Positions 1 through 64,000 of a stretch of DNA of 64,000 nucleotides are shown here, in pieces. The translations under genes were made by a program, and so were the position numbers. Each line of letters begins with the position of its first letter. The first letter of the stretch is position 1. The notes under the pieces are model-generated. The model saw nothing but the letters and a program-made list of their open reading frames with translations, searched no databases and had not been told where the DNA came from. The stretch comes from Candidatus Pantoea floridensis (lineage in GTDB: Bacteria; Pseudomonadota; Gammaproteobacteria; Enterobacterales; Enterobacteriaceae): NCBI RefSeq assembly GCF_900215435.1, contig NZ_OCMY01000001.1, forward strand, positions 1,860,001 through 1,924,000, read 5' to 3'.

Positions 1-514
1 TATTCTCCTTAATAATACTGATCCCTTCCTGGGCGCGGCGGAGGATGTCAGTAGAGCGCAATAACGCGCCGGCATACTGCTCTTTTTGTTTTTCCAGCAT
101 GTCGAGAGTGGCTTTCTTGCTGCTTTCAAGCCGGCTAATAATCTGTGTAATACGTTCAAGCTGGTGATCAATATCCCGGCGTTGATTTTCACTGACCACG
201 CCGTTGTGGGTAGTTTTGCTGACGTCTATTTGGTAAATGGGTGCACCCGTTTCAATCATCTGCCCTGCAGTAACGAACTGCTTAACCACGACACCCTGAA
301 CGCTGGAATAGACATTAGCTGCGCGAGGATAAGTGGATATTTCTCCCGTGACGTTGATCCGACGGGTATAAGTGCTAGCAATAACAAAGGTCAGGAATAG
401 AGTAATAAAAAAGAGAGACAGCCCCGCAATGATCCAAAAAGGGATGCCGGGGAGCAGCAAGGCTCGACCGCGCCATTTCATTCTGTGATTCTCAACCGCT
501 TCCAGGCGAAACAA
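1..514 (-). CDS. CvaA/HlyD-family microcin secretion accessory protein (partial, N-terminal part)
   Basis: Membrane-fusion (periplasmic adaptor) subunit of a type I secretion system of the colicin V type. It would link an inner-membrane peptidase-ABC exporter to TolC. The visible 171 residues show a short cytoplasmic head ([18 protein letters not shown]), one membrane helix at about residues 22-45, a lipoyl-like segment ([16 protein letters not shown]) and the start of a coiled coil. The head, helix and lipoyl segment resemble E. coli CvaA as remembered. I chose the TTG start at 514 because TAAGGA sits 8-9 bases upstream and it gives the CvaA-like N-terminus; an ATG at 481 is the alternative. 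It lies 21 bases after the CPBP gene, as last visible gene of the microcin operon. The C-terminus and the expected CvaB-like exporter lie beyond the left edge. Confidence 0.88.
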
Positions 515-535
515 TTTAGTATTCCTTACTCATTT

Positions 536-1186
536 TTAGTGGCCGAATAGATAATGTCCATTGACCACAATGCCGTTCATAAAGACATGCAGCAATACAG
601 GTAATAACAATCCCTTTGACAAGACTCTCGCAGCAACCAGCGTTAAAGAAATAAGATAGAGAAGAAAGAAAGGCTTAAACCCAGAATACTGAGTGTGCAG
701 CAGCGAAAAAATTAAGGACGTTACAAGCGCAGAGAATATTTTACTATTAGAAAAAACAGTTAACGCGCCAAATAACCCGCCTCTGATGGCTATCTCTTCA
801 TAAACTGGCACCATCAAAATATAAGATATTTGCGTGAGAATAAGCGTATAGAGCGGTAGCGAAATCTGCTGATGGCTGACAACGACTTCGCCTGTGTTAA
901 AAAGTACCTTTGGTATAACAAACTGAATTATTAAAATTAAAGAAAAAAATATAACAAATTGCATTAGTGTAAAGTTACCGACACCGAACCCCTCTTTCTT
1001 CTGAAATTTAAATAGATAAACGGGCACAATTACAAAAAACTCAACTATAAAGCCATACGGTAAAAACAATTCAGACGCAATTAATTCTCTTCGATTGGGA
1101 AAGAGCAACGGAACAGCTGTCAGTAGAAACATCAGAAGAAAAAGAGATACGTTTAACAAACCTTCTTTTTTAGTGTTTGTTTCCAT
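536..1186 (-). CDS. CPBP (CAAX/Abi) family intramembrane metalloprotease homologue in microcin operon
   Basis: Polytopic membrane protein of 216 residues with the three CPBP motifs: EE at 130-131 followed by R135 (EEIAIRGG), H164 in FSLLH, and H200 with N204 near the C-terminus (LLHVFMN). All putative metal-site residues are present, so it may be catalytically active. Family members occur in many bacteriocin loci, where some act in self-immunity and others in processing. It lies 30 bases after the candidate immunity gene and 21 bases before the secretion gene, on the same strand, so co-transcription is likely. The ATG at 1186 has AAGG just upstream. The gene is distinctly AT-rich compared with the chromosome to its right. 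Whether it protects, processes or assists export is inference. Confidence 0.85.
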   Translation of the reverse strand: METNTKKEGLLNVSLFLLMFLLTAVPLLFPNRRELIASELFLPYGFIVEFFVIVPVYLFKFQKKEGFGVGNFTLMQFVIFFSLILIIQFVIPKVLFNTGEVVVSHQQISLPLYTLILTQISYILMVPVYEEIAIRGGLFGALTVFSNSKIFSALVTSLIFSLLHTQYSGFKPFFLLYLISLTLVAARVLSKGLLLPVLLHVFMNGIVVNGHYLFGH

Positions 1187-1216
1187 ACAGCCTTTTCCCT
1201 TAGCATTATATCGTCA

Positions 1217-1429
1217 TCATGACACTTTGTATTTTTTTGCTAAAAAACTGTTTACCTTATGAGCCAGAGCAACAAAGGATAATAATGAACTGATAATGAC
1301 GACCAATTTTGACAACTCAGGTGGCGGGGTGTAAATGAAGAATTCTGCAACAACCCCAGCGCCACTAATAAATAAAAAACCAGTCATCAAAAACACAAAA
1401 AAAACAAAATTCTTGAATAAAAAGAACAC
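1217..1429 (-). CDS. small two-helix membrane protein, candidate microcin immunity protein
   Basis: Seventy residues with two predicted membrane helices (about 5-25 and 41-58), a short proline-containing loop (FIYTPPPELSK) between them and a basic C-terminal tail (AKKYKVS). I recognise no named family. Size, hydrophobicity and position directly after the microcin precursor match the usual layout of class II microcin immunity genes, so immunity is an inference from context. The start is a GTG at 1429, preceded by AGGAG at 6 bases spacing. A stem-loop lies between it and the precursor gene and could lower its expression relative to the toxin. Base composition is AT-rich like the rest of the operon. 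Confidence 0.72.
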   Translation of the reverse strand: MFFLFKNFVFFVFLMTGFLFISGAGVVAEFFIYTPPPELSKLVVIISSLLSFVALAHKVNSFLAKKYKVS

Positions 1430-1442
1430 GTCTAACTCCTAT

Positions 1443-1471
1443 TCACCCGCTCGCAAATAAGGAGCGGGTGA
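1443..1471 (-). other. stem-loop between microcin precursor and immunity gene
   Basis: Arms TCACCCGCTC (1443-1452) and GAGCGGGTGA (1462-1471) are exact complements around a 9-base loop. It starts 8 bases after the precursor stop codon. There is no T-run, so it looks more like an mRNA-stabilising or attenuating hairpin than a full terminator. Confidence 0.6.
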
Positions 1472-1478
1472 GGGTTAT

Positions 1479-1817
1479 CTATCGGCTGCAGGAACCGCCC
1501 ATCCCACCTGAATTACAATTTCCAGAGGAATTACTGTTACCGTTATTATTACCGTTGCCACTGCCTGTGAAACAACCCCCGGCTATCGCGCCACCGACCA
1601 TTCCCAGGCCTGCGCCGACGATTCCACCAGCGGCCCCAGCAATAGTGCCGCCAATGATGCCATTATTACAACCAACCACATAGCCGCTGTTGTAACCTGA
1701 GCGACCTCCAGCGCCACCGTTATTGCTATTGTTTTTACTATTTGAGCCCCGAGGGGGATCGTTACGACCACCACCACCAGAAATGAAGCTCAGTAATTCT
1801 CTCTCAATTACTTTCAT
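1479..1817 (-). CDS. class II microcin precursor with double-glycine leader and four cysteines
   Basis: A 112-residue precursor. Residues 1-15 (MKVIERELLSFISGG) form a double-glycine leader of the same length and pattern as the microcin V leader: charged/EL, then a hydrophobic run, then SGG. Cleavage after G15 would give a 97-residue peptide. This has a Gly/Asn/Ser/Arg-rich N-terminal part, a hydrophobic glycine-zipper core at about 46-83 (many GxxxG and GG pairs) and an Asn/Gly/Ser tail. Cysteines at 50, 82, 101 and 110 could form two disulfides, as in class IIa microcins. The serine-rich C-terminus that carries a siderophore in class IIb is not evident. The ATG at 1817 is chosen over an in-frame TTG at 1823 because AAAGGAG lies 6 bases before it. 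The following genes encode candidate immunity and export. I recognise no named microcin. Confidence 0.86.
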   Translation of the reverse strand: MKVIERELLSFISGGGGRNDPPRGSNSKNNSNNGGAGGRSGYNSGYVVGCNNGIIGGTIAGAAGGIVGAGLGMVGGAIAGGCFTGSGNGNNNGNSNSSGNCNSGGMGGSCSR

Positions 1818-1870
1818 AAACAACTCCTTTGTTCAATGTTGTAATCCCACATACCTATTCAGCGAGGAGA

Positions 1871-1898
1871 TTAATACCTCACTTTTTATTTCGTGCAA
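1871..1898 (-). promoter_or_regulatory. candidate sigma70 promoter of the microcin operon
   Basis: On the minus strand TTGCAC (1893-1898) is followed after 16 bases by TATTAA (1871-1876), about 55 bases before the precursor start. It is a plausible match only. No Fur box was recognised, so iron control is not indicated. Confidence 0.4.
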
Positions 1899-2195
1899 AG
1901 CGGTTTTTCTCGGAACTAATTAGCTGGTATTGTAATAAGAATCCAATAAAATAGCGTATTATTTGGCTAAACCATTGTTTTTTAGATTCAATTTAAATCA
2001 CCAGGCTCGTGCTATTTTTTTGCGATTTTATTCCTGGCAGATATCAAGATTAACATTAATCAGAGCAATGAGCGTAGTTACTAAAATTAAAAGAAGTGTT
2101 TAATGAATCTATTAATTCGTAGATGAAGAGTAGCGACAAAGTCATTGTTCCTTTGCCGTTTATGCTATTAACGCGACCCTTTCCTCAGAGTATAT
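1899..2195. other. AT-rich gap between microcin operon and MocR gene
   Basis: About 300 bases without a credible gene. Only very short open frames are present, with no ribosome binding site, tRNA, recombinase remnant or clear terminator. The sharp change from AT-rich DNA here to GC-richer DNA right of about 2190 marks the edge of the microcin island. Confidence 0.6.
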
Positions 2196-3632
2196 TTACA
2201 TCGCCGCTCCCAACGACAACTGGCACCACTGCCCCAGCTGCTGAATCGCCTGCTCCACTTCGGCATTCCAGCCAAAGCCGGCGTTGAGTCGGAAACAGTG
2301 ATCGTAGCGGTCATCAGTGGCGAAAATATGCCCCGGTGCGATACCGATGCCTGCATTACGCGCCTTAAGAAACAGCGCGCGCACGTTCAACGCGCCCAAT
2401 GGCATCTCCACCCATAACACATATCCTCCTTCGGGATCGGAGACGCGCGTGCCCGGCGGGAAGTAGCGCAGCACCGCCTGGCGCATGTGCTGGATTTGGT
2501 TTTTCAGCTCGCGCCGCAGCTTGCGCAGATGGGCGTCGTAGCCGCCGCTGCGCAGCAGTTCGGCAATTGCCGCCTGCGACAGCACCGAGGTTCCCATGCT
2601 GGTGGTGTATTTCAGCGAGGCGATTTTGCGCATGTAGTTGCTGCTGTGCACCCAGCCAATACGTATGCCGGGCGCGACGGTTTTCGAGAAGCCGCTGCAC
2701 AAAATGGCATTTGGGCTGAAGGCGCGCATCGGGAACGGACGACGCTCGCCAAAGGCGGTATCGCCGAAAATATCATCTTCGATGATCACCACATCGTTCT
2801 CGTCGGCCTGGCGGGCGATATAGGCTTTCTGCTCGTTAGGAATGCTTTTGCCCAGCGGATTATTGATGTTGTTAATGGTGAGGTAGGCCTGCACCGCTTT
2901 GCGCTGAAATAGCGACGTCAGTTTTTCAACATTCACGTAGCCTGCAGGGCCAGCCTCCACTTCAATCACGCGTAGATTGAGGTTATGTAGCATTTGCAGC
3001 AGCACAAAATAGCAGGGCGATTCCACTGCGACGATATCGCCAGGCTGCGTCGTCGCGCGCAGCGCCAGAGAGATCGCTTCAATACAGCCATTGGTGATCA
3101 GGATGTCATCTGCACTGATATTGCAGCCATAATCCACCGCCCGGCGGGCAATTTCGGTTTTCAATGGCATATAACCGGTGCCTTTAACCGTATTCCCCAG
3201 CAGCGCCGGTTTGCTGTAACCCATCTGACGCATCAGCAAGCCGATTTTCTTGACCGGATAGAGTGAAATATCGCCGTTCGCCAGATCCAGCCGCACGCGA
3301 CAGTCCGATCCCAGCATCGCCAGATGCAGTTCGGTTTGCTCGTCGAGCGGTGCAACGTCGCGCGCTTGCTCATTGATGACCGCCGGAAAAACATTATCGG
3401 CCTTGCGCGGCGCGACAAAAAACCCGGACTTCGGCCGCGCGACCGCGTAGTGCTCATCCTCAAGCGTACGTAATGTTTTTAGCGCAGTGGTCATACTGAC
3501 ACTGTGCTGCGTTGCCAGCGTGCGCACCGAAGGTAACCGGCTGTCGGGCGGCAGAGAACCACTATGAATGGCTTGTTTTATCTGTTCTGCAATTTGACGG
3601 TAACGACTGCCCTGTTCCGTTTCACCCGCCAT
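2196..3632 (-). CDS. MocR-type regulator: GntR winged helix fused to PLP aminotransferase fold
   Basis: A 478-residue fusion. An N-terminal GntR-type winged helix (about 10-75, with RLPSVRTLATQHSVSMTTA) precedes a class I aminotransferase domain. That domain has NNINNPLG, EDDIFGD and the PLP-binding lysine K317 in SGFSKTVAPGIRIGW. Length and motifs resemble E. coli YdcR. MocR proteins sense PLP or amino-acid-like effectors and often control a divergent gene set. Here the divergent set is the biosynthetic operon starting at 3823, so it is the likely pathway-specific regulator (inference). I chose the ATG at 3632, which has AGGGTGG upstream, over the in-frame ATG at 3671. That choice gives an N-terminus of usual length. 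Confidence 0.85.
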   Translation of the reverse strand: MAGETEQGSRYRQIAEQIKQAIHSGSLPPDSRLPSVRTLATQHSVSMTTALKTLRTLEDEHYAVARPKSGFFVAPRKADNVFPAVINEQARDVAPLDEQTELHLAMLGSDCRVRLDLANGDISLYPVKKIGLLMRQMGYSKPALLGNTVKGTGYMPLKTEIARRAVDYGCNISADDILITNGCIEAISLALRATTQPGDIVAVESPCYFVLLQMLHNLNLRVIEVEAGPAGYVNVEKLTSLFQRKAVQAYLTINNINNPLGKSIPNEQKAYIARQADENDVVIIEDDIFGDTAFGERRPFPMRAFSPNAILCSGFSKTVAPGIRIGWVHSSNYMRKIASLKYTTSMGTSVLSQAAIAELLRSGGYDAHLRKLRRELKNQIQHMRQAVLRYFPPGTRVSDPEGGYVLWVEMPLGALNVRALFLKARNAGIGIAPGHIFATDDRYDHCFRLNAGFGWNAEVEQAIQQLGQWCQLSLGAAM

Positions 3633-3822
3633 CTGTTCCACCCTATTTCGTGATGATCTGTGCGTATTCACCAGATTACATTCAAAGTACTTTAGGCTGC
3701 ATTAGTTAATTGAGAACCCTGCGCGCTGAAAAATTCATTCCGTAACCCCTTCGTGGCCCATTTCCGCTCGCTGCCGCCAGCAGGACAATTGCGATTTTCT
3801 TAGCCAAAGGATGAAGTGAAAA
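3633..3822. promoter_or_regulatory. divergent control region between MocR gene and biosynthetic operon
   Basis: 190 bases shared by two divergent transcription units, the place where a MocR protein would be expected to bind. I could not single out a convincing operator or promoter pair. AAAGGATGAAG precedes the ATG at 3823 and serves as its ribosome binding site. Confidence 0.4.
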
Positions 3823-5289
3823 ATGAATAATCTGTCCGCCATGATGAGAGAAATTGAAGAATATCTCACTGCCACGATTATCGACTCAGCCCAGCGTTGC
3901 TCGCACCGTCTGCTTGCCGCGTTACCCGATGCGGCCAATCCTGGAAACAATCGCGTACTGCTGGCTTATGGCGGCGGCAAAGACAGCAGCTATATGGTGG
4001 CGTATGTACGCTACATTCAGGGACTGATCTGGCAGCAGCACGGCAGCACGTTTCAGTTGCGCATCAGCACCAACCGCCATGCGGCGATGAACGACAGCGT
4101 GATGGAAAATATCGATCGCGTGTATCGCGCGTTGCATATCTTTGAAGATGACTTCACCGAATGTTTGGTAATCGATGGCCTGCAAATCCGCCCTTTCGAT
4201 CGTCATTTGCCCATGCCAGACAGCGTACGTCAGCAGAATCGCAACGATGTGCTGATGAATGGCCACCGTTTCCGTGCCGATGCGCGCTCTACCTTTTGTA
4301 ATGCCTGCAACCTCAGCATGGTGAACTCCTTTGGTTTGGCGGCGCATTATGACGGCGGCGTTGATGTGATCATCACCGGCGATTCACCGCAGGAACAAAC
4401 CGCTTATCTGGCGTGGGCGCGCCATCTATCACGTCTGTTTAATGCACCGGTGGCGGATAAGTCACGCGGCTTTAGCGGCTTCCTGCAAACCTTAGATGGC
4501 GTCGCTGAGCGCTACTTTGCTGATATTTACGGCGCCGATCAGGTGACCCCCGCGCACCGTATTACCTGGCAGCTGGTGCGCGATCCGCTGTTCTTCAACA
4601 TCTATCAAGACACCGCCTATGAAGCCGGCGCGCACTGGGCGCTGCTGACGGAATTTATGCATTTCCGCTTTGATGAGCTGATGTTCAGCTTTTCCGAATC
4701 GGACTGCGGCAACCCGACGTTAATGGCACATATTCGCGGTCTGCGTGCGGAGACGCTATTACAGCGTAGCTACGCCGAAGGCATTCGCGAATATGTGCGC
4801 TTTGCGCTTGGGTTAATGGTGAAAAAGGATTTCCCACCGCAGCTGATCGATGAAATGGCGGCACGTTATCAGGACGATGAAGCGATTAAACGCGCCCGTC
4901 AGCGCGCCGCGCAGTTCGCCGAGCAGGCTTTTGGTCTGAATGAAACCCAGCTGATTTGCATGATCTATTCGCCGTTTATCGCCGCAGGCCACCAGCTGAA
5001 AAACTGGCTGCAGCAGGTAGAGGATGCACCGGACGAAGCGGCAGTGCGCACGCTGCTGGGCGGCGATAACGACGATCTGCTGGTAGCGCAACAGCTGGAG
5101 CAGCTTTCTGGTTTAACCCTTACGCAAATGCGCCATTGCTGGCGCAGCGAGCAGGTGAGTTCACTGCTGGACAGCCAGCGCGGCGATGCGCTCTCACGCG
5201 TGCTGCGTTTTGATCCGCACAAAGTAGTGATTCAGGTGAATAACGGTGTGCTGCAAGACATCGTCACTGAAGTGATCTCCGGGCGTTAA
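3823..5289 (+). CDS. PP-loop (N-type ATP pyrophosphatase) enzyme of a small-molecule cluster
   Basis: A 488-residue enzyme with the PP-loop AYGGGKDSS (residues 48-56). Proteins with this loop adenylate a carboxyl, carbonyl or nucleobase oxygen and then add nitrogen or sulfur. A CxxC pair at C159/C162 (FCNACN) and ITGDSPQEQ further on recall sugar amidotransferase and thiolation relatives, which bind zinc or an Fe-S cluster. The C-terminal half (about 250-488) is helical and I do not recognise it. A separate class II glutaminase is encoded two genes later, so an asparagine-synthetase-like ammonia transfer split over two proteins is plausible (inference). First gene of the operon; the next starts 17 bases on. 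No E. coli orthologue known to me. Confidence 0.8.
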   Translation: MNNLSAMMREIEEYLTATIIDSAQRCSHRLLAALPDAANPGNNRVLLAYGGGKDSSYMVAYVRYIQGLIWQQHGSTFQLRISTNRHAAMNDSVMENIDRVYRALHIFEDDFTECLVIDGLQIRPFDRHLPMPDSVRQQNRNDVLMNGHRFRADARSTFCNACNLSMVNSFGLAAHYDGGVDVIITGDSPQEQTAYLAWARHLSRLFNAPVADKSRGFSGFLQTLDGVAERYFADIYGADQVTPAHRITWQLVRDPLFFNIYQDTAYEAGAHWALLTEFMHFRFDELMFSFSESDCGNPTLMAHIRGLRAETLLQRSYAEGIREYVRFALGLMVKKDFPPQLIDEMAARYQDDEAIKRARQRAAQFAEQAFGLNETQLICMIYSPFIAAGHQLKNWLQQVEDAPDEAAVRTLLGGDNDDLLVAQQLEQLSGLTLTQMRHCWRSEQVSSLLDSQRGDALSRVLRFDPHKVVIQVNNGVLQDIVTEVISGR

Positions 5290-5306
5290 CCCGGTAAGGC
5301 AACGCG

Positions 5307-6584
5307 ATGAGAAAGATTTTCCTGCAGATTGGCGCCACCCGCGATGGGCAAAATCCCTACTGCGCGGTGGCCAAACGCGAGGGCTATTTTACCGTGCTGG
5401 CGGAGATGGGCGATTTTGTCGATTACCAATCGCTAAGCATCCCGTTGCCGTTCGATCTGGTTGTGCGCCTCGATCGCCCGGAAAATCCGTGGGATGTGCT
5501 GCAGGCCTGTTTGCATGCCGGGTTAATGGAACATCCGCAGATCGTGCTGGCAGGCTTTGAGGCCTACAACACCAGCGCCGGGCGCGTGCGGGAGTTGCTG
5601 GCCGGGCCGGACGCCGCCAGGTGCTTTATTCCCCCGGATAAGTACGCTCAGCGCATGGCATTATGCAAAGCCTGGCAGCGGTTTCCGCAGCCGGAATTTC
5701 GCTTCTTCGCCTCACCGCTGAGCATCCGTGACGCGCGTGATGCCCTGCTCTATCCCTGCGTCGTCAAGCCCGTCGACGGCGGCGGCGGCCTGGGCATTTG
5801 GCTCGTCAAAGACGCGCAGCAGCTGAATGCGGTGATCAACAAGCTGGTCGATACCATGAATTACGGCGGTCGCGGCTTCAGCGGCTTTATCGTCGAGAGC
5901 TGGCTGGCTGGCGATGAGTACTCGCTGCAAGGCGTGGTGGCGGAAGGCCATGCGCTGGCGCTGACCTGCTGCCAAAAGGTGATCGAACATCACACCGATG
6001 CCGACGGCTGCGTCAGTTTTTACGAATCCGGCCATGTCGCCGTCGCGGCGCAGCAGCTGCCTGCCAGCTTCTCCAGCCTGATGAGTTTCTGCTGCGAAAC
6101 CTTTGGCTATCGTCAGGGCGCGTTTCACATCGACTTCATTATGGTGAACGGCGAACCGCACTTTCTCGAAATGGGCTTTCGGCTCTCCGGCATGGGCGTG
6201 GTGAATCTGGTGCAGGAAGTCACCGGCATCAACTGGGCTGAACTGGCGTTCCATATCGAAGCCGGTCACGGCCTGCCGCAGCTTGATTTCCCCGCCCAGC
6301 CGCCGGCGGTGGGGCGTGTACGTTTACGTCAGCGCCTGCAATATGACGCCGCAGAACGCTGGATCGCGCAGCAGCAGCGCGGTCAGCTGTTGCCGCCGCT
6401 CAATCTACCGGTGCTGGATGTCTCACCGCGATCTTCGCTGTATGCCGATCTAACCCGTCACGCCGGGATTCTGGCGACCTTTCGTCTTGCGGCAGAGAGC
6501 CGGGACGAGATTCTGGCGGTTTTCCATCAGATCCTCGACGTCTCATCGCTCACCACACAGAGAGATTTACTATGTGCAGAATGA
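5307..6584 (+). CDS. ATP-grasp ligase
   Basis: A 425-residue ATP-grasp protein. K154 in PCVVKPVDGGGGLG is the expected ATP-binding lysine with the glycine-rich flap. FIVESWLAGDEYSLQG supplies the central strand, and E288/R292 in FLEMGFRLSG match the metal and phosphate-binding end of the fold. Relatives couple ATP to carboxylate-amine bond formation through an acyl phosphate, for example in dipeptide and dapdiamide-type antibiotic assembly. The substrate cannot be read from the sequence. It probably joins the cluster's amino-acid building block to a second amine (inference). It overlaps the downstream amidotransferase gene by 13 bases, which suggests translational coupling. Confidence 0.85.
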   Translation: MRKIFLQIGATRDGQNPYCAVAKREGYFTVLAEMGDFVDYQSLSIPLPFDLVVRLDRPENPWDVLQACLHAGLMEHPQIVLAGFEAYNTSAGRVRELLAGPDAARCFIPPDKYAQRMALCKAWQRFPQPEFRFFASPLSIRDARDALLYPCVVKPVDGGGGLGIWLVKDAQQLNAVINKLVDTMNYGGRGFSGFIVESWLAGDEYSLQGVVAEGHALALTCCQKVIEHHTDADGCVSFYESGHVAVAAQQLPASFSSLMSFCCETFGYRQGAFHIDFIMVNGEPHFLEMGFRLSGMGVVNLVQEVTGINWAELAFHIEAGHGLPQLDFPAQPPAVGRVRLRQRLQYDAAERWIAQQQRGQLLPPLNLPVLDVSPRSSLYADLTRHAGILATFRLAAESRDEILAVFHQILDVSSLTTQRDLLCAE

Positions 6585-7279
6585 TTCTGGCGCACGGCCA
6601 ATTTGATGCCGCCGCGGTGCTGGAGGCCGCACGCGCCATGAGCTGCGGCGAAACCGCCACGCATGAAGGACCGATCAAACAGCATCCCAACGGCTGGGGC
6701 TGTTTATGGCTGGAGCAAGGCCACATCCGCACGCTACACGGCACCGGCACCTTCGCCGATGCGCTGCCGGGCATTGATGTTGATCGCCTGCGCGGACGCT
6801 TTTTGGCAGTACATGTGCGCCACGCCACTTTAAGTAAGAATCAGGGTATCGAATTTTCCCATCCGCTGTGGCGCACCAGCGGCGAAACCCAGTGGTACAT
6901 GATGCATAACGGGTTTTTGCCTACTGTGTATCAGCAATTAGGCATGGCCGCGTCGCGCTTCGATTCTGCCGAGTATCTTGAGTACATCGTTGATCGCGCC
7001 ACGCCCGCTGATTTCACCCGCGACTATTTGCGCAACAAAATGGCGCAGGTGGCGCCAGGCGGCAGTTCGGCGAACGCAATTTTTGTTACCCGCGAAAAAG
7101 CCTGGGCATGGCAGTGGCATCCCGCTGATACACCCTATCCCAACTATTTCACGCTGCACCGTTTCCAAAACAACAACACGACATTTATCTCTTCTGAACC
7201 TATTTCGGCACTGGGCACGGCGTCTGAATGGCGCCGCATGAGCAACCATGAACTTCATGAATTTCCTTTAGGGGAGTGA
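6572..7279 (+). CDS. class II glutamine amidotransferase (Ntn-type glutaminase)
   Basis: A 235-residue single-domain class II glutaminase. Cys2, exposed once Met1 is removed, is the expected nucleophile, and this fixes the start at 6572. Further hallmarks are HPNGWGCLW, VRHATLSKNQG and MMHNGFLP, equivalent to the substrate-binding and oxyanion segments of the family (YafJ/EgtC type). No synthetase domain is attached, so it either supplies ammonia to a partner, with the PP-loop enzyme encoded at 3823 as best candidate, or hydrolyses a gamma-glutamyl bond as EgtC does. Both remain open. The start overlaps the end of the ATP-grasp gene, and the stop is 5 bases before the next start. Confidence 0.83.
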   Translation: MCRMILAHGQFDAAAVLEAARAMSCGETATHEGPIKQHPNGWGCLWLEQGHIRTLHGTGTFADALPGIDVDRLRGRFLAVHVRHATLSKNQGIEFSHPLWRTSGETQWYMMHNGFLPTVYQQLGMAASRFDSAEYLEYIVDRATPADFTRDYLRNKMAQVAPGGSSANAIFVTREKAWAWQWHPADTPYPNYFTLHRFQNNNTTFISSEPISALGTASEWRRMSNHELHEFPLGE

Positions 7280-7284
7280 TCAAC

Positions 7285-8085
7285 ATGGCTATTTTCAATC
7301 AGATACGCGTTATAAACCCAGAAATGTTTGTGGAAAGTACCTGGCTGGACGACATCGTTACGGCACGCGTGCCGCTGCTGGTTTTACGCAACTTTCTAAC
7401 GCCGGAGGTGCGCGAAGCCGTGGTGAACGATTTGCAACGCTGCCGCGAGCAGGTGCGCGTATCGCACTACCCCAATGGCGCGTTGACGACGCTCGGCCCT
7501 TATCTGGCGAAGCATACCGCCGCGCCGGAAAACTACTTCACCGAACTGCGCGATATCCAGCCGATGCTGCCGCCCTCGCTGCACTGCCTGCGCGATCAGA
7601 TCTACCATTGGGTGAAACACGCCTTACGTCTGGAAAGCCTGCAAACCGCCAACGAGCCTGAGTTGGGCGATTACGCCGGTTCGATTGTGCGCTTCCACGC
7701 CAACGGCGTCGCCAATCCCCTGCATAACGACAATATCGTGCGTGATGCCGCCGGCAGCGGCCTGACCGTGACCGGGATCTTGCATCAGCTGAGCTGCGTG
7801 GTCTGTTTGCAGGAGTGCAACGCGGGCGGCAAGCTGCGCATCTTCAATAAGAAGTGGCAGCCTCTGGATGAGCGCTTCAAAACGCCGGGGGAACTCGGCT
7901 ATCAAACCGCCGTGATTGAACACAGTGAAGTGTGTGAATTTTCACCGCGCAGTGGCGATATCTACCTGTTTAACCCGGCTTTTTATCATGAAATTGATCG
8001 TGTGGAAGGCGACACGCGCATCACCATGGGCTTTTTCTTTGGCCTGACCGACAAAAAAATGAAACACGCCATCGCCTGGAGTTAA
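7285..8085 (+). CDS. Fe(II)/2-oxoglutarate-dependent oxygenase
   Basis: A 266-residue protein with a double-stranded beta-helix signature. H147 and D149 (LHNDN) with H235 (FYHEID) form the iron facial triad. R245, ten residues after the distal histidine, is placed to bind the 2-oxoglutarate carboxylate (TRITMGFF). It should hydroxylate, desaturate or epoxidise a free or carrier-less intermediate of the cluster; the exact reaction is unknown. I prefer the ATG at 7285 because AGGGGAG lies 8 bases upstream. A GTG at 7276 overlapping the previous stop is possible. Cysteines are frequent in the middle (SCVVCLQEC) but show no recognised site. Confidence 0.82.
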   Translation: MAIFNQIRVINPEMFVESTWLDDIVTARVPLLVLRNFLTPEVREAVVNDLQRCREQVRVSHYPNGALTTLGPYLAKHTAAPENYFTELRDIQPMLPPSLHCLRDQIYHWVKHALRLESLQTANEPELGDYAGSIVRFHANGVANPLHNDNIVRDAAGSGLTVTGILHQLSCVVCLQECNAGGKLRIFNKKWQPLDERFKTPGELGYQTAVIEHSEVCEFSPRSGDIYLFNPAFYHEIDRVEGDTRITMGFFFGLTDKKMKHAIAWS

Positions 8086-8112
8086 CGCCAGGTTTTAGAC
8101 GAGGAGACGAGC

Positions 8113-8613
8113 ATGAACAGTTTTGAAAAAGTGACGGCCCTGCTGGATCAGCATCAGGCGCGCTATCGCGTGGTGGAGCATGAAGCCATTGGCCAAACCG
8201 ATCGAATTAGCGCCATTCGCGGTAACGATCTCAATCAGGCGGCCAAAGCGATGGTGCTGGAAGTGACGATGCCAGAGGGTGCCGATCCGCGCTATCTGCT
8301 GGCGATTGTGCCGGGTGACTGCAAGATCAATTTCAAAAGCGCCGCCCGCGCTATCGGCGGCAAGAAATCGAGCTTTGCTGCGCCTGAAAAGGCGCAGGAA
8401 CTGACGCAGTGCGAGATGGGCGCGGTGCCGCCGTTTAGTTTTGATGACCGGCTGGCGCTGCGGGTTGATAATCGCCTGCGCGATGTTGGCACGCTGTGGT
8501 TTAACGCGGGTGCTCTGGATCGCTCTATGGCGTTACAGGTGGCTGATTTCTTTCGCGTTGTCGGTGAGGAATGTTGTGCCGAGATTGCAACACCGATGAC
8601 GGCAACCGCCTGA
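8113..8613 (+). CDS. YbaK/YeaK-family aminoacyl-tRNA deacylase (trans-editing)
   Basis: A 166-residue single-domain editing protein. K45 (AAKAMVLEV) matches the catalytic lysine of YbaK/ProX. GDCKINFKSAARAIGGKK and the GAVPPFSF loop are typical of this family, and the overall pattern is nearer to E. coli YeaK than to YbaK. Such proteins hydrolyse small amino acids, such as Ser, Ala or Cys, from the wrong tRNA. It lies 27 bases after the oxygenase gene and 21 before the exporter gene. This suggests it protects the producer by removing a charged amino-acid analogue from tRNA (inference). A housekeeping editing role, with coincidental placement, is the alternative. Confidence 0.82.
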   Translation: MNSFEKVTALLDQHQARYRVVEHEAIGQTDRISAIRGNDLNQAAKAMVLEVTMPEGADPRYLLAIVPGDCKINFKSAARAIGGKKSSFAAPEKAQELTQCEMGAVPPFSFDDRLALRVDNRLRDVGTLWFNAGALDRSMALQVADFFRVVGEECCAEIATPMTATA

Positions 8614-8634
8614 ATGCGGCAGTAAGGAAACGGT

Positions 8635-9540
8635 ATGTCAGTAAAAGATATGTTGTTGGCCCTGTGTGTCGTGGTGGCGTGGGGCATCAATTTTGTGGTG
8701 ATCAAGCTGGGTCTGCAGGGCATGCCGCCCTTTTTGCTGGCCGGACTGCGTTTTACCCTGGTGGCATTTCCGGCGATCTTCTTTGTGAAGCGTCCGGCGA
8801 TTCCCCTGCGCTGGCTGGTGGTTTATGGCATGACCATTAGCTTCGGCCAGTTCGCCTTTCTGTTCCTTGCCATCAAGCTCGGCATGCCCGCGGGATTGGC
8901 GTCATTGGTATTGCAGGCGCAGGCATTTTTCACCCTGCTGCTCGGCGCGCTGTTCCTGGCGGAGAAGCTGCGCTGGAATCACATCGTCGGGATTTTAGTG
9001 GCGACGCTCGGCATGTTTATGCTGGCGACTGCCGGCATGGAGGGGCAAACCACCGCGGGCATCACGCTCACCACCATGATGCTGACGCTGGCTGCGGCGC
9101 TGTCATGGGGCCTCGGGAACATCACCAACAAAATCATTTTGCGTAATCGCAGCGTGCCGGTGATGTCGCTGGTGGTGTGGAGCGCGCTGGTTCCGGTCGT
9201 GCCGTTCTTTGCCTGCTCATGGCTGTTTGAGGGGGAAACGGTGATTGTCACCAGCCTGCTGCATATCTCGCTGCAAACTCTATTGGCGCTGATCTACCTC
9301 GCCTTTGTCGCCACCATCATGGGCTATGCGATTTGGGGCAATCTGCTCAGCCGCTACGAAACTTGGCGTATAGCGCCGCTCTCTTTGCTGGTACCGGTGG
9401 TGGGGATTCTCAGCGCTGCGTTGATTCTGAATGAGACCCTGTCGCTACGGCAGATGATCGGCGTTTCCGTGATCATTCTCGGCCTGCTGGTCAATGTATT
9501 TGGCGGGATGGTGACGCAGCGATTAGCGGTGCGCACCTAA
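8635..9540 (+). CDS. eamA: EamA family exporter (O-acetylserine/cysteine exporter)
   Basis: A 301-residue drug/metabolite transporter with ten predicted helices in two EamA repeats. As remembered, it matches E. coli EamA (YdeD) along its length: WGINFVVIKLGL, MPAGLASLVLQAQAFF, YLAFVATIMGYAIWG and SRYETWRIAPLSLLVPVVG. E. coli EamA exports O-acetylserine and cysteine. Here it is the last gene of the cluster operon, 21 bases after the deacylase, with TAAGGA before its ATG and a strong terminator after it. It may therefore export the cluster's amino-acid-like product, or be a conserved exporter next to the cluster. Confidence 0.88.
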   Translation: MSVKDMLLALCVVVAWGINFVVIKLGLQGMPPFLLAGLRFTLVAFPAIFFVKRPAIPLRWLVVYGMTISFGQFAFLFLAIKLGMPAGLASLVLQAQAFFTLLLGALFLAEKLRWNHIVGILVATLGMFMLATAGMEGQTTAGITLTTMMLTLAAALSWGLGNITNKIILRNRSVPVMSLVVWSALVPVVPFFACSWLFEGETVIVTSLLHISLQTLLALIYLAFVATIMGYAIWGNLLSRYETWRIAPLSLLVPVVGILSAALILNETLSLRQMIGVSVIILGLLVNVFGGMVTQRLAVRT

Positions 9541-9543
9541 ACA

Positions 9544-9569
9544 AAAACGCCGCATCGCTGCGGCGTTTT
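9544..9569. terminator. bidirectional terminator between eamA and ibpA
   Basis: Perfect 11-base arms (AAAACGCCGCA and TGCGGCGTTTT) around TCGC. A-rich and T-rich ends let it terminate both converging genes. Confidence 0.85.
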
Positions 9570-9589
9570 CATTCAACTGAGTATCCTGA

Positions 9590-10003
9590 TTACAGGATTT
9601 CGATACGACGTGGTTTCGCCTCTTCCGGGACGATACGCACCAGATCGATGCTTAACAGACCATTTTCCAGACGCGCATCGCGCACCGTAATGTGATCGGC
9701 CAGCTGGAATTTGCGCTCGAAGTTGCGTTCGGCAATGCCCTGATACAGGTATTTACGCTCCTGCTGCTCTTCAGGATGCGCACCGCGCACCACCAGCACA
9801 TTGTCGTGAGAGGTGATATCTAATTCGCTCTGCGCGAAGCCTGCTACGGCAATGGTGATGCGGTAGAAGTTCTCATCCACCAGCTCGACGTTGTACGGAG
9901 GATAGCCACCGTTGGCCTGGTTCTGATTGGTCTCTAGCAGGTTAATTAAACGATCAAAACCAATTGCAGAACGATAAAGCGGAGAGAGATCAAAGTTACG
10001 CAT
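9590..10003 (-). CDS. ibpA: small heat shock protein IbpA
   Basis: A 137-residue alpha-crystallin-type chaperone that binds unfolding proteins and hands them to DnaK/ClpB. The N-terminus [19 protein letters not shown], the crystallin domain (about 35-120, with ENGLLSIDL) and the C-terminal IEIL tail, which carries the I-x-I oligomer anchor, are all present. Start at 10003 follows AGGAG. E. coli has ibpB directly downstream. Here the converging eamA gene follows instead, so this appears to be a single-protein sHsp system as reported for Erwiniaceae. A sigma32 promoter and a thermometer-like leader lie upstream. Confidence 0.96.
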
Positions 10004-10100
10004 AATAAGACTCCTGATAATCAGCAAGTTTAGGCAACCTTCCACCATGGACAGGTTGTTTAGCCCGTTGCTGCCCCTTACGGCAACAGCAACAACACTG
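10004..10100 (-). promoter_or_regulatory. ROSE-type RNA thermometer leader of ibpA
   Basis: The leader of roughly 97 nucleotides ends with UUGCU (complement of 10023-10027) separated by a short loop from AGGAG (complement of 10011-10015). This is the hallmark pairing of ROSE elements, which mask the ribosome binding site at low temperature. E. coli ibpA has an equivalent leader of about this length. Folding was judged by eye. Confidence 0.65.
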
Positions 10101-10106
10101 TTCTCT

Positions 10107-10136
10107 GAAAATGGGTGCAGCCTGATGACTTTCAAG
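10107..10136 (-). promoter_or_regulatory. sigma32 heat-shock promoter of ibpA
   Basis: On the minus strand CTTGAAA (10130-10136) is followed after 14 bases by CCCATTTT (10108-10115). This closely matches the sigma32 consensus CTTGAAA-N11-16-CCCCATNT. It lies just over 100 bases from the ibpA start. Confidence 0.85.
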
Positions 10137-10288
10137 GGCTAATGCGTATTTTTTTACAGCAATTCTGACGATATGGCATACACTCAGGGGACGATTCGCC
10201 TGAAATGCCAGACATGGCCACAGAGCTTTGCTAACGTCAGGTGACACACTCCAGCCAGGGCGATGCCATGTCTGAAGGGATGATGAAA

Positions 10289-10648
10289 ATGAATATGATG
10301 AAACGCTTTCCGCTCACCGCTGTGCTGGTGTGCACGACCTTTGCGACCTCGGGCTGCTCCAGCGTTATGTCTCATACTGGCGCAAGTCAGGGCTATTATC
10401 CCGGCACGCGCGCCAGCGCAGAGATGCTGACTGACGACAAAACCAGTTGGGCGATCAAGCCGCTGGCGCTGATCGATTTACCTTTCTCCGCCGTGATGGA
10501 TACGATTCTGCTGCCGTGGGATTACTTCCGTTCCGATGACGACAGAAGTAAAGATTCCATACACGAGCGCGTGCTGCAGAGCGAAAAGCTGGCGGGCACC
10601 CAAGCCAGCCTGGCGACTGCAGCATCTATGCCTGGGGAATCGCACTAA
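10289..10648 (+). CDS. yidQ: YidQ/YceK-family lipoprotein
   Basis: A 119-residue predicted lipoprotein with a hydrophobic signal peptide ending in the lipobox-like TSGC. This is followed by SSVMSHTGASQGYYPGTRA and the family core IDLPFSAVMDTILLPWDY. The family is found in the cell envelope and its function is unknown. Divergence from ibpA is the same as in E. coli. Several in-frame starts exist (GTG 10241, ATG 10268, 10289, 10295). I chose 10289 because GAAGGGA lies 8 bases upstream. The 3' end overlaps the converging yidR gene by 23 bases. Confidence 0.85.
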   Translation: MNMMKRFPLTAVLVCTTFATSGCSSVMSHTGASQGYYPGTRASAEMLTDDKTSWAIKPLALIDLPFSAVMDTILLPWDYFRSDDDRSKDSIHERVLQSEKLAGTQASLATAASMPGESH

Positions 10649-11888
10649 CGCAGAATAGCTGACGCCACCCCTCAACATCCCGCATATAGGCGATCTGCTC
10701 GCCATCCGGCGACCATACCACTGCATCACCGGATGGCGCTTGCTCACTACGTTGTGTCAGACGTGAGCATTGCCCCGTCGCCACCTCACAGCGCATGACG
10801 CTGTTATCGCAAATGAAGGCTATCGCGTTGCCAGCAGGTTGCCAGCTGAAGGCGGACTGAATGCTACTCGCCAGCTGTGTGATCTGACGCGGTTCTCCGC
10901 CATTAGGCGATACCTGCCACAGCTGCACGACGTCGCGATCGTCTGCCATTAAGAAGGCAATGGCGCTGCCGTTGGGTGCGGCGCGTAGCCAATGACGCGG
11001 CTGCGGTGCTAAACCTCTGCCGTGCGTAATGCGTCGCTGCTGCACGCCCGCCGGGGGCGCTGGCAGTTTTTCGGCTGTGCCCTGCAAAGGCGATGCGCCT
11101 GCTTTCGCGTAATCCGCCAAAGGTTCGGGTAAATCCACGACAAAGATTTCTGCCACTTTGTCGCCATTCGCCGCACGCGTATCGCCGATAAAGGCAATTG
11201 CCCAGCGCTGCCAGCTTCCATCGGCTTTCTGATAGCCTTGATCACCTATCCAGCACTCTTCATAAGCGCGGTCAATCTGATCGCTGCCGGGCTGTGGCTC
11301 ACGCTGCGTCTGGCTTATCAGCACGCAATAATGGCTGCCGTCATATTCACGCGGATGCTGTTTGGGCGGACACACCGGATGCAGCGGTACCGCAACGCCC
11401 ACGTTGCGCAGGTCATCGCGCGCATCCTTTTCATGCATCACGTGATCGTTGTAGGTAAAACTCAGGCGTGTCCCATCGGGGCTGAAGACGTGCACATGTG
11501 AACCACCGCGTAATGCCCCGGGCGTATAAGGCGCGGTGATGTCACAGGCATCGAGATTCTCCGCCATGCCTTGCTGCACGATTACGCCGCGACGGTGATG
11601 AAAATCATAGCGCCAGTGTGCATCCGGATGTTCTGGGCCGTGAATGCAGACATAACGTGGTGGCAAATCCGGGCTAACGGTCACCACGCCAACGTGTGCG
11701 CCATCGCGCGCCTGATACAGCACTTCAACGGCACCACTCGCCACATTGACGCGTTCGATAGTCAGGCTGGTAAAAGAGGCGCCGGAAGGTCGCACATCAA
11801 ACGCCAGCCATTGGCTGTCGCCGGTCCAGACGTTGATGTTGGTCAACTGGTGATGACGCTGAGCAAAGGTGAGTTGTTTTTCTGACAT
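10626..11888 (-). CDS. yidR: YidR (DUF3748) beta-propeller protein
   Basis: A 420-residue protein of the DUF3748/YidR family. It has repeated TolB/WD-like blades (FSPDGTRLSFTYND, APNGSAIAFLMAD, WQPAGNAIAFICD, WSPDGEQIAYMRD) that suggest a six- or seven-bladed propeller. It has no obvious signal peptide, so it is probably cytoplasmic. The function is unknown. Position between yidQ and the dgo genes is as in E. coli, where the propeller has been noted as similar to oligogalacturonate-lyase folds. The ATG at 11888 follows AAGG with 7 bases spacing. Confidence 0.85.
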   Translation of the reverse strand: MSEKQLTFAQRHHQLTNINVWTGDSQWLAFDVRPSGASFTSLTIERVNVASGAVEVLYQARDGAHVGVVTVSPDLPPRYVCIHGPEHPDAHWRYDFHHRRGVIVQQGMAENLDACDITAPYTPGALRGGSHVHVFSPDGTRLSFTYNDHVMHEKDARDDLRNVGVAVPLHPVCPPKQHPREYDGSHYCVLISQTQREPQPGSDQIDRAYEECWIGDQGYQKADGSWQRWAIAFIGDTRAANGDKVAEIFVVDLPEPLADYAKAGASPLQGTAEKLPAPPAGVQQRRITHGRGLAPQPRHWLRAAPNGSAIAFLMADDRDVVQLWQVSPNGGEPRQITQLASSIQSAFSWQPAGNAIAFICDNSVMRCEVATGQCSRLTQRSEQAPSGDAVVWSPDGEQIAYMRDVEGWRQLFCVSAIPQA

Positions 11889-11986
11889 GAGGCAACCTTA
11901 CAGCTAACAGTTGCCGGATAAATTACGTGATTTGCAGGCGGGATGCGACTAAACCCGGTCGCCATTATCGTGCGGCTATTAGCCAA

Positions 11987-12044
11987 GTCGCCATGAATGG
12001 CGACCCTACGGCACGGTTTTGTAGGGTGCGCATTCATGCGCACC
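11987..12044. repeat. paired intergenic palindrome module, copy 1
   Basis: Palindrome GTCGCCATGAATGGCGAC (11987-12004), then CCTACG, a short spacer, GTAGGG, then palindrome TGCGCATTCATGCGCA (12027-12042). The CCTAC/GTAGG parts form an inner inverted repeat. A degenerate further unit precedes it at about 11957-11983. It lies between dgoT and yidR. Confidence 0.8.
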
Positions 12045-12051
12045 GGATGAG

Positions 12052-13344
12052 TTAACCCACGCGCTTCACGTCACCAACCAGCAGGATGTACGACAACGCA
12101 CCGATCAGCGCCACGGCTGAGATATACACCAGCGCAGGCGCAAAGCCATAATCCTGCGCCAGATAGCCCACCACCAGCGGTACAGTGATGCCGCCCAGGC
12201 CACCGACAAAGTTGAACATCCCGCCGGTCAGGCCAATCAAGCGCACCGGCGCCAGCGACGACACCAGCGACCAGGTAATCGAAGCGAAGCCGTTGCCGAA
12301 GAAGGCGATGGCCATCAACGTCATAATCCAGATGGGATCGTTAGTGTAGTTAGCGCCCATGATGCAGGTTGAAATCAGCAAGCCGCAGATAATCGGCGTT
12401 TTACGGGCGAACCCAAGTGAACGGCCGCTGCGCACCAGGCGATCGGCAACGATGCCCGACAGAATCACGCCAACAAACGCCGCGAGGAAAGGCACCGTGG
12501 TCATAAAGCCCGCGGTCAGCGCCGCGATGTGTTTTTCCTGCGTCAGGTAGTTTGGGAACCAGGTCAGGAAGAACCACAGCGTTGACGTCACCGCGAATTG
12601 GCCGAGATACACGCCGCACAGCTTGCGATGGAATACCAGTTTCCAGTCGGCAGCGGTAAGTTTGGTACGGGTTTTCTTCTCGCTCGGCGCATCGCCATCA
12701 ACCATCGCGCCCCCTTCGCGGATATAATCCAGCTCGGCTTTGTTGATGCCTTTGCTCTGACTCGGTGCCTGATAGCACTTAATCCAGACCAGCGACCAGA
12801 TAATGCCGATGGCCCCGGTGATGATGAACACCCAATGCCAGCTCAACAGTTCCTGGATCCAGATCAGCAGCGGCGTCAGGAATGCCAGGCCAACAAACTG
12901 GCCGGAGGTATAAAAGCCCACCGCTGAAGCGCGCTCCTGTTCCGGGAACCAACTGGTCACCAGACGGTTATTGGTGGGGAAGGCGGGCGCTTCAAAGATG
13001 CCCGTAATAGCGCGCAGGCCAATTAAGGATAATAAGCCCGTCGCGAATCCCTGGAATAGCGTTGCGACCGACCAACCGAAGATGGCAATAAAATAGGTTA
13101 AGCGTGAACCAACGCGATCAAGGAACCAACCGCCGGGAATCTGGCACAGCGTATATAACCAGGCAAAGGCAGAAAATACATAACCCATTTGCGCTTTGGT
13201 GATGCCGAATTCTTCCTGAATATGGGCAGAGGCCACCGCTAAATTAGCGCGATCGACATAACAAATAACCACCGTAATAAAGATCATCAACAAGGTAATA
13301 TAACGACGGCGCGTCGGTTTGGCGTGAACAGCAGAGAGATCCAT
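12052..13344 (-). CDS. dgoT: D-galactonate:H+ symporter DgoT
   Basis: A 430-residue major facilitator (anion:cation symporter subfamily) with twelve predicted helices. It matches E. coli DgoT nearly throughout as remembered: [44 protein letters not shown] and the C-terminus LVGDVKRVG. It brings D-galactonate into the cell for the enzymes encoded just upstream. It is separated from dgoD by 245 bases, which hold an AT-rich stretch but no gene, and may be read from the dgo operon or from its own promoter. ACGGAG precedes the ATG. Confidence 0.96.
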
Positions 13345-13589
13345 GGTGTTTCTCCGTAATCGCGATTGCCGTTAAGGTGCGATAAAGCGCGCCCCGGTAA
13401 ACGCAGGTAGTGGTAACAAAGGTAAAGCCGCCGTGGCGGTAAATAAGCTGTGCCGGGAAAAAGGCTGAGTGAAGCCCTATGCCCTATTTCACCGGCATAT
13501 AATCGTTTAGATTTAATTTAATTAAACTTAATATCCTAAATAATTTAAGTGGCAGAAAACACATCTGCAGCTTAAATTAAGATGGGTAT

Positions 13590-14738
13590 TTACCATTCAG
13601 CAACTGAACCGTCCGGGAATCTCCAGAGTGGGTTTCTCCAGTCCGGTGCATTTTTACTGCGTTCAATCACTAACTCTTCGTTAATTTCCACGCCGAGGCC
13701 CGGTTTATTTAACGGATAGAAATGACCGTCATCCATTTTGAAATCGTCTTTATTGATCACGTAATCGAGCAGTTCAGCGCCCTGATTATAGTGAATCCCC
13801 ATGCTTTGTTCCTGGAACACCGCATTGCGCGAGACGAAATCGACGTGCAGGCACGCCGCCAGCGCGATCGGGCCCAGCGGGCAGTGTGGTGCCAGCGCGA
13901 CATCGTAGGATTCGGCCATTGCGGCAATTTTGTAGCACTCGGTGATACCGCCCGCATGCGACAGATCCGGTTGCAGAATCGCCAGACCACCCGCTTCCAG
14001 CACGCGTTTGAATTCAAAGCGCGAGAACATACGTTCGCCAGCGGCAATTGGGATGTGGGTTTGTGCGGCGAGGCGCGGATAGTATTCCGCCTGTTCGGCC
14101 AGCACCGGCTCTTCAATAAACAGCGGACGATAGGGTTCCAGCTCTTTGATCAGCACTTTTGCCATTGGCGCACTGACGCGGCCGTGGAAATCGAGGCCGA
14201 ATTCAATCTCTTTACCGAAGGCTTCACGAATCTGTGCCACGGTATTGACGGCCTCATCGACCTTACGCGCATTATCGATGATGCCCATCTCTTCGCAGCC
14301 GTTGAGTTTGAAGGTATCAAAACCGATAGTGCGCAGTTTCTTAATGCCATCAATCACCTCTGATGGGCGATCGCCGCCTACCCAGCTGTAGGCTTTGATG
14401 CTGTCGCGCACTAAGCCGCCGAGCAGTTGATAAACCGGTACGCCCAACGCTTTGCCTTTGATATCCCACAACGCCTGATCGATACCGGCGATGGCGCTCA
14501 TCAGAATCGGGCCGCCGCGATAGAAACCACCGCGATACATCACCTGCCATAAATCATTGATGCGCGCCGGATCCTGGCCAATCAAATACTCCGACAGCTC
14601 GTGCACCGCCGCTTCCACGCTGCGAGCGCGCCCTTCGATGACCGGTTCGCCCCAGCCGACAATGCCTTCATCGGTTTCAATTTTCAGGAACATCCAGCGC
14701 GGCGGCAGGCGATAAGTGGTCAGTTTGGTAATTTTCAT
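13590..14738 (-). CDS. dgoD: D-galactonate dehydratase
   Basis: A 382-residue enolase-superfamily enzyme that converts D-galactonate to 2-dehydro-3-deoxy-D-galactonate. It has the same length as the E. coli enzyme, with D183 and the catalytic H185 in [12 protein letters not shown] and [10 protein letters not shown] supply the other metal ligands, and a later histidine in [13 protein letters not shown] corresponds to the second acid-base site. The start codon overlaps the dgoA stop by 4 bases (ATGA type), so the two are translationally coupled. Confidence 0.96.
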
Positions 14739-15352
14739 CGTACAGCGTCCTTATAAGCAGCAATAAATGCGCGAGCCTGTTCCACAGTGCGCGACAACGG
14801 TTGCCCGGCGCGATAAAGATCGCTACCTAAGCCGGCACCAATGCAGCCTGCGGCCATAAACTCATGCAGGTTCTCCGGCGTCACGCCGCCCACGGCAAAC
14901 ACCGGCACCTCTGGCGGCAACACCGCTTTCAACGCTTTGATGTAGCCCGGACCAAAAGCCGACGACGGGAAAATTTTCAGCGCCTGCGCACCGGCCTGTA
15001 AAGCAGTGAACGCTTCAGTGGCGGTCGCACATCCAGCGGCAACGATCATGCCTTTGGCCACCGCCTGGCGGATAACCGCAGCATCGGTATTCGGCGTGAC
15101 CACTAATTTGCTATTCAGCGTCGCCAGCTCGTCGACCTGCGCCGGATTCAGCACCGTGCCGGCGCCAATTAGCGCCTTGTCGCCAAAGGTTTTCACCATC
15201 GCGCCAATACTTTTGCCCCATTCCGGCGAGTTCAGCGGGATTTCAATCGCGTCGAAACCCGCGTCGATCAGTGCGCCAACGTGCGCTTCCGCTTCATCCG
15301 GCGTGATACCGCGCAGAATCGCGATCAGCGGAACCTTAGTTTGCCAGGACAT
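14735..15352 (-). CDS. dgoA: 2-dehydro-3-deoxy-6-phosphogalactonate aldolase
   Basis: A 205-residue class I aldolase of the KDPG/KDPGal type that splits KDPGal into pyruvate and glyceraldehyde 3-phosphate. K126 in [12 protein letters not shown] is the Schiff-base lysine and E37 in IEIPLNSP the general acid-base, at the same positions as in E. coli. I chose the ATG at 15352 because AAGGAG lies 8 bases upstream; a TTG at 15358 is too close to that site. It overlaps the end of dgoK by 17 bases. Confidence 0.96.
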
Positions 15353-16214
15353 TCGCAATACTCCTTATTCCGTGCTGGAAAGCACGATCGCCCTCCAGCG
15401 TGACTGAATCCAGGCCGATAAAATGCAGCGCCTGCTGATAGCGTTGCGCCAGCGCACTTCCGGCAATAATGGTGATCGGTTGGCTGCCTGCCGCGTGGTT
15501 TTTTGTCATTAGCGCCACTTCGTGGCCGATCAGTAAACCTGAGAGAAAATCACTGATATGGCGGCGATCGCGCGCACCGAGTACGTGTGAAGCACGCACC
15601 TCAAACAGCCGAGACAGAATCGAGGCATCGTTGCTACCGATCTGTAGGCCATCAAGGAAGGCGGTGGCGTTCTCTTCTTGCTGCGGTAAACCGGCACCCA
15701 CCAGCGACTGTTTCAGCAGCAGATGGTGTAGCTCACCGGTCATGACGGTACGGAAATCCAGCACGCGATCCTGTTCCACCTGCACCCATTTAGCATGCGT
15801 ACCGGGCATGACGTAGAGCGGCGCGGGCTGCAATGCCAGCGCACCGAGTAGCTGTGTCTCTTCACCGCGCATCACGTTGTAGTTGTCGTCACGTTCGACG
15901 CTCAGTCCCGGCACGATCCATGCCTTATCTTCAACGCGCGTCAGTCGGCTACTCAACTCACCCAGCGCCACCGGGCAGGACAGATAGGGCACCGATAGCC
16001 AGCCCGCGTTGCTGCCAACCATGCCGGCCATGACGACGGGAACGTCATTGGTTGGCCAACCGTCGGTCACGCTGGCAAAGACTTCGGCAGGTGTGCGCTC
16101 GCCCAGGCGCGTGACACCCGCTTCTGAACGGCGCTCCTCTTTGCATTCACCGGCCTGATAATACCAGGCGCGCAGGTTGGTCGATCCCCAATCAATCGCG
16201 ATATAGCTGGTCAC
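15336..16214 (-). CDS. dgoK: 2-dehydro-3-deoxygalactonokinase
   Basis: A 292-residue sugar kinase that phosphorylates 2-dehydro-3-deoxygalactonate, between the dehydratase and aldolase steps. The N-terminal phosphate-binding strand YIAIDWGSTNLRAW and the segment YVMPGTHAKWV are typical of the DgoK family. The start is a GTG at 16214 overlapping the dgoR stop, with AAGGAG upstream. Confidence 0.94.
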   Translation of the reverse strand: MTSYIAIDWGSTNLRAWYYQAGECKEERRSEAGVTRLGERTPAEVFASVTDGWPTNDVPVVMAGMVGSNAGWLSVPYLSCPVALGELSSRLTRVEDKAWIVPGLSVERDDNYNVMRGEETQLLGALALQPAPLYVMPGTHAKWVQVEQDRVLDFRTVMTGELHHLLLKQSLVGAGLPQQEENATAFLDGLQIGSNDASILSRLFEVRASHVLGARDRRHISDFLSGLLIGHEVALMTKNHAAGSQPITIIAGSALAQRYQQALHFIGLDSVTLEGDRAFQHGIRSIANVLAN

Positions 16215-16909
16215 ATAATCTCCTTGAGTCGTGCCGTTGAGCTGGCAATCATCGCTTTAGCCGCCTGCTCCGCTGCATCACCATCCTGATGGCGAATGGC
16301 ATCAAACAGCGCTTTATGTTCGGCTAAGGTGCGCGGCATATTGCCTTCATCAGCCATATAGGTTTGCGCAAACACCGCTTTTTGCAGCTGGCTGATTGCC
16401 ACATTGAGCTGCTGCAATACCGGGTTGTGCACCGAATTCAACACCGCTTCGTGATAGCGAATATCCGCTTCGTTAAAGGCTTCACGATCGAGGTGATTGG
16501 CCACCATCGCGTTGTAGGCCAGCTCAATGGCGGCCAGATCGGTTGAAGTGGCTCGCTCGGCTGACCAGCGCGCAATCTGCGGCTCCACCAGCACACGCAC
16601 TTCGTTCATTGCCGCAATCAGACGCGGATCCTGATCGTGCGCCAGCGCCCACTGCAACACATCGCTATCCAGATAGTTCCACTGGTTACGTGGCGTGACG
16701 AAGGCGCCGCGATAGCGCTTCATCTCCATTAAACGCTTCGCCATCAGCGAACGAAAAACTTCACGGATGATGTTGCGCGAGGTGCCAAAACGCTCACACA
16801 GTTCAGCTTCCGCCGGCAACGCCGCACCTGGCACAAACTTCCCTGCCACAATCTCTTCACCCAGCGTGAGGATGATGCGTTCCGTTTTACTTAATTGTTC
16901 TTGCGTCAT
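16211..16909 (-). CDS. dgoR: GntR/FadR-family repressor of galactonate catabolism
   Basis: A 232-residue regulator. The GntR winged helix is at about 10-75 (GAALPAEAELCERFGTSRNIIREVFRSL) and is followed by a helical FCD ligand-binding domain. E. coli DgoR represses the dgo operon and is released by D-galactonate. It is the first gene of the operon, as in E. coli, so it is autoregulated. A strong palindrome lies 70-105 bases upstream. Confidence 0.93.
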   Translation of the reverse strand: MTQEQLSKTERIILTLGEEIVAGKFVPGAALPAEAELCERFGTSRNIIREVFRSLMAKRLMEMKRYRGAFVTPRNQWNYLDSDVLQWALAHDQDPRLIAAMNEVRVLVEPQIARWSAERATSTDLAAIELAYNAMVANHLDREAFNEADIRYHEAVLNSVHNPVLQQLNVAISQLQKAVFAQTYMADEGNMPRTLAEHKALFDAIRHQDGDAAEQAAKAMIASSTARLKEIM

Positions 16910-16979
16910 GATGTTCCATTCAGTGAAAGGCGATAGCGCATCAGATTACTGCTTTCGTTCCGCGAAGCCTACGCCGCCG

Positions 16980-17013
16980 ATTGTAGTACCATCACGTTAA
17001 GTTGTACTACAAT
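16980..17013. promoter_or_regulatory. putative DgoR operator
   Basis: Perfect 10-base inverted repeat ATTGTAGTAC (16980-16989) and GTACTACAAT (17004-17013) with a 14-base spacer, upstream of dgoR. Each arm carries TTGTA-GTAC, the sort of half-site GntR/FadR regulators use. The wide spacing suggests two dimers or one long site. Confidence 0.7.
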
Positions 17014-17098
17014 GTGGATCACAAAATAGACAATCCATATGTGAAATCGCGGTAGGGTTGCCAGACATGGCGTAATGCTCGTCAGTTAAACCAGAATC

Positions 17099-17273
17099 GG
17101 CACCATGAATGGTGGCCCTACGTGGATATAGCCCGGGTTTTCGTAGGGTGCGCATTCATGCGCACCAGCATAAACAGGCATTTTTTTGCTTAACCGATCG
17201 GTATTACGCCAGGAATGGCGACCTTAAAATCGCATCGAGAGGTTTGTTGGGTCGCCACTCATGGCGACCCAAT
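17099..17273. repeat. paired intergenic palindrome modules, copy 2 (compound)
   Basis: A first module has CACCATGAATGGTG, CCCTACG, CGTAGGG and TGCGCATTCATGCGCA (about 17100-17166). Then come a half unit GCCAGGAATGGC (about 17208) and GGGTCGCCACTCATGGCGACCC (17250-17271, one mismatched centre). It fills most of the gap between yidA and dgoR together with a fragment near 17052-17071. Confidence 0.75.
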
Positions 17274-17300
17274 CACAACGTGAGGAGAAAAAAGAAGGGC

Positions 17301-18110
17301 TTACAGCACCAGCTCTTCGATAGCGTGCGCCACGCCATCTTCCATGTTGGTTTTGGTAATGAACTGCGCAATTTTTTTCACCGAATCAATGGCATTACCC
17401 ATTGCTACGCCCGTTCCAGCATACTCAATCATGGCCAGATCGTTTTCCTGATCGCCAATCGCCATCACCTCCTCACGCGCCAGGCCAAGTTTCTCAGCCA
17501 GCATTTTCACGCCTTGTCCTTTATTCGCACGCGAATCGAGGATTTCGAGGTAATACGGGGCGCTTTTGAGGATGGTGTAATTATCGCGAGCCTGCTGTGG
17601 CAAACGCTGAATGGCAGAATCCAGCAGATCGGGTTTATCGATCATCATCAGCTTAGGGAAGCGCATGGCGCGATCCATTTCTTCAACAGAGCGATAGCGC
17701 ACCGGAATGCCAGTGAGGCTCGCTTCGTGGATGGTGAATTCGCTGATGTCTTTGTTTGGCGTATAGAGGAAGGATTTGTCGAAAGCCTGGAAGTGGACGC
17801 CAAGTTCACGCGCTAGCTGTTCAATATAAAGGTAGTCGTCAAAGCCCAGGGTAATTTCTGCAACGCATTCACCATCATTGGCACGATGCACCAGCGCACC
17901 GTTATAACTGATGCAGTATTGGCCCTCATCAACCAAATTCAGCTCCATTAAATAGCGCTGAATACCGACATAGGGACGGCCAGTGGTAAGCACCACCATA
18001 ACGCCTTTTTTGTGCGCGCGCTCAATCGCGGATTTAACGGCGGCCGTGATCTCATGCTGCGGATTGAGCAGCGTGCCGTCCATATCGATTGCAACCAGTT
18101 TTATTGCCAT
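17301..18110 (-). CDS. yidA: HAD-family sugar phosphatase YidA
   Basis: A 269-residue Cof-type HAD phosphatase. D9 and D11 in AIDMDGTLL are the nucleophile and acid-base; TTGRP, K in RANKGQGV and GDQENDLAMI complete the active site. The C2 cap lies between about 85 and 195. E. coli YidA dephosphorylates sugar phosphates such as erythrose 4-phosphate and alpha-glucose 1-phosphate. It is upstream of dgoR as in E. coli, but the yidB gene that follows it there is absent here. Confidence 0.95.
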   Translation of the reverse strand: MAIKLVAIDMDGTLLNPQHEITAAVKSAIERAHKKGVMVVLTTGRPYVGIQRYLMELNLVDEGQYCISYNGALVHRANDGECVAEITLGFDDYLYIEQLARELGVHFQAFDKSFLYTPNKDISEFTIHEASLTGIPVRYRSVEEMDRAMRFPKLMMIDKPDLLDSAIQRLPQQARDNYTILKSAPYYLEILDSRANKGQGVKMLAEKLGLAREEVMAIGDQENDLAMIEYAGTGVAMGNAIDSVKKIAQFITKTNMEDGVAHAIEELVL

Positions 18111-18210
18111 AACGTCCTCGTTGAGTCAGGGTTTTGATCAATGCTAGCGCGATTCAGCTCGCATTGACCAGTTTCACAGCAGACTTAGGACTTTTTACTC
18201 AACCATTAAA

Positions 18211-18236
18211 AAAGGCCATCATATACATGATGGCCT
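18211..18236 (-). terminator. terminator after the MXKDX protein gene
   Basis: Minus-strand hairpin AGGCCATCAT / ATGATGGCCT (18213-18236 overall) followed by a run of T residues, downstream of the gene ending at 18263. Confidence 0.8.
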
Positions 18237-18262
18237 GAAATACAGGGAGCAAGAGGCTGGTT

Positions 18263-18538
18263 TTACTGGCTCATTGCGTCTTTTTTCATTTTATCTTCTT
18301 TACCCATAGCATCCTTCTTCATGCCCATAGCATCTTTGTGCATGCCGTCTTTTTTCATGCCCATTTCATCTTTGTGCATGCCCTCTTTCTTCATGCCCAT
18401 TTCATCTTTGTGCATGGCCTCTTTCTTCATGCCCATTTCATCTTTTTTCATGGCGTCTTTGCCCATGGTGTCAGCAGCATAGGCAACGGATATGGTCATC
18501 ATTGAAGCGATAAAGGTTGCTACGATTACGTTTTTCAT
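18263..18538 (-). CDS. pentapeptide MXKDX-repeat periplasmic protein
   Basis: A 91-residue secreted protein. Residues 1-21 form a signal peptide ending VAYA before ADTMGKDAM. The rest is almost only Met, Lys, Asp, Glu and Gly in repeating MHKDEMGMKK units, as in the MXKDX pentapeptide-repeat family. The unit is 12 residues (36 bases) and three nearly identical copies lie at 18320-18427. The many methionines suggest metal binding or oxidant scavenging (inference). The first ATG with proper spacing is 18538; the open frame extends upstream to 18592 but lacks a site there. It is 68 bases downstream of the molybdoenzyme gene and probably in the same operon. Confidence 0.85.
   Translation of the reverse strand: MKNVIVATFIASMMTISVAYAADTMGKDAMKKDEMGMKKEAMHKDEMGMKKEGMHKDEMGMKKDGMHKDAMGMKKDAMGKEDKMKKDAMSQ
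18320..18448. repeat. 36-base tandem repeat inside the MXKDX gene
   Basis: Units at 18320-18355, 18356-18391 and 18392-18427, plus a partial unit to 18448, begin CATGCCCAT and differ at few positions. The period keeps the reading frame, so copy number could vary by slippage without breaking the gene. Confidence 0.85.
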
Positions 18539-18606
18539 AGGGTGTTTCCTTACATTATTTTCATTTATGAAGCGTATTGGCGCACCAGGCACCGGGTTTT
18601 TAGCGA

Positions 18607-19395
18607 TCAGCTTCCGCCGAACCAGTTGTATCCTTCGTCTTCCCAGTAACCACCGGTATAACGGTTGGTTACTTCAATCACCTGTATATGCTTTGGATTT
18701 TTGTATCCCAGCTTGGTTGGGATACGGATTTTCATCGGATAACCATATTCAGGCGGTAAAATGCGTCCATCCCAGCTCAATGCCATGATGGTTTGTGGAT
18801 GCAGCGCCGATGCCATATCGATGCTGGTGTAGTAATCATCTGCACATTTGAAACTGACATATTTGGCCGTGGTATCAGCCCCGATGAGTTTCAGGAAGTC
18901 AGCAAAACGCACGCCGCCCCAGCGGCCAATCGCGCTCCAGCCTTCCACGCAGATATGGCGCGTAATCTGATCAACCTGCTGCATATTGTAGAGCTGTGGC
19001 AGCGACCAGCTGCGCTTATCACTCACCAGACCGGCAATCTCCAGGCGCCACTGTTCGCCATTAACCTGTGGAATATCCTCTTCACCGTAAAACGCGTTGA
19101 ACGGGAAAGACTTAGCGATACGATCTGCGCTGTATTCCGGTGACAAACTGGCAGGATTAAATAGCCAGCCCTGAACGCGATCGTTGAAGCGAGAAAAGCT
19201 ATTCAGCACGCTATCCACGTCGGGCGTTTCGCGGAGATCGCAGCCGGTTAGCATCACCACCCCACCAAGTGTTAATCCCTGGCGTAAAAAACGGCGACGT
19301 GCGGATGAATCCAGCTGGCGCGCCAAAAGTTGCTGCGCTTCTTTTACTACTGCCTCCGCATCGCCCGGTGAAAGTCCGAGATTACTTTTTTTCAT
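18607..19395 (-). CDS. Tat-exported molybdopterin-dependent oxidoreductase (sulfite oxidase/MsrP fold)
   Basis: A 262-residue molybdoenzyme. An RRRFLRQGL twin-arginine motif at about 33-41 is followed by a hydrophobic run and LTGC52, a possible lipobox, so the protein may be a Tat lipoprotein on the periplasmic side. C149 in RHICVEGWSAIGRWGG is the molybdenum ligand of the sulfite oxidase family. The C-terminus (GYPMKIRIPTKLGYKNPKHI) also fits. The ATG at 19395 follows AAGGAG. It ends 11 bases after the start of the next stop context: the membrane cytochrome gene precedes it by about 10 bases, giving an MsrPQ-like pair. The substrate, perhaps oxidised methionine or sulfite, is not known. Confidence 0.87.
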   Translation of the reverse strand: MKKSNLGLSPGDAEAVVKEAQQLLARQLDSSARRRFLRQGLTLGGVVMLTGCDLRETPDVDSVLNSFSRFNDRVQGWLFNPASLSPEYSADRIAKSFPFNAFYGEEDIPQVNGEQWRLEIAGLVSDKRSWSLPQLYNMQQVDQITRHICVEGWSAIGRWGGVRFADFLKLIGADTTAKYVSFKCADDYYTSIDMASALHPQTIMALSWDGRILPPEYGYPMKIRIPTKLGYKNPKHIQVIEVTNRYTGGYWEDEGYNWFGGS

Positions 19396-19405
19396 TTCGC
19401 TCTCC

Positions 19406-20023
19406 TTAGCGTCCACGCAGCATGGCAATGAAGGTTTTAGGCACCAGCGCCACCATCACCAGATGCACCACGACAAAACCCATCAGCGCTGTCATCGCGT
19501 AAAAATGGATGAAACGCGCGGCCTCATAACCGCCAACGAGTTCGCGTAACAATCCAAACTGGACGGATTTCCATAACACCAGCCCAGACAGCACCAGCAG
19601 CAGGCAATCCACCATTACAAACAGATAGGCAGCCCGTTGAACGTTGTTGTACTGCCGTAAATCCGCATGTGCCAGTTTGCCCTTTAGCGCGTTGATGGCA
19701 TCCTGCTGGAGCCCACGTAGCGTCAGCGGTAGAAACTTTTTGGCAAAACGTCCGGTCACGATATTCATCGTCAGATAAAACACGCCATTCGCAGCGAAAA
19801 TCCACATGGCGGCGAAGTGCCACTGCAGCGCTCCGCCTAACCAGCCGCCGAGAGTGACCTCGCTCGGAAAATAAAAGTCGAATAGGGGTGAAGCGTTATA
19901 AATGCGCCATCCGCTCAACGTCATAAGCACAATGGCTGCGGCATTGATCCAGTGGCACGCTCGCAGCCAGCGTGGATGAATCACGGCCGGGCATGCGTTT
20001 TTTTTGTCCAAATGAATGTCCAT
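19406..20023 (-). CDS. cytochrome b561-like membrane subunit
   Basis: A 205-residue di-heme cytochrome of the Ni-hydrogenase/b561 type with four to five predicted helices. Candidate heme-ligand histidines lie in RACHWINAAAIVLMT (helix 1), GGALQWHFAAMWIF (helix 2), ARFIHFYAMTAL and VVVHLVMVAL (last helices). It should pass electrons from quinol to the periplasmic molybdoenzyme encoded directly downstream, in the way MsrQ serves MsrP, although it is not an MsrQ homologue by eye. It is the first gene of a three-gene unit. Confidence 0.85.
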   Translation of the reverse strand: MDIHLDKKNACPAVIHPRWLRACHWINAAAIVLMTLSGWRIYNASPLFDFYFPSEVTLGGWLGGALQWHFAAMWIFAANGVFYLTMNIVTGRFAKKFLPLTLRGLQQDAINALKGKLAHADLRQYNNVQRAAYLFVMVDCLLLVLSGLVLWKSVQFGLLRELVGGYEAARFIHFYAMTALMGFVVVHLVMVALVPKTFIAMLRGR

Positions 20024-20284
20024 ATCATCTGCCTCCCTTTTTAATGTGGCCGCATTGTTGCGCGGGCCCGCTCTGCCCTATGACAAGAAATGTCTCAATG
20101 ACTGGCTTTTAAACCCGCGGCCCCATGGAGAAATTTTCAATCCGTGTCTGAGCTCAGCGTTTAAGGTCTGAATGCTATTGTGGTGCGTTGTTGTTCACTA
20201 AAGCCTCACGTAGGTTTAAACAAAATGTGAACACTTTCCGCTGTCTTTAGCGGTAAATTGATCTGATAAGCGAAGCAGGAATGG
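20024..20284. promoter_or_regulatory. divergent promoter region, cytochrome operon and two-component system
   Basis: 260 bases between divergent units. I see the near-repeat GGCTTTTAAAC and GTAGGTTTAAAC and a small hairpin (CCGCTGTCTTTAGCGG) near 20239, but no operator I can name. The response regulator encoded to the right is the obvious candidate to bind here. Confidence 0.4.
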
Positions 20285-20998
20285 ATGATGCACGACGCAA
20301 AAAAAATACTTATCGTCGAAGATGACTGCGGAATTGCCGACGTTTTACGTCTGAACTTTCAGGATGAAGGCTACGACGTAACCCACGCAGCCGAAGGGAA
20401 TCTCGCTGTGCAGCTGCTTGAAACCCAGCATTGGGATGCCTTAATTCTTGATTTGATGTTGCCCGGCGTGGATGGATTAGAAATCTGTCGTCGAGCCCGC
20501 GCGATGAAGCGTTATACGCCAATTATCATGATCAGCGCACGTTCAAGCGAGGTGCATCGCGTATTGGGTCTGGAACTGGGTGCAGATGATTACCTGCCAA
20601 AACCTTTTTCCGTACTGGAACTGGTGGCGCGGCTCAAAGCCCTTTTTCGTCGCCAGGAGGCGATGGCCATCAATTCACGCATGGAAGCCGGTACGCTGCA
20701 CCACGAGGCGCTAATGATTGATCCCATGGCACGAGAAGTCTGGCTGCGCAGCAAGCCAGTAAATTTAACGCCGCGTGAATTCGATCTGCTCTACTACTTT
20801 GCCAGGCATCCCGGAAAAGTTTTTTCTCGCCTCAATCTGCTTAATCAGGTTTGGGGTTATCAACACGATGGTTATGAACACACCGTCAACACCCATATCA
20901 ACCGTTTACGGTTGAAAATTGAAGACAACCCAGCCGAACCCCGCTACATCCTGACGGTGTGGGGGAAAGGCTATAAATTTTCGCTGCCTGCGAATTAG
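20285..20998 (+). CDS. OmpR-family response regulator
   Basis: A 237-residue regulator. The receiver domain has acidic D13/D14, phospho-acceptor D56 (LILDLMLPG) and PKPF. It is followed by a winged helix (about 140-235) with LTPREFDLLYYFARHPGKVFSR and a DNA-contact region HTVNTHINRLRLKIE. It is paired with the kinase gene 9 bases downstream. Divergence from the cytochrome/molybdoenzyme/MXKDX unit suggests that unit is its target (inference). No specific family name is assigned. Confidence 0.9.
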   Translation: MMHDAKKILIVEDDCGIADVLRLNFQDEGYDVTHAAEGNLAVQLLETQHWDALILDLMLPGVDGLEICRRARAMKRYTPIIMISARSSEVHRVLGLELGADDYLPKPFSVLELVARLKALFRRQEAMAINSRMEAGTLHHEALMIDPMAREVWLRSKPVNLTPREFDLLYYFARHPGKVFSRLNLLNQVWGYQHDGYEHTVNTHINRLRLKIEDNPAEPRYILTVWGKGYKFSLPAN

Positions 20999-21007
20999 GT
21001 TTTAAAC

Positions 21008-22480
21008 ATGAAACGCCTGACACTCAGCCAGCGCCTGGCGCTGGTTTTTGCTTCTCTGCTATTACTTTGCACACTGTTGTCGGGCTGGATGCAGATTCGC
21101 ATTAATGCACAATATGGCAGCGCCGTGGTTCAACGCTTATCCGACGGACTTGCCAGACATATCGCCAGCCTTAATCCCGATATGATTGGCGAAAAAGGCG
21201 TTAACCTGCCGCTCATGAAGGCGCTGTTTAATGATTTGATGGCGCTCAACCCCAGCGTTGAGGTCTATTTGCTGGATTTGCAGGGCAATATTCTGGCCGA
21301 TGCCGCGCCGCCTCATCATATTAAACGTACCAACGTCAGCGTAGCCCCCCTGCGTTCACAGCTCAACGGCGCCGCTGCGCCAGTTTATGGTGATGACCCG
21401 CGTAATCTGCAGGAGAAGAAAGTGTTTAGCGTTGCGCCCCTTTCGCTTAATGGCCAGCCTGTTGGCTATCTGTATGTCATTCTCCAGGGAGAAAATTATC
21501 TCCAGCTGGAGCAGGAAGCGCAGCTCGATATTTTACAGCGTACGTCATTGTGGTCTTCTTTATTGGTGGTGCTGTTTGGGCTGACGGCGGGCGTGGTGGC
21601 GTTCAGTTTAATTACCCGACCGATGCGTCAGTTAACGCAGCGCGTACGCAAACTTAACCGCGAAGACATGACGGAGATAAAACAGCTAGCCGAGTTACCG
21701 TTGCCGCAACAACAGGAAAAGGATGAGGTGGCGGTATTACAAGGTGCTTTTGTCGGTATGGCGCGTCGCGTTGCCTTTCAGTGGGAAAAGCTGGCTTATC
21801 AGGATCAGCTGCGCCGCGATTTTGTCGCCAATATCTCGCACGACCTGCGCACGCCGCTCACCACTTTGCATGGTTATCTTGAAACCTTGCTGTATAAAGC
21901 GGATAGCCTAAAAGCAGATGAAAGTCAGCGTTATTTGCATATCGCGCTTTCGCAAAGCCAGAAAGTGAGCATGTTAGCCCAGCAGTTATTTGAATTGGCG
22001 CAGCTGGAATATGGCGTGATAAAACCCAACTGTGAGGCGTTTAGTCTTTCTGAACTCACTTACGATGTGGTGCAGAAATTCGAATTAATGGCCAGCACGC
22101 GTAATATTCGCTTCGTGGTGGATATGCCAGACCAGTTGCCGCAGGTAAATGCCGATGTCTCAATGATTGACCGTGTGCTAACTAACTTACTGGATAACGC
22201 GCTTAAATATACGCCACAGGCGGGTACGATTGAAGTTACGCTGCGTAACGCAGAGCGTGAGGTTGAAGTGAGCCTGAAAGATTCCGGGCCGGGTATTCCC
22301 GAGGCTTTACGAGCCACACTGTTTGAGCGTCCTTCTGCACTTTCCCACGCCAGCACCCGAAAAAACAGCGGTGGTTTGGGATTAATGGTGGTTCGCCGCA
22401 TTCTGCAGCTGCATGGCAAAGATATCCGCCTGGATGAAAAATACCCCGGCGCATGCTTCCGTTTCTCCGTCCCACGCTGA
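21008..22480 (+). CDS. sensor histidine kinase
   Basis: A 490-residue kinase. Membrane helix 1 at about 8-27, a periplasmic sensor region of roughly 150 residues and helix 2 at about 178-198 come first. HAMP follows, then the dimerisation helix with H278 (NISHDLRTPLTTLHGY) and the ATPase domain with NLLDNALKYTP, DSGPGIP and GGLGLMVV. The signal sensed is not evident. Its partner is the preceding response regulator. A bidirectional terminator follows. Confidence 0.9.
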   Translation: MKRLTLSQRLALVFASLLLLCTLLSGWMQIRINAQYGSAVVQRLSDGLARHIASLNPDMIGEKGVNLPLMKALFNDLMALNPSVEVYLLDLQGNILADAAPPHHIKRTNVSVAPLRSQLNGAAAPVYGDDPRNLQEKKVFSVAPLSLNGQPVGYLYVILQGENYLQLEQEAQLDILQRTSLWSSLLVVLFGLTAGVVAFSLITRPMRQLTQRVRKLNREDMTEIKQLAELPLPQQQEKDEVAVLQGAFVGMARRVAFQWEKLAYQDQLRRDFVANISHDLRTPLTTLHGYLETLLYKADSLKADESQRYLHIALSQSQKVSMLAQQLFELAQLEYGVIKPNCEAFSLSELTYDVVQKFELMASTRNIRFVVDMPDQLPQVNADVSMIDRVLTNLLDNALKYTPQAGTIEVTLRNAEREVEVSLKDSGPGIPEALRATLFERPSALSHASTRKNSGGLGLMVVRRILQLHGKDIRLDEKYPGACFRFSVPR

Positions 22481-22485
22481 AAATA

Positions 22486-22514
22486 AAAAACCCTTCCACC
22501 AGGGAAGGGTTTTC
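22486..22514. terminator. bidirectional terminator between histidine kinase gene and gyrB
   Basis: Arms AAAACCCTTCC (22487-22497) and GGAAGGGTTTT (22503-22513) around a 5-base loop, between two converging genes. Confidence 0.85.
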
Positions 22515-22531
22515 TGTTTCGGCCTTATCGA

Positions 22532-26043
<3,512 letters not shown>

Positions 26044-26073
26044 GAAGTGTTCCGGGATGAAGCTATTCGGGAT

Positions 26074-26149
26074 CTTGTAGGGGAGCCATTAATGGCTCCC
26101 AGGATGGTGCGAACATTCGCCAGGTCGGCATAAATGCCGACCTTACAAG
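26074..26149. repeat. paired intergenic palindrome module, copy 3 (between dnaN and recF)
   Basis: Perfect palindromes GGGAGCCATTAATGGCTCCC (26081-26100) and GGTCGGCATAAATGCCGACC (26123-26142) are framed by CTTGTAGG and CCTTACAAG. The right end runs into the dnaN stop codon. Stem sequences differ from the other copies yet pair perfectly. Confidence 0.8.
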
Positions 26150-27243
26150 CGCATTGGCATAACTACGTATGCCGCGGCTGGACTGGCAACATCTTCAATC
26201 TGCACGCTCGACACCGAATCAGTCAGCAGCAAACGCACGTTCTCGCACTTCAGCGCATTCAATACATCCAGCACATAGCTGACGTTGAATCCGATCTCCA
26301 GATCGGTGCCGTTGTAAGAGACATCCAGCATCTCTTCCGCTTCTTCCTGCTCGGGATTATTTGCCGTGATTTTGAGCTGATTTTCGGTGATGTAGATGCG
26401 AACGCCGCGAAACTTCTCATTCGACAGAATCGCCGCACGCGCAAATGCCTGTTTCAGAATATCGCATCCGGCTTCTAAGGCTTTATCAGGATTCTTCGGC
26501 AATACGCGGCGATAATCCGGGAAACGGCCGTCAACCAGCTTGGAGGTGAAAATAAAGTCGCCAACGTGAGCACGAATATTGCTGCTGCCGATCTGCACCT
26601 GCAGCGGCGTTTCACCGCCATCAAGCAGGCGCATCAGCTCAATCACACCTTTACGCGGCACGATCACCGAATGGTCTGGCAACGCCTGACCAATCGGCAT
26701 TGAGCACACCGCAAGGCGGTGACCATCGGTGGCGACGGTGCGCAGCTCTTCACCTTCGGTTTCAAACAGCATGCCGTTGAGGTAATAGCGCACATCCTGA
26801 TGCGCCATCGAGAACTGCGTAGCCTCGATCAAGCGTTTCAACGTTGCCTGCGGCAAAGTAAATTCTACCTCGCTCTGCCAGTCATCCAGGTTCGGGAAAT
26901 CACTGGCTGGCAAGGTAGATAACGAGAAACGGCTGCGGCCAGAACGCACCAGCATTCTGTCGCCTTCCAGCGTCAGGCTGATCTCAGCACCTTCCGGCAA
27001 ACCGCGACAAATATCGAGGAATTTACGCGCGGGAACCGTGGTTGCACCCGGCTCGTGTGGCTGCGTCAGCGCAACGCGCGCCACCATTTCCATTTCCAGA
27101 TCGGTGCCGGTCAGGCGCAGCGTATCTTCGCTGACCTGCAGCAGTAAATTGCCAAGGATCGGCAGGGTTGGACGACCGCCCAGCGGACCGCTGACCTGTT
27201 GCAGGGGCTTCAGTAACTGCTCACGTTCTACAATAAATTTCAT
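26143..27243 (-). CDS. dnaN: DNA polymerase III beta sliding clamp
   Basis: A 366-residue clamp, the same length as in E. coli, from MKFIVEREQLLKPLQQVSGPLGGRPTLPI to the C-terminal VVMPMRL. The hydrophobic-pocket segments that bind clamp partners are present. It lies 5 bases after dnaA and is probably co-transcribed with it. Confidence 0.98.
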   Translation of the reverse strand: MKFIVEREQLLKPLQQVSGPLGGRPTLPILGNLLLQVSEDTLRLTGTDLEMEMVARVALTQPHEPGATTVPARKFLDICRGLPEGAEISLTLEGDRMLVRSGRSRFSLSTLPASDFPNLDDWQSEVEFTLPQATLKRLIEATQFSMAHQDVRYYLNGMLFETEGEELRTVATDGHRLAVCSMPIGQALPDHSVIVPRKGVIELMRLLDGGETPLQVQIGSSNIRAHVGDFIFTSKLVDGRFPDYRRVLPKNPDKALEAGCDILKQAFARAAILSNEKFRGVRIYITENQLKITANNPEQEEAEEMLDVSYNGTDLEIGFNVSYVLDVLNALKCENVRLLLTDSVSSVQIEDVASPAAAYVVMPMRL

Positions 27244-27248
27244 ATGCG

Positions 27249-28649
27249 TCAGGAAGATAATGTTCGAATGAGGTTAGAGAAATCTTCTTTGATGTCGTGG
27301 CTCTCTTCACGCAGCTGCTCGATTTTACGGCAGGCGTGAAGCACGGTGGTATGGTCGCGGCCACCAAACGCATCGCCAATTTCCGGCAAACTGTGGTTAG
27401 TGAGCTCTTTCGCCATCGCCATCGCCATCTGGCGCGGACGCGCTACCGAACGCGAACGGCGTTTCGACAGCAAATCCGCCACTTTAATTTTGTAATATTC
27501 GGCCACCGTTTTCTGAATGTTATCAATGGTGACCAGCTTTTCCTGCAGCGCCAGCAGATCGCGCAGCGCTTCGCGCACGAAATCGATGGTAATGGCGCGA
27601 CCGGTAAAGTTCGCGTTGGCGATCACGCGGTTCAGCGCGCCTTCCAGCTCTCGCACATTGGAACGCAGACGCTTAGCAATAAAGAACGCCACTTCGCCCG
27701 GCAGGCGGATGTCGTTTTCATCGGCCTTCTTCATCAGGATCGCCACACGCGTTTCCAGCTCAGGCGGCTCGATCGCGACCGTTAATCCCCAGCCAAAGCG
27801 CGATTTCAGGCGATCTTCTACGCCGTTGATCTCTTTTGGATAGCGATCCGAGGTCAGGATGATCTGTTGATTGCCTTCCAGCAGGGCGTTGAAGGTGTGG
27901 AAAAACTCTTCCTGCGATCGTTCTTTATTGGCAAAGAATTGGATGTCATCGATCAGCAGTGCATCCACCGAACGATAGTAACGCTTAAACTCTTCGATAG
28001 CGTTGTTCTGCAAGGCTTTAACCATGTCCTGAACAAAACGCTCAGAGTGCATATACACCACTTTGGCATTGGGCTTGCGCGCAATAATGCCGTTACCCAC
28101 CGCGTGCAGCAGGTGAGTTTTACCCAAACCGGTGCCGCCATAAAGGAACAGAGGGTTATAGGCGCCGCCAGGGTTGTCCGCTACCTGACGTGCCGCCGCG
28201 CGTGCCAGTTGGTTCGATTTACCTTCCACAAAGTTATCGAAGTTATGGCGGTTATTCACATTGGAACGGTAGGTAACATCAGCCGGCGCAGGCACCGAAT
28301 CCCAGCTTGGGCGCAAAATTTGCGTGGGCGCCGGGCGATTTTCAATCGGTGCAGGCGCGCTGTAACTGGCCATTGCCGGCTGGCTGGTGGTGACCTGTGC
28401 GGCAGGACGCGTGCCCACTTCAAAACGCAGTAACGGCACATTCGTACCGCAGAATTCATTCAGCAGCCCATTGATACTATTGAGATATTTATCTCTAACC
28501 CAGTCGAGTACAAACCGATTTGGTGCATACAAGGTCAGCGTATTGTCGTTCAATTCAGCCTGCAGCGGACGAATCCACATGCTGAATTCGGTGGCAGGAA
28601 GCTCATCCTGCAAACGGGCAAGACACTGTTGCCAAAGCGTAAGTGACAC
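27249..28649 (-). CDS. dnaA: chromosomal replication initiator DnaA
   Basis: A 466-residue initiator (E. coli 467). Domain I starts [17 protein letters not shown]. The AAA+ domain has Walker [14 protein letters not shown] and Walker [11 protein letters not shown]. The C-terminal DNA-binding domain has the [11 protein letters not shown] signature. I chose the GTG at 28649, as in E. coli, because GGAG lies 6 bases upstream; an in-frame GTG at 28661 lies further up. The linker (about 80-130) is the least E. coli-like part. Confidence 0.98.
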
Positions 28650-29125
28650 GGCGGACTCCACTCGTACAAAATCGATAAGAATTTTAGGCGCTAATAAATA
28701 GAAACGTAATTTTTAGACACAGGCGGTTGGAAAGCGCCTGCGACCGCTATTCGCGGTAGTCTTCCCCGGCGATCGCATGGAGGATCGTCAGCGGAAGGGC
28801 GGATCATAACGTAAAGCAGCCGAGAGATCTTCCCTTTCTACACAGTTTTGATCCATTTTATCCACAGGCTGATGATGCGCAAATGAGTTTACGCTTTTTA
28901 GCAGAAAAGCCAGCGTTAATGTGGCTGAAAGCGACAATTTTTCTGGGCGGCTCTCGTTTTTGCCGCAACAAGTTTGCAAATAGATCGCAAGAAGATCCTG
29001 CGCGATCCTTGCGCTTTACCCCACAGCCCGTATAATTCCCCACCCGGCATTATTGCGTGAAGCCTTGATGCCCGGAATCAGCGGGCTGTATCTGGGTTTC
29101 CAGGTGCCGCGACCAGCGAAGTAAA
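28650..29125. promoter_or_regulatory. dnaA-rpmH divergent promoter region
   Basis: About 475 bases of divergent control DNA with several GATC sites and one perfect DnaA box. The dnaA promoters must lie on the minus strand here, but I could not fix their -10 elements by eye. No additional gene is supported. Confidence 0.6.
28858..28866 (+). promoter_or_regulatory. DnaA box upstream of dnaA
   Basis: TTATCCACA, the perfect high-affinity DnaA box, about 210 bases upstream of the dnaA start. It is placed for autorepression as in E. coli. Confidence 0.85.
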
Positions 29126-29154
29126 TTGACTCTGGACTGTACAATTATTACAAT
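29126..29154 (+). promoter_or_regulatory. promoter of rpmH
   Basis: TTGACT (29126-29131), 17-base spacer, TACAAT (29149-29154): a near-consensus sigma70 promoter, about 100 bases upstream of rpmH. Confidence 0.8.
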
Positions 29155-29240
29155 CCCGCCTCTTTATTAAAGACACATTGAGGCGTTGGTCGATTTACTG
29201 GCCCGAAAACGCGTCACCCAGTGAAAATTTTCAAGTTTAG

Positions 29241-29393
<153 letters not shown>

Positions 29394-29407
29394 TAAAGCT
29401 AACCCTC

Positions 29408-29767
29408 GTGGTTAAGCTCGCATTTCCCAGGGAGTTACGTTTGTTAACTCCCACTCATTTCACTTTCGTCTTCCAGCAGCCACAAAGAGCCGGTACGCCG
29501 CAAATCACCATACTCGGCCGACTTAACTCGCTGGGGCATCCCCGCATCGGTCTCACCGTCGCAAAAAAACATGTAAAACGCGCCCATGAACGCAACCGGA
29601 TCAAGCGATTGACCCGCGAAAGCTTTCGTCTGCGTCAACATGAGCTGCCTGCGATGGATTTTGTGATCGTGGCTAAAAAAGGGATTGCTGACCTGGATAA
29701 CCGTGCGCTGACGGAAGCGTTGGAGAAATTATGGCGTCGTCACTGTCGCCTGGCTCGCGGCTCCTGA
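29408..29767 (+). CDS. rnpA: ribonuclease P protein component
   Basis: A 119-residue basic protein that helps the RNase P RNA bind pre-tRNA. The RNR-type motif is in [20 protein letters not shown]. The start is a GTG (GTGGTTAAG), the same choice as in E. coli. It overlaps yidD by 37 bases. Confidence 0.97.
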
Positions 29768-29988
29768 TTGCCCTGATACGCGTTTATCAACGCGCCATCA
29801 GCCCACTGCTGGGACCTCATTGCCGGTTCCATCCCACCTGCTCGCAGTATGGGATTGAGGCCTTACGCCGCTTTGGCGTGGTAAAAGGCAGTTGGTTGAC
29901 GATTAAACGCGTATTAAAATGCCACCCTTTGAACCCGGGTGGTGACGATCCTGTGCCGCCAAAAACCTTTGATACCAGAGAACATTAA
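29731..29988 (+). CDS. yidD: membrane protein insertion efficiency factor YidD
   Basis: An 85-residue protein with the family core [19 protein letters not shown] and [15 protein letters not shown]. It assists YidC-dependent membrane insertion at the inner membrane. It overlaps rnpA and lies 2 bases before yidC. Confidence 0.96.
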
Positions 29989-29990
29989 CG

Positions 29991-31637
29991 ATGGATTCGC
30001 AACGCAATCTCTTTCTCATCGCTTTTCTGTTCGTGTCTTTTATGATCTGGCAAGCCTGGCAGACGGACCACGCTCCGCAGCCACAGCAAACCCAGACCAC
30101 GCAAAACACAAGCAGCGCAGCGGGTGATGCCGCCACTTCCGGCGTGCCGGCTAGCGGACAGGGCAAAACGATCACCGTTAAGACAGATGTCCTGTCACTC
30201 AACATCAATACGCGCGGTGGCGATATTGAGCAGGCTCAGCTGCTGACTTACCCGGACAAACTGGGTTCAGACGCACCGTTCCAGCTGCTTGAAACCACAC
30301 CTGCATTCGTTTATCAGGCGCAGAGCGGCTTAACCGGCCGTAACGGTCCGGATAACCCGAACAATGGCGCACGTCCGCTGTATACCACCACACAAGATAG
30401 CTTCGAGATGGCAGATGGCCAGAGCGAACTGCGCGTGCCGCTGACCTGGACCGGTGAAAACGGCGTGGTCTACACCAAGACCTTCGTCTTCAAACGCGGT
30501 GAGTATGCGGTAAATGTTGACTACAACATTAACAACACCACCCAGCAGCCGCTGGAAGTGTCGATGTTTGGTCAGCTGAAGCAAACTATCGATGTGCCTA
30601 AGCACCGCGATACCGGCAGCAATAACTTTGCTCTGCATACCTTCCGTGGCGCAGCGTACTCCACCAGCGATGCGAAATACGAAAAATATAAATTCGACAC
30701 CATCGCGGATAACGAGAACCTGAACACCACCACCGGCAACGGTTGGGTGGCGATGCTGCAACAGTATTTTGCCACCGCCTGGGTGCCACGCACGCAGGGT
30801 AATAACACGCTGTACACCAGCAACCTCGGCAATGGCGTAGCGGCAATCGGCTACAAATCTGCGCCGGTTACCGTTGGCGCAGGCGCACAGCAGGATCTTG
30901 GTGCCACTCTGTGGGTTGGCCCGGAAATTCAGGACAAAATGGCGGCCATCGCGCCTCATCTTGATCTGACTGTGGATTACGGTTGGCTGTGGTTCATCTC
31001 TCAGCCGCTGTTTAAGCTACTGAAGTTCCTGCACAGCTTTATCGGTAACTGGGGCTTCTCCATTATCGTTATCACCTTCATCGTTCGTGGCATCATGTAC
31101 CCGCTGACTAAGGCGCAGTACACCTCCATGGCGAAGATGCGTATGCTGCAGCCGAAGATTCAGGCGATGCGTGAACGTCTGGGCGATGACAAGCAGAAGC
31201 AGAGCCAGGAAATGATGGCGCTGTATAAGGCGGAGAAAGTGAACCCGCTGGGCGGCTGCTTGCCACTGGTTATCCAGATGCCAATCTTCCTGGCCTTGTA
31301 CTACATGCTGTCAGGCTCGGTTGAACTGCGTCATGCACCGTTTATTCTGTGGATTCATGACTTGTCTGCGCAGGACCCGTACTACATTCTGCCGATTGTC
31401 ATGGGTATCACCATGTTCTTCATTCAGAAGATGTCACCGACCACTGTGACCGATCCGATGCAGCAGAAGATCATGACTTACATGCCGGTTATCTTTACCG
31501 TGTTCTTCCTGTGGTTCCCATCAGGTCTGGTGCTGTATTACATCGTCAGCAACCTGGTAACCATTCTCCAGCAGCAGCTGATTTATCGCGGCCTGGAAAA
31601 ACGTGGTCTGCATAGCCGCGACAAGAAGAAAGCGTAA
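29991..31637 (+). CDS. yidC: membrane protein insertase YidC
   Basis: A 548-residue insertase (E. coli 548). An N-terminal anchor helix (about 5-22) is followed by a large periplasmic beta domain to about residue 340. Five conserved helices then carry [19 protein letters not shown] and [20 protein letters not shown]. The tail is basic (RDKKKA). It works with SecYEG or alone on small membrane proteins such as the AtpE subunit encoded in this window. Confidence 0.98.
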
Positions 31638-31672
31638 CGTCTGACTGCCACCAGCAGCAGCGTATAATCTAA

Positions 31673-31703
31673 GGGCGACATTTATGTCGCCCTATTTTTA
31701 TTT
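31673..31703 (+). terminator. terminator after yidC
   Basis: Hairpin GGGCGACAT (31673-31681) / ATGTCGCCC (31684-31692) with a 2-base loop core followed by a T-rich tail. Confidence 0.8.
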
Positions 31704-31733
31704 ATTAATACCCTAAAAGTTTAAGGTGGAATC

Positions 31734-33098
31734 ATGAGCCACAGCGACACCATCGTTGCCCAGGCGACGCCTCCCGGCCGCGGCGGCGTAGGCATTCTGC
31801 GTATCTCCGGCGCCAAAGCGGCCGAGGTGGCGCAAGCCGTGTTAGGCAAATTGCCGAAACCGCGTTACGCCGATTATCTGCCTTTTACCGATGCCGATGG
31901 CAGCGTGCTCGATCAGGGCATTGCGCTGTGGTTTCCCGGCCCGAACTCCTTTACCGGCGAAGATGTGCTGGAGCTGCAGGGCCACGGCGGCCCGGTGATT
32001 CTTGACCTGCTGCTCAAACGCATTGTGGCCCTGCCCGGCTTGCGTATTGCTCAGCCCGGTGAATTCTCGGAACGCGCCTTCCTCAACGATAAACTCGATT
32101 TAGCGCAAGCCGAAGCGATTGCCGACCTGATCGATGCCAGTTCAGAGCAGGCAGCCCGCTCAGCGGTGAACTCGCTGCAGGGCGCCTTTTCCCTGCGCGT
32201 TAATGCACTTGTGGAAGCACTTACTCACCTGCGTATCTATGTGGAAGCGGCCATCGACTTCCCGGATGAAGAGATCGATTTCCTGTCCGACGGCAAAATT
32301 GAAGCACAGCTCAATGTGGTGATCGGCGATCTCGACGGCGTACGTGCCGAGGCGCGTCAGGGCAGCTTGCTGCGTGAAGGGATGAAAGTGGTCATTGCCG
32401 GTCGCCCTAATGCCGGTAAATCGAGCCTGCTGAATGCGTTAGCCGGTCGCGAAGCGGCGATTGTCACCGATATTGCCGGCACCACGCGCGACGTGCTGCG
32501 CGAACATATCCATATCGACGGCATGCCGCTGCATATCATCGATACCGCCGGTTTGCGTGAAGCCAGTGATGAAGTAGAGCGCATTGGTATTGAGCGTGCA
32601 TGGCAGGAGATCGAGCAGGCCGACCGCGTGCTGTTTATGGTCGATGGCACTACCACGGATGCCACCGAAGCCGCCGCCATTTGGCCAGATTTTGTCGCGC
32701 GTTTGCCAAATGCGCTGCCGATTACCGTGGTGCGCAATAAAGCGGATATGACGGGGGAAGTGCTGGGGCTTACTGAAGTGAACGGTCACTCACTGATTCG
32801 TCTCTCGGCACGCACTGGTGACGGTGTGGAAGCGCTGCGCGAGCACCTGAAACAGAGCATGGGTTTTGCCGGCAATATGGAAGGCGGATTCCTTGCGCGT
32901 CGCCGCCATCTGCAGGCGCTCGAGTTAGCGGCTGCTCACCTGCAACAGGGAAAACATCAGCTATTAGGCGCATGGGCGGGTGAATTACTGGCGGAAGAGC
33001 TTCGTTTAGCGCAACAGGCGCTGAGCGAGATCACTGGCGAATTCACCTCCGACGATCTGCTGGGACGAATCTTCTCAAGCTTCTGTATTGGGAAGTAA
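31734..33098 (+). CDS. mnmE: tRNA modification GTPase MnmE
   Basis: A 454-residue GTPase that, with MnmG, modifies the wobble uridine (cmnm5U) of several tRNAs. The N-terminal folate-binding domain is followed by the G domain: [21 protein letters not shown] and NKAD. The C-terminal CIGK supplies the catalytic cysteine. Its partner mnmG is at 55720 in this window. Confidence 0.98.
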
Positions 33099-33111
33099 TG
33101 TCTGTTACGTA

Positions 33112-33178
33112 GTCGCCATAAATGGCGACCCTACATCGTATGAGCGCGGTTTTCGTAGGGTGCGCATTCATGCGCACC
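33112..33178. repeat. paired intergenic palindrome module, copy 4
   Basis: GTCGCCATAAATGGCGAC (33112-33129), CCTAC, spacer, GTAGGG, TGCGCATTCATGCGCA (33161-33176). Directly downstream of mnmE; almost the same as copy 1. Confidence 0.8.
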
Positions 33179-33327
33179 TGGATCCCAGTAGACATGCGTC
33201 TTTGTTATTTGGCTCCCCTTTCGCTTTGCAGTATAACGATCACTGCCCGGCGAAAAGGCCCTGCCGGGAACATCGACTATTCATGCAAAATATTGGGCGC
33301 TCGTTGCGGCCTGAACAGGAGAGAAAC

Positions 33328-33918
33328 ATGAGTACAACGCTCGACAGCGTGGCGCTGAATGCGCTGTTTAATGAAGCCCGCACCCACAGCTACTGGCAGG
33401 ACAAACCGATTTCTCAAGAGGTGCTGAAGCAGCTCTACAATCTGACCGCGCTGGGCCCAACTTCTGCTAACTGCTCGCCAGGCCGTTTTGTGTTTGTGAC
33501 GTCTCAGGAAGGGAAAGAGAAGCTGAAACCGGCACTTTCGTCCGGTAATGTCGACAAAACCATGGCGGCGCCGGTGACGGTGATCGTGGCGTGGGACCCA
33601 GAATTCTACGAAGCGCTGCCGAAGCTGTTCCCGCACGGCGATGCGCGCAGCTGGTTCACCAGCAGCCCGGATCTGGCGAAAGAGACCGCGTTCCGTAACA
33701 GCAGCTTGCAAGCGGGTTACTTGATTCTGGCGGCGCGTTCGCTGGGGTTGGATGCAGGCCCAATGTCCGGTTTCGATCCGTCCAAAGTGAATGAGGCGTT
33801 CTTCAGCGAGAATAAATGGCAGGTGAACTTGCTGATCAATCTGGGCTATGGCGAAGCCAGCAAACTGCATCCGCGTTTGCCGCGTCTAAGCTTTGATGAA
33901 GCCAGCAAATTTGCCTGA
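33328..33918 (+). CDS. RutE-like malonic semialdehyde reductase / nitroreductase
   Basis: A 196-residue FMN nitroreductase-fold protein. As remembered it matches Rut[70 protein letters not shown]. RutE reduces malonic semialdehyde from uracil breakdown to 3-hydroxypropionate. No other rut genes adjoin it, so a stand-alone detoxifying reductase role is more likely here. The ATG at 33328 follows AGGAGAGAA; an open frame upstream to 33088 has no support. Confidence 0.85.
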
Positions 33919-33928
33919 TTCGATAGCG

Positions 33929-33954
33929 AAAAGGCGTCACTTACGACGCCTTTT
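33929..33954. terminator. bidirectional terminator after the RutE-like gene
   Basis: Arms AAAAGGCGTC (33929-33938) and GACGCCTTTT (33945-33954), between two converging genes. Confidence 0.85.
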
Positions 33955-33963
33955 CCTGTGCAG

Positions 33964-34476
33964 TTAGCCCAGTGAATGGAAACCGCTATTGAAGTAGATC
34001 ATTGGCTCTGACGCTTCGCCAGGCAGCGCAATGCCAACAATACGTGCCAGCAGCACGCTATGCGTATTCCACTCCACCACTTTCTCCAGCTGGCAATCAA
34101 AACTCACCAGCGCATCCGCCAATACTGGCGCGCCGGTATTCAGCGTCTGCCAGGCGCCGTTTTGAAAACGCTCTTCACGACGCGATGATTGGCTGAACTG
34201 AGCGCATAAATCGTCATGCTGCTCACGCAGTACGTTAACGGCAAAATGACCGGCCTTGATAAACGCATCATGACTGGATGCGCTGCGATTCACGCACACC
34301 AGCAAGCTCGGTGGCTCAGCCGCCAGCGAACTCACCGACGTGGCAATTAGCCCCAGCTTTTCGCCCTGAAATTCGGTGGTAACCAGAGAAACGCCTGCGG
34401 TTAAGCGGCGCATGCCGTGACGAAACTCATCAAGAGAGATCGATTCCTGGCGAGAAGAAATAGCGGTAACTGACAT
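33964..34476 (-). CDS. short-chain flavin reductase domain protein
   Basis: A 170-residue protein of the RutF/HpaC flavin reductase-like family. GLIATSVSSLAAEPPSLLVCVNRSASSHD is the flavin-binding core, then FAVNVLREQHDDLCAQFS, and HSVLLARI with YFNSGFHSLG end the domain. Such proteins reduce FMN or FAD with NAD(P)H for a partner monooxygenase; no partner is visible here. It converges on the RutE-like gene across a terminator. Start at 34476 (MSVTAISS) is preferred over the longer frame to 34512. Confidence 0.8.
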   Translation of the reverse strand: MSVTAISSRQESISLDEFRHGMRRLTAGVSLVTTEFQGEKLGLIATSVSSLAAEPPSLLVCVNRSASSHDAFIKAGHFAVNVLREQHDDLCAQFSQSSRREERFQNGAWQTLNTGAPVLADALVSFDCQLEKVVEWNTHSVLLARIVGIALPGEASEPMIYFNSGFHSLG

Positions 34477-34770
34477 AAAAAACTCCGACGTGCATGATTC
34501 AGCGATGTGCACGATTGGCCTGAGGGTGAATAGTTAGCGCACTTCGATGTGCCTTTTTACTGCCCAAATCCTACACCACATCGCGCCAATCGGCACCCGA
34601 TCAGACATGAATGTGCAAAAGCGTTCTATGCAAAGTGACAAAATGGGATTGCCGTGCGGCTTCAGCCTTATCTGAAATATCGCCTATTCCACCTTAAGGC
34701 GGATGCAAACCCATGAGAAAATTCTTACAATAGCACTGATGATTATTCGACCATTTTCACGGAGCGACAG

Positions 34771-35517
34771 ATGGCTAGTCATTTTGTTCGTTGGATCGGT
34801 CATCCGCCCTTTTCTTCAGAGAATATGCGGGTGCCACAGGAAGTGATTCATAGCGCCCAACGCTTCGCTGACAAGCGCCGCGGACGCTTTCTCGCCGCGC
34901 GCGAACTGCTGGGGCAGCTGATGCTGCGCGTTTATGGTATTCGTGAATTACCTGCATTAATTACCACCAGCAGTGGTCGTCCCCGTTTTGCCGATGCGAA
35001 TCTGCCCGATTTTAGTATTTCCTATGCTGGCAACACTATCGGCGTGCTGCTGGCCGAAGAAGGCGGTCGTGCCGGACTGGACATGGAGATTGTACGTGCG
35101 CACAGTCGCCAAACTCAGGATATGCTGACGCAGGATCTCTCCTCTGGCGAGAAAGCCTGGATCAACGCGCAGCAGGATTTTATGGAAGCGCTGACGCAAA
35201 TCTGGACGCTGCGGCAAAGCATTCTCAAACTCACTGGCGAAACGAATAGCGGTATTGATTCACTGCGTTTGCATCCCGCAGCCGGACGACTGCGTTCCAC
35301 CGTGTTTCCCGATATTCAGGCGGTATGTGATGCTGAACCGACGCTGGTATGGTCGTGTGCACTGTCGCCAGGCACAGAACGTTTACGGCTGTGGGAAATT
35401 GATGGCGCGCAGCAGTGGCAAGCGCTGCGCGACGTCGAGATGAGCAAACCCAATATGGGGCCGCGCACCTTACGCCTGACCAGTTTGGTCGCGCCGCAGG
35501 AGATAGGACATCCCTGA
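34771..35517 (+). CDS. yieE: YieE, 4'-phosphopantetheinyl transferase-superfamily protein with degenerate motif
   Basis: A 248-residue member of the PPTase superfamily, matching E. coli YieE in length and in FSISYAGNTIGVLLAEE and GLDMEI. The GxDxE metal motif is partly kept, but the usual W-x-x-KE-x-x-x-K helix is replaced by WTLRQSILK, with RQ instead of KE. E. coli YieE has a similar change (LRRSVLK). Transferase activity is therefore doubtful. It sits next to adeP and yieH as in E. coli, but yieF between them is missing. Confidence 0.85.
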   Translation: MASHFVRWIGHPPFSSENMRVPQEVIHSAQRFADKRRGRFLAARELLGQLMLRVYGIRELPALITTSSGRPRFADANLPDFSISYAGNTIGVLLAEEGGRAGLDMEIVRAHSRQTQDMLTQDLSSGEKAWINAQQDFMEALTQIWTLRQSILKLTGETNSGIDSLRLHPAAGRLRSTVFPDIQAVCDAEPTLVWSCALSPGTERLRLWEIDGAQQWQALRDVEMSKPNMGPRTLRLTSLVAPQEIGHP

Positions 35518-35519
35518 CA

Positions 35520-35545
35520 AAAAAGGCCGCTTAAGCGGCCTTTTT
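35520..35545. terminator. bidirectional terminator between yieE and adeP
   Basis: Perfect 11-base arms AAAAAGGCCGC / GCGGCCTTTTT around TTAA, between converging genes. Confidence 0.9.
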
Positions 35546-35548
35546 CAC

Positions 35549-36862
35549 TTAATGAGCGTCAATGAAGACGATTTTCAGCACAAACAGCAGCGCCACCACC
35601 ACCACGCATGGACTGATTTCACGCCAGCGACCCGTTCCCAACTTCATCACGCAGTACGAGATAAAGCCCAGCGCAATGCCTTCGGTGATCGAGAAGCTAA
35701 ATGGCATCATCGCCGCGGTGACAAACGCCGGAACCGCTTCAGTGAGATCGTCCCACTGTACGCGGGAAAGCGACGCCGTCATCAACACGCCAACATAAAT
35801 CAGCGCGCCCGCCGCCGCATAGGATGGCACCATCGCTGCCAGCGGTGACAGAAACATCACCAGCAGGAACAGAATCCCGGTAATCACCGCCATCAAGCCG
35901 GTACGCCCGCCGATCGCCACGCCGGACGAGCTTTCAATGTAAGCGGTAACTGAAGAGGTCCCCACCAGCGAACCGGTCACAGAGCTGATGCTATCAACGT
36001 ACAGCGCCTGCTTCATGCGCGGGAACGTGCCTTTCTCGTCGGTCAGTCCGGCTTTATCGGTCACGCCAATCAGCGTGCCGGAAGAGTCGAACAGATTCAC
36101 CAACATAAAGGAGAAGATCACGCCGGCCATGCCGATGTTGAATGCACCTTTGATATCCACCTGACCAACCACCGAAGTGATGGCGGGCGGAGCGGCGAAC
36201 ACACCGCTGAATTTTACGTCGCCAATGATCAGGCCCAGTGCGGTAGTCACCACGATCGAGACCAGCACCGCCGCATGGATATTACGTGAGGCCAGAATAG
36301 CGATGATGAAGAACCCGAGCGCGCCCAGCAGCACGCTGTGCGACGTCAGGTTGCCAACGGCCACGATGGTATCGGCGTTAGGCACGATGATGCCGGCATT
36401 TTTCAGCCCCATCATGGCGATAAACAGGCCGATACCGGCGGTAATCCCCACGCGCAGGCTCAGCGGAATGTTGGCAATCATCCAGTAGCGCACGCGCAGC
36501 AGCGTGAGGATCAGCAGGCCCAAGGCTCCCCAGAAGATCGCGCCCATGCCAACCTGCCATGAGTAGCCCATCGCGCCCACCACCACGAAGGCGAAAAAGG
36601 CGTTCAAGCCCATCGCCGGTGCCAGCGCTACCGGCAGATTCGCCACCAGCCCCATTAAGATGCTGCCGAACGCGGCAATTAAGCAGGTGGTGACAAACAC
36701 GGCCTGAGTATCCATGCCTGCCACACCCAGAATTTGCGGGTTAACGAAGACGATGTAGACCATCGTCAGGAAAGTGGTGCAACCGGCAATCACTTCTGTA
36801 CGCACGGTTGTGCCGTGTTCCTGCAGCTTGAAGATGCGCTGCAAAAGACCCTGGTTATTCAT
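35549..36862 (-). CDS. adeP: adenine permease AdeP
   Basis: A 437-residue NCS2/AzgA-type purine permease with 12-14 predicted helices. It matches E. coli AdeP (YieG): EHGTTVRTEVIAGCTTFLTMVYI, NLPVALAPAMGLNAFFAFVV, FDSSGTLIGVTDKAGL, GTSSVTAYIESSSGV. It imports adenine with protons. A PurR-like palindrome lies about 70 bases upstream. Confidence 0.95.
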   Translation of the reverse strand: MNNQGLLQRIFKLQEHGTTVRTEVIAGCTTFLTMVYIVFVNPQILGVAGMDTQAVFVTTCLIAAFGSILMGLVANLPVALAPAMGLNAFFAFVVVGAMGYSWQVGMGAIFWGALGLLILTLLRVRYWMIANIPLSLRVGITAGIGLFIAMMGLKNAGIIVPNADTIVAVGNLTSHSVLLGALGFFIIAILASRNIHAAVLVSIVVTTALGLIIGDVKFSGVFAAPPAITSVVGQVDIKGAFNIGMAGVIFSFMLVNLFDSSGTLIGVTDKAGLTDEKGTFPRMKQALYVDSISSVTGSLVGTSSVTAYIESSSGVAIGGRTGLMAVITGILFLLVMFLSPLAAMVPSYAAAGALIYVGVLMTASLSRVQWDDLTEAVPAFVTAAMMPFSFSITEGIALGFISYCVMKLGTGRWREISPCVVVVALLFVLKIVFIDAH

Positions 36863-36931
36863 TTCACTGTTCCGATAAAAAATTAATCGCCGCGTATCGT
36901 ATAGAGTTTAGCGTGGCAAAACACTGATTTT

Positions 36932-36947
36932 TCGCAACCGGTTGCTC
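36932..36947. promoter_or_regulatory. putative PurR operator
   Basis: TCGCAACCGGTTGCTC, with GCAACCGGTTGC a perfect palindrome, resembles the PurR consensus ACGCAAACGTTTGCGT. It lies between the divergent adeP and yieH genes. E. coli adeP is, from memory, PurR-regulated. Confidence 0.5.
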
Positions 36948-37013
36948 AGGGTCGCTTTCTGCGCTCAGTGCGCTAGAGTGTCAGCTTATTGTTTAACAAA
37001 AGGATGATGCGCA

Positions 37014-37676
37014 ATGTCGGTGGAATGTATTTTTTTTGATTGCGACGGCACGCTGGTCGACAGCGAAGTAATCTGTACGCAATCTTACGTCAACACCTTT
37101 GCCCGCTACGGTATTGAGCTCTCACTGCAACAGATGTTTGAGCAGTATAAAGGGGTGAAGCTCTACGACATCATCCGTGACGTGGCGGCAGAACATCAGG
37201 TTGAGTTACCGCTCGAAGAGGTGGAAACCGCCTATCGCGCCGAGGTGGCGCGGCTGTTCGATCTCGATTTGCAGCCCATTGCCGGCGCTCAAACGCTGGT
37301 CGAGAGAGTAAAAGTGCCGATGTGCGTGGTTTCAAACGGCACGGTGAAGAAGATGCAACACTCCCTGGGATTAACCGGCATGCTGCCCTATCTGGATGGC
37401 AAGCTATACAGCGGCTATGACATCAACCACTGGAAGCCCGATCCCGAGCTGATGTATCACGCCGCCGAGCAGATGCAGGTGCCGATTGAGAAGTGCATTC
37501 TGGTGGACGATTCCGAAGCCGGCGCACGCGCAGGCATCGCGGCCGGGATTCCAGTGTTTTACTACTGCGCTGACGCACATAATCCAGAATTAGATCATCC
37601 GCTGGTGACCCGCTTTGATGATATGGCGCAGCTGCCGGATCTGTGGCGCGCACGCGGCTGGGATTTGGTGGGATAG
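37014..37676 (+). CDS. yieH: HAD phosphatase YieH (6-phosphogluconate phosphatase)
   Basis: A 220-residue beta-PGM-like HAD phosphatase. FFDCDGTLVDSEVICTQ holds the nucleophile and acid-base aspartates, VVSNGT is motif II, K in YDINHWKPDPEL motif III and LVDDSEAGARAG motif IV. It matches E. coli YieH, which acts on 6-phosphogluconate and purine nucleotides. AAAGGATG precedes the ATG. Confidence 0.94.
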   Translation: MSVECIFFDCDGTLVDSEVICTQSYVNTFARYGIELSLQQMFEQYKGVKLYDIIRDVAAEHQVELPLEEVETAYRAEVARLFDLDLQPIAGAQTLVERVKVPMCVVSNGTVKKMQHSLGLTGMLPYLDGKLYSGYDINHWKPDPELMYHAAEQMQVPIEKCILVDDSEAGARAGIAAGIPVFYYCADAHNPELDHPLVTRFDDMAQLPDLWRARGWDLVG

Positions 37677-37692
37677 GTGCGGTGTTCAGCCA

Positions 37693-37759
37693 GGTCGGTA
37701 TCAATGCCGACCCTACGTTCGTGCACCATTCAATGATAGGGTCGCCATTCATGGCGACC
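37693..37759. repeat. paired intergenic palindrome module, copy 5
   Basis: GGTCGGTATCAATGCCGACC (37693-37712, one G-T pair), CTACG, spacer with GATAGG, then GGTCGCCATTCATGGCGACC (37740-37759). It fills the gap between yieH and the converging MFS gene. Confidence 0.8.
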
Positions 37760-37766
37760 ACAAAAA

Positions 37767-39005
37767 TCAGCCAATCGCCCCCAGCGAATCTTCGTTGCTC
37801 TGCTTTTTCGGCAGCAGGAACAGCGTGGCGGCGATATCCAGCAAATAAATCAGCGCCAGTAGGGTGATTGCGGCGGTAAAGGAGATGTTGGTGGCCAGTA
37901 ATCCAATCACCAGCGGACCAAACCCGCCCACGCCACGCCCAAGGTTAAACAACACGTTCTGCGCCGTAGCACGCGCCTGCGGCGGGAAGGTATCAGAAAT
38001 CAGCGCGCCGTAGCCGCCAATCATACCGTTGACAAACATCCCCATCAGCGCGCCAGTAAACAGCATTACCGTTGGATCGCGCAGCTGTGCATACACCACC
38101 ACCATCACCACCGCACCGAACTGGTACAGCAGGAAGATTTTCCAGCGTGCGAAGCGATCGGCCAGCACGCCGAACAGCCAGATGCCAAATGTCATGCCGA
38201 CTACCGTTACCGCCGTCCACAAGCCGGATTTTGTCAGGCTGAAGCCAAAGTTAGACGACAGATAGCTCGGCATCCAGATCATCAAACCGTAGTAACCGAA
38301 ATTCTGCACCGAACAGAGAATAAGAATTCCCAGACTGGCTTTGCTGGTATTGCTATCGGCGAACAGCAGTTTAAGCCGCGCGGTAAACGACAGCTGCGGG
38401 GTTTTCTCAACGTGACGGGTAAATTCTTCCGGCTCACCCATGCTGAGGCGAATCACAAATGAGACCAGCGCGGGCAGTAAACCAACGAGGAACATGCCGC
38501 GCCAGCCAATGACACTCAGCAATGGCGGCGTAATAAAGGCCGCTAACAGCACACCAAGCTGCCAGCCAATGCCGACCCACGCCGAGGCGCGGTTGCGCTT
38601 CTCTTTTGGCCAGGCTTCCGCAATCAGCGCCATCCCAATGCCGAACTCGCCGCCTAATCCCACGCCCGCCAGGGTGCGGTACGCCAGCAAATCCCAGTAG
38701 CCCTGCGCGACAGCGCACAGTCCGGTGAACACCGAGAACACCAAAATAGTGACGGTGAGAATACGGATGCGGCCATAGAGATCGCTGAGATGGCCAAACA
38801 CGATGCCGCCAATCACCGCACCAATCAGCGTCCATGTCACCAGAGAACCTGCCTGAGACGGATCGAGCGCCAGCGAAACGCTGATGGCGGGCAGCATAAA
38901 GCCGAGGATCAGAAGGTCAAATCCGTCCATGGCGTAGCCGCTAATGGCAGCCACCATGGCTTTCGCCGGTGTAATAGCGCGTTTTTTTTGTATTGGGGAG
39001 GACAT
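37767..39005 (-). CDS. MFS transporter, aromatic acid:H+ symporter-like
   Basis: A 412-residue major facilitator with twelve predicted helices. Marks of the AAHS branch are ISGYAMDGFDLLILGFMLPAIS at the N-terminus, GHLSDLYGRIRIL between helices 2 and 3, and GVGLGGEFGIGMALIAEAWPKEKRNRA before helix 5. Such proteins carry benzoate-like or small organic acids with protons; the substrate here is unknown. No catabolic genes adjoin it. It faces yieH and is separated from phoU by a terminator, so it is its own unit. I know no E. coli counterpart at this place. Confidence 0.85.
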   Translation of the reverse strand: MSSPIQKKRAITPAKAMVAAISGYAMDGFDLLILGFMLPAISVSLALDPSQAGSLVTWTLIGAVIGGIVFGHLSDLYGRIRILTVTILVFSVFTGLCAVAQGYWDLLAYRTLAGVGLGGEFGIGMALIAEAWPKEKRNRASAWVGIGWQLGVLLAAFITPPLLSVIGWRGMFLVGLLPALVSFVIRLSMGEPEEFTRHVEKTPQLSFTARLKLLFADSNTSKASLGILILCSVQNFGYYGLMIWMPSYLSSNFGFSLTKSGLWTAVTVVGMTFGIWLFGVLADRFARWKIFLLYQFGAVVMVVVYAQLRDPTVMLFTGALMGMFVNGMIGGYGALISDTFPPQARATAQNVLFNLGRGVGGFGPLVIGLLATNISFTAAITLLALIYLLDIAATLFLLPKKQSNEDSLGAIG

Positions 39006-39082
39006 GCAGCAGCACCTTGCAGAAAAAAGTGCGCCAAGTATAAAAGAGAGGGCAACGCGGAGACCAGGCAGAAATCAAGAAA

Positions 39083-39114
39083 GCGGCCCGTTAGTCACAG
39101 TGGCAACGGGCCGC
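39083..39114 (-). terminator. terminator after phoU (pst operon)
   Basis: Arms GCGGCCCGTT (39083-39092) and AACGGGCCGC (39105-39114), followed on the minus strand by TTTCTTGATTT. Confidence 0.75.
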
Positions 39115-39125
39115 CAAAGTCTCAA

Positions 39126-39860
39126 TCAAGAGGGTTTATTGCTACCGTCATCGCCCGACAGCAGTTCATCCAGCTTGTCGCCGCCCACATGGCGGAAATC
39201 CTGACCTTTTACGAAATAGAAGATAATTTCACAAATATTCTGGCAGCGGTCGCCGATACGCTCGATGGCGCGCGCGCAGAACATCGCGGTCAATACGCTG
39301 GGAATGGTGCGTGGATCCTCCATCATGTAGGTCATCAGCTGACGCACGATGCCTTCATACTCTTTATCCACCTTCTTATCTTCGCGGTAGATTTTGATGG
39401 CTTCGTTGAGATCCATGCGCGCAAACGCATCCAGCACGTCATGCAGCATCTGCACAGTGTGATGCCCCAGCGCTTCAAGGCTAACCAGCAGCGGCAGATG
39501 CTGTTGACCAAACTTCTCCAGCGCGGTGCGGCTGATTTTCTCCGCCACGTCACCAATGCGTTCCAGCTCTGAAATGGTCTTGATGATCGCCATCACCAGG
39601 CGCAAATCGCTGGCGGTAGGCTGACGTTTGGCGATGATGCGCACGCAGGCTTCATCAATCTCCACTTCCATCATGTTGACCTTCTGGTCGCCGTCAATCA
39701 CGTGACGCGCCAGCTCGCCATCCTGGTTATGCATCGCGGTAATGGCATCGGTAAGCTGCTTCTCTACCATGCCCCCCATGATCATCACCTGAGTGCGAAT
39801 GTGCTCAAGCTCCGCATTAAACTGACCGGAGATGTGTTTGTTCAGATTTAAATTATCCAT
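39126..39860 (-). CDS. phoU: phosphate transport/signalling regulator PhoU
   Basis: A 244-residue protein of two three-helix PhoU repeats with metal-binding acidic motifs ([11 protein letters not shown] and [10 protein letters not shown]). It links the Pst transporter to PhoR and keeps the Pho regulon off when phosphate is plentiful. Last gene of pstSCAB-phoU, 14 bases after pstB. Confidence 0.97.
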
Positions 39861-39874
39861 GTGCGTCTCCTGAA

Positions 39875-40657
<783 letters not shown>

Positions 40658-40691
40658 TCATAAGCAGCGCCGCCGAAGCCGCGCCGGGAAA

Positions 40692-41579
40692 TTAGTGTTT
40701 GCCCTTGGCGAAAATCACGCGCGCCACAATGTTCAGCAGCAGCACGCACAGCGTAATAATCAGCACACCCGCCCACGCCAGGCTTTGCCATTCGGCAAAC
40801 GGGCTCATGGCGAATTTAAAGATGGTGACCGGCAGGTTAGCGATCGGCTGCATCATGTCGGTACTCCAGAACTGGTTCGACAGCGCAGTGAACAGCAGCG
40901 GAGCGGTTTCACCGGCGATACGCGCCACGGCCAGCAGCACACCGGTGATGATGCCGGAAACGGAGGCTTTCAGCGTGATAGCTGAGATCATCTTCCATTT
41001 CGGCGTACCGAGCGCATAAGCCGCTTCACGCATGCTGTCCGGCACCAGACGCAGCATGTTCTCGGAGGTACGAATCACAATCGGGATCTGCAGCAGCGCC
41101 AGCGCCACCACGCCCGCCCAGCCGGAGAAATGCTGCATCTGCGACACCACAATGGTGTAAACAAACAGGCCGACCACAATCGACGGCGCAGACAGCAGAA
41201 TATCGTTGATGAAGCGAATCACTTCCGCCAGCCAATGTTTACGCCCATATTCCGCCAGGTAAATTCCGGCCATGATGCCAAGTGGCGTTCCGATGATCGT
41301 CGACCAGAAAATCAGTAAGCCGCTGCCGACTAAGGCATTGGCTAAGCCACCGCCTGCTGTATTCGGTGGCGGAGTTGATTCGGTAAACAGCGACCAGCTT
41401 AAACCATCGACGCCGCGCGTCACGGTAGTGAACAGAATCCACACCAGCCAAAACAGGCCGAAAGCCATGGTCAACAGCGACAGCGTTAGGGCAATTTTGT
41501 TTTTAGTACTGCGCCACGCCTGCATTTTGCGGCGCGAGGCTTCCAGCTCAGCGCGAGCCTGAACTTCAATAGCGGTCAT
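40692..41579 (-). CDS. pstA: phosphate ABC transporter permease PstA
   Basis: A 295-residue permease with six predicted helices and the EAA-type coupling loop ([16 protein letters not shown]). Its start overlaps the pstC stop by 4 bases. It forms the membrane channel with PstC. Confidence 0.97.
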
Positions 41580-42538
41580 GAACGGGCTCCTTCACTCTTC
41601 GCCAGACGCAGGATCATCAGTTTGGAGATCGCCAGCACGATAAAGGTAATCACGAAGAGGATCAGACCCAGCTCCATCAGCGCCGCAACGTGCACACCGG
41701 ATTCCGCTTCGGCGAATTCGTTGGCCAGCGCGGAGGTGATACTGTTGCCCGGCATAAACAGCGAGGGGCTGTCGAGCTGGTAGGTGTTGCCGATGATAAA
41801 GGTCACCGCCATGGTTTCACCCAATGCGCGGCCCAGTCCCAGCATCACGCCGCCGATCACGCCGTTTTTGGTGAACGGCAGCACGATGCGCCAGATCACT
41901 TCCCACGTGGTACAGCCGATACCGTAAGCCGACTCTTTCATCATTACCGGCGTTTGCTCAAACACGTCACGCATCACCGAAGCGATGTAAGGAATGATCA
42001 TGATGGCGAGAATCACGCCCGCCGCCAGAATACCGATACCGAATGCCGGGCCAGAGAACAGCGCGCCAACGATCGGGATATTCGATAACACATTGCCCAC
42101 TGGCGTCTGGAAATATTCGGCGAACAGCGGGGCGAAAACAAACAGGCCCCACATGCCGTAAACGATGCTGGGTATCGCGGCCAGCAGCTCAATGGCGGTG
42201 CCCAATGGGCGACGCAGCCAGTTTGGCGCAAGTTCGGTCAGGAACAGCGCAATGCCGAAACTCACCGGCACGGCAATGATCAGCGCAATAATCGAGGTAA
42301 CGAGGGTGCCGTAAATCGGCACCAGCGCACCAAATTGTTCGTTTGGCGCATCCCAGGTTTTGTTCCACAGGAAGGAGAAACCAAATTTTTGGATGCTAGG
42401 CCAGGAGGAGAAAATCAGGGAGACGATAATGCCACCCATCAACAGCAACACGATAAGCGCAGACAGTTTGACCAGTGCGCCGAAAATCATATCGCCTTGT
42501 TTACCGGGGGCTTTGAACGTCGGCTTAGTGGCAGCCAT
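41576..42538 (-). CDS. pstC: phosphate ABC transporter permease PstC
   Basis: A 320-residue permease (E. coli 319) starting [16 protein letters not shown]. That ATG at 42538 is preferred over the open frame's earlier start at 42601. It has six predicted helices and the coupling loop [20 protein letters not shown]. Confidence 0.96.
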
Positions 42539-42627
42539 AGAATTCTCTGTTCTCAGGAGGATATCAGGGCGGCAGGTGATGCCGCCCATTGAGCTGGCCA
42601 ACCGTGCTGGCTGGCCGGGTAAATCCG

Positions 42628-43671
42628 TTACTTGTACAGCGCTTTACCGGAGCTATCTTTGATGTTCGCTTTCCACGCTGCACGAATCTGGTTCGCTACG
42701 CTCTCTGGCAGCGCGGCATAGTCCAGAGACGTTGCGGTTTTACTGCCGCCTTTGTAGGCCCAGTCGAAGAACTTCAGCACTTCACTACCTTTCGCCGCAT
42801 CAGCCTGATCTTTGTAAATCAGGATGAACGTAGTTGAGGTGATCGGCCATGCATCGTTGCCTTTCTGGAAGGTCAGATCCTGGGCAAACGATTTGCTCCA
42901 GTCTGCGCCTTTCGCGGCGTTAGCAAAGCTGGCCTCGCTTGGCGCTACCGCTTTGCCATCTGCATCAACCAGTTTGGTGTAAGTCAGGTTGTTCTGCTTA
43001 GCGTAGGCGTATTCCACGTAGCCAATCGAACCCGGCAGACGCTGCACGAAGGCGGCTACGCCATCGTTACCTTTACCGCCCAGACCGGTTGGCCAGTTAA
43101 CGGTGTTACCTTTACCGATTTTGCTGTTCCACTCTTCGTTCACTTTCGCCAGGTAGCTGGTGAAGACGAATGAAGTACCGGAACCGTCAGCGCGGCGCAC
43201 CACGTTGATGTTGGAATCGGGCAGTTTCACGCCGGGGTTCAGTTTAGTGATCGCCGGGTCGTTCCACTTTTTGATGGTGCCGAGGTAGATATCACCTACG
43301 GTTTTGCCGTCGAGGGTTAATTCACCTGATTTCACGCCTGGAATGTTAACCGCCAGCACCACACCACCGATGACGGTAGGGAACTGGAACAGGCCGTTTT
43401 TCTCCAGATCTTCATCTTTCATTGGTGCATCAGACGCACCGAAATCGACGGTTTTTGCGATGATCTGCTTAACGCCGCCTGAAGAACCAATACCCTGATA
43501 GTTAATTTTGCTACCGGTGGCTTGCTGGTACTCTGCTGCCCACTTGGCATAAACCGGTGCCGGGAATGTCCCGCCTGCGCCCGTCAGATCGGTTGCTGCA
43601 AAAGCAGAGACCGCGCTTACTGCGAAGGTGGCGGCGAGGATTCGGGCTACGGTGCTACGCATCAGTGTCAT
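42628..43671 (-). CDS. pstS: periplasmic phosphate-binding protein PstS
   Basis: A 347-residue binding protein with a signal peptide (about 1-25, ending SAFA) and the mature start [14 protein letters not shown]. Phosphate-contact segments include [19 protein letters not shown] and [11 protein letters not shown]. First gene of the operon, with GGAGGG before the ATG and two Pho boxes upstream. Confidence 0.98.
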
Positions 43672-43750
43672 GTTCCCTCCAGGGGATTTAAAAAAATCAG
43701 GCTCAATGCCTTTTTAGTAGGAGTCAGTGATTGCTGCTGGAGGGAAAATA

Positions 43751-43800
43751 GGACAGTTTGATGACAGTGAAATGTACGAAATATGACAGTTATATGACAG
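43751..43800 (-). promoter_or_regulatory. two Pho boxes upstream of pstS
   Basis: On the minus strand CTGTCATATAACTGTCATAT (43781-43800) is an almost perfect PhoB box. A second, weaker one, TCACTGTCATCAAACTGTCC, lies at 43751-43770. They lie 80-130 bases upstream of pstS, as in E. coli. Confidence 0.88.
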
Positions 43801-43816
43801 CGTGCAGAAATGAAGC

Positions 43817-43833
43817 GGGCCCGTTGCGGGCCC
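43817..43833 (-). terminator. likely terminator after glmS
   Basis: GGGCCCG (43817-43823) and CGGGCCC (43827-43833) around TTG, 15 bases after the glmS stop. The T-run is weak. Confidence 0.55.
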
Positions 43834-43847
43834 ACTCTTATGATTGA

Positions 43848-45677
43848 TTATTCTACGGTAACGGATTTTGCCAGGTTACGCGGCTGATCGACGTCGGTGC
43901 CTTTAATCAGCGCCACATGATATGAAAGCAGCTGTAACGGCACGGTATAGAAGATTGGAGCAATCACCTCTTCTACGTGCGGCAGTGAGATAATTTTCAT
44001 GCCATCGCTGTCACTGAAGCCGGCATCCTGGTCGGCAAACACATACAGCAAACCGCCGCGCGCGCGCACCTCTTCGATGTTGGATTTCAGCTTCTCCAGC
44101 AGCTCGTTGTTCGGCGCCACCACGATCACCGGCATATCCGCATCAATTAACGCCAGCGGGCCATGCTTCAGCTCACCAGCCGCATAGGCTTCGGCGTGAA
44201 TGTAGGAGATCTCTTTCAGCTTCAGCGCACCTTCCATGGCGATGGGATACTGATCGCCGCGGCCAAGGAACAGCGCGTGATGTTTGTCGGAGAAACCTTC
44301 AGCGAGATTTTCGATCACTTTATCCTGCGCCAGCATCTGCTCGATACGGCTCGGCAATGCCTGCAGCGCGTGCACAATTTCGTGCTCGGTTTCGGCTTTC
44401 ATGCCGTGCAGACGGCCGAGTTTCGCCACCAGCATCAGCAATACCGCTAGCTGCGTGGTGAAGGCTTTGGTCGACGCGACGCCAATTTCGGTGCCGGCTT
44501 TGGTCATCAGCGCCAAATCTGACTCACGCACCAGCGAGGAACCGGCCACGTTACAGATCGCCAGCGAACCGAGATAACCCAGCTCTTTCGACAGACGCAG
44601 CGCGGCCAGCGTATCGGCGGTTTCACCCGATTGTGACAGCGTGATCAGCAGGCTATTTTTGCGCACCGCTGATTTGCGATAGCGAAATTCGGAGGCGATT
44701 TCGACATCACAAGGCAGGTTGGCCAGCGACTCAAACCAGTAGCGCGACACCATGCCGGAATTGTAAGAGGTGCCGCAGGCGATGATCTGGATATGCTCAA
44801 CCTGGCTCAGCAATTTCTCTGCATCCGGGCCCAGCTCACTGAGATCAACTTCACCGTGATTAAAACGCCCGGTTAAGGTGTTTTTAATCGCGTTCGGCTG
44901 CTCATAAATCTCTTTCTGCATGTAGTGACGATAGATGCCTTTATCACCGGCATCGTACTGCGCAGTGGATTCGATTTCAGCGCGTTTAGCCGGCTTGCCA
45001 GCGCGGTCGATGATGGTGATTTCGCGGCGGGTAATCTCAGCGATATCCCCCTCTTCCAGATAAACGAAGCGGCGCGTCACCGGCAGCAAGGCCAGCTGAT
45101 CGGAAGCGATAAAGTTTTCGCCCACGCCACGACCAATCACCAGCGGGCTACCGGAACGCGCCGCCACCAGCACCGTAGGATCGCGGCTGTCCATGATTAC
45201 CATGCCATAAGCGCCGCGCAGCTGCGGGATCACGCGCAGCACCACTTCACGCAGCGTGCCGCCCTGCTTCTGCTCCCAATGCACCAGATGCGCCACCACT
45301 TCGGTGTCGGTTTCCGATGCAAAGTGGTAGCCGCGCTCAAGCAACTGGGCGCGCAGCGGCTCATGGTTCTCAATAATACCGTTGTGCACGATGATGATGT
45401 GCTCAGAAATATGCGGATGCGCATTGGCTTCCGAGGGTTCACCGTGGGTCGCCCAACGCGTGTGTGTGATCCCCGTGCCGCCAATCAGCGGCTGCTGTTC
45501 TGCCGCTTCCGCCAGGTTCTGTACTTTGCCTAAACGACGCAGACGCGTCATATGGCCCTGACGATCAACCACCGCCAGCCCGGCAGAGTCATACCCGCGA
45601 TACTCAAGACGACGCAAACCTTCCAGCAGAATTTCTGCGATGTCACGCTGCGCTACTGCACCAACAATTCCACACAT
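43848..45677 (-). CDS. glmS: glutamine-fructose-6-phosphate aminotransferase GlmS
   Basis: A 609-residue enzyme that makes glucosamine 6-phosphate for wall and lipopolysaccharide synthesis. Cys2 ([12 protein letters not shown]) is the glutaminase nucleophile. Two SIS domains follow ([24 protein letters not shown]), and the C-terminus [15 protein letters not shown] is intact. It lies downstream of glmU, and in E. coli its mRNA is activated by the GlmZ small RNA. I did not verify a GlmZ pairing site here. Confidence 0.98.
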
Positions 45678-45804
45678 AGTAATTTCCTGACTTCATGGCT
45701 TTTGGCCATTGCGTTGTCATCTGACCTGATTTCCCCGAGCCTTGTAGAGAGTGGGGATAGTTTTTATGGCACTGCTAACGAGCCGATCGTTGCCGGCCCT
45801 TAAT

Positions 45805-47175
45805 TTATTTCTTCTTCACCGGGCGCTGCCAGCCAGACTTGTGATTCTGCTCTTTACGGTTATAAACCAGGTCAGCGGCCGTCACATCCTTCATGATGGT
45901 AGTACCCGCGGCAATGGTCGCGCCGCTCGCCACGCTGACGGGCGCTATCAGCTGCGTATCTGAGCCGATGAATACGTTGTCGCCGATGATGGTTTTGGAT
46001 TTGTTCGCGCCATCGTAATTACAGGTAATGGTGCCCGCGCCGATATTCACGCCCGCACCAATTTCGGCATCACCGAGATAGGAAAGATGGCCAGCTTTTG
46101 AGCCTTTGCCCAGCGTGGCTTTCTTCATCTCCACGAAGTTACCCACGTGCGCCTCTTCAGCTAACTCGCTGCCCGGACGCAGACGCGCGAACGGACCAAC
46201 CGTACAGCCGGCGGCTAAGGTGGCATCCTCGATCACCGAATAGGGGCTGATTTCACAGTCATCCGCAATCACGCTGTTTTTGATGATGCAGCCCGCGCCG
46301 ATTTTCACCCGGTTGCCGAGCGTAACGTTGCCTTCAACAATCACGTTGGTGTCAATCTCCACATCCCGCCCGTGTTGCAGCGCACCGCGCAGATCGAAAC
46401 GCGCCGGATCGCGCAGCATGACACCCGCCAGCAGCAGCCTTTCCGCCTGCTCGCTTTGGTAAACGCGCTCAAGTGTTGCCAGCTGCAGCCGATTATTCAC
46501 GCCGTCGGTTTCACTGATGCGCGCTGGGTGCACCGCATTGATAACGCGACCTTCCCGGTGCGCCATGGCAATGATATCGGTGATATAGAATTCGCCCTGC
46601 ACATTGTTATTGTTGAGCTGCGCCAGCCAGCGCTTGAGGTCGCTGCCGTTGGCAATCAGGATACCGGTGTTAATTTCCTGGATTTTTAGCTGTTCTGCCG
46701 ACGCATCTTTCTGCTCGATAATGCCGGTCACCGTGCCGTTTTCACGCACGATGCGGCCATAGCCGGTTGGGTTATCCAGAACCACCGTAAGTAAGCCAAT
46801 GCCACCCGCCGGTTTAGCCGCGCGCAGACGCTGCAAGCTCTCTTGCGAGATCAGCGGCACGTCGCCGTACAACATCAGGATATCTTCATCATCAGCAAAG
46901 AAGGGGGCTGCCTGCTGCATTGCGTGCCCGGTACCGAGCTGTTCAGCCTGCAGCACCCAATTAAGTGCGTTATCCGCAAGCGCAGATTTGAGTAAATCGC
47001 CGCCGTGACCATACACCAGATGGATGTGTTGAGCGCCCAAACCGGTTGCGGCATCAATCACGTGCTGAACCATTGGTTTACCTGCAAGGGTGTGCAGAAC
47101 TTTGGGCAGATCGGAATACATTCGGGTGCCTTTGCCAGCGGCTAAGATCACCACACTCATCGCGTTTGTAGACAT
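45805..47175 (-). CDS. glmU: bifunctional UDP-GlcNAc pyrophosphorylase/GlcN-1-P acetyltransferase GlmU
   Basis: A 456-residue enzyme for the last two steps to UDP-GlcNAc. The N-terminal nucleotidyltransferase has [18 protein letters not shown]. The C-terminal left-handed beta helix has hexapeptide repeats ([34 protein letters not shown]). It is followed by glmS. Confidence 0.98.
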
Positions 47176-47292
47176 AACTATCCTGACTGAATTTAACTTT
47201 CGAAAGTGTAAGGTTTAGCCCTGAGATTACTACATTTTTCTCGGGTCGAAATTAGCCGGGGTTAAAGCGCAACGGCAAATTTTGGGCAAAAA

Positions 47293-47319
47293 AAATGCCA
47301 ACCCAATGGGCTGGCATTT
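47293..47319 (-). terminator. terminator of the atp operon
   Basis: Minus-strand hairpin AAATGCCAGCCC / GGGTTGGCATTT (one G-U pair) followed by a long T-run, just after atpC. Confidence 0.88.
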
Positions 47320-47338
47320 CGTGACGCATAAAGCCTGA

Positions 47339-47758
47339 TTACATCGCTTTTTTGGTCAGCTCGATAACACGCAGTTTTGCGATGGCTTTCGCCAGCTCCG
47401 CAGAAGCCTGAGCATAATCCACGTCGCCGTGGCTGCTGTTCATGTGCTCTTCCGCTTTACGTTTCGCTTCCTGCGCGCGCGCTTCGTCGAGGTCTTCGCC
47501 GCGAATCGCGGTGTCAGCCAAAACGGTGGTGCTGCCAGGTTGTACTTCCAGCACGCCGCCAGAGAGGTAGATATACTCCTCTTCGCCGTGCTGTTTCACG
47601 ATGTGAATCATACCAGGCTTGATGGCTGTCAGCAGCGGGGCGTGGCCCGGGCGAATACCCAGCTCACCTTCGCTACCTGACACCTGGATGCGCTCCACCA
47701 GACCGGAGAACATTTGTTGCTCCGCACTGACCACGTCCAGATGATAAGTCATAGCCAT
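47339..47758 (-). CDS. atpC: ATP synthase epsilon subunit
   Basis: A 139-residue F1 central-stalk subunit: N-terminal beta sandwich ([20 protein letters not shown]) and C-terminal helical hairpin that can inhibit ATP hydrolysis. Last gene of the atp operon. Confidence 0.97.
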
Positions 47759-47782
47759 ACCATTCCTCCTGGGAAACCGAAA

Positions 47783-49243
<1,461 letters not shown>

Positions 49244-50110
49244 TTAAACCGCGGAGGCTCCCGAGACGATCTCGGTAAGTTCCTGGGTGATGCTGGCCTG
49301 ACGAGCTTTGTTGTAAACCAACTGCAGCTCTTTGATCAGGTTTCCGCCGTTATCGGTTGCAGCTTTCATCGCCACCATACGTGCGGCCTGCTCACTGGCC
49401 AGGTTTTCCACCACACCCTGATAAACCTGCGATTCGACATAACGGCGCAGCAGGGTATCCAGCAGCGCTTTCGGATCGGGTTCGTACAGGTAATCCCAGG
49501 TCTTCGCCTTCATCTCTTCTTCACCTTCCGCTGGCGGTAACGGCAGCAGTTGGGTAATGGTCGGAGTCTGAGACATGGTGTTATTAAACTTGTTGCCAAC
49601 GATATACAGCTTGTCGATGCGACCTTCATCATAGGCCTGCAACATCACTTTTACCGGACCAATCAAATCAGACAGTGCAGGCTTATCGCCCATACCGGTG
49701 ACCTGAGCCACGATGTTGCCACCTACAGAGCCGAAGAATGAATTGCCTTTAGAACCGATAATCGCCAGATCGCTCTGCACGCCTTTATCAGACCAGCTCT
49801 TCATATCTGCCAGCAATTTTTTGAACAGGTTAATGTTCAAACCACCACAAAGCCCGCGGTCAGTCGAAACGACCAGGTAGCCGACGCGCTTAACGTCGCG
49901 CTCATCCAGGTAAGGGTGCTTGTATTCCAGATTACCCAGTGCAAGGTGACCAATCACTTTGCGCATGGTATCTGCATACGGACGGCTGGCCGCCATGCGT
50001 TCCTGCGTTTTACGCATTTTGGAGGCGGCGACCATTTCCATCGCTTTGGTGATCTTCTGCGTATTTTTTACGCTGCCGATCTTACTACGTATTTCTTTTG
50101 CGCCGGCCAT
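49244..50110 (-). CDS. atpG: ATP synthase gamma subunit
   Basis: A 288-residue rotor shaft with the N-terminal coiled coil ([28 protein letters not shown]) and matching C-terminal helix ([19 protein letters not shown]). Confidence 0.97.
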
Positions 50111-50162
50111 TAGCTTCTCCTCAAAGCCTTGCGGCCTGCCTTTTCAGACAAGCCGCCAGACA

Positions 50163-51704
50163 TTACCAGGACTGGGTTGCTTTAAACGTTTCGAGGACGC
50201 CTTTCAGCTTCTCTTCGATTTCGTTATTGAAGTTACCCGCTTGGTTGATTTCAGCCATCAGCTCAGCGTGATCGCGATCCGCGAACGCCAGCAGAGCGGC
50301 TTCGAAGCTGCCGATTTTCGCCAGTTCAACGTCGTTCAGATAGCCGCGCTCAGCAGCAAACAGCACCAGACCCTGTTGCGCGACTGACATCGGCGCATAC
50401 TGTTTCTGTTTCAGCAGCTCGGTCACTTTCTGACCGTGGCTCAGCTGTTTACGCGTTGCATCGTCCAGATCGGAAGCGAACTGAGAGAACGCCGCCAGTT
50501 CACGATACTGTGCCAATGCGGTACGGATACCACCGGACAGCTTCTTGATGATCTTGGTCTGTGCAGCACCACCAACACGGGATACCGAGATACCCGGGTT
50601 AACGGCTGGACGAATACCGGAGTTGAACAGGTTCGATTCCAGGAAGATCTGACCATCGGTAATCGAGATTACGTTGGTCGGAACGAACGCGGAAACGTCA
50701 CCCGCCTGAGTTTCGATGATTGGCAGTGCGGTCAATGAACCGGTCTGGCCTTTCACTTCACCGTTGGTGAAGCGCTCAACGTAGTCAGCGCTAACGCGTG
50801 ATGCACGCTCCAGCAGACGAGAGTGGAGATAGAACACGTCGCCAGGGAAGGCTTCACGACCTGGTGGACGGCGCAGCAGCAGAGAAATCTGACGGTAAGC
50901 AACAGCCTGCTTAGACAGGTCATCGTACACGATCAGTGCATCTTCACCGCGGTCACGGAAGTACTCACCCATCGCACAACCGGCGTACGGTGACAGGTAC
51001 TGCAGCGCTGCAGATTCAGAAGCAGAAGCGACAACGACGATGGTGTTAGCCAGCGCGCCGTGCTCTTCCAGTTTGCGAACCACGTTAGAAATGGTTGACG
51101 CTTTCTGGCCAATCGCAACGTAGACACACTTGATGCCTGAATCGCGCTGGTTGATGATGGCGTCGATTGCCATTGCGGTTTTACCGGTCTGACGGTCACC
51201 GATGATCAGCTCACGCTGGCCACGGCCGATTGGAATCATCGCATCGACAGATTTGTAACCGGTCTGAACAGGCTGGTCTACTGACTGACGGTCGATAACG
51301 CCTGGTGCAATCACTTCAACCGGCGAGAAGCCGTCGTTGTCGATTGCGCCTTTACCGTCGATCGGTGCACCCAAGGTGTTCACCACACGGCCCAGCAGGC
51401 CACGGCCAACAGGAACTTCTAAAATACGACCCGTACATTTCACTTTCATGCCTTCCGCGAGGTCAGCATACGGGCCCATCACTACTGCACCAACCGAGTC
51501 ACGCTCGAGGTTCAGTGCGATAGCGTAACGGTTGCCCGGCAGGGCAATCATCTCACCCTGCATCACATCGGCCAGGCCGTGTACGCGGATGATACCGTCA
51601 CTTACAGAAACAATAGTACCTTCGTTGTGAGCTTCACTCACGACATTGAACTGAGCAATGCGCTGCTTGATCAGTTCGCTGATTTCGGTGGAATTCAGTT
51701 GCAT
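50163..51704 (-). CDS. atpA: ATP synthase alpha subunit
   Basis: A 513-residue non-catalytic nucleotide-binding F1 subunit, same length as in E. coli, with P-loop [16 protein letters not shown] and [19 protein letters not shown]-terminus [16 protein letters not shown]. Confidence 0.98.
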
Positions 51705-51718
51705 ATGCTCCAGTCCCC

Positions 51719-52252
51719 TTAAGACTGCAAGACGTCTGCCAGACGATCAAGACGGCCGCGTACGCTGCCATCAATGACCAGGTCACCCGCACGGATAACC
51801 ACACCTGCCATTACAGACTTATCAATTTTGCAATTCAGCTTAACTTTACGTGACAGACGTTTTTCCATCGCGGCGCTGATTTTAGTCAGCTGACTGTCAC
51901 TCAGCGTACTGGCAGAAATCACATCAACTTCGGCTGTCGCTTCATAAGCGTCACGCAGTTGAATGTACTGTTCCAGTACCGCTGGAAGCGCTGTCAAACG
52001 TCCGTTTTCGGCCATTACCTTAATCAGGTTCTGGGCGTTTTCATCAAGTTGATCGCCACAAACTGCAATGAAAGAAGCAGATAACGCTTCCGGTGCAAGC
52101 GCACCGGAAAGAAGATCTGCGATCTGTTCGTTGCGAGCCACTTCTGCGGCAAACGCCAGCATTGATTGCCAGCGATCGATGCTTTGATGCTCAACAGCAA
52201 AGTCAAAAGCTGCTTTGGCGTAGGGGCGAGCTACAGTAATAAGATCAGACAT
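51719..52252 (-). CDS. atpH: ATP synthase delta subunit
   Basis: A 177-residue peripheral-stalk protein joining F1 to the b subunits ([12 protein letters not shown] at the N-terminus, [14 protein letters not shown] at the C-terminus). Confidence 0.97.
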
Positions 52253-52266
52253 CAGCCCCTCCCTCC

Positions 52267-52737
52267 TTACAGTTCAGCGACCAGTTTATCAACGATGTCG
52301 CTGTTAGCAGCTTCATCCACGGAACGTTCGATGATTTTCTCGGCGCCAGCTAATGCCAGCAACGCGACTTGCTTACGCAGCTCTTCACGGACACGTGAAC
52401 GCTCGGCTTCAATTTCTGCCTGCGCCTGTGCCACGATGCGGTTACGTTCAGTCTCAGCTTCAGTTTTCGCTTCGTCCAGAATCTGGGCACGGCGTTTGTT
52501 CGCCTGCTCGATAATGACCTGAGCGTCTTCTTTGGCTTTTTTCAGCTGGTCGGTCGCATTGGCCTGCGCGAGATCTAAATCTTTCTTCGCGCGCTCAGCA
52601 GAAGCAAGGCCTTCAGCAATTTCTTTCTGGCGCTTTTCGATGGCAGCCATAATCGGCGGCCATACGTACTTCATGCAAAACGCGACAAACAGAATGAACG
52701 CGATGGCCTGGCCGAGGATTGTTGCATTAATGTTCAC
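52267..52737 (-). CDS. atpF: ATP synthase subunit b
   Basis: A 156-residue stator subunit with one N-terminal membrane helix ([20 protein letters not shown]) and a long charged coiled coil. It begins 107 bases after atpE. Confidence 0.97.
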
Positions 52738-52761
52738 AGCACAATGCCTCTTATTAAGTTA

Positions 52762-53102
<341 letters not shown>

Positions 53103-53133
53103 TCAGTTAAAAGCTTAAGTGTTGAGATAAAAA

Positions 53134-54341
<1,208 letters not shown>

Positions 54342-55054
54342 GACGCTGAACTCTCCTGCCCCGAACGGGGTATGTCGCGTGTCGTATAAGACTGCCTTTA
54401 CTCATTTGAGTCAAGCAGCAAAAGCCGTGCAAATTATACGGGCGCCACCTGCGATTTCAATCGGTAAGTAGCGAAAAGGTGAACAATTATTTAAATTTCT
54501 TTCTGGAGCGCTATTTTTGAAAACATCGCCTGGCGAGCAGGGTTCGATAAAAATCTGAAATTGCCCTTCCGACTTGCTTTTAAAGCGTGCTTTAGATCAC
54601 ATAATAAACAAGGAATGGCGATGTGAATTTGTTTAAGTTATGAAAATTAACATTTCACAACCCAATAAATTAATTATTTATCAATAGATTATAATTATCC
54701 GGAAACTACATATCATTGATTATCGATAAAAACACTCTATTGACATCATGTCCTGCAATAAAAACGTAAAACTGATATTACGCACGCCGATTTATTGCAG
54801 AGTTATATTTTCCACAGTGATTATTTGAGTGCGTAAATACACGCCATAACGTGATCTAAGTGATAATGAAATGTGAATTAATCGTTAAATGTAACAGGAC
54901 TTTTCGGATAATTTCCGGGATGAATGTTAACTTGCTTACCATGCCCCACCGAATAAATGCTTTTATCCCAAAGTGTTCAATCGCTGCTTTTTCATTCAAT
55001 TTCATCACGAAAGCAAACGGCATGGATTGACCTAAATCCATACCGTTGAAAAGG
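54342..55054. other. non-coding region between atpI and rsmG (atp promoter region)
   Basis: About 710 bases. The part next to atpI must hold the atp operon promoter, which I could not place exactly. The middle (about 54600-54890) is strongly AT-rich with no repeat or RNA gene I recognise. A 61-codon open frame at 54856-55041 has no good ribosome binding site or family resemblance and is not called. Confidence 0.6.
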
Positions 55055-55672
55055 CTATTTTCGGCTAATCACGACTAAATGCCGTTCACCGTCCAGTTCC
55101 GGCACCTGCAGCGGTTGAATTTTCTCCACAATAAAACCAGCAGGCAAGGCTGATATCTCATCATCCGGACGTACCCCCTTCAAGGCATAAAAACGTCCTT
55201 CACGACCCGGCAAATGATGGCACCAGTTCAGCATATCTTCCAGTGAGGCGAAAGCACGGCTTATAACGCCATCGAACGGCGGCTCGGATGGGAACTCCTC
55301 CACGCGGCTTTGCACGGGCGTAACGTTAGTAAGTCCTAACTCATGCTGTACCTGGCGCAGGAAACGCACGCGTTTGCCAAGGCTATCAAGCAGTGTGAAA
55401 TGCGACTGCGGACGTACAATGGCCAGCGGAATACCCGGTAAGCCAGGCCCGGTGCCAACGTCAATAAAGCGATCGCCCTGCAGATGCGGCTCAACCACCA
55501 CGCTATCGAGGATATGCCGTACTAGCATCTGCTGCGGATCGCGCACCGATGTCAGGTTATAGGCCTTGTTCCATTTATGCAGCAGCTCAACATAGCCAAC
55601 CAACTGCTGTTTTTGTTGATCGGTAAGGGAAATGTTTGCCGCTTTCAGCAGCGAGGAGAGTTTGTTAATCAC
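55055..55672 (-). CDS. rsmG: 16S rRNA (guanine527-N7) methyltransferase RsmG
   Basis: A 205-residue SAM-dependent methyltransferase with motif [19 protein letters not shown] and [14 protein letters not shown]. It methylates G527 of 16S rRNA. It follows mnmG after 47 bases that contain a perfect palindrome. Confidence 0.97.
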
Positions 55673-55691
55673 GACGAGAATTCCATTAACG

Positions 55692-55711
55692 GGGGCGAGG
55701 TACCTCGCCCC
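55692..55711. other. perfect palindrome between mnmG and rsmG
   Basis: GGGGCGAGGTACCTCGCCCC can form a strong hairpin in the mnmG-rsmG mRNA. On the minus strand it is followed by GTTAATGG rather than a T-run, so it may be a processing or stabilising element rather than a terminator. Confidence 0.6.
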
Positions 55712-55719
55712 GAAGTCTA

Positions 55720-57609
55720 TCAGGCGCTTTTACGCAGCAGGCCCTGTTTTTTCAGGTAGATCAGCAGAATCGAGATCGCCGCAGGCGTAATGCCCGAAAT
55801 ACGAGAAGCCTGGCCGATGGAGGTGGGTTTGTGATCGTTAAGCTTGGCAATCACTTCATTCGACAGACCATTAACCTGCCGATAATCGAGATCCACAGGC
55901 AACAAGGTATTTTCATTGCGCTGCTGGCGATCAATCTCTTCCTGCTGGCGTGCAATGTAGCCTTCGTACTTCACCTGAATTTCAACCTGCTCGGCGGCTT
56001 GCTCATCAGCGAGCGCCGGGCCATAGCTTGCCAGCGAGGTAAGCAGCGGATAGGTCATTTCTGGACGGCGCAGTAAATCTTCACCGCTGGCTTCTTTGGT
56101 AAGCGGTGCACTGATCACCGTGTTTACCTCCGCCACGTGATCTGATTTTGGGTGCACCCACAGATCGCGCAAGCGTTGACGCTCTTGCTCAATCGCTTCC
56201 AGTTTTTGGTTGTAACGTGCCCAGCGAGCATCATCAACCAAACCGAGTTCACGGCCTGTCTCTGTCAAACGCAGATCGGCGTTATCTTCACGCAGCATCA
56301 AACGATATTCGGCGCGCGAGGTGAACATGCGGTACGGCTCTTTGGTACCCAATGTGCAGAGGTCATCGACCAAAACACCGAGATAAGCCTGATCGCGCCG
56401 TGGCGCCCAGCCCTCTTTGTCTGCAGAAGAACGCGCCGCATTGAGGCCGGCTAGCAGACCTTGCGCCGCCGCTTCTTCGTAGCCTGTGGTGCCGTTGATC
56501 TGACCGGCAAAGAACAAGCCGTGGATAAATTTACTTTCCAGCGTTGGTTTTAGATCGCGAGGATCGAAGAAATCATACTCAATGGCATAACCCGGACGCA
56601 CGATCTTCGCGTTTTCAAGGCCCTTCATGGAGCGGACGATCTGCATTTGAACGTCAAATGGCAGGCTGGTGGAGATGCCATTTGGGTAAATTTCATTGCT
56701 GGTGAGACCTTCCGGCTCGAGGAAGATCTGGTGCGCGTTACGATCGGCAAAGCGCATCACTTTATCTTCGATCGACGGGCAGTAACGTGGACCAATGCCT
56801 TCGATGATCCCGGCATACATCGGGCTACGATCAAGGTTATTGCGGATCACGTCATGGGTCTGTTCGTTGGTGGAGGTAATCCAGCACGGCACCTGCTGTG
56901 GATGCTGTGAGACTTTGCCCATGAACGAGAACACCGGCATCGGGTTATCACCGTGCTGCGGAGCCAGTACTGAAAAATCAATCGAGCGCGCATCAATGCG
57001 CGGTGGCGTACCGGTTTTCAGACGGTTCACGCGCAGCGGCAGTGCACGCAGACGTTTCGCCAATGGAATTGATGGCGGATCGCCCGCTCGTCCACCGCTG
57101 TAGTTATCCAGGCCAATGTGGATTTTGCCATCAAGGAACGTCCCGACGGTCAGTACCACGGTTTTGGCGCGGAATTTCAAACCCATCTGTGTCACAGCAC
57201 CGACGACGCGATCGTTTTCCACAATCAGATCGTCAACTGCCTGCTGAAAGATCATCAAATTTGGCTGGTTCTCCAGCGCAGTGCGTACCGCCTGGCGATA
57301 CAGTACGCGATCAGCCTGAGCGCGCGTAGCGCGTACTGCTGGGCCTTTACTGGCGTTTAGTATCCTAAACTGGATGCCAGCCTGGTCAATTGCCGTGGCC
57401 ATCAAACCGCCTAAGGCATCCACTTCCTTCACCAGATGTCCTTTCCCGATGCCACCGATCGCCGGGTTACAGGACATTTGTCCAAGCGTATCAATGTTAT
57501 GGGTGAGTAACAGGGTTTGCTGACCCATTCGGGCGGCGGCCATCGCGGCCTCGGTGCCCGCATGACCACCACCGATTACGATGACGTCAAAAGGATCTGG
57601 ATAAAACAT
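55720..57609 (-). CDS. mnmG: tRNA uridine-34 modification enzyme MnmG (GidA)
   Basis: A 629-residue FAD protein that works with MnmE. FAD-binding [20 protein letters not shown] at the N-terminus, the family signature [12 protein letters not shown], and the C-terminal helical domain. First gene left of oriC; its transcription away from the origin is known to help initiation in E. coli. Confidence 0.98.
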
Positions 57610-57776
57610 GAAGTGGGTCCTCGTTAGTGTTCGGACAGGGATCGTTGCCCTGGGCGGTGGATTCTACTGAAATTATCTCGGCGGCGAAAGTCGCGGGATC
57701 CTGAGGTTTAAAAGAAAGGATCTTTATTCTTTTATATGATCTCTCTGTTAGATCTACTATTAGGATCGCACCAGGC

Positions 57777-57785
57777 TGTTGATAA
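57777..57785 (-). promoter_or_regulatory. oriC R1-position DnaA box, altered sequence
   Basis: At the place of E. coli R1 (TGTGGATAA) this origin reads TGTTGATAA, i.e. TTATCAACA instead of TTATCCACA on the other strand. The flanks are conserved, so the site is the R1 equivalent with one changed base. Confidence 0.75.
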
Positions 57786-57882
57786 CCCGGAAAAGCCACG
57801 ATTTAACAGCGTATTAGAGAGGATTGTTTGCTGTGAATGATCGGTGATCCTGATCCGTATAAGCTGGGATCAAAACAGCTAC

Positions 57883-57891
57883 TTATACACA
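57883..57891 (+). promoter_or_regulatory. oriC R2 DnaA box
   Basis: TTATACACA, the same sequence as E. coli R2, after the conserved AAGCTGGGATCA. Confidence 0.85.
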
Positions 57892-57956
57892 GCCTAAAAA
57901 AGAAACAGTGGTTGTTATTGGGATAACTACCGGTTATACGCATGAATCAGGCTATG

Positions 57957-57965
57957 TTATCCACA
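57957..57965 (+). promoter_or_regulatory. oriC R4 DnaA box
   Basis: TTATCCACA followed by GCTGATCGC, matching E. coli R4, the perfect high-affinity box at the right end of oriC. Confidence 0.9.
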
Positions 57966-58049
57966 GCTGATCGCGTGTTTAAAGCAAAAAAACAGCGCAA
58001 TAAACTGTGGATCGTTCTATTTACCCGATCCCCGGCCGGCAAAGATCGT

Positions 58050-58490
58050 TTAAATCTGGGTTTTCCATGTGGACACCCACACTTCAGCCGCGTCTTCCGG
58101 GATCTCATGCTCAAGCACGTCGATCTCAAGGCGATCGCCGATGCGTTTGGCACCCAATTGGTTCAACTGCTCTTCCAGCAGCTTGATCGCGCCACAGAAA
58201 AGATCGTATTCGTGGTTGCCGATGCCGACTGCACCATAACGTAAGCCGGAAAGATCCGGTTGCGTCTCCTGCAATGCTTCATATAAAGGAAGCAAGTTGT
58301 CGGGGAGTTCACCGGCACCGTGCGTGGAGGTCACAATCAGCCAGATGCCTTCCTGCTGCAGCTCATCGAGCTCAGGCCCATGCAGCACCTCGGTTGAGAA
58401 GCCCGCTTCCTGCAGTTTTTCTTCCAGATGTTCAGCAACATATTCGGCGCTGCCAAGGGTACTTCCACTGATTAACGTAATATCGGCCAT
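58050..58490 (-). CDS. mioC: flavodoxin-like protein MioC
   Basis: A 146-residue FMN flavodoxin: GSTLGSAEYVAEHL binds the phosphate, and STHGAGELPDNLLPLYE and GNHEYDLFCGAIKLLEEQL complete the fold. It is transcribed towards oriC. Start at 58490 (MADITLISGS) is preferred over the longer frame from 58505. Confidence 0.96.
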   Translation of the reverse strand: MADITLISGSTLGSAEYVAEHLEEKLQEAGFSTEVLHGPELDELQQEGIWLIVTSTHGAGELPDNLLPLYEALQETQPDLSGLRYGAVGIGNHEYDLFCGAIKLLEEQLNQLGAKRIGDRLEIDVLEHEIPEDAAEVWVSTWKTQI

Positions 58491-58547
58491 GATGCTCTCC
58501 CGCACTAAAGGCGAGCATTGTACGCTGTGATCAAGCCGTGATCCACC

Positions 58548-58556
58548 TGTGGAAAA
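58548..58556 (-). promoter_or_regulatory. DnaA box-like site in the mioC promoter region
   Basis: TGTGGAAAA (TTTTCCACA on the other strand), about 60 bases upstream of mioC. E. coli mioC has DnaA boxes in its promoter through which DnaA represses it. Confidence 0.5.
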
Positions 58557-58644
58557 CAGGGTTAATAGTAGAAAGCATCAGGCGGCAAGTCACGCTGTAC
58601 GCGCGATCTGCCGGGGATAAGTTTGTGCACAGTTTAGATGGGGA

Positions 58645-59106
58645 TCACGGCTTAATGGTGCGCATGATGGGGTTTTGCAGTGAGATCAGGGTTTCGGTGG
58701 ACTGAATTTCGTCGATAGTCTGGATCTTGTTGATCAACACCTGCTGCAGCGCGTCGATTGATCGACACATCACTTTGATAAAAATGCTGTAATGGCCGGT
58801 GGTGTACCAGGCCTCAACGACTTCATCTAAGGCTTCCAGCTTACTAAGCGCCGCCGGATAATCACGTGCGCTCTTCAGGATAATGCCGATAAAGCAGCAC
58901 ACATCGAAGCCAAGCTGGCGCGGATCAATCTCCACGCGGGTGCCTAAAATAATCCCCGCCTGACGCATTTTTTCCACGCGAACATGAATGGTGCCCGGGC
59001 TCACGTTGAATTGTTTAGCGAGTTCGGCATAAGCGGTACGCGCATTTTGCAGCAGCGCATTCAAAATGCCGCGATCCAGGTTATCCAGCTGAAGGTTTTC
59101 CGCCAT
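58645..59106 (-). CDS. asnC: Lrp/AsnC-family regulator AsnC
   Basis: A 153-residue feast-famine regulator matching E. coli AsnC. The winged helix is at about 8-60 (NARTAYAELAKQFNVSPGTIHVRVEKM) and the effector-binding RAM domain ends LISLQNPIMRTIKP. In E. coli it activates the adjacent asnA gene in response to asparagine, but asnA is absent here. Start at 59106 has GAGGAT upstream; the frame extends to 59193 without support. Confidence 0.95.
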   Translation of the reverse strand: MAENLQLDNLDRGILNALLQNARTAYAELAKQFNVSPGTIHVRVEKMRQAGIILGTRVEIDPRQLGFDVCCFIGIILKSARDYPAALSKLEALDEVVEAWYTTGHYSIFIKVMCRSIDALQQVLINKIQTIDEIQSTETLISLQNPIMRTIKP

Positions 59107-59213
59107 TGTCCATCCTCGTTGAGTTCTTCTTCTATGAATAGAGGAGAATGTGCAGCAAATTAGCGGTGCAGGCAAGGTGCAGACAACAGCCATGCCGTTG
59201 TCTGCACGCTTTA

Positions 59214-61352
59214 TTAGCGCTTGCGCCAGAAGGTCACTTGCGCCTGTGTATGCTGGAATTTGCGCGCCGTCTCGCGGATAACAAAGGGGATATCCTGCGG
59301 CGGTGCGATTTCATCAAACGCGTCACGTAATACGCGTTGCAACGCCTGGTAAGTGGTGAGTGCTTCGCCATTCTCGCGCACACCACCCAGCCAGTTTTCT
59401 TTCGGGGTGAATTCCTCCAGCCAGGTATAAGGTGACGACAGCACCAGCAAGCCGCCGGAACGGATCATCGGCGTAACATCCTGCAGGAAGCGTTTGGGCT
59501 GACGCAGACGATCAATCAGGTTGGAAGCGAGTACCAGATCGTAACGATCCGGCTGTGGCTTCAGGTTACAGGCATCGCCCTGCACAAACTGGATACGCTG
59601 CGCTTGCTGAGCCTCAAGACCAAACTCTTTCAGCCGTACCTGCCGATACTCCACCAGCTCGCCTTCTTCTGGCACCACGTAGCGGAAATCTTCTCCCGAT
59701 GTCAGCTGTAGCGCGACATCAATAAAGCGCGCCGAGTAATCCATCCCAGTTACTGCATCAAAATGGCGCGCCAGCTCGAAACTGGCGCGTCCGGTGGCAC
59801 AACCGATATCCAGCGCCTGGCCACGCTCCTGGCAATGCGGCAGCAATTTTTCCACCAGCGCAGCCGCGTAGTTGGGCACGCCGTAGTAACTCGGACCGTA
59901 CTGGAAATCGAGGTATTGCGACACCATGCTATCCGTTTCATAAGGATTGAGCGCCATCGTTTCTTCATGTGATGAAACCACATAGCGGAAACCGGCGTGC
60001 TGGAAGAAGTGACGGCGGAAAGCGTAGCGTGCGGATTTCAGCGCTTCGTTGCCGGTAGAAATCCAGCTGCCGCCTTTAATTAGCGCATGTTTGCCATCAA
60101 AGGTCGGCGTGGAGAAATCATCGTAGAGCGGGTGGACTTTAAAACCTTCGAAGCCGTTGGTCGGCGTGGTGGTCCACTGCCATACGTTGCCGACAATGTC
60201 GTAGAACTCGCCCTGAGCAAAGCGATCGACCGGGCTGGACGAAGCCCAATACGCCAGATTGATATTGCCTGGCGCGTCAATCCAATCCGGCTGGTCGCCG
60301 CTTACCTGTTCACGTAGCTGCGCCCATTCCGCTTCACAGGGGAGTTGCACGGATTTACCGGTCTCTTCAGCCAGCCAGCGACAGAACGCAGCGGCTTCCA
60401 GCTGATTCACCTCCGCTGGCCAGTCCCAGGGCATCGCGACTTCCTCAGCCAGCAAGCGCAGCTTTAGCTGATCGGGTTGCTTTTCGTCCCCGATCCAAAA
60501 CGTCGGCATTTGCGCGCCGGAGAATTCGCGCCAGCCCCAGCCTTCATCATCCCACCAGCGGCGATCGTTATAGCCATCCGCCGCGATAAAGCGGTAAAAC
60601 TCGGCATTGCTCACCAGCATTTTACTGGCCTTAAACGGCTTCAGTTCTGTCTGCTGGCTGCCATATTCATTATCCCAGCCGTAAGTGTCGTCTGTTTTGC
60701 CCTGCTGCACGCGACCCCCGGGCATGGCGACCAGCGTATTGGCTGGCACAGATTGACGATCGTGACGCGCCTGCGGGCAAACCGGCCAGTGTGGTTGCGC
60801 TTTTACCCACTCGATGGGCAACTGGCGCATCAGCACGCTGGAGGTTTCCAGATGAATACGTTCGTGCTCGATCCCCATCAAAACCACCCACGCCGGGCTT
60901 TCCCAATCGATGGGCAGCGCCAACGGCATGGTGCGAATGAACTCGCTCACCAGACTTTTTACTTTGCCGCGATAGTCGCGGACTTCAGCGATAGTTGGCC
61001 AGTCGTAATGGTTGTCGTTGAGATCGTCCCAGCTCATCTCATCCACGCCGATCGCCATCATCGCCTCAATACGATCGTCGACGCGTTGATCGAGATAGCG
61101 TCCGGCCATCAGCTTGTTAATGTAGAAGGTCGCAGTGTGGCCAAAGTAGAAGATCAGCGGATGACGCAGCGAAATGGCTTTATTAAACCAGGCGCGTTCG
61201 TCGGCCAGACAATCAAACAGGCTTTCATACAGTTCCCAGGTTTGGGTGAAGTACGTTAGCAGTTCGGCTCTTTTTTGTTCGGTATTTTGGCCGGAGAGTC
61301 GCAGCGTGTGGGTCGGTGCGGGAAGTTGGGCGGTGGTCACAAGGTGCTCCAT
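59214..61352 (-). CDS. ovoA: ovothiol synthase OvoA (sulfoxide synthase fused to methyltransferase)
   Basis: A 712-residue three-domain enzyme that joins cysteine to C5 of histidine with oxygen and later N-methylates the thiohistidine. The DinB-like part carries the iron ligands H72 (GHTATFYINKL) and H163/H167 (MGIEHERIHLE). An FGE-sulfatase domain (about 215-460) has LIKGGSWIS and FRRHFF. The C-terminal methyltransferase has ALDIGCATGRASFELA (about 530). OvoA was first characterised from Erwinia tasmaniensis. The start is uncertain: ATG 61352, GTG 61376, or GTG 61340 with TGGAG 6 bases upstream. It sits where E. coli has asnA. Confidence 0.93.
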   Translation of the reverse strand: MEHLVTTAQLPAPTHTLRLSGQNTEQKRAELLTYFTQTWELYESLFDCLADERAWFNKAISLRHPLIFYFGHTATFYINKLMAGRYLDQRVDDRIEAMMAIGVDEMSWDDLNDNHYDWPTIAEVRDYRGKVKSLVSEFIRTMPLALPIDWESPAWVVLMGIEHERIHLETSSVLMRQLPIEWVKAQPHWPVCPQARHDRQSVPANTLVAMPGGRVQQGKTDDTYGWDNEYGSQQTELKPFKASKMLVSNAEFYRFIAADGYNDRRWWDDEGWGWREFSGAQMPTFWIGDEKQPDQLKLRLLAEEVAMPWDWPAEVNQLEAAAFCRWLAEETGKSVQLPCEAEWAQLREQVSGDQPDWIDAPGNINLAYWASSSPVDRFAQGEFYDIVGNVWQWTTTPTNGFEGFKVHPLYDDFSTPTFDGKHALIKGGSWISTGNEALKSARYAFRRHFFQHAGFRYVVSSHEETMALNPYETDSMVSQYLDFQYGPSYYGVPNYAAALVEKLLPHCQERGQALDIGCATGRASFELARHFDAVTGMDYSARFIDVALQLTSGEDFRYVVPEEGELVEYRQVRLKEFGLEAQQAQRIQFVQGDACNLKPQPDRYDLVLASNLIDRLRQPKRFLQDVTPMIRSGGLLVLSSPYTWLEEFTPKENWLGGVRENGEALTTYQALQRVLRDAFDEIAPPQDIPFVIRETARKFQHTQAQVTFWRKR

Positions 61353-61406
61353 TTGCTTGGTGTGCGAACTTATCACTATAGCAAATTAGCATTTCCGCCA
61401 GATGAC

Positions 61407-62867
61407 TTAGCGCTGCCAGCGGCGCAGCAGGCGACTTTTCAGGCCGGTATCAAAGCGCCAGATGTGATCGAAAATGCGCAGAATGCCGGGTTTGCCATGC
61501 AGCGACATCGCGACCGCGTGGAAGCGCTGTTGATAGTGGCGCTGACGCTGCTTAATGGTGCTAACGACATCGTCGGGCAAACGCTGGGCAATAAAATCCG
61601 ACACGATCACCGCATCCGCTTCCTGCCACGCGTTGCCTTCCATGCGTTTTACTACGGCGGCAAGGCAGGCGGCGAGATCGGTGCCGCCGCGAAAGCGCTG
61701 GCTGAGAAAACGAATGGCCTGCTCAATGCCGTTGTCGGCGGTGAGCTCATAGCCGATCACTTCATGTGCAAACAACATGATGTAGCAGCGGCGCTTATCC
61801 GCCAGCGCCACTTTCAGCAGCGCCAGGCAAAAAGCTTTGGCGCAGCGTTCGTTGAAACCGCCCATCGAACCGGAGGTATCCACGCAGACGATAAACGGTC
61901 CGCGCGGCTGCTCTTCGTGTTGCTGGTGGCTAACCGGTCTCATGGTGACTTTTTCGTGCCACGCATCGCCCTGTAAACGGTAGGTCAGCAAGCGTTTCTC
62001 GACCAAACGTCGATAAAATTCCAGCTCTAACTCGCTAATGCTCAGCGCCGCCAGCTCTGGCGGTAGCAGGCGCAGCACATCATCGCTCTGATGAATGCCG
62101 CTGACCTCTTCCGGCACATTATCCGGTTCACGCACCAGTTGGTGAAACGCCTCCAGCGGCGCATCCTGCGATGGCACCGATTTGGCCTCGCGGCTGCGTC
62201 CCAGCTGTTGCGCCAGCTTCATCAGTTCCGGCTGCTGAGCAAGGAAATCGCCATACTGCACAATCAGCTCGTAATCGCCGTGCTGCAGCGGCGCTTTGCT
62301 CAAATCCCACAGGCGACCAGCCGCGGCCTCATCGTCATCGGTAAGAATCGGTGCCAGCTGACCGCTGATCGCCATGCGCTGCTGCAGCTCCGCCATCAGG
62401 CGTTCGCGCTGCTCTTCCAGAATGGTTTCATTTAGCGTCAGCGTTTGCAGTGTCAGGCTGAGGCGCCAGCGTTGCAGAAACAGCGTGTGCTGCGCGTTAC
62501 TGAGCTGTGTGTTTTCGGCATTAAGAAGCAGTTTGCTGGCTTCTTCAATAAACGGCGACGGCAGACTTTTCAGCTGCGTCATGATGTGGGGTAACTGCTG
62601 GGTGAAATTTTGCGTGCTGAGCAGCTGCATCTGCTGAAACAGCTGAAATTCCTGCGCCAGCGTTTCCGGCACCGGCGTGGCTTTGATCTGCTCGGCAATC
62701 TCCGATCGCCAGCGCGGCAGATCGCGCATTAATGCCTGCTTCATGCGGGGAAATTTTTCAAAAAAAAGCGCCAGCTGCGGCGAGGCGAGTAACGCGATGA
62801 TCAGCTCTTCTATCAGCTCGGTTTCACCAATTGATAGCAGCGTACTCAGCGTCTCTAGCGAGATCAT
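61407..62867 (-). CDS. viaA: vWA-domain protein ViaA
   Basis: A 486-residue partner of RavA. The N-terminal helical part is followed by a von Willebrand A domain (about 320-486) with the MIDAS motif DTSGSMGG at about 331. The RavA-ViaA pair acts in E. coli on respiratory enzymes and modulates aminoglycoside sensitivity. Its start overlaps the ravA stop by 4 bases. Confidence 0.95.
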
Positions 62868-64000
62868 TTTCTCGCCTGTTTCAGCTGTTCCGCTACATCC
62901 TGCAGGCTGGTTTCAATGCGAGCCAGCCAGTCATCGCTAATGAATAAACAGCGCTGCTGCTGGCTAAATAGCGTACGTTGCGTGCGCAGCTGCGTTTCCA
63001 GCGCCTCATATTCATCGGCGATCTCCTGCGGCATCTCGCTGCTGTTGCTGGCGCCCGGCAGCGTGAGTCGCGTGGATTGCAGGCTAACATCGCGCAGCGT
63101 CAGGCAGTGATGCGTATCCACCAGCATATCGAGCGTCTGACCAAAGCCAATGCCATTTAACTTGCCACGGATTTCGCCGCCTTTCAGCAGCCACTGATTC
63201 AGGGCTTCACGCCCCAGCAGAATGTGCGTTACCTGCATATCGTGCAGCATTAGCGGCTGTTGCAGCATCAGTGTCAGCTGTTCGTCCGCAATCGCGGCGG
63301 GTAATTCATAATGCGGTTTGCGGCTGAACATGCCGCTGTGTTTCTCCAGCGTCAGCGCTTGCGCCACACTTTGCTGCTGTTGCAGCGCCAGGCGACGGCC
63401 TTTGATCTGCTGCAGTTTGTGTAGCAGCGCCTGTTGCTGCCACGCATGTTGCGACATCAGCGTATCAATTTCGCGATCCAGCAGCTTCATCGAGGCCACG
63501 TCATGCCATAGACAATCTTTCAGCAGAATTAAATCGATGGGGGCGATGGTTACGCGACCACTATAGAATGCGCTGGCCTGCAACAAATGAATGGCTTTTT
63601 TCCAGCGGCGATCGGAGATGTAGGGCGCATCCGGCAGCGTTTCTAGTTGCTGACGTAGCTGATAAATCAGTTCGAACACGTGATCCGGCAGGCTGACCTG
63701 GCTGATGCCTTTCTGCCACTGCTCATACTCTTCATCGCTGATGCGCAGTGACTCCGCCACAGGATTGTCGTTTTCGTCCTGCTGATGGGTGAGCATGCTG
63801 CGGAAATTCTGTTTCTCATGCACATTATCCAGCCACAGACGAATCAACATGCGGTCATACAGTGCTTCCAGTCCGCTATCCGCTTCAGGCAATTCGTTGG
63901 AGGCGGTAACCAGCAGGCGCATTGGGATTTTTTCTTCGCTATCGCCGTTACGGAAGCGGCGTTCGTTGATGGCGGTTAGCAGGGTATTCAGAATCGCCGG
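62864..64000 (-). CDS. ravA: MoxR-family AAA+ ATPase RavA (partial, C-terminal part)
   Basis: The last 378 residues of RavA (about 500 expected). The visible part starts within the AAA+ module ([19 protein letters not shown], then [25 protein letters not shown]). It continues into the LARA domain that binds LdcI ([18 protein letters not shown]) and ends [15 protein letters not shown]. The reading frame is open to the right edge and the start lies outside the window. It forms an operon with viaA. Confidence 0.96.

What the first reader, a model, noticed from the sequence alone, without database searches (positions are those of the whole stretch)
2196..9540. Compact biosynthetic cluster: PP-loop + ATP-grasp + glutaminase + 2OG oxygenase + tRNA-editing protein + exporter
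Six same-strand genes with overlaps or gaps of 5-27 bases and a divergent MocR regulator form a self-contained pathway without NRPS or PKS modules. The enzymes predict activation of a carboxyl group, amide or amidine formation, ligation to an amine and oxidation. The set differs from the dapdiamide type known in Pantoea, although that also uses ATP-grasp and 2OG enzymes.
Basis: partly seen in the sequence, partly recalled or inferred. Interest (0 to 1): 0.85.

Follow-up and report, generated by a model that had tools for sequence, protein, structure and literature searches.

The report
Core Pantoea operon for unknown metabolite
Most Pantoea species carry a seven-gene unit that probably builds and exports a small amino-acid-like compound, and its key enzyme belongs to an unnamed family that also has relatives in Streptomyces, Nostoc and myxobacteria.

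Summary
All seven genes recur in the same order in 26 of 26 loci fetched from named genomes, 24 with the same three downstream genes, under purifying selection. The PP-loop gene is found in 50 of 61 genomes of the genus, but in only 3 of 394 of an order-wide sample (all the same genus) and 1 of 369 of a class-wide sample (this genome). So it is a native-composition, near-core Pantoea trait, not a strain-specific antibiotic island, and it does not fit what I could read of the 12 antibiotic clusters catalogued in Pantoea. Shared contig lengths and locus tags place PP-loop, glutaminase and oxygenase genes together in Pseudomonas, Pseudoalteromonas and Nostoc too. The PP-loop protein has no Pfam, NCBIfam or PDB sequence match; its model is nearest to an amidine-forming sugar amidotransferase, tied with a tRNA thiolase. 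The oxygenase has the WelO5 fold but an HxD site, so it should hydroxylate, not halogenate. Best reading: ammonia-dependent amide or amidine formation on an amino acid, ATP-grasp ligation, hydroxylation, export, and a tRNA-editing protein for self-protection. Product unknown; reactions are inferred.

The parts
2196..3671 (-). MocR-type regulator (GntR HTH + PLP aminotransferase fold); true start may lie inside this ORF
   Evidence: PF00392 54 bits, PF00155 100 bits; best NCBIfam models YczR/PdxR below cut-off; 76-97% identical in the 26 relatives
3674..3702 (.). conserved block between MocR and the operon, containing AAAGTACTTT (a perfect palindrome by eye); putative MocR operator or promoter
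   Evidence: found with at most 3 mismatches in 25 of 26 relatives, 10 mismatches in the Hafnia locus; the palindrome core is unchanged in 21 of 26; the rest of the spacer diverges in an 11-row alignment; unique in the window with up to 3 mismatches. Against: the repeat finder listed no inverted repeat of 8 nt or more, no sigma-70 consensus hit lies there
3823..5289 (+). unnamed PP-loop ATPase-like protein: AYGGGKDSS motif, C159xxC162 and C295, C-terminal ISGR
5307..6584 (+). ATP-grasp ligase, distant from L-amino acid ligase BL00235 and DdaF
   Evidence: PF02655 53 bits, PF13535 47 bits; PDB 3vot E 1e-11
6572..7279 (+). class II glutamine amidotransferase-type (glutaminase) protein, EgtC/PurF-like
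   Evidence: PF13230 29.4 bits; Cys2 in 28 of 30 rows and R83, H97, N113, G114, D131 in all 30; profile finds EgtC and PurF structures weakly
7285..8085 (+). WelO5-fold Fe(II)/2-oxoglutarate oxygenase with H150-N-D152 ... H238 site (numbered from GTG 7276); predicted hydroxylase
8113..8613 (+). YbaK/INS-superfamily aminoacyl-tRNA editing domain protein
   Evidence: PF04073 76 bits, below the YbaK equivalog cut-off; one of 5 PF04073 places in the genome, closest paralogue 42% identical
8635..9540 (+). EamA/DMT exporter, relative of the O-acetylserine/cysteine exporter
   Evidence: PF00892 106 bits; PRK11453 388.7 bits against cut-off 472

Best explanation
The unit is a MocR-controlled pathway that makes and exports a small amino-acid-derived metabolite. 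Most likely steps: (1) the PP-loop protein adenylates a carboxylate or amide oxygen of an amino-acid substrate and, with ammonia released by the class II glutaminase, turns it into an amide or amidine; (2) the ATP-grasp ligase joins it to a second amino acid through an acyl phosphate; (3) the WelO5-fold, HxD-type 2OG enzyme hydroxylates the product or a precursor; (4) the YbaK-like protein hydrolyses tRNA mischarged with the free amino acid; (5) the EamA protein exports the product; (6) the MocR protein senses an amino-acid-like effector at the conserved intergenic block. Shown here: gene content, catalytic residues, predicted folds, synteny, selection and distribution. Inferred: every reaction, the order of steps, co-transcription and self-protection. 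Odds: exported amino-acid-type metabolite about 0.8; ammonia-dependent amide or amidine role for PP-loop plus glutaminase about 0.45; antimetabolite or antibiotic function about 0.5.
For: Tight gene spacing and families. Gene order in 26 of 26 relatives, low dN/dS, one copy of this protein in the genome. Glutaminase catalytic residues conserved in relatives named from Streptomyces, Nostoc, Sorangium and Actinoplanes. PP-loop model ranked nearest to NASAT 8wex, with ammonia-using GMP and NAD synthetases also in the list; NASAT makes an amidine group (sugar-NC(=NH)CH3) and was proposed to use ATP to AMP+PPi (PMC10607449, abstract and passages). 2OG facial triad HxD in 25 of 25 on a WelO5 fold. 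Glutaminase and PP-loop genes travel together, by shared contig lengths and Nostoc tags 54280/54300. The Methylobacter plasmid copy sits with an AsnRS-like protein annotated asparagine synthetase A, a B12-binding and a methylaspartate mutase E protein, EamA and a MocR-like protein, pointing to an aspartate-family substrate and an exported product there.
Confidence: 0.45

Rival explanations
1. Sulfur route: the PP-loop protein is an iron-sulfur (CxxC...C) thiolase of the NcsA/TtuA type that makes a thioamide, thioacid or thiol on an amino acid. The ATP-grasp adds, and the EgtC-like glutaminase removes, a gamma-glutamyl protecting group. The cysteine-like product explains the YbaK and cysteine-exporter relatives.
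Against: Spacing from the CxxC to the third cysteine is about 135 residues, against roughly 90 in NcsA/TtuA (recalled). No sulfur donor or desulfurase gene among the seven. The loop around C295 is poorly modelled (289-293 pLDDT<50).
Confidence: 0.2
2. Nitrile route: the PP-loop protein works like QueC, taking an acid to an amide and then dehydrating it to a nitrile, for example a beta-cyanoalanine-type amino acid; the Methylobacter set would make its methyl homologue.
For: QueC profile score 42.7, about equal to NASAT; AsnRS-like protein and methylaspartate mutase families beside the Methylobacter copy would supply a beta-amide.
Against: Only one such neighbourhood was seen; the QueC reaction and its cysteine pattern are recalled, and no structural support for QueC over other PP-loop families was obtained.
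Confidence: 0.12
3. Conserved physiological or stress metabolite (osmolyte, metallophore or signal) and not an antimetabolite; the tRNA-editing protein is only quality control.
For: 50 of 61 genomes of the genus, same downstream genes in 24 of 26, GC 57.2% against 53.8% for the window.
Against: No match in 11 of 61 genomes of the genus (at least three of these are small or incomplete: G664, G666, G674). Rare outside it: none of the other-genus genomes in the order sample or class sample, two other genera in the family sample (4 of 246 positive in all). A dedicated editing domain and exporter suggest a product that must be kept away from tRNA (inference).
Confidence: 0.35
4. It is one of the antibiotic clusters already known in Pantoea, for instance PNP-2 (six genes, 5.8 kb).
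For: Same gene number and nearly the same length as PNP-2: 5,784 bp in PMC11350110 against 5,718 bp here.
Against: PNP-2 holds a predicted ferredoxin reductase (pnp2E), is 41.89% GC, occurs in 30 of 2,527 Pantoea genomes and in Proteus and Providencia (PMC11350110 passages and tables). Here: no such domain among the six genes, 57.2% GC, 50 of 61 genomes. None of the 12 surveyed clusters exceeds 1.9% of Pantoea genomes in that paper's table. No sequence comparison was made.
Confidence: 0.03

Closest known systems
N-acetyl sugar amidotransferase (NASAT/WbuX/WbpG, TIGR03573; LpNASAT 8WEX)
   Different: No TIGR03573 hit, 8% identity in the structural alignment, conserved CxxC plus one distant Cys instead of the tetracysteine zinc site reported for LpNASAT; sits with amino-acid-type genes, not LPS genes
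WelO5 carrier-independent halogenase
   Different: Iron ligand Asp (HxD) present in all 25 aligned; WelO5 has Gly there (5iqu is its G166D variant)
Dapdiamide cluster of Pantoea (DdaF ATP-grasp; DdaC 2OG recalled)
   Same: ATP-grasp ligase plus 2OG oxygenase, small NRPS-free peptide logic
   Different: ATP-grasp 41.3 bits against DdaF cut-off 840; nine genes and no PP-loop/glutaminase pair there (the latter recalled); dapdiamide in 8 of 2,527 Pantoea genomes (PMC11350110)
Tabtoxin cluster (TblS beta-lactam synthetase, TblF ATP-grasp, TblC; recalled)
   Same: Glutaminase-fold plus PP-loop chemistry, ATP-grasp ligase, 2OG-type enzyme, exporter (recalled)
   Different: TblS is one Asn-synthetase-like chain (recalled); here the two are separate proteins and the PP-loop one matches no Asn synthetase model
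L-amino acid ligase BL00235 (3vot)
   Same: Closest PDB sequence to the ATP-grasp protein, E 1e-11
   Different: Only the ATP-grasp core aligns (residues 145-315)

Membership tests
WelO5 halogenase | WelO5 fold / PF22814 | tested here: met
WelO5 halogenase | Gly in place of the iron-binding Asp (HxG) | tested here: not met
   H150-N-D152 in the window and in 25 of 25 aligned
N-acetyl sugar amidotransferase (NASAT) | TIGR03573 model over cut-off | tested here: not met
   no NCBIfam family at E<=1; no TIGR03573 match at E<=1e-40 in the own genome
N-acetyl sugar amidotransferase (NASAT) | PP-loop Rossmann-like fold | tested here: met
N-acetyl sugar amidotransferase (NASAT) | zinc tetracysteine motif | tested here: inconclusive
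   C159, C162, C295 and C26 near-invariant, geometry not measured
NcsA/TtuA [4Fe-4S] thiolase | CxxC plus third Cys on a PP-loop fold | tested here: inconclusive
class II glutamine amidotransferase | N-terminal catalytic Cys2 and Asn-Gly oxyanion pair | tested here: met
   Cys2 in 28 of 30 rows (two rows start later), N113-G114 in 30 of 30
EgtC | TIGR03442 over cut-off | tested here: not met
   19.4 bits against 218.65
YbaK Cys-tRNA(Pro) deacylase | TIGR00011 equivalog cut-off | tested here: not met
   54.4 against 153.25 bits; Pfam tRNA_edit itself is met
O-acetylserine/cysteine exporter | PRK11453 equivalog cut-off | tested here: not met
   388.7 against 472 bits
dapdiamide pathway | DdaF model NF041595 | tested here: not met
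   41.3 against 840 bits
PNP-2 cluster | ferredoxin reductase gene pnp2E | tested here: not met
   no such domain among the six genes; feature read in PMC11350110; no sequence comparison made
PqqD-type RRE protein (source label of some homologues) | PqqD domain | tested here: inconclusive
   no PqqD match in the window protein, the Methylobacter protein, P0091, P0094, P0113, P0119 or P0107; a weak match below the filters is not excluded

The most novel reading that the evidence does not exclude
A phylum-spanning natural-product pathway that I found no description of, built around a new PP-loop enzyme family: with a stand-alone class II glutaminase it converts the side chain of an aspartate-family amino acid to an amidine or nitrile, a WelO5-fold hydroxylase and an ATP-grasp ligase finish a small peptide-like antimetabolite, and a dedicated tRNA-editing protein protects the producer. 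Most Pantoea species would carry it as a near-core competitive trait.
Probability: 0.25. Interest if true: 0.78.

Novelty: new variant of a known kind. Interest (0 to 1): 0.55.

Why it matters
The catalogued Pantoea antibiotics are rare accessory clusters, each in under 2% of sequenced strains in the table of PMC11350110. A pathway found in about four fifths of the genus's species genomes (50 of 61) would be a genus-level trait with an unknown product. Its central enzyme belongs to a sequence family without a Pfam, NCBIfam or meaningful PDB anchor, yet one search returned 500 relatives (best 120 listed, candidates capped), so one biochemical result would annotate a large unnamed family in Streptomyces, Nostoc, myxobacteria and Proteobacteria. 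It would also correct a misleading 'halogenase' label on the oxygenase.

Tried and rejected
Halogenase reading rejected: HxD in 25 of 25. Defence-system reading: only one weak generic 2OG hit (30.4 bits) in PADLOC for the 6 operon proteins. Recent-island reading rejected for the operon: GC 57.2% against 53.8% for the window and shared downstream genes in 24 of 26; the upstream side is not conserved, as the two genes upstream of MocR were found in only 1 of 26 relatives. Viral collection: 61 pattern hits, none a relative. E. coli genomes: no match to 3823-7276. Plasmids, whole unit: all 19 matches fall in the EamA gene; PP-loop protein: one plasmid, Methylobacter; 2OG protein: one weak Streptomyces match beside a putative ATP-grasp-modified RiPP set, judged unrelated; ATP-grasp protein: 107 records, only partial matches, none covering 80% of the query in one place. 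Class-wide survey with the PP-loop family profile: 1 of 369 genomes, this one only, so no further neighbourhoods came from it. PNP-1, PNP-2 and the other catalogued clusters do not fit. Profile comparison could not choose between PP-loop families (an earlier, poorer version is). QueC is not among the 50 structural rows shown, which decides nothing. Papers were searched (all 10 allowed); none of the listed titles and abstract starts points to this gene set, but the library holds open-licence papers only, and the PNP-2 paper itself is not held. Papers seen: PMC4010436, PMC7744662, PMC2922099 and PMC10607449 as search listings plus passages; PMC11350110 as listing, abstract, outline and passages; the other listed papers as listings only. 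I could not view the neighbourhoods in Streptomyces, Nostoc, Pseudoalteromonas or myxobacteria; the links there rest on shared contig lengths and locus-tag numbers.
Full report
Observation. The window carries six consecutive + strand genes at 3823-9540 and a divergent MocR-type gene at 2196-3671, as reported. Distances between the six are 17, -13, -4, 27 and 21 bases; with the likelier ATG start of the oxygenase at 7285 the third is a 5-base gap. Pfam and NCBIfam assign GntR+aminotransferase (MocR), ATP-grasp, class II GATase, WelO5-type 2OG oxygenase, tRNA_edit and EamA; the 488-aa first gene has no match in either library. The genome holds one copy of that protein at E<=0.001.

Conservation. 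A scan of named genomes returned 26 loci, labelled Pantoea, Erwinia, Enterobacter and Hafnia. All seven genes were matched in order in 26 of 26, and the three downstream genes (Hsp20 type and two neighbours) in 24 of 26 (missing in L013 and in the Hafnia locus L025; L011 has about 2 kb more before them). The two genes upstream of MocR were found in only 1 of 26. These are sequence matches; intactness of each copy was not checked, and the L023 gene is shorter. Identity of the PP-loop protein is 67-94%. NG86 dN/dS lies at about 0.05-0.19 for the six operon genes in 11 of 12 comparisons; synonymous sites were saturated for five of those six genes in the Hafnia pair. In the genus, 50 of 61 genomes have the PP-loop gene at E<=1e-20; among these it is split over three frames in one (G655) and incomplete in two (G652, G667); of the 11 without it, G664, G666 and G674 are small or incomplete genomes. 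In a family sample it is in 4 of 246, two of them of other genera; in an order sample 3 of 394, all of this genus; in a class sample 1 of 369, this genome; in a phylum sample 7 of 398, five of them distant (29-32%) copies in one other genus. Proteins 64-71% identical are also named from Yersinia, Serratia, Citrobacter, Salmonella and a Pseudomonas. GC is 57.2% for the operon and 53.8% for the window. So the unit is native and long kept in Pantoea and sporadic elsewhere.

Wider distribution. Protein search returned 500 relatives of the PP-loop protein at E<=0.001 (candidates capped, best 120 listed), including 46-49% identical proteins named from Streptomyces, Myxococcus, Archangium, Micromonospora, Nostoc, Brevibacillus and Pseudoalteromonas. 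The oxygenase and glutaminase have relatives in several of the same groups. Matching contig lengths in the rows I copied (71, 95 and 90 of the 120, 116 and 105 listed) gave 26 contigs shared by at least two of the three proteins. They include Pseudomonas sp. LB3P31 with all three, Pseudoalteromonas luteoviolacea (PP-loop J8M21_13325, oxygenase J8M21_13340) and Nostoc sp. NIES-4103 (PP-loop 54280, glutaminase 54300). Equal contig length is indirect evidence, and a chance tie is possible for the short contigs. One Streptomyces protein (P0235) carries an ATP-grasp and a WelO5-type domain in one chain.

Regulation. Between MocR and the operon a 29-base block (3674-3702) is kept with at most 3 mismatches in 25 of 26 relatives; the Hafnia locus has 10 mismatches. 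Its AAAGTACTTT core, a palindrome by eye, is unchanged in 21 of 26. The rest of the spacer diverges in an alignment of 11 rows whose ends I cut by hand. The repeat finder reported no inverted repeat and no promoter consensus falls there. It is the natural candidate for the MocR site (inference).

A clue to the substrate. On a Methylobacter plasmid, a 41% PP-loop homologue lies between a B12-binding protein and a methylaspartate mutase E protein, with an AsnRS-like protein (annotated asparagine synthetase A) upstream and an EamA exporter and a MocR-like protein downstream; the last shows only the aminotransferase domain and abuts a transposase gene. This is a single case. It suggests that the family acts on an aspartate-type amino acid whose acid or amide group is further converted.

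Interpretation. Together these support a regulated pathway for an exported amino-acid-type metabolite. Ammonia-dependent amide or amidine formation is the best single guess for the PP-loop and glutaminase pair; sulfur transfer and nitrile formation are live rivals. An antimetabolite role is suggested by the tRNA-editing protein and exporter but is not shown, and genus-wide conservation is equally consistent with a physiological metabolite.

Known or new. None of the catalogued Pantoea antibiotics fits what I could read: PNP-2 has the same gene number and nearly the same length, but contains a predicted ferredoxin reductase, is 41.89% GC and occurs in about 1.2% of Pantoea genomes (PMC11350110). 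No direct sequence comparison with those clusters was possible here. No title or abstract start listed points to the set; the library is limited to open-licence papers. I file it as a new variant of a known kind: an NRPS-free, ATP-grasp-type amino-acid pathway with an unnamed PP-loop enzyme family.

Noticed in passing
window 1479-1823 (-) and 536-1186 (-): A Gly/Asn-rich 114-aa ORF with a double-glycine-type leader lies next to an Rce1/CPBP-type membrane protein (PF02517); it looks like a class II microcin precursor with a putative immunity protein, in a 41.2% GC stretch. Both genes have a match in only 1 of the 26 related loci (L026).
   Followed up: partly
L037:8599-10023, L038:8940-10433, L039:9147-10580: Pseudomonas-like genomes carry a PP-loop homologue that has lost or altered the GGGKDS and CNAC motifs directly beside a MocR-type gene: a possible pseudo-enzyme and regulator pair.
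   Followed up: partly
L036 (Methylobacter sp. YRD-M1 plasmid) 10330-17096: PP-loop gene with AsnRS-like, B12-binding and methylaspartate mutase E genes, EamA exporter and a MocR-like gene without a detected HTH that abuts a transposase gene.
   Followed up: partly
P0121-P0236 family: Some public records label this oxygenase family 'halogenase WelO5 family' or 'prolyl 4-hydroxylase', but all 25 aligned members have the HxD site of hydroxylases.
   Followed up: yes
some of P0014-P0114: Several homologues of the PP-loop protein are named 'PqqD family protein', yet no PqqD domain was found in the window protein, the Methylobacter protein or the five homologues scanned.
   Followed up: partly
   Followed up: no
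window 28062-28142 (+): AsdA antisense RNA of dnaA (Rfam RF02674, 100.8 bits), about 18.5 kb downstream of the operon.
   Followed up: no
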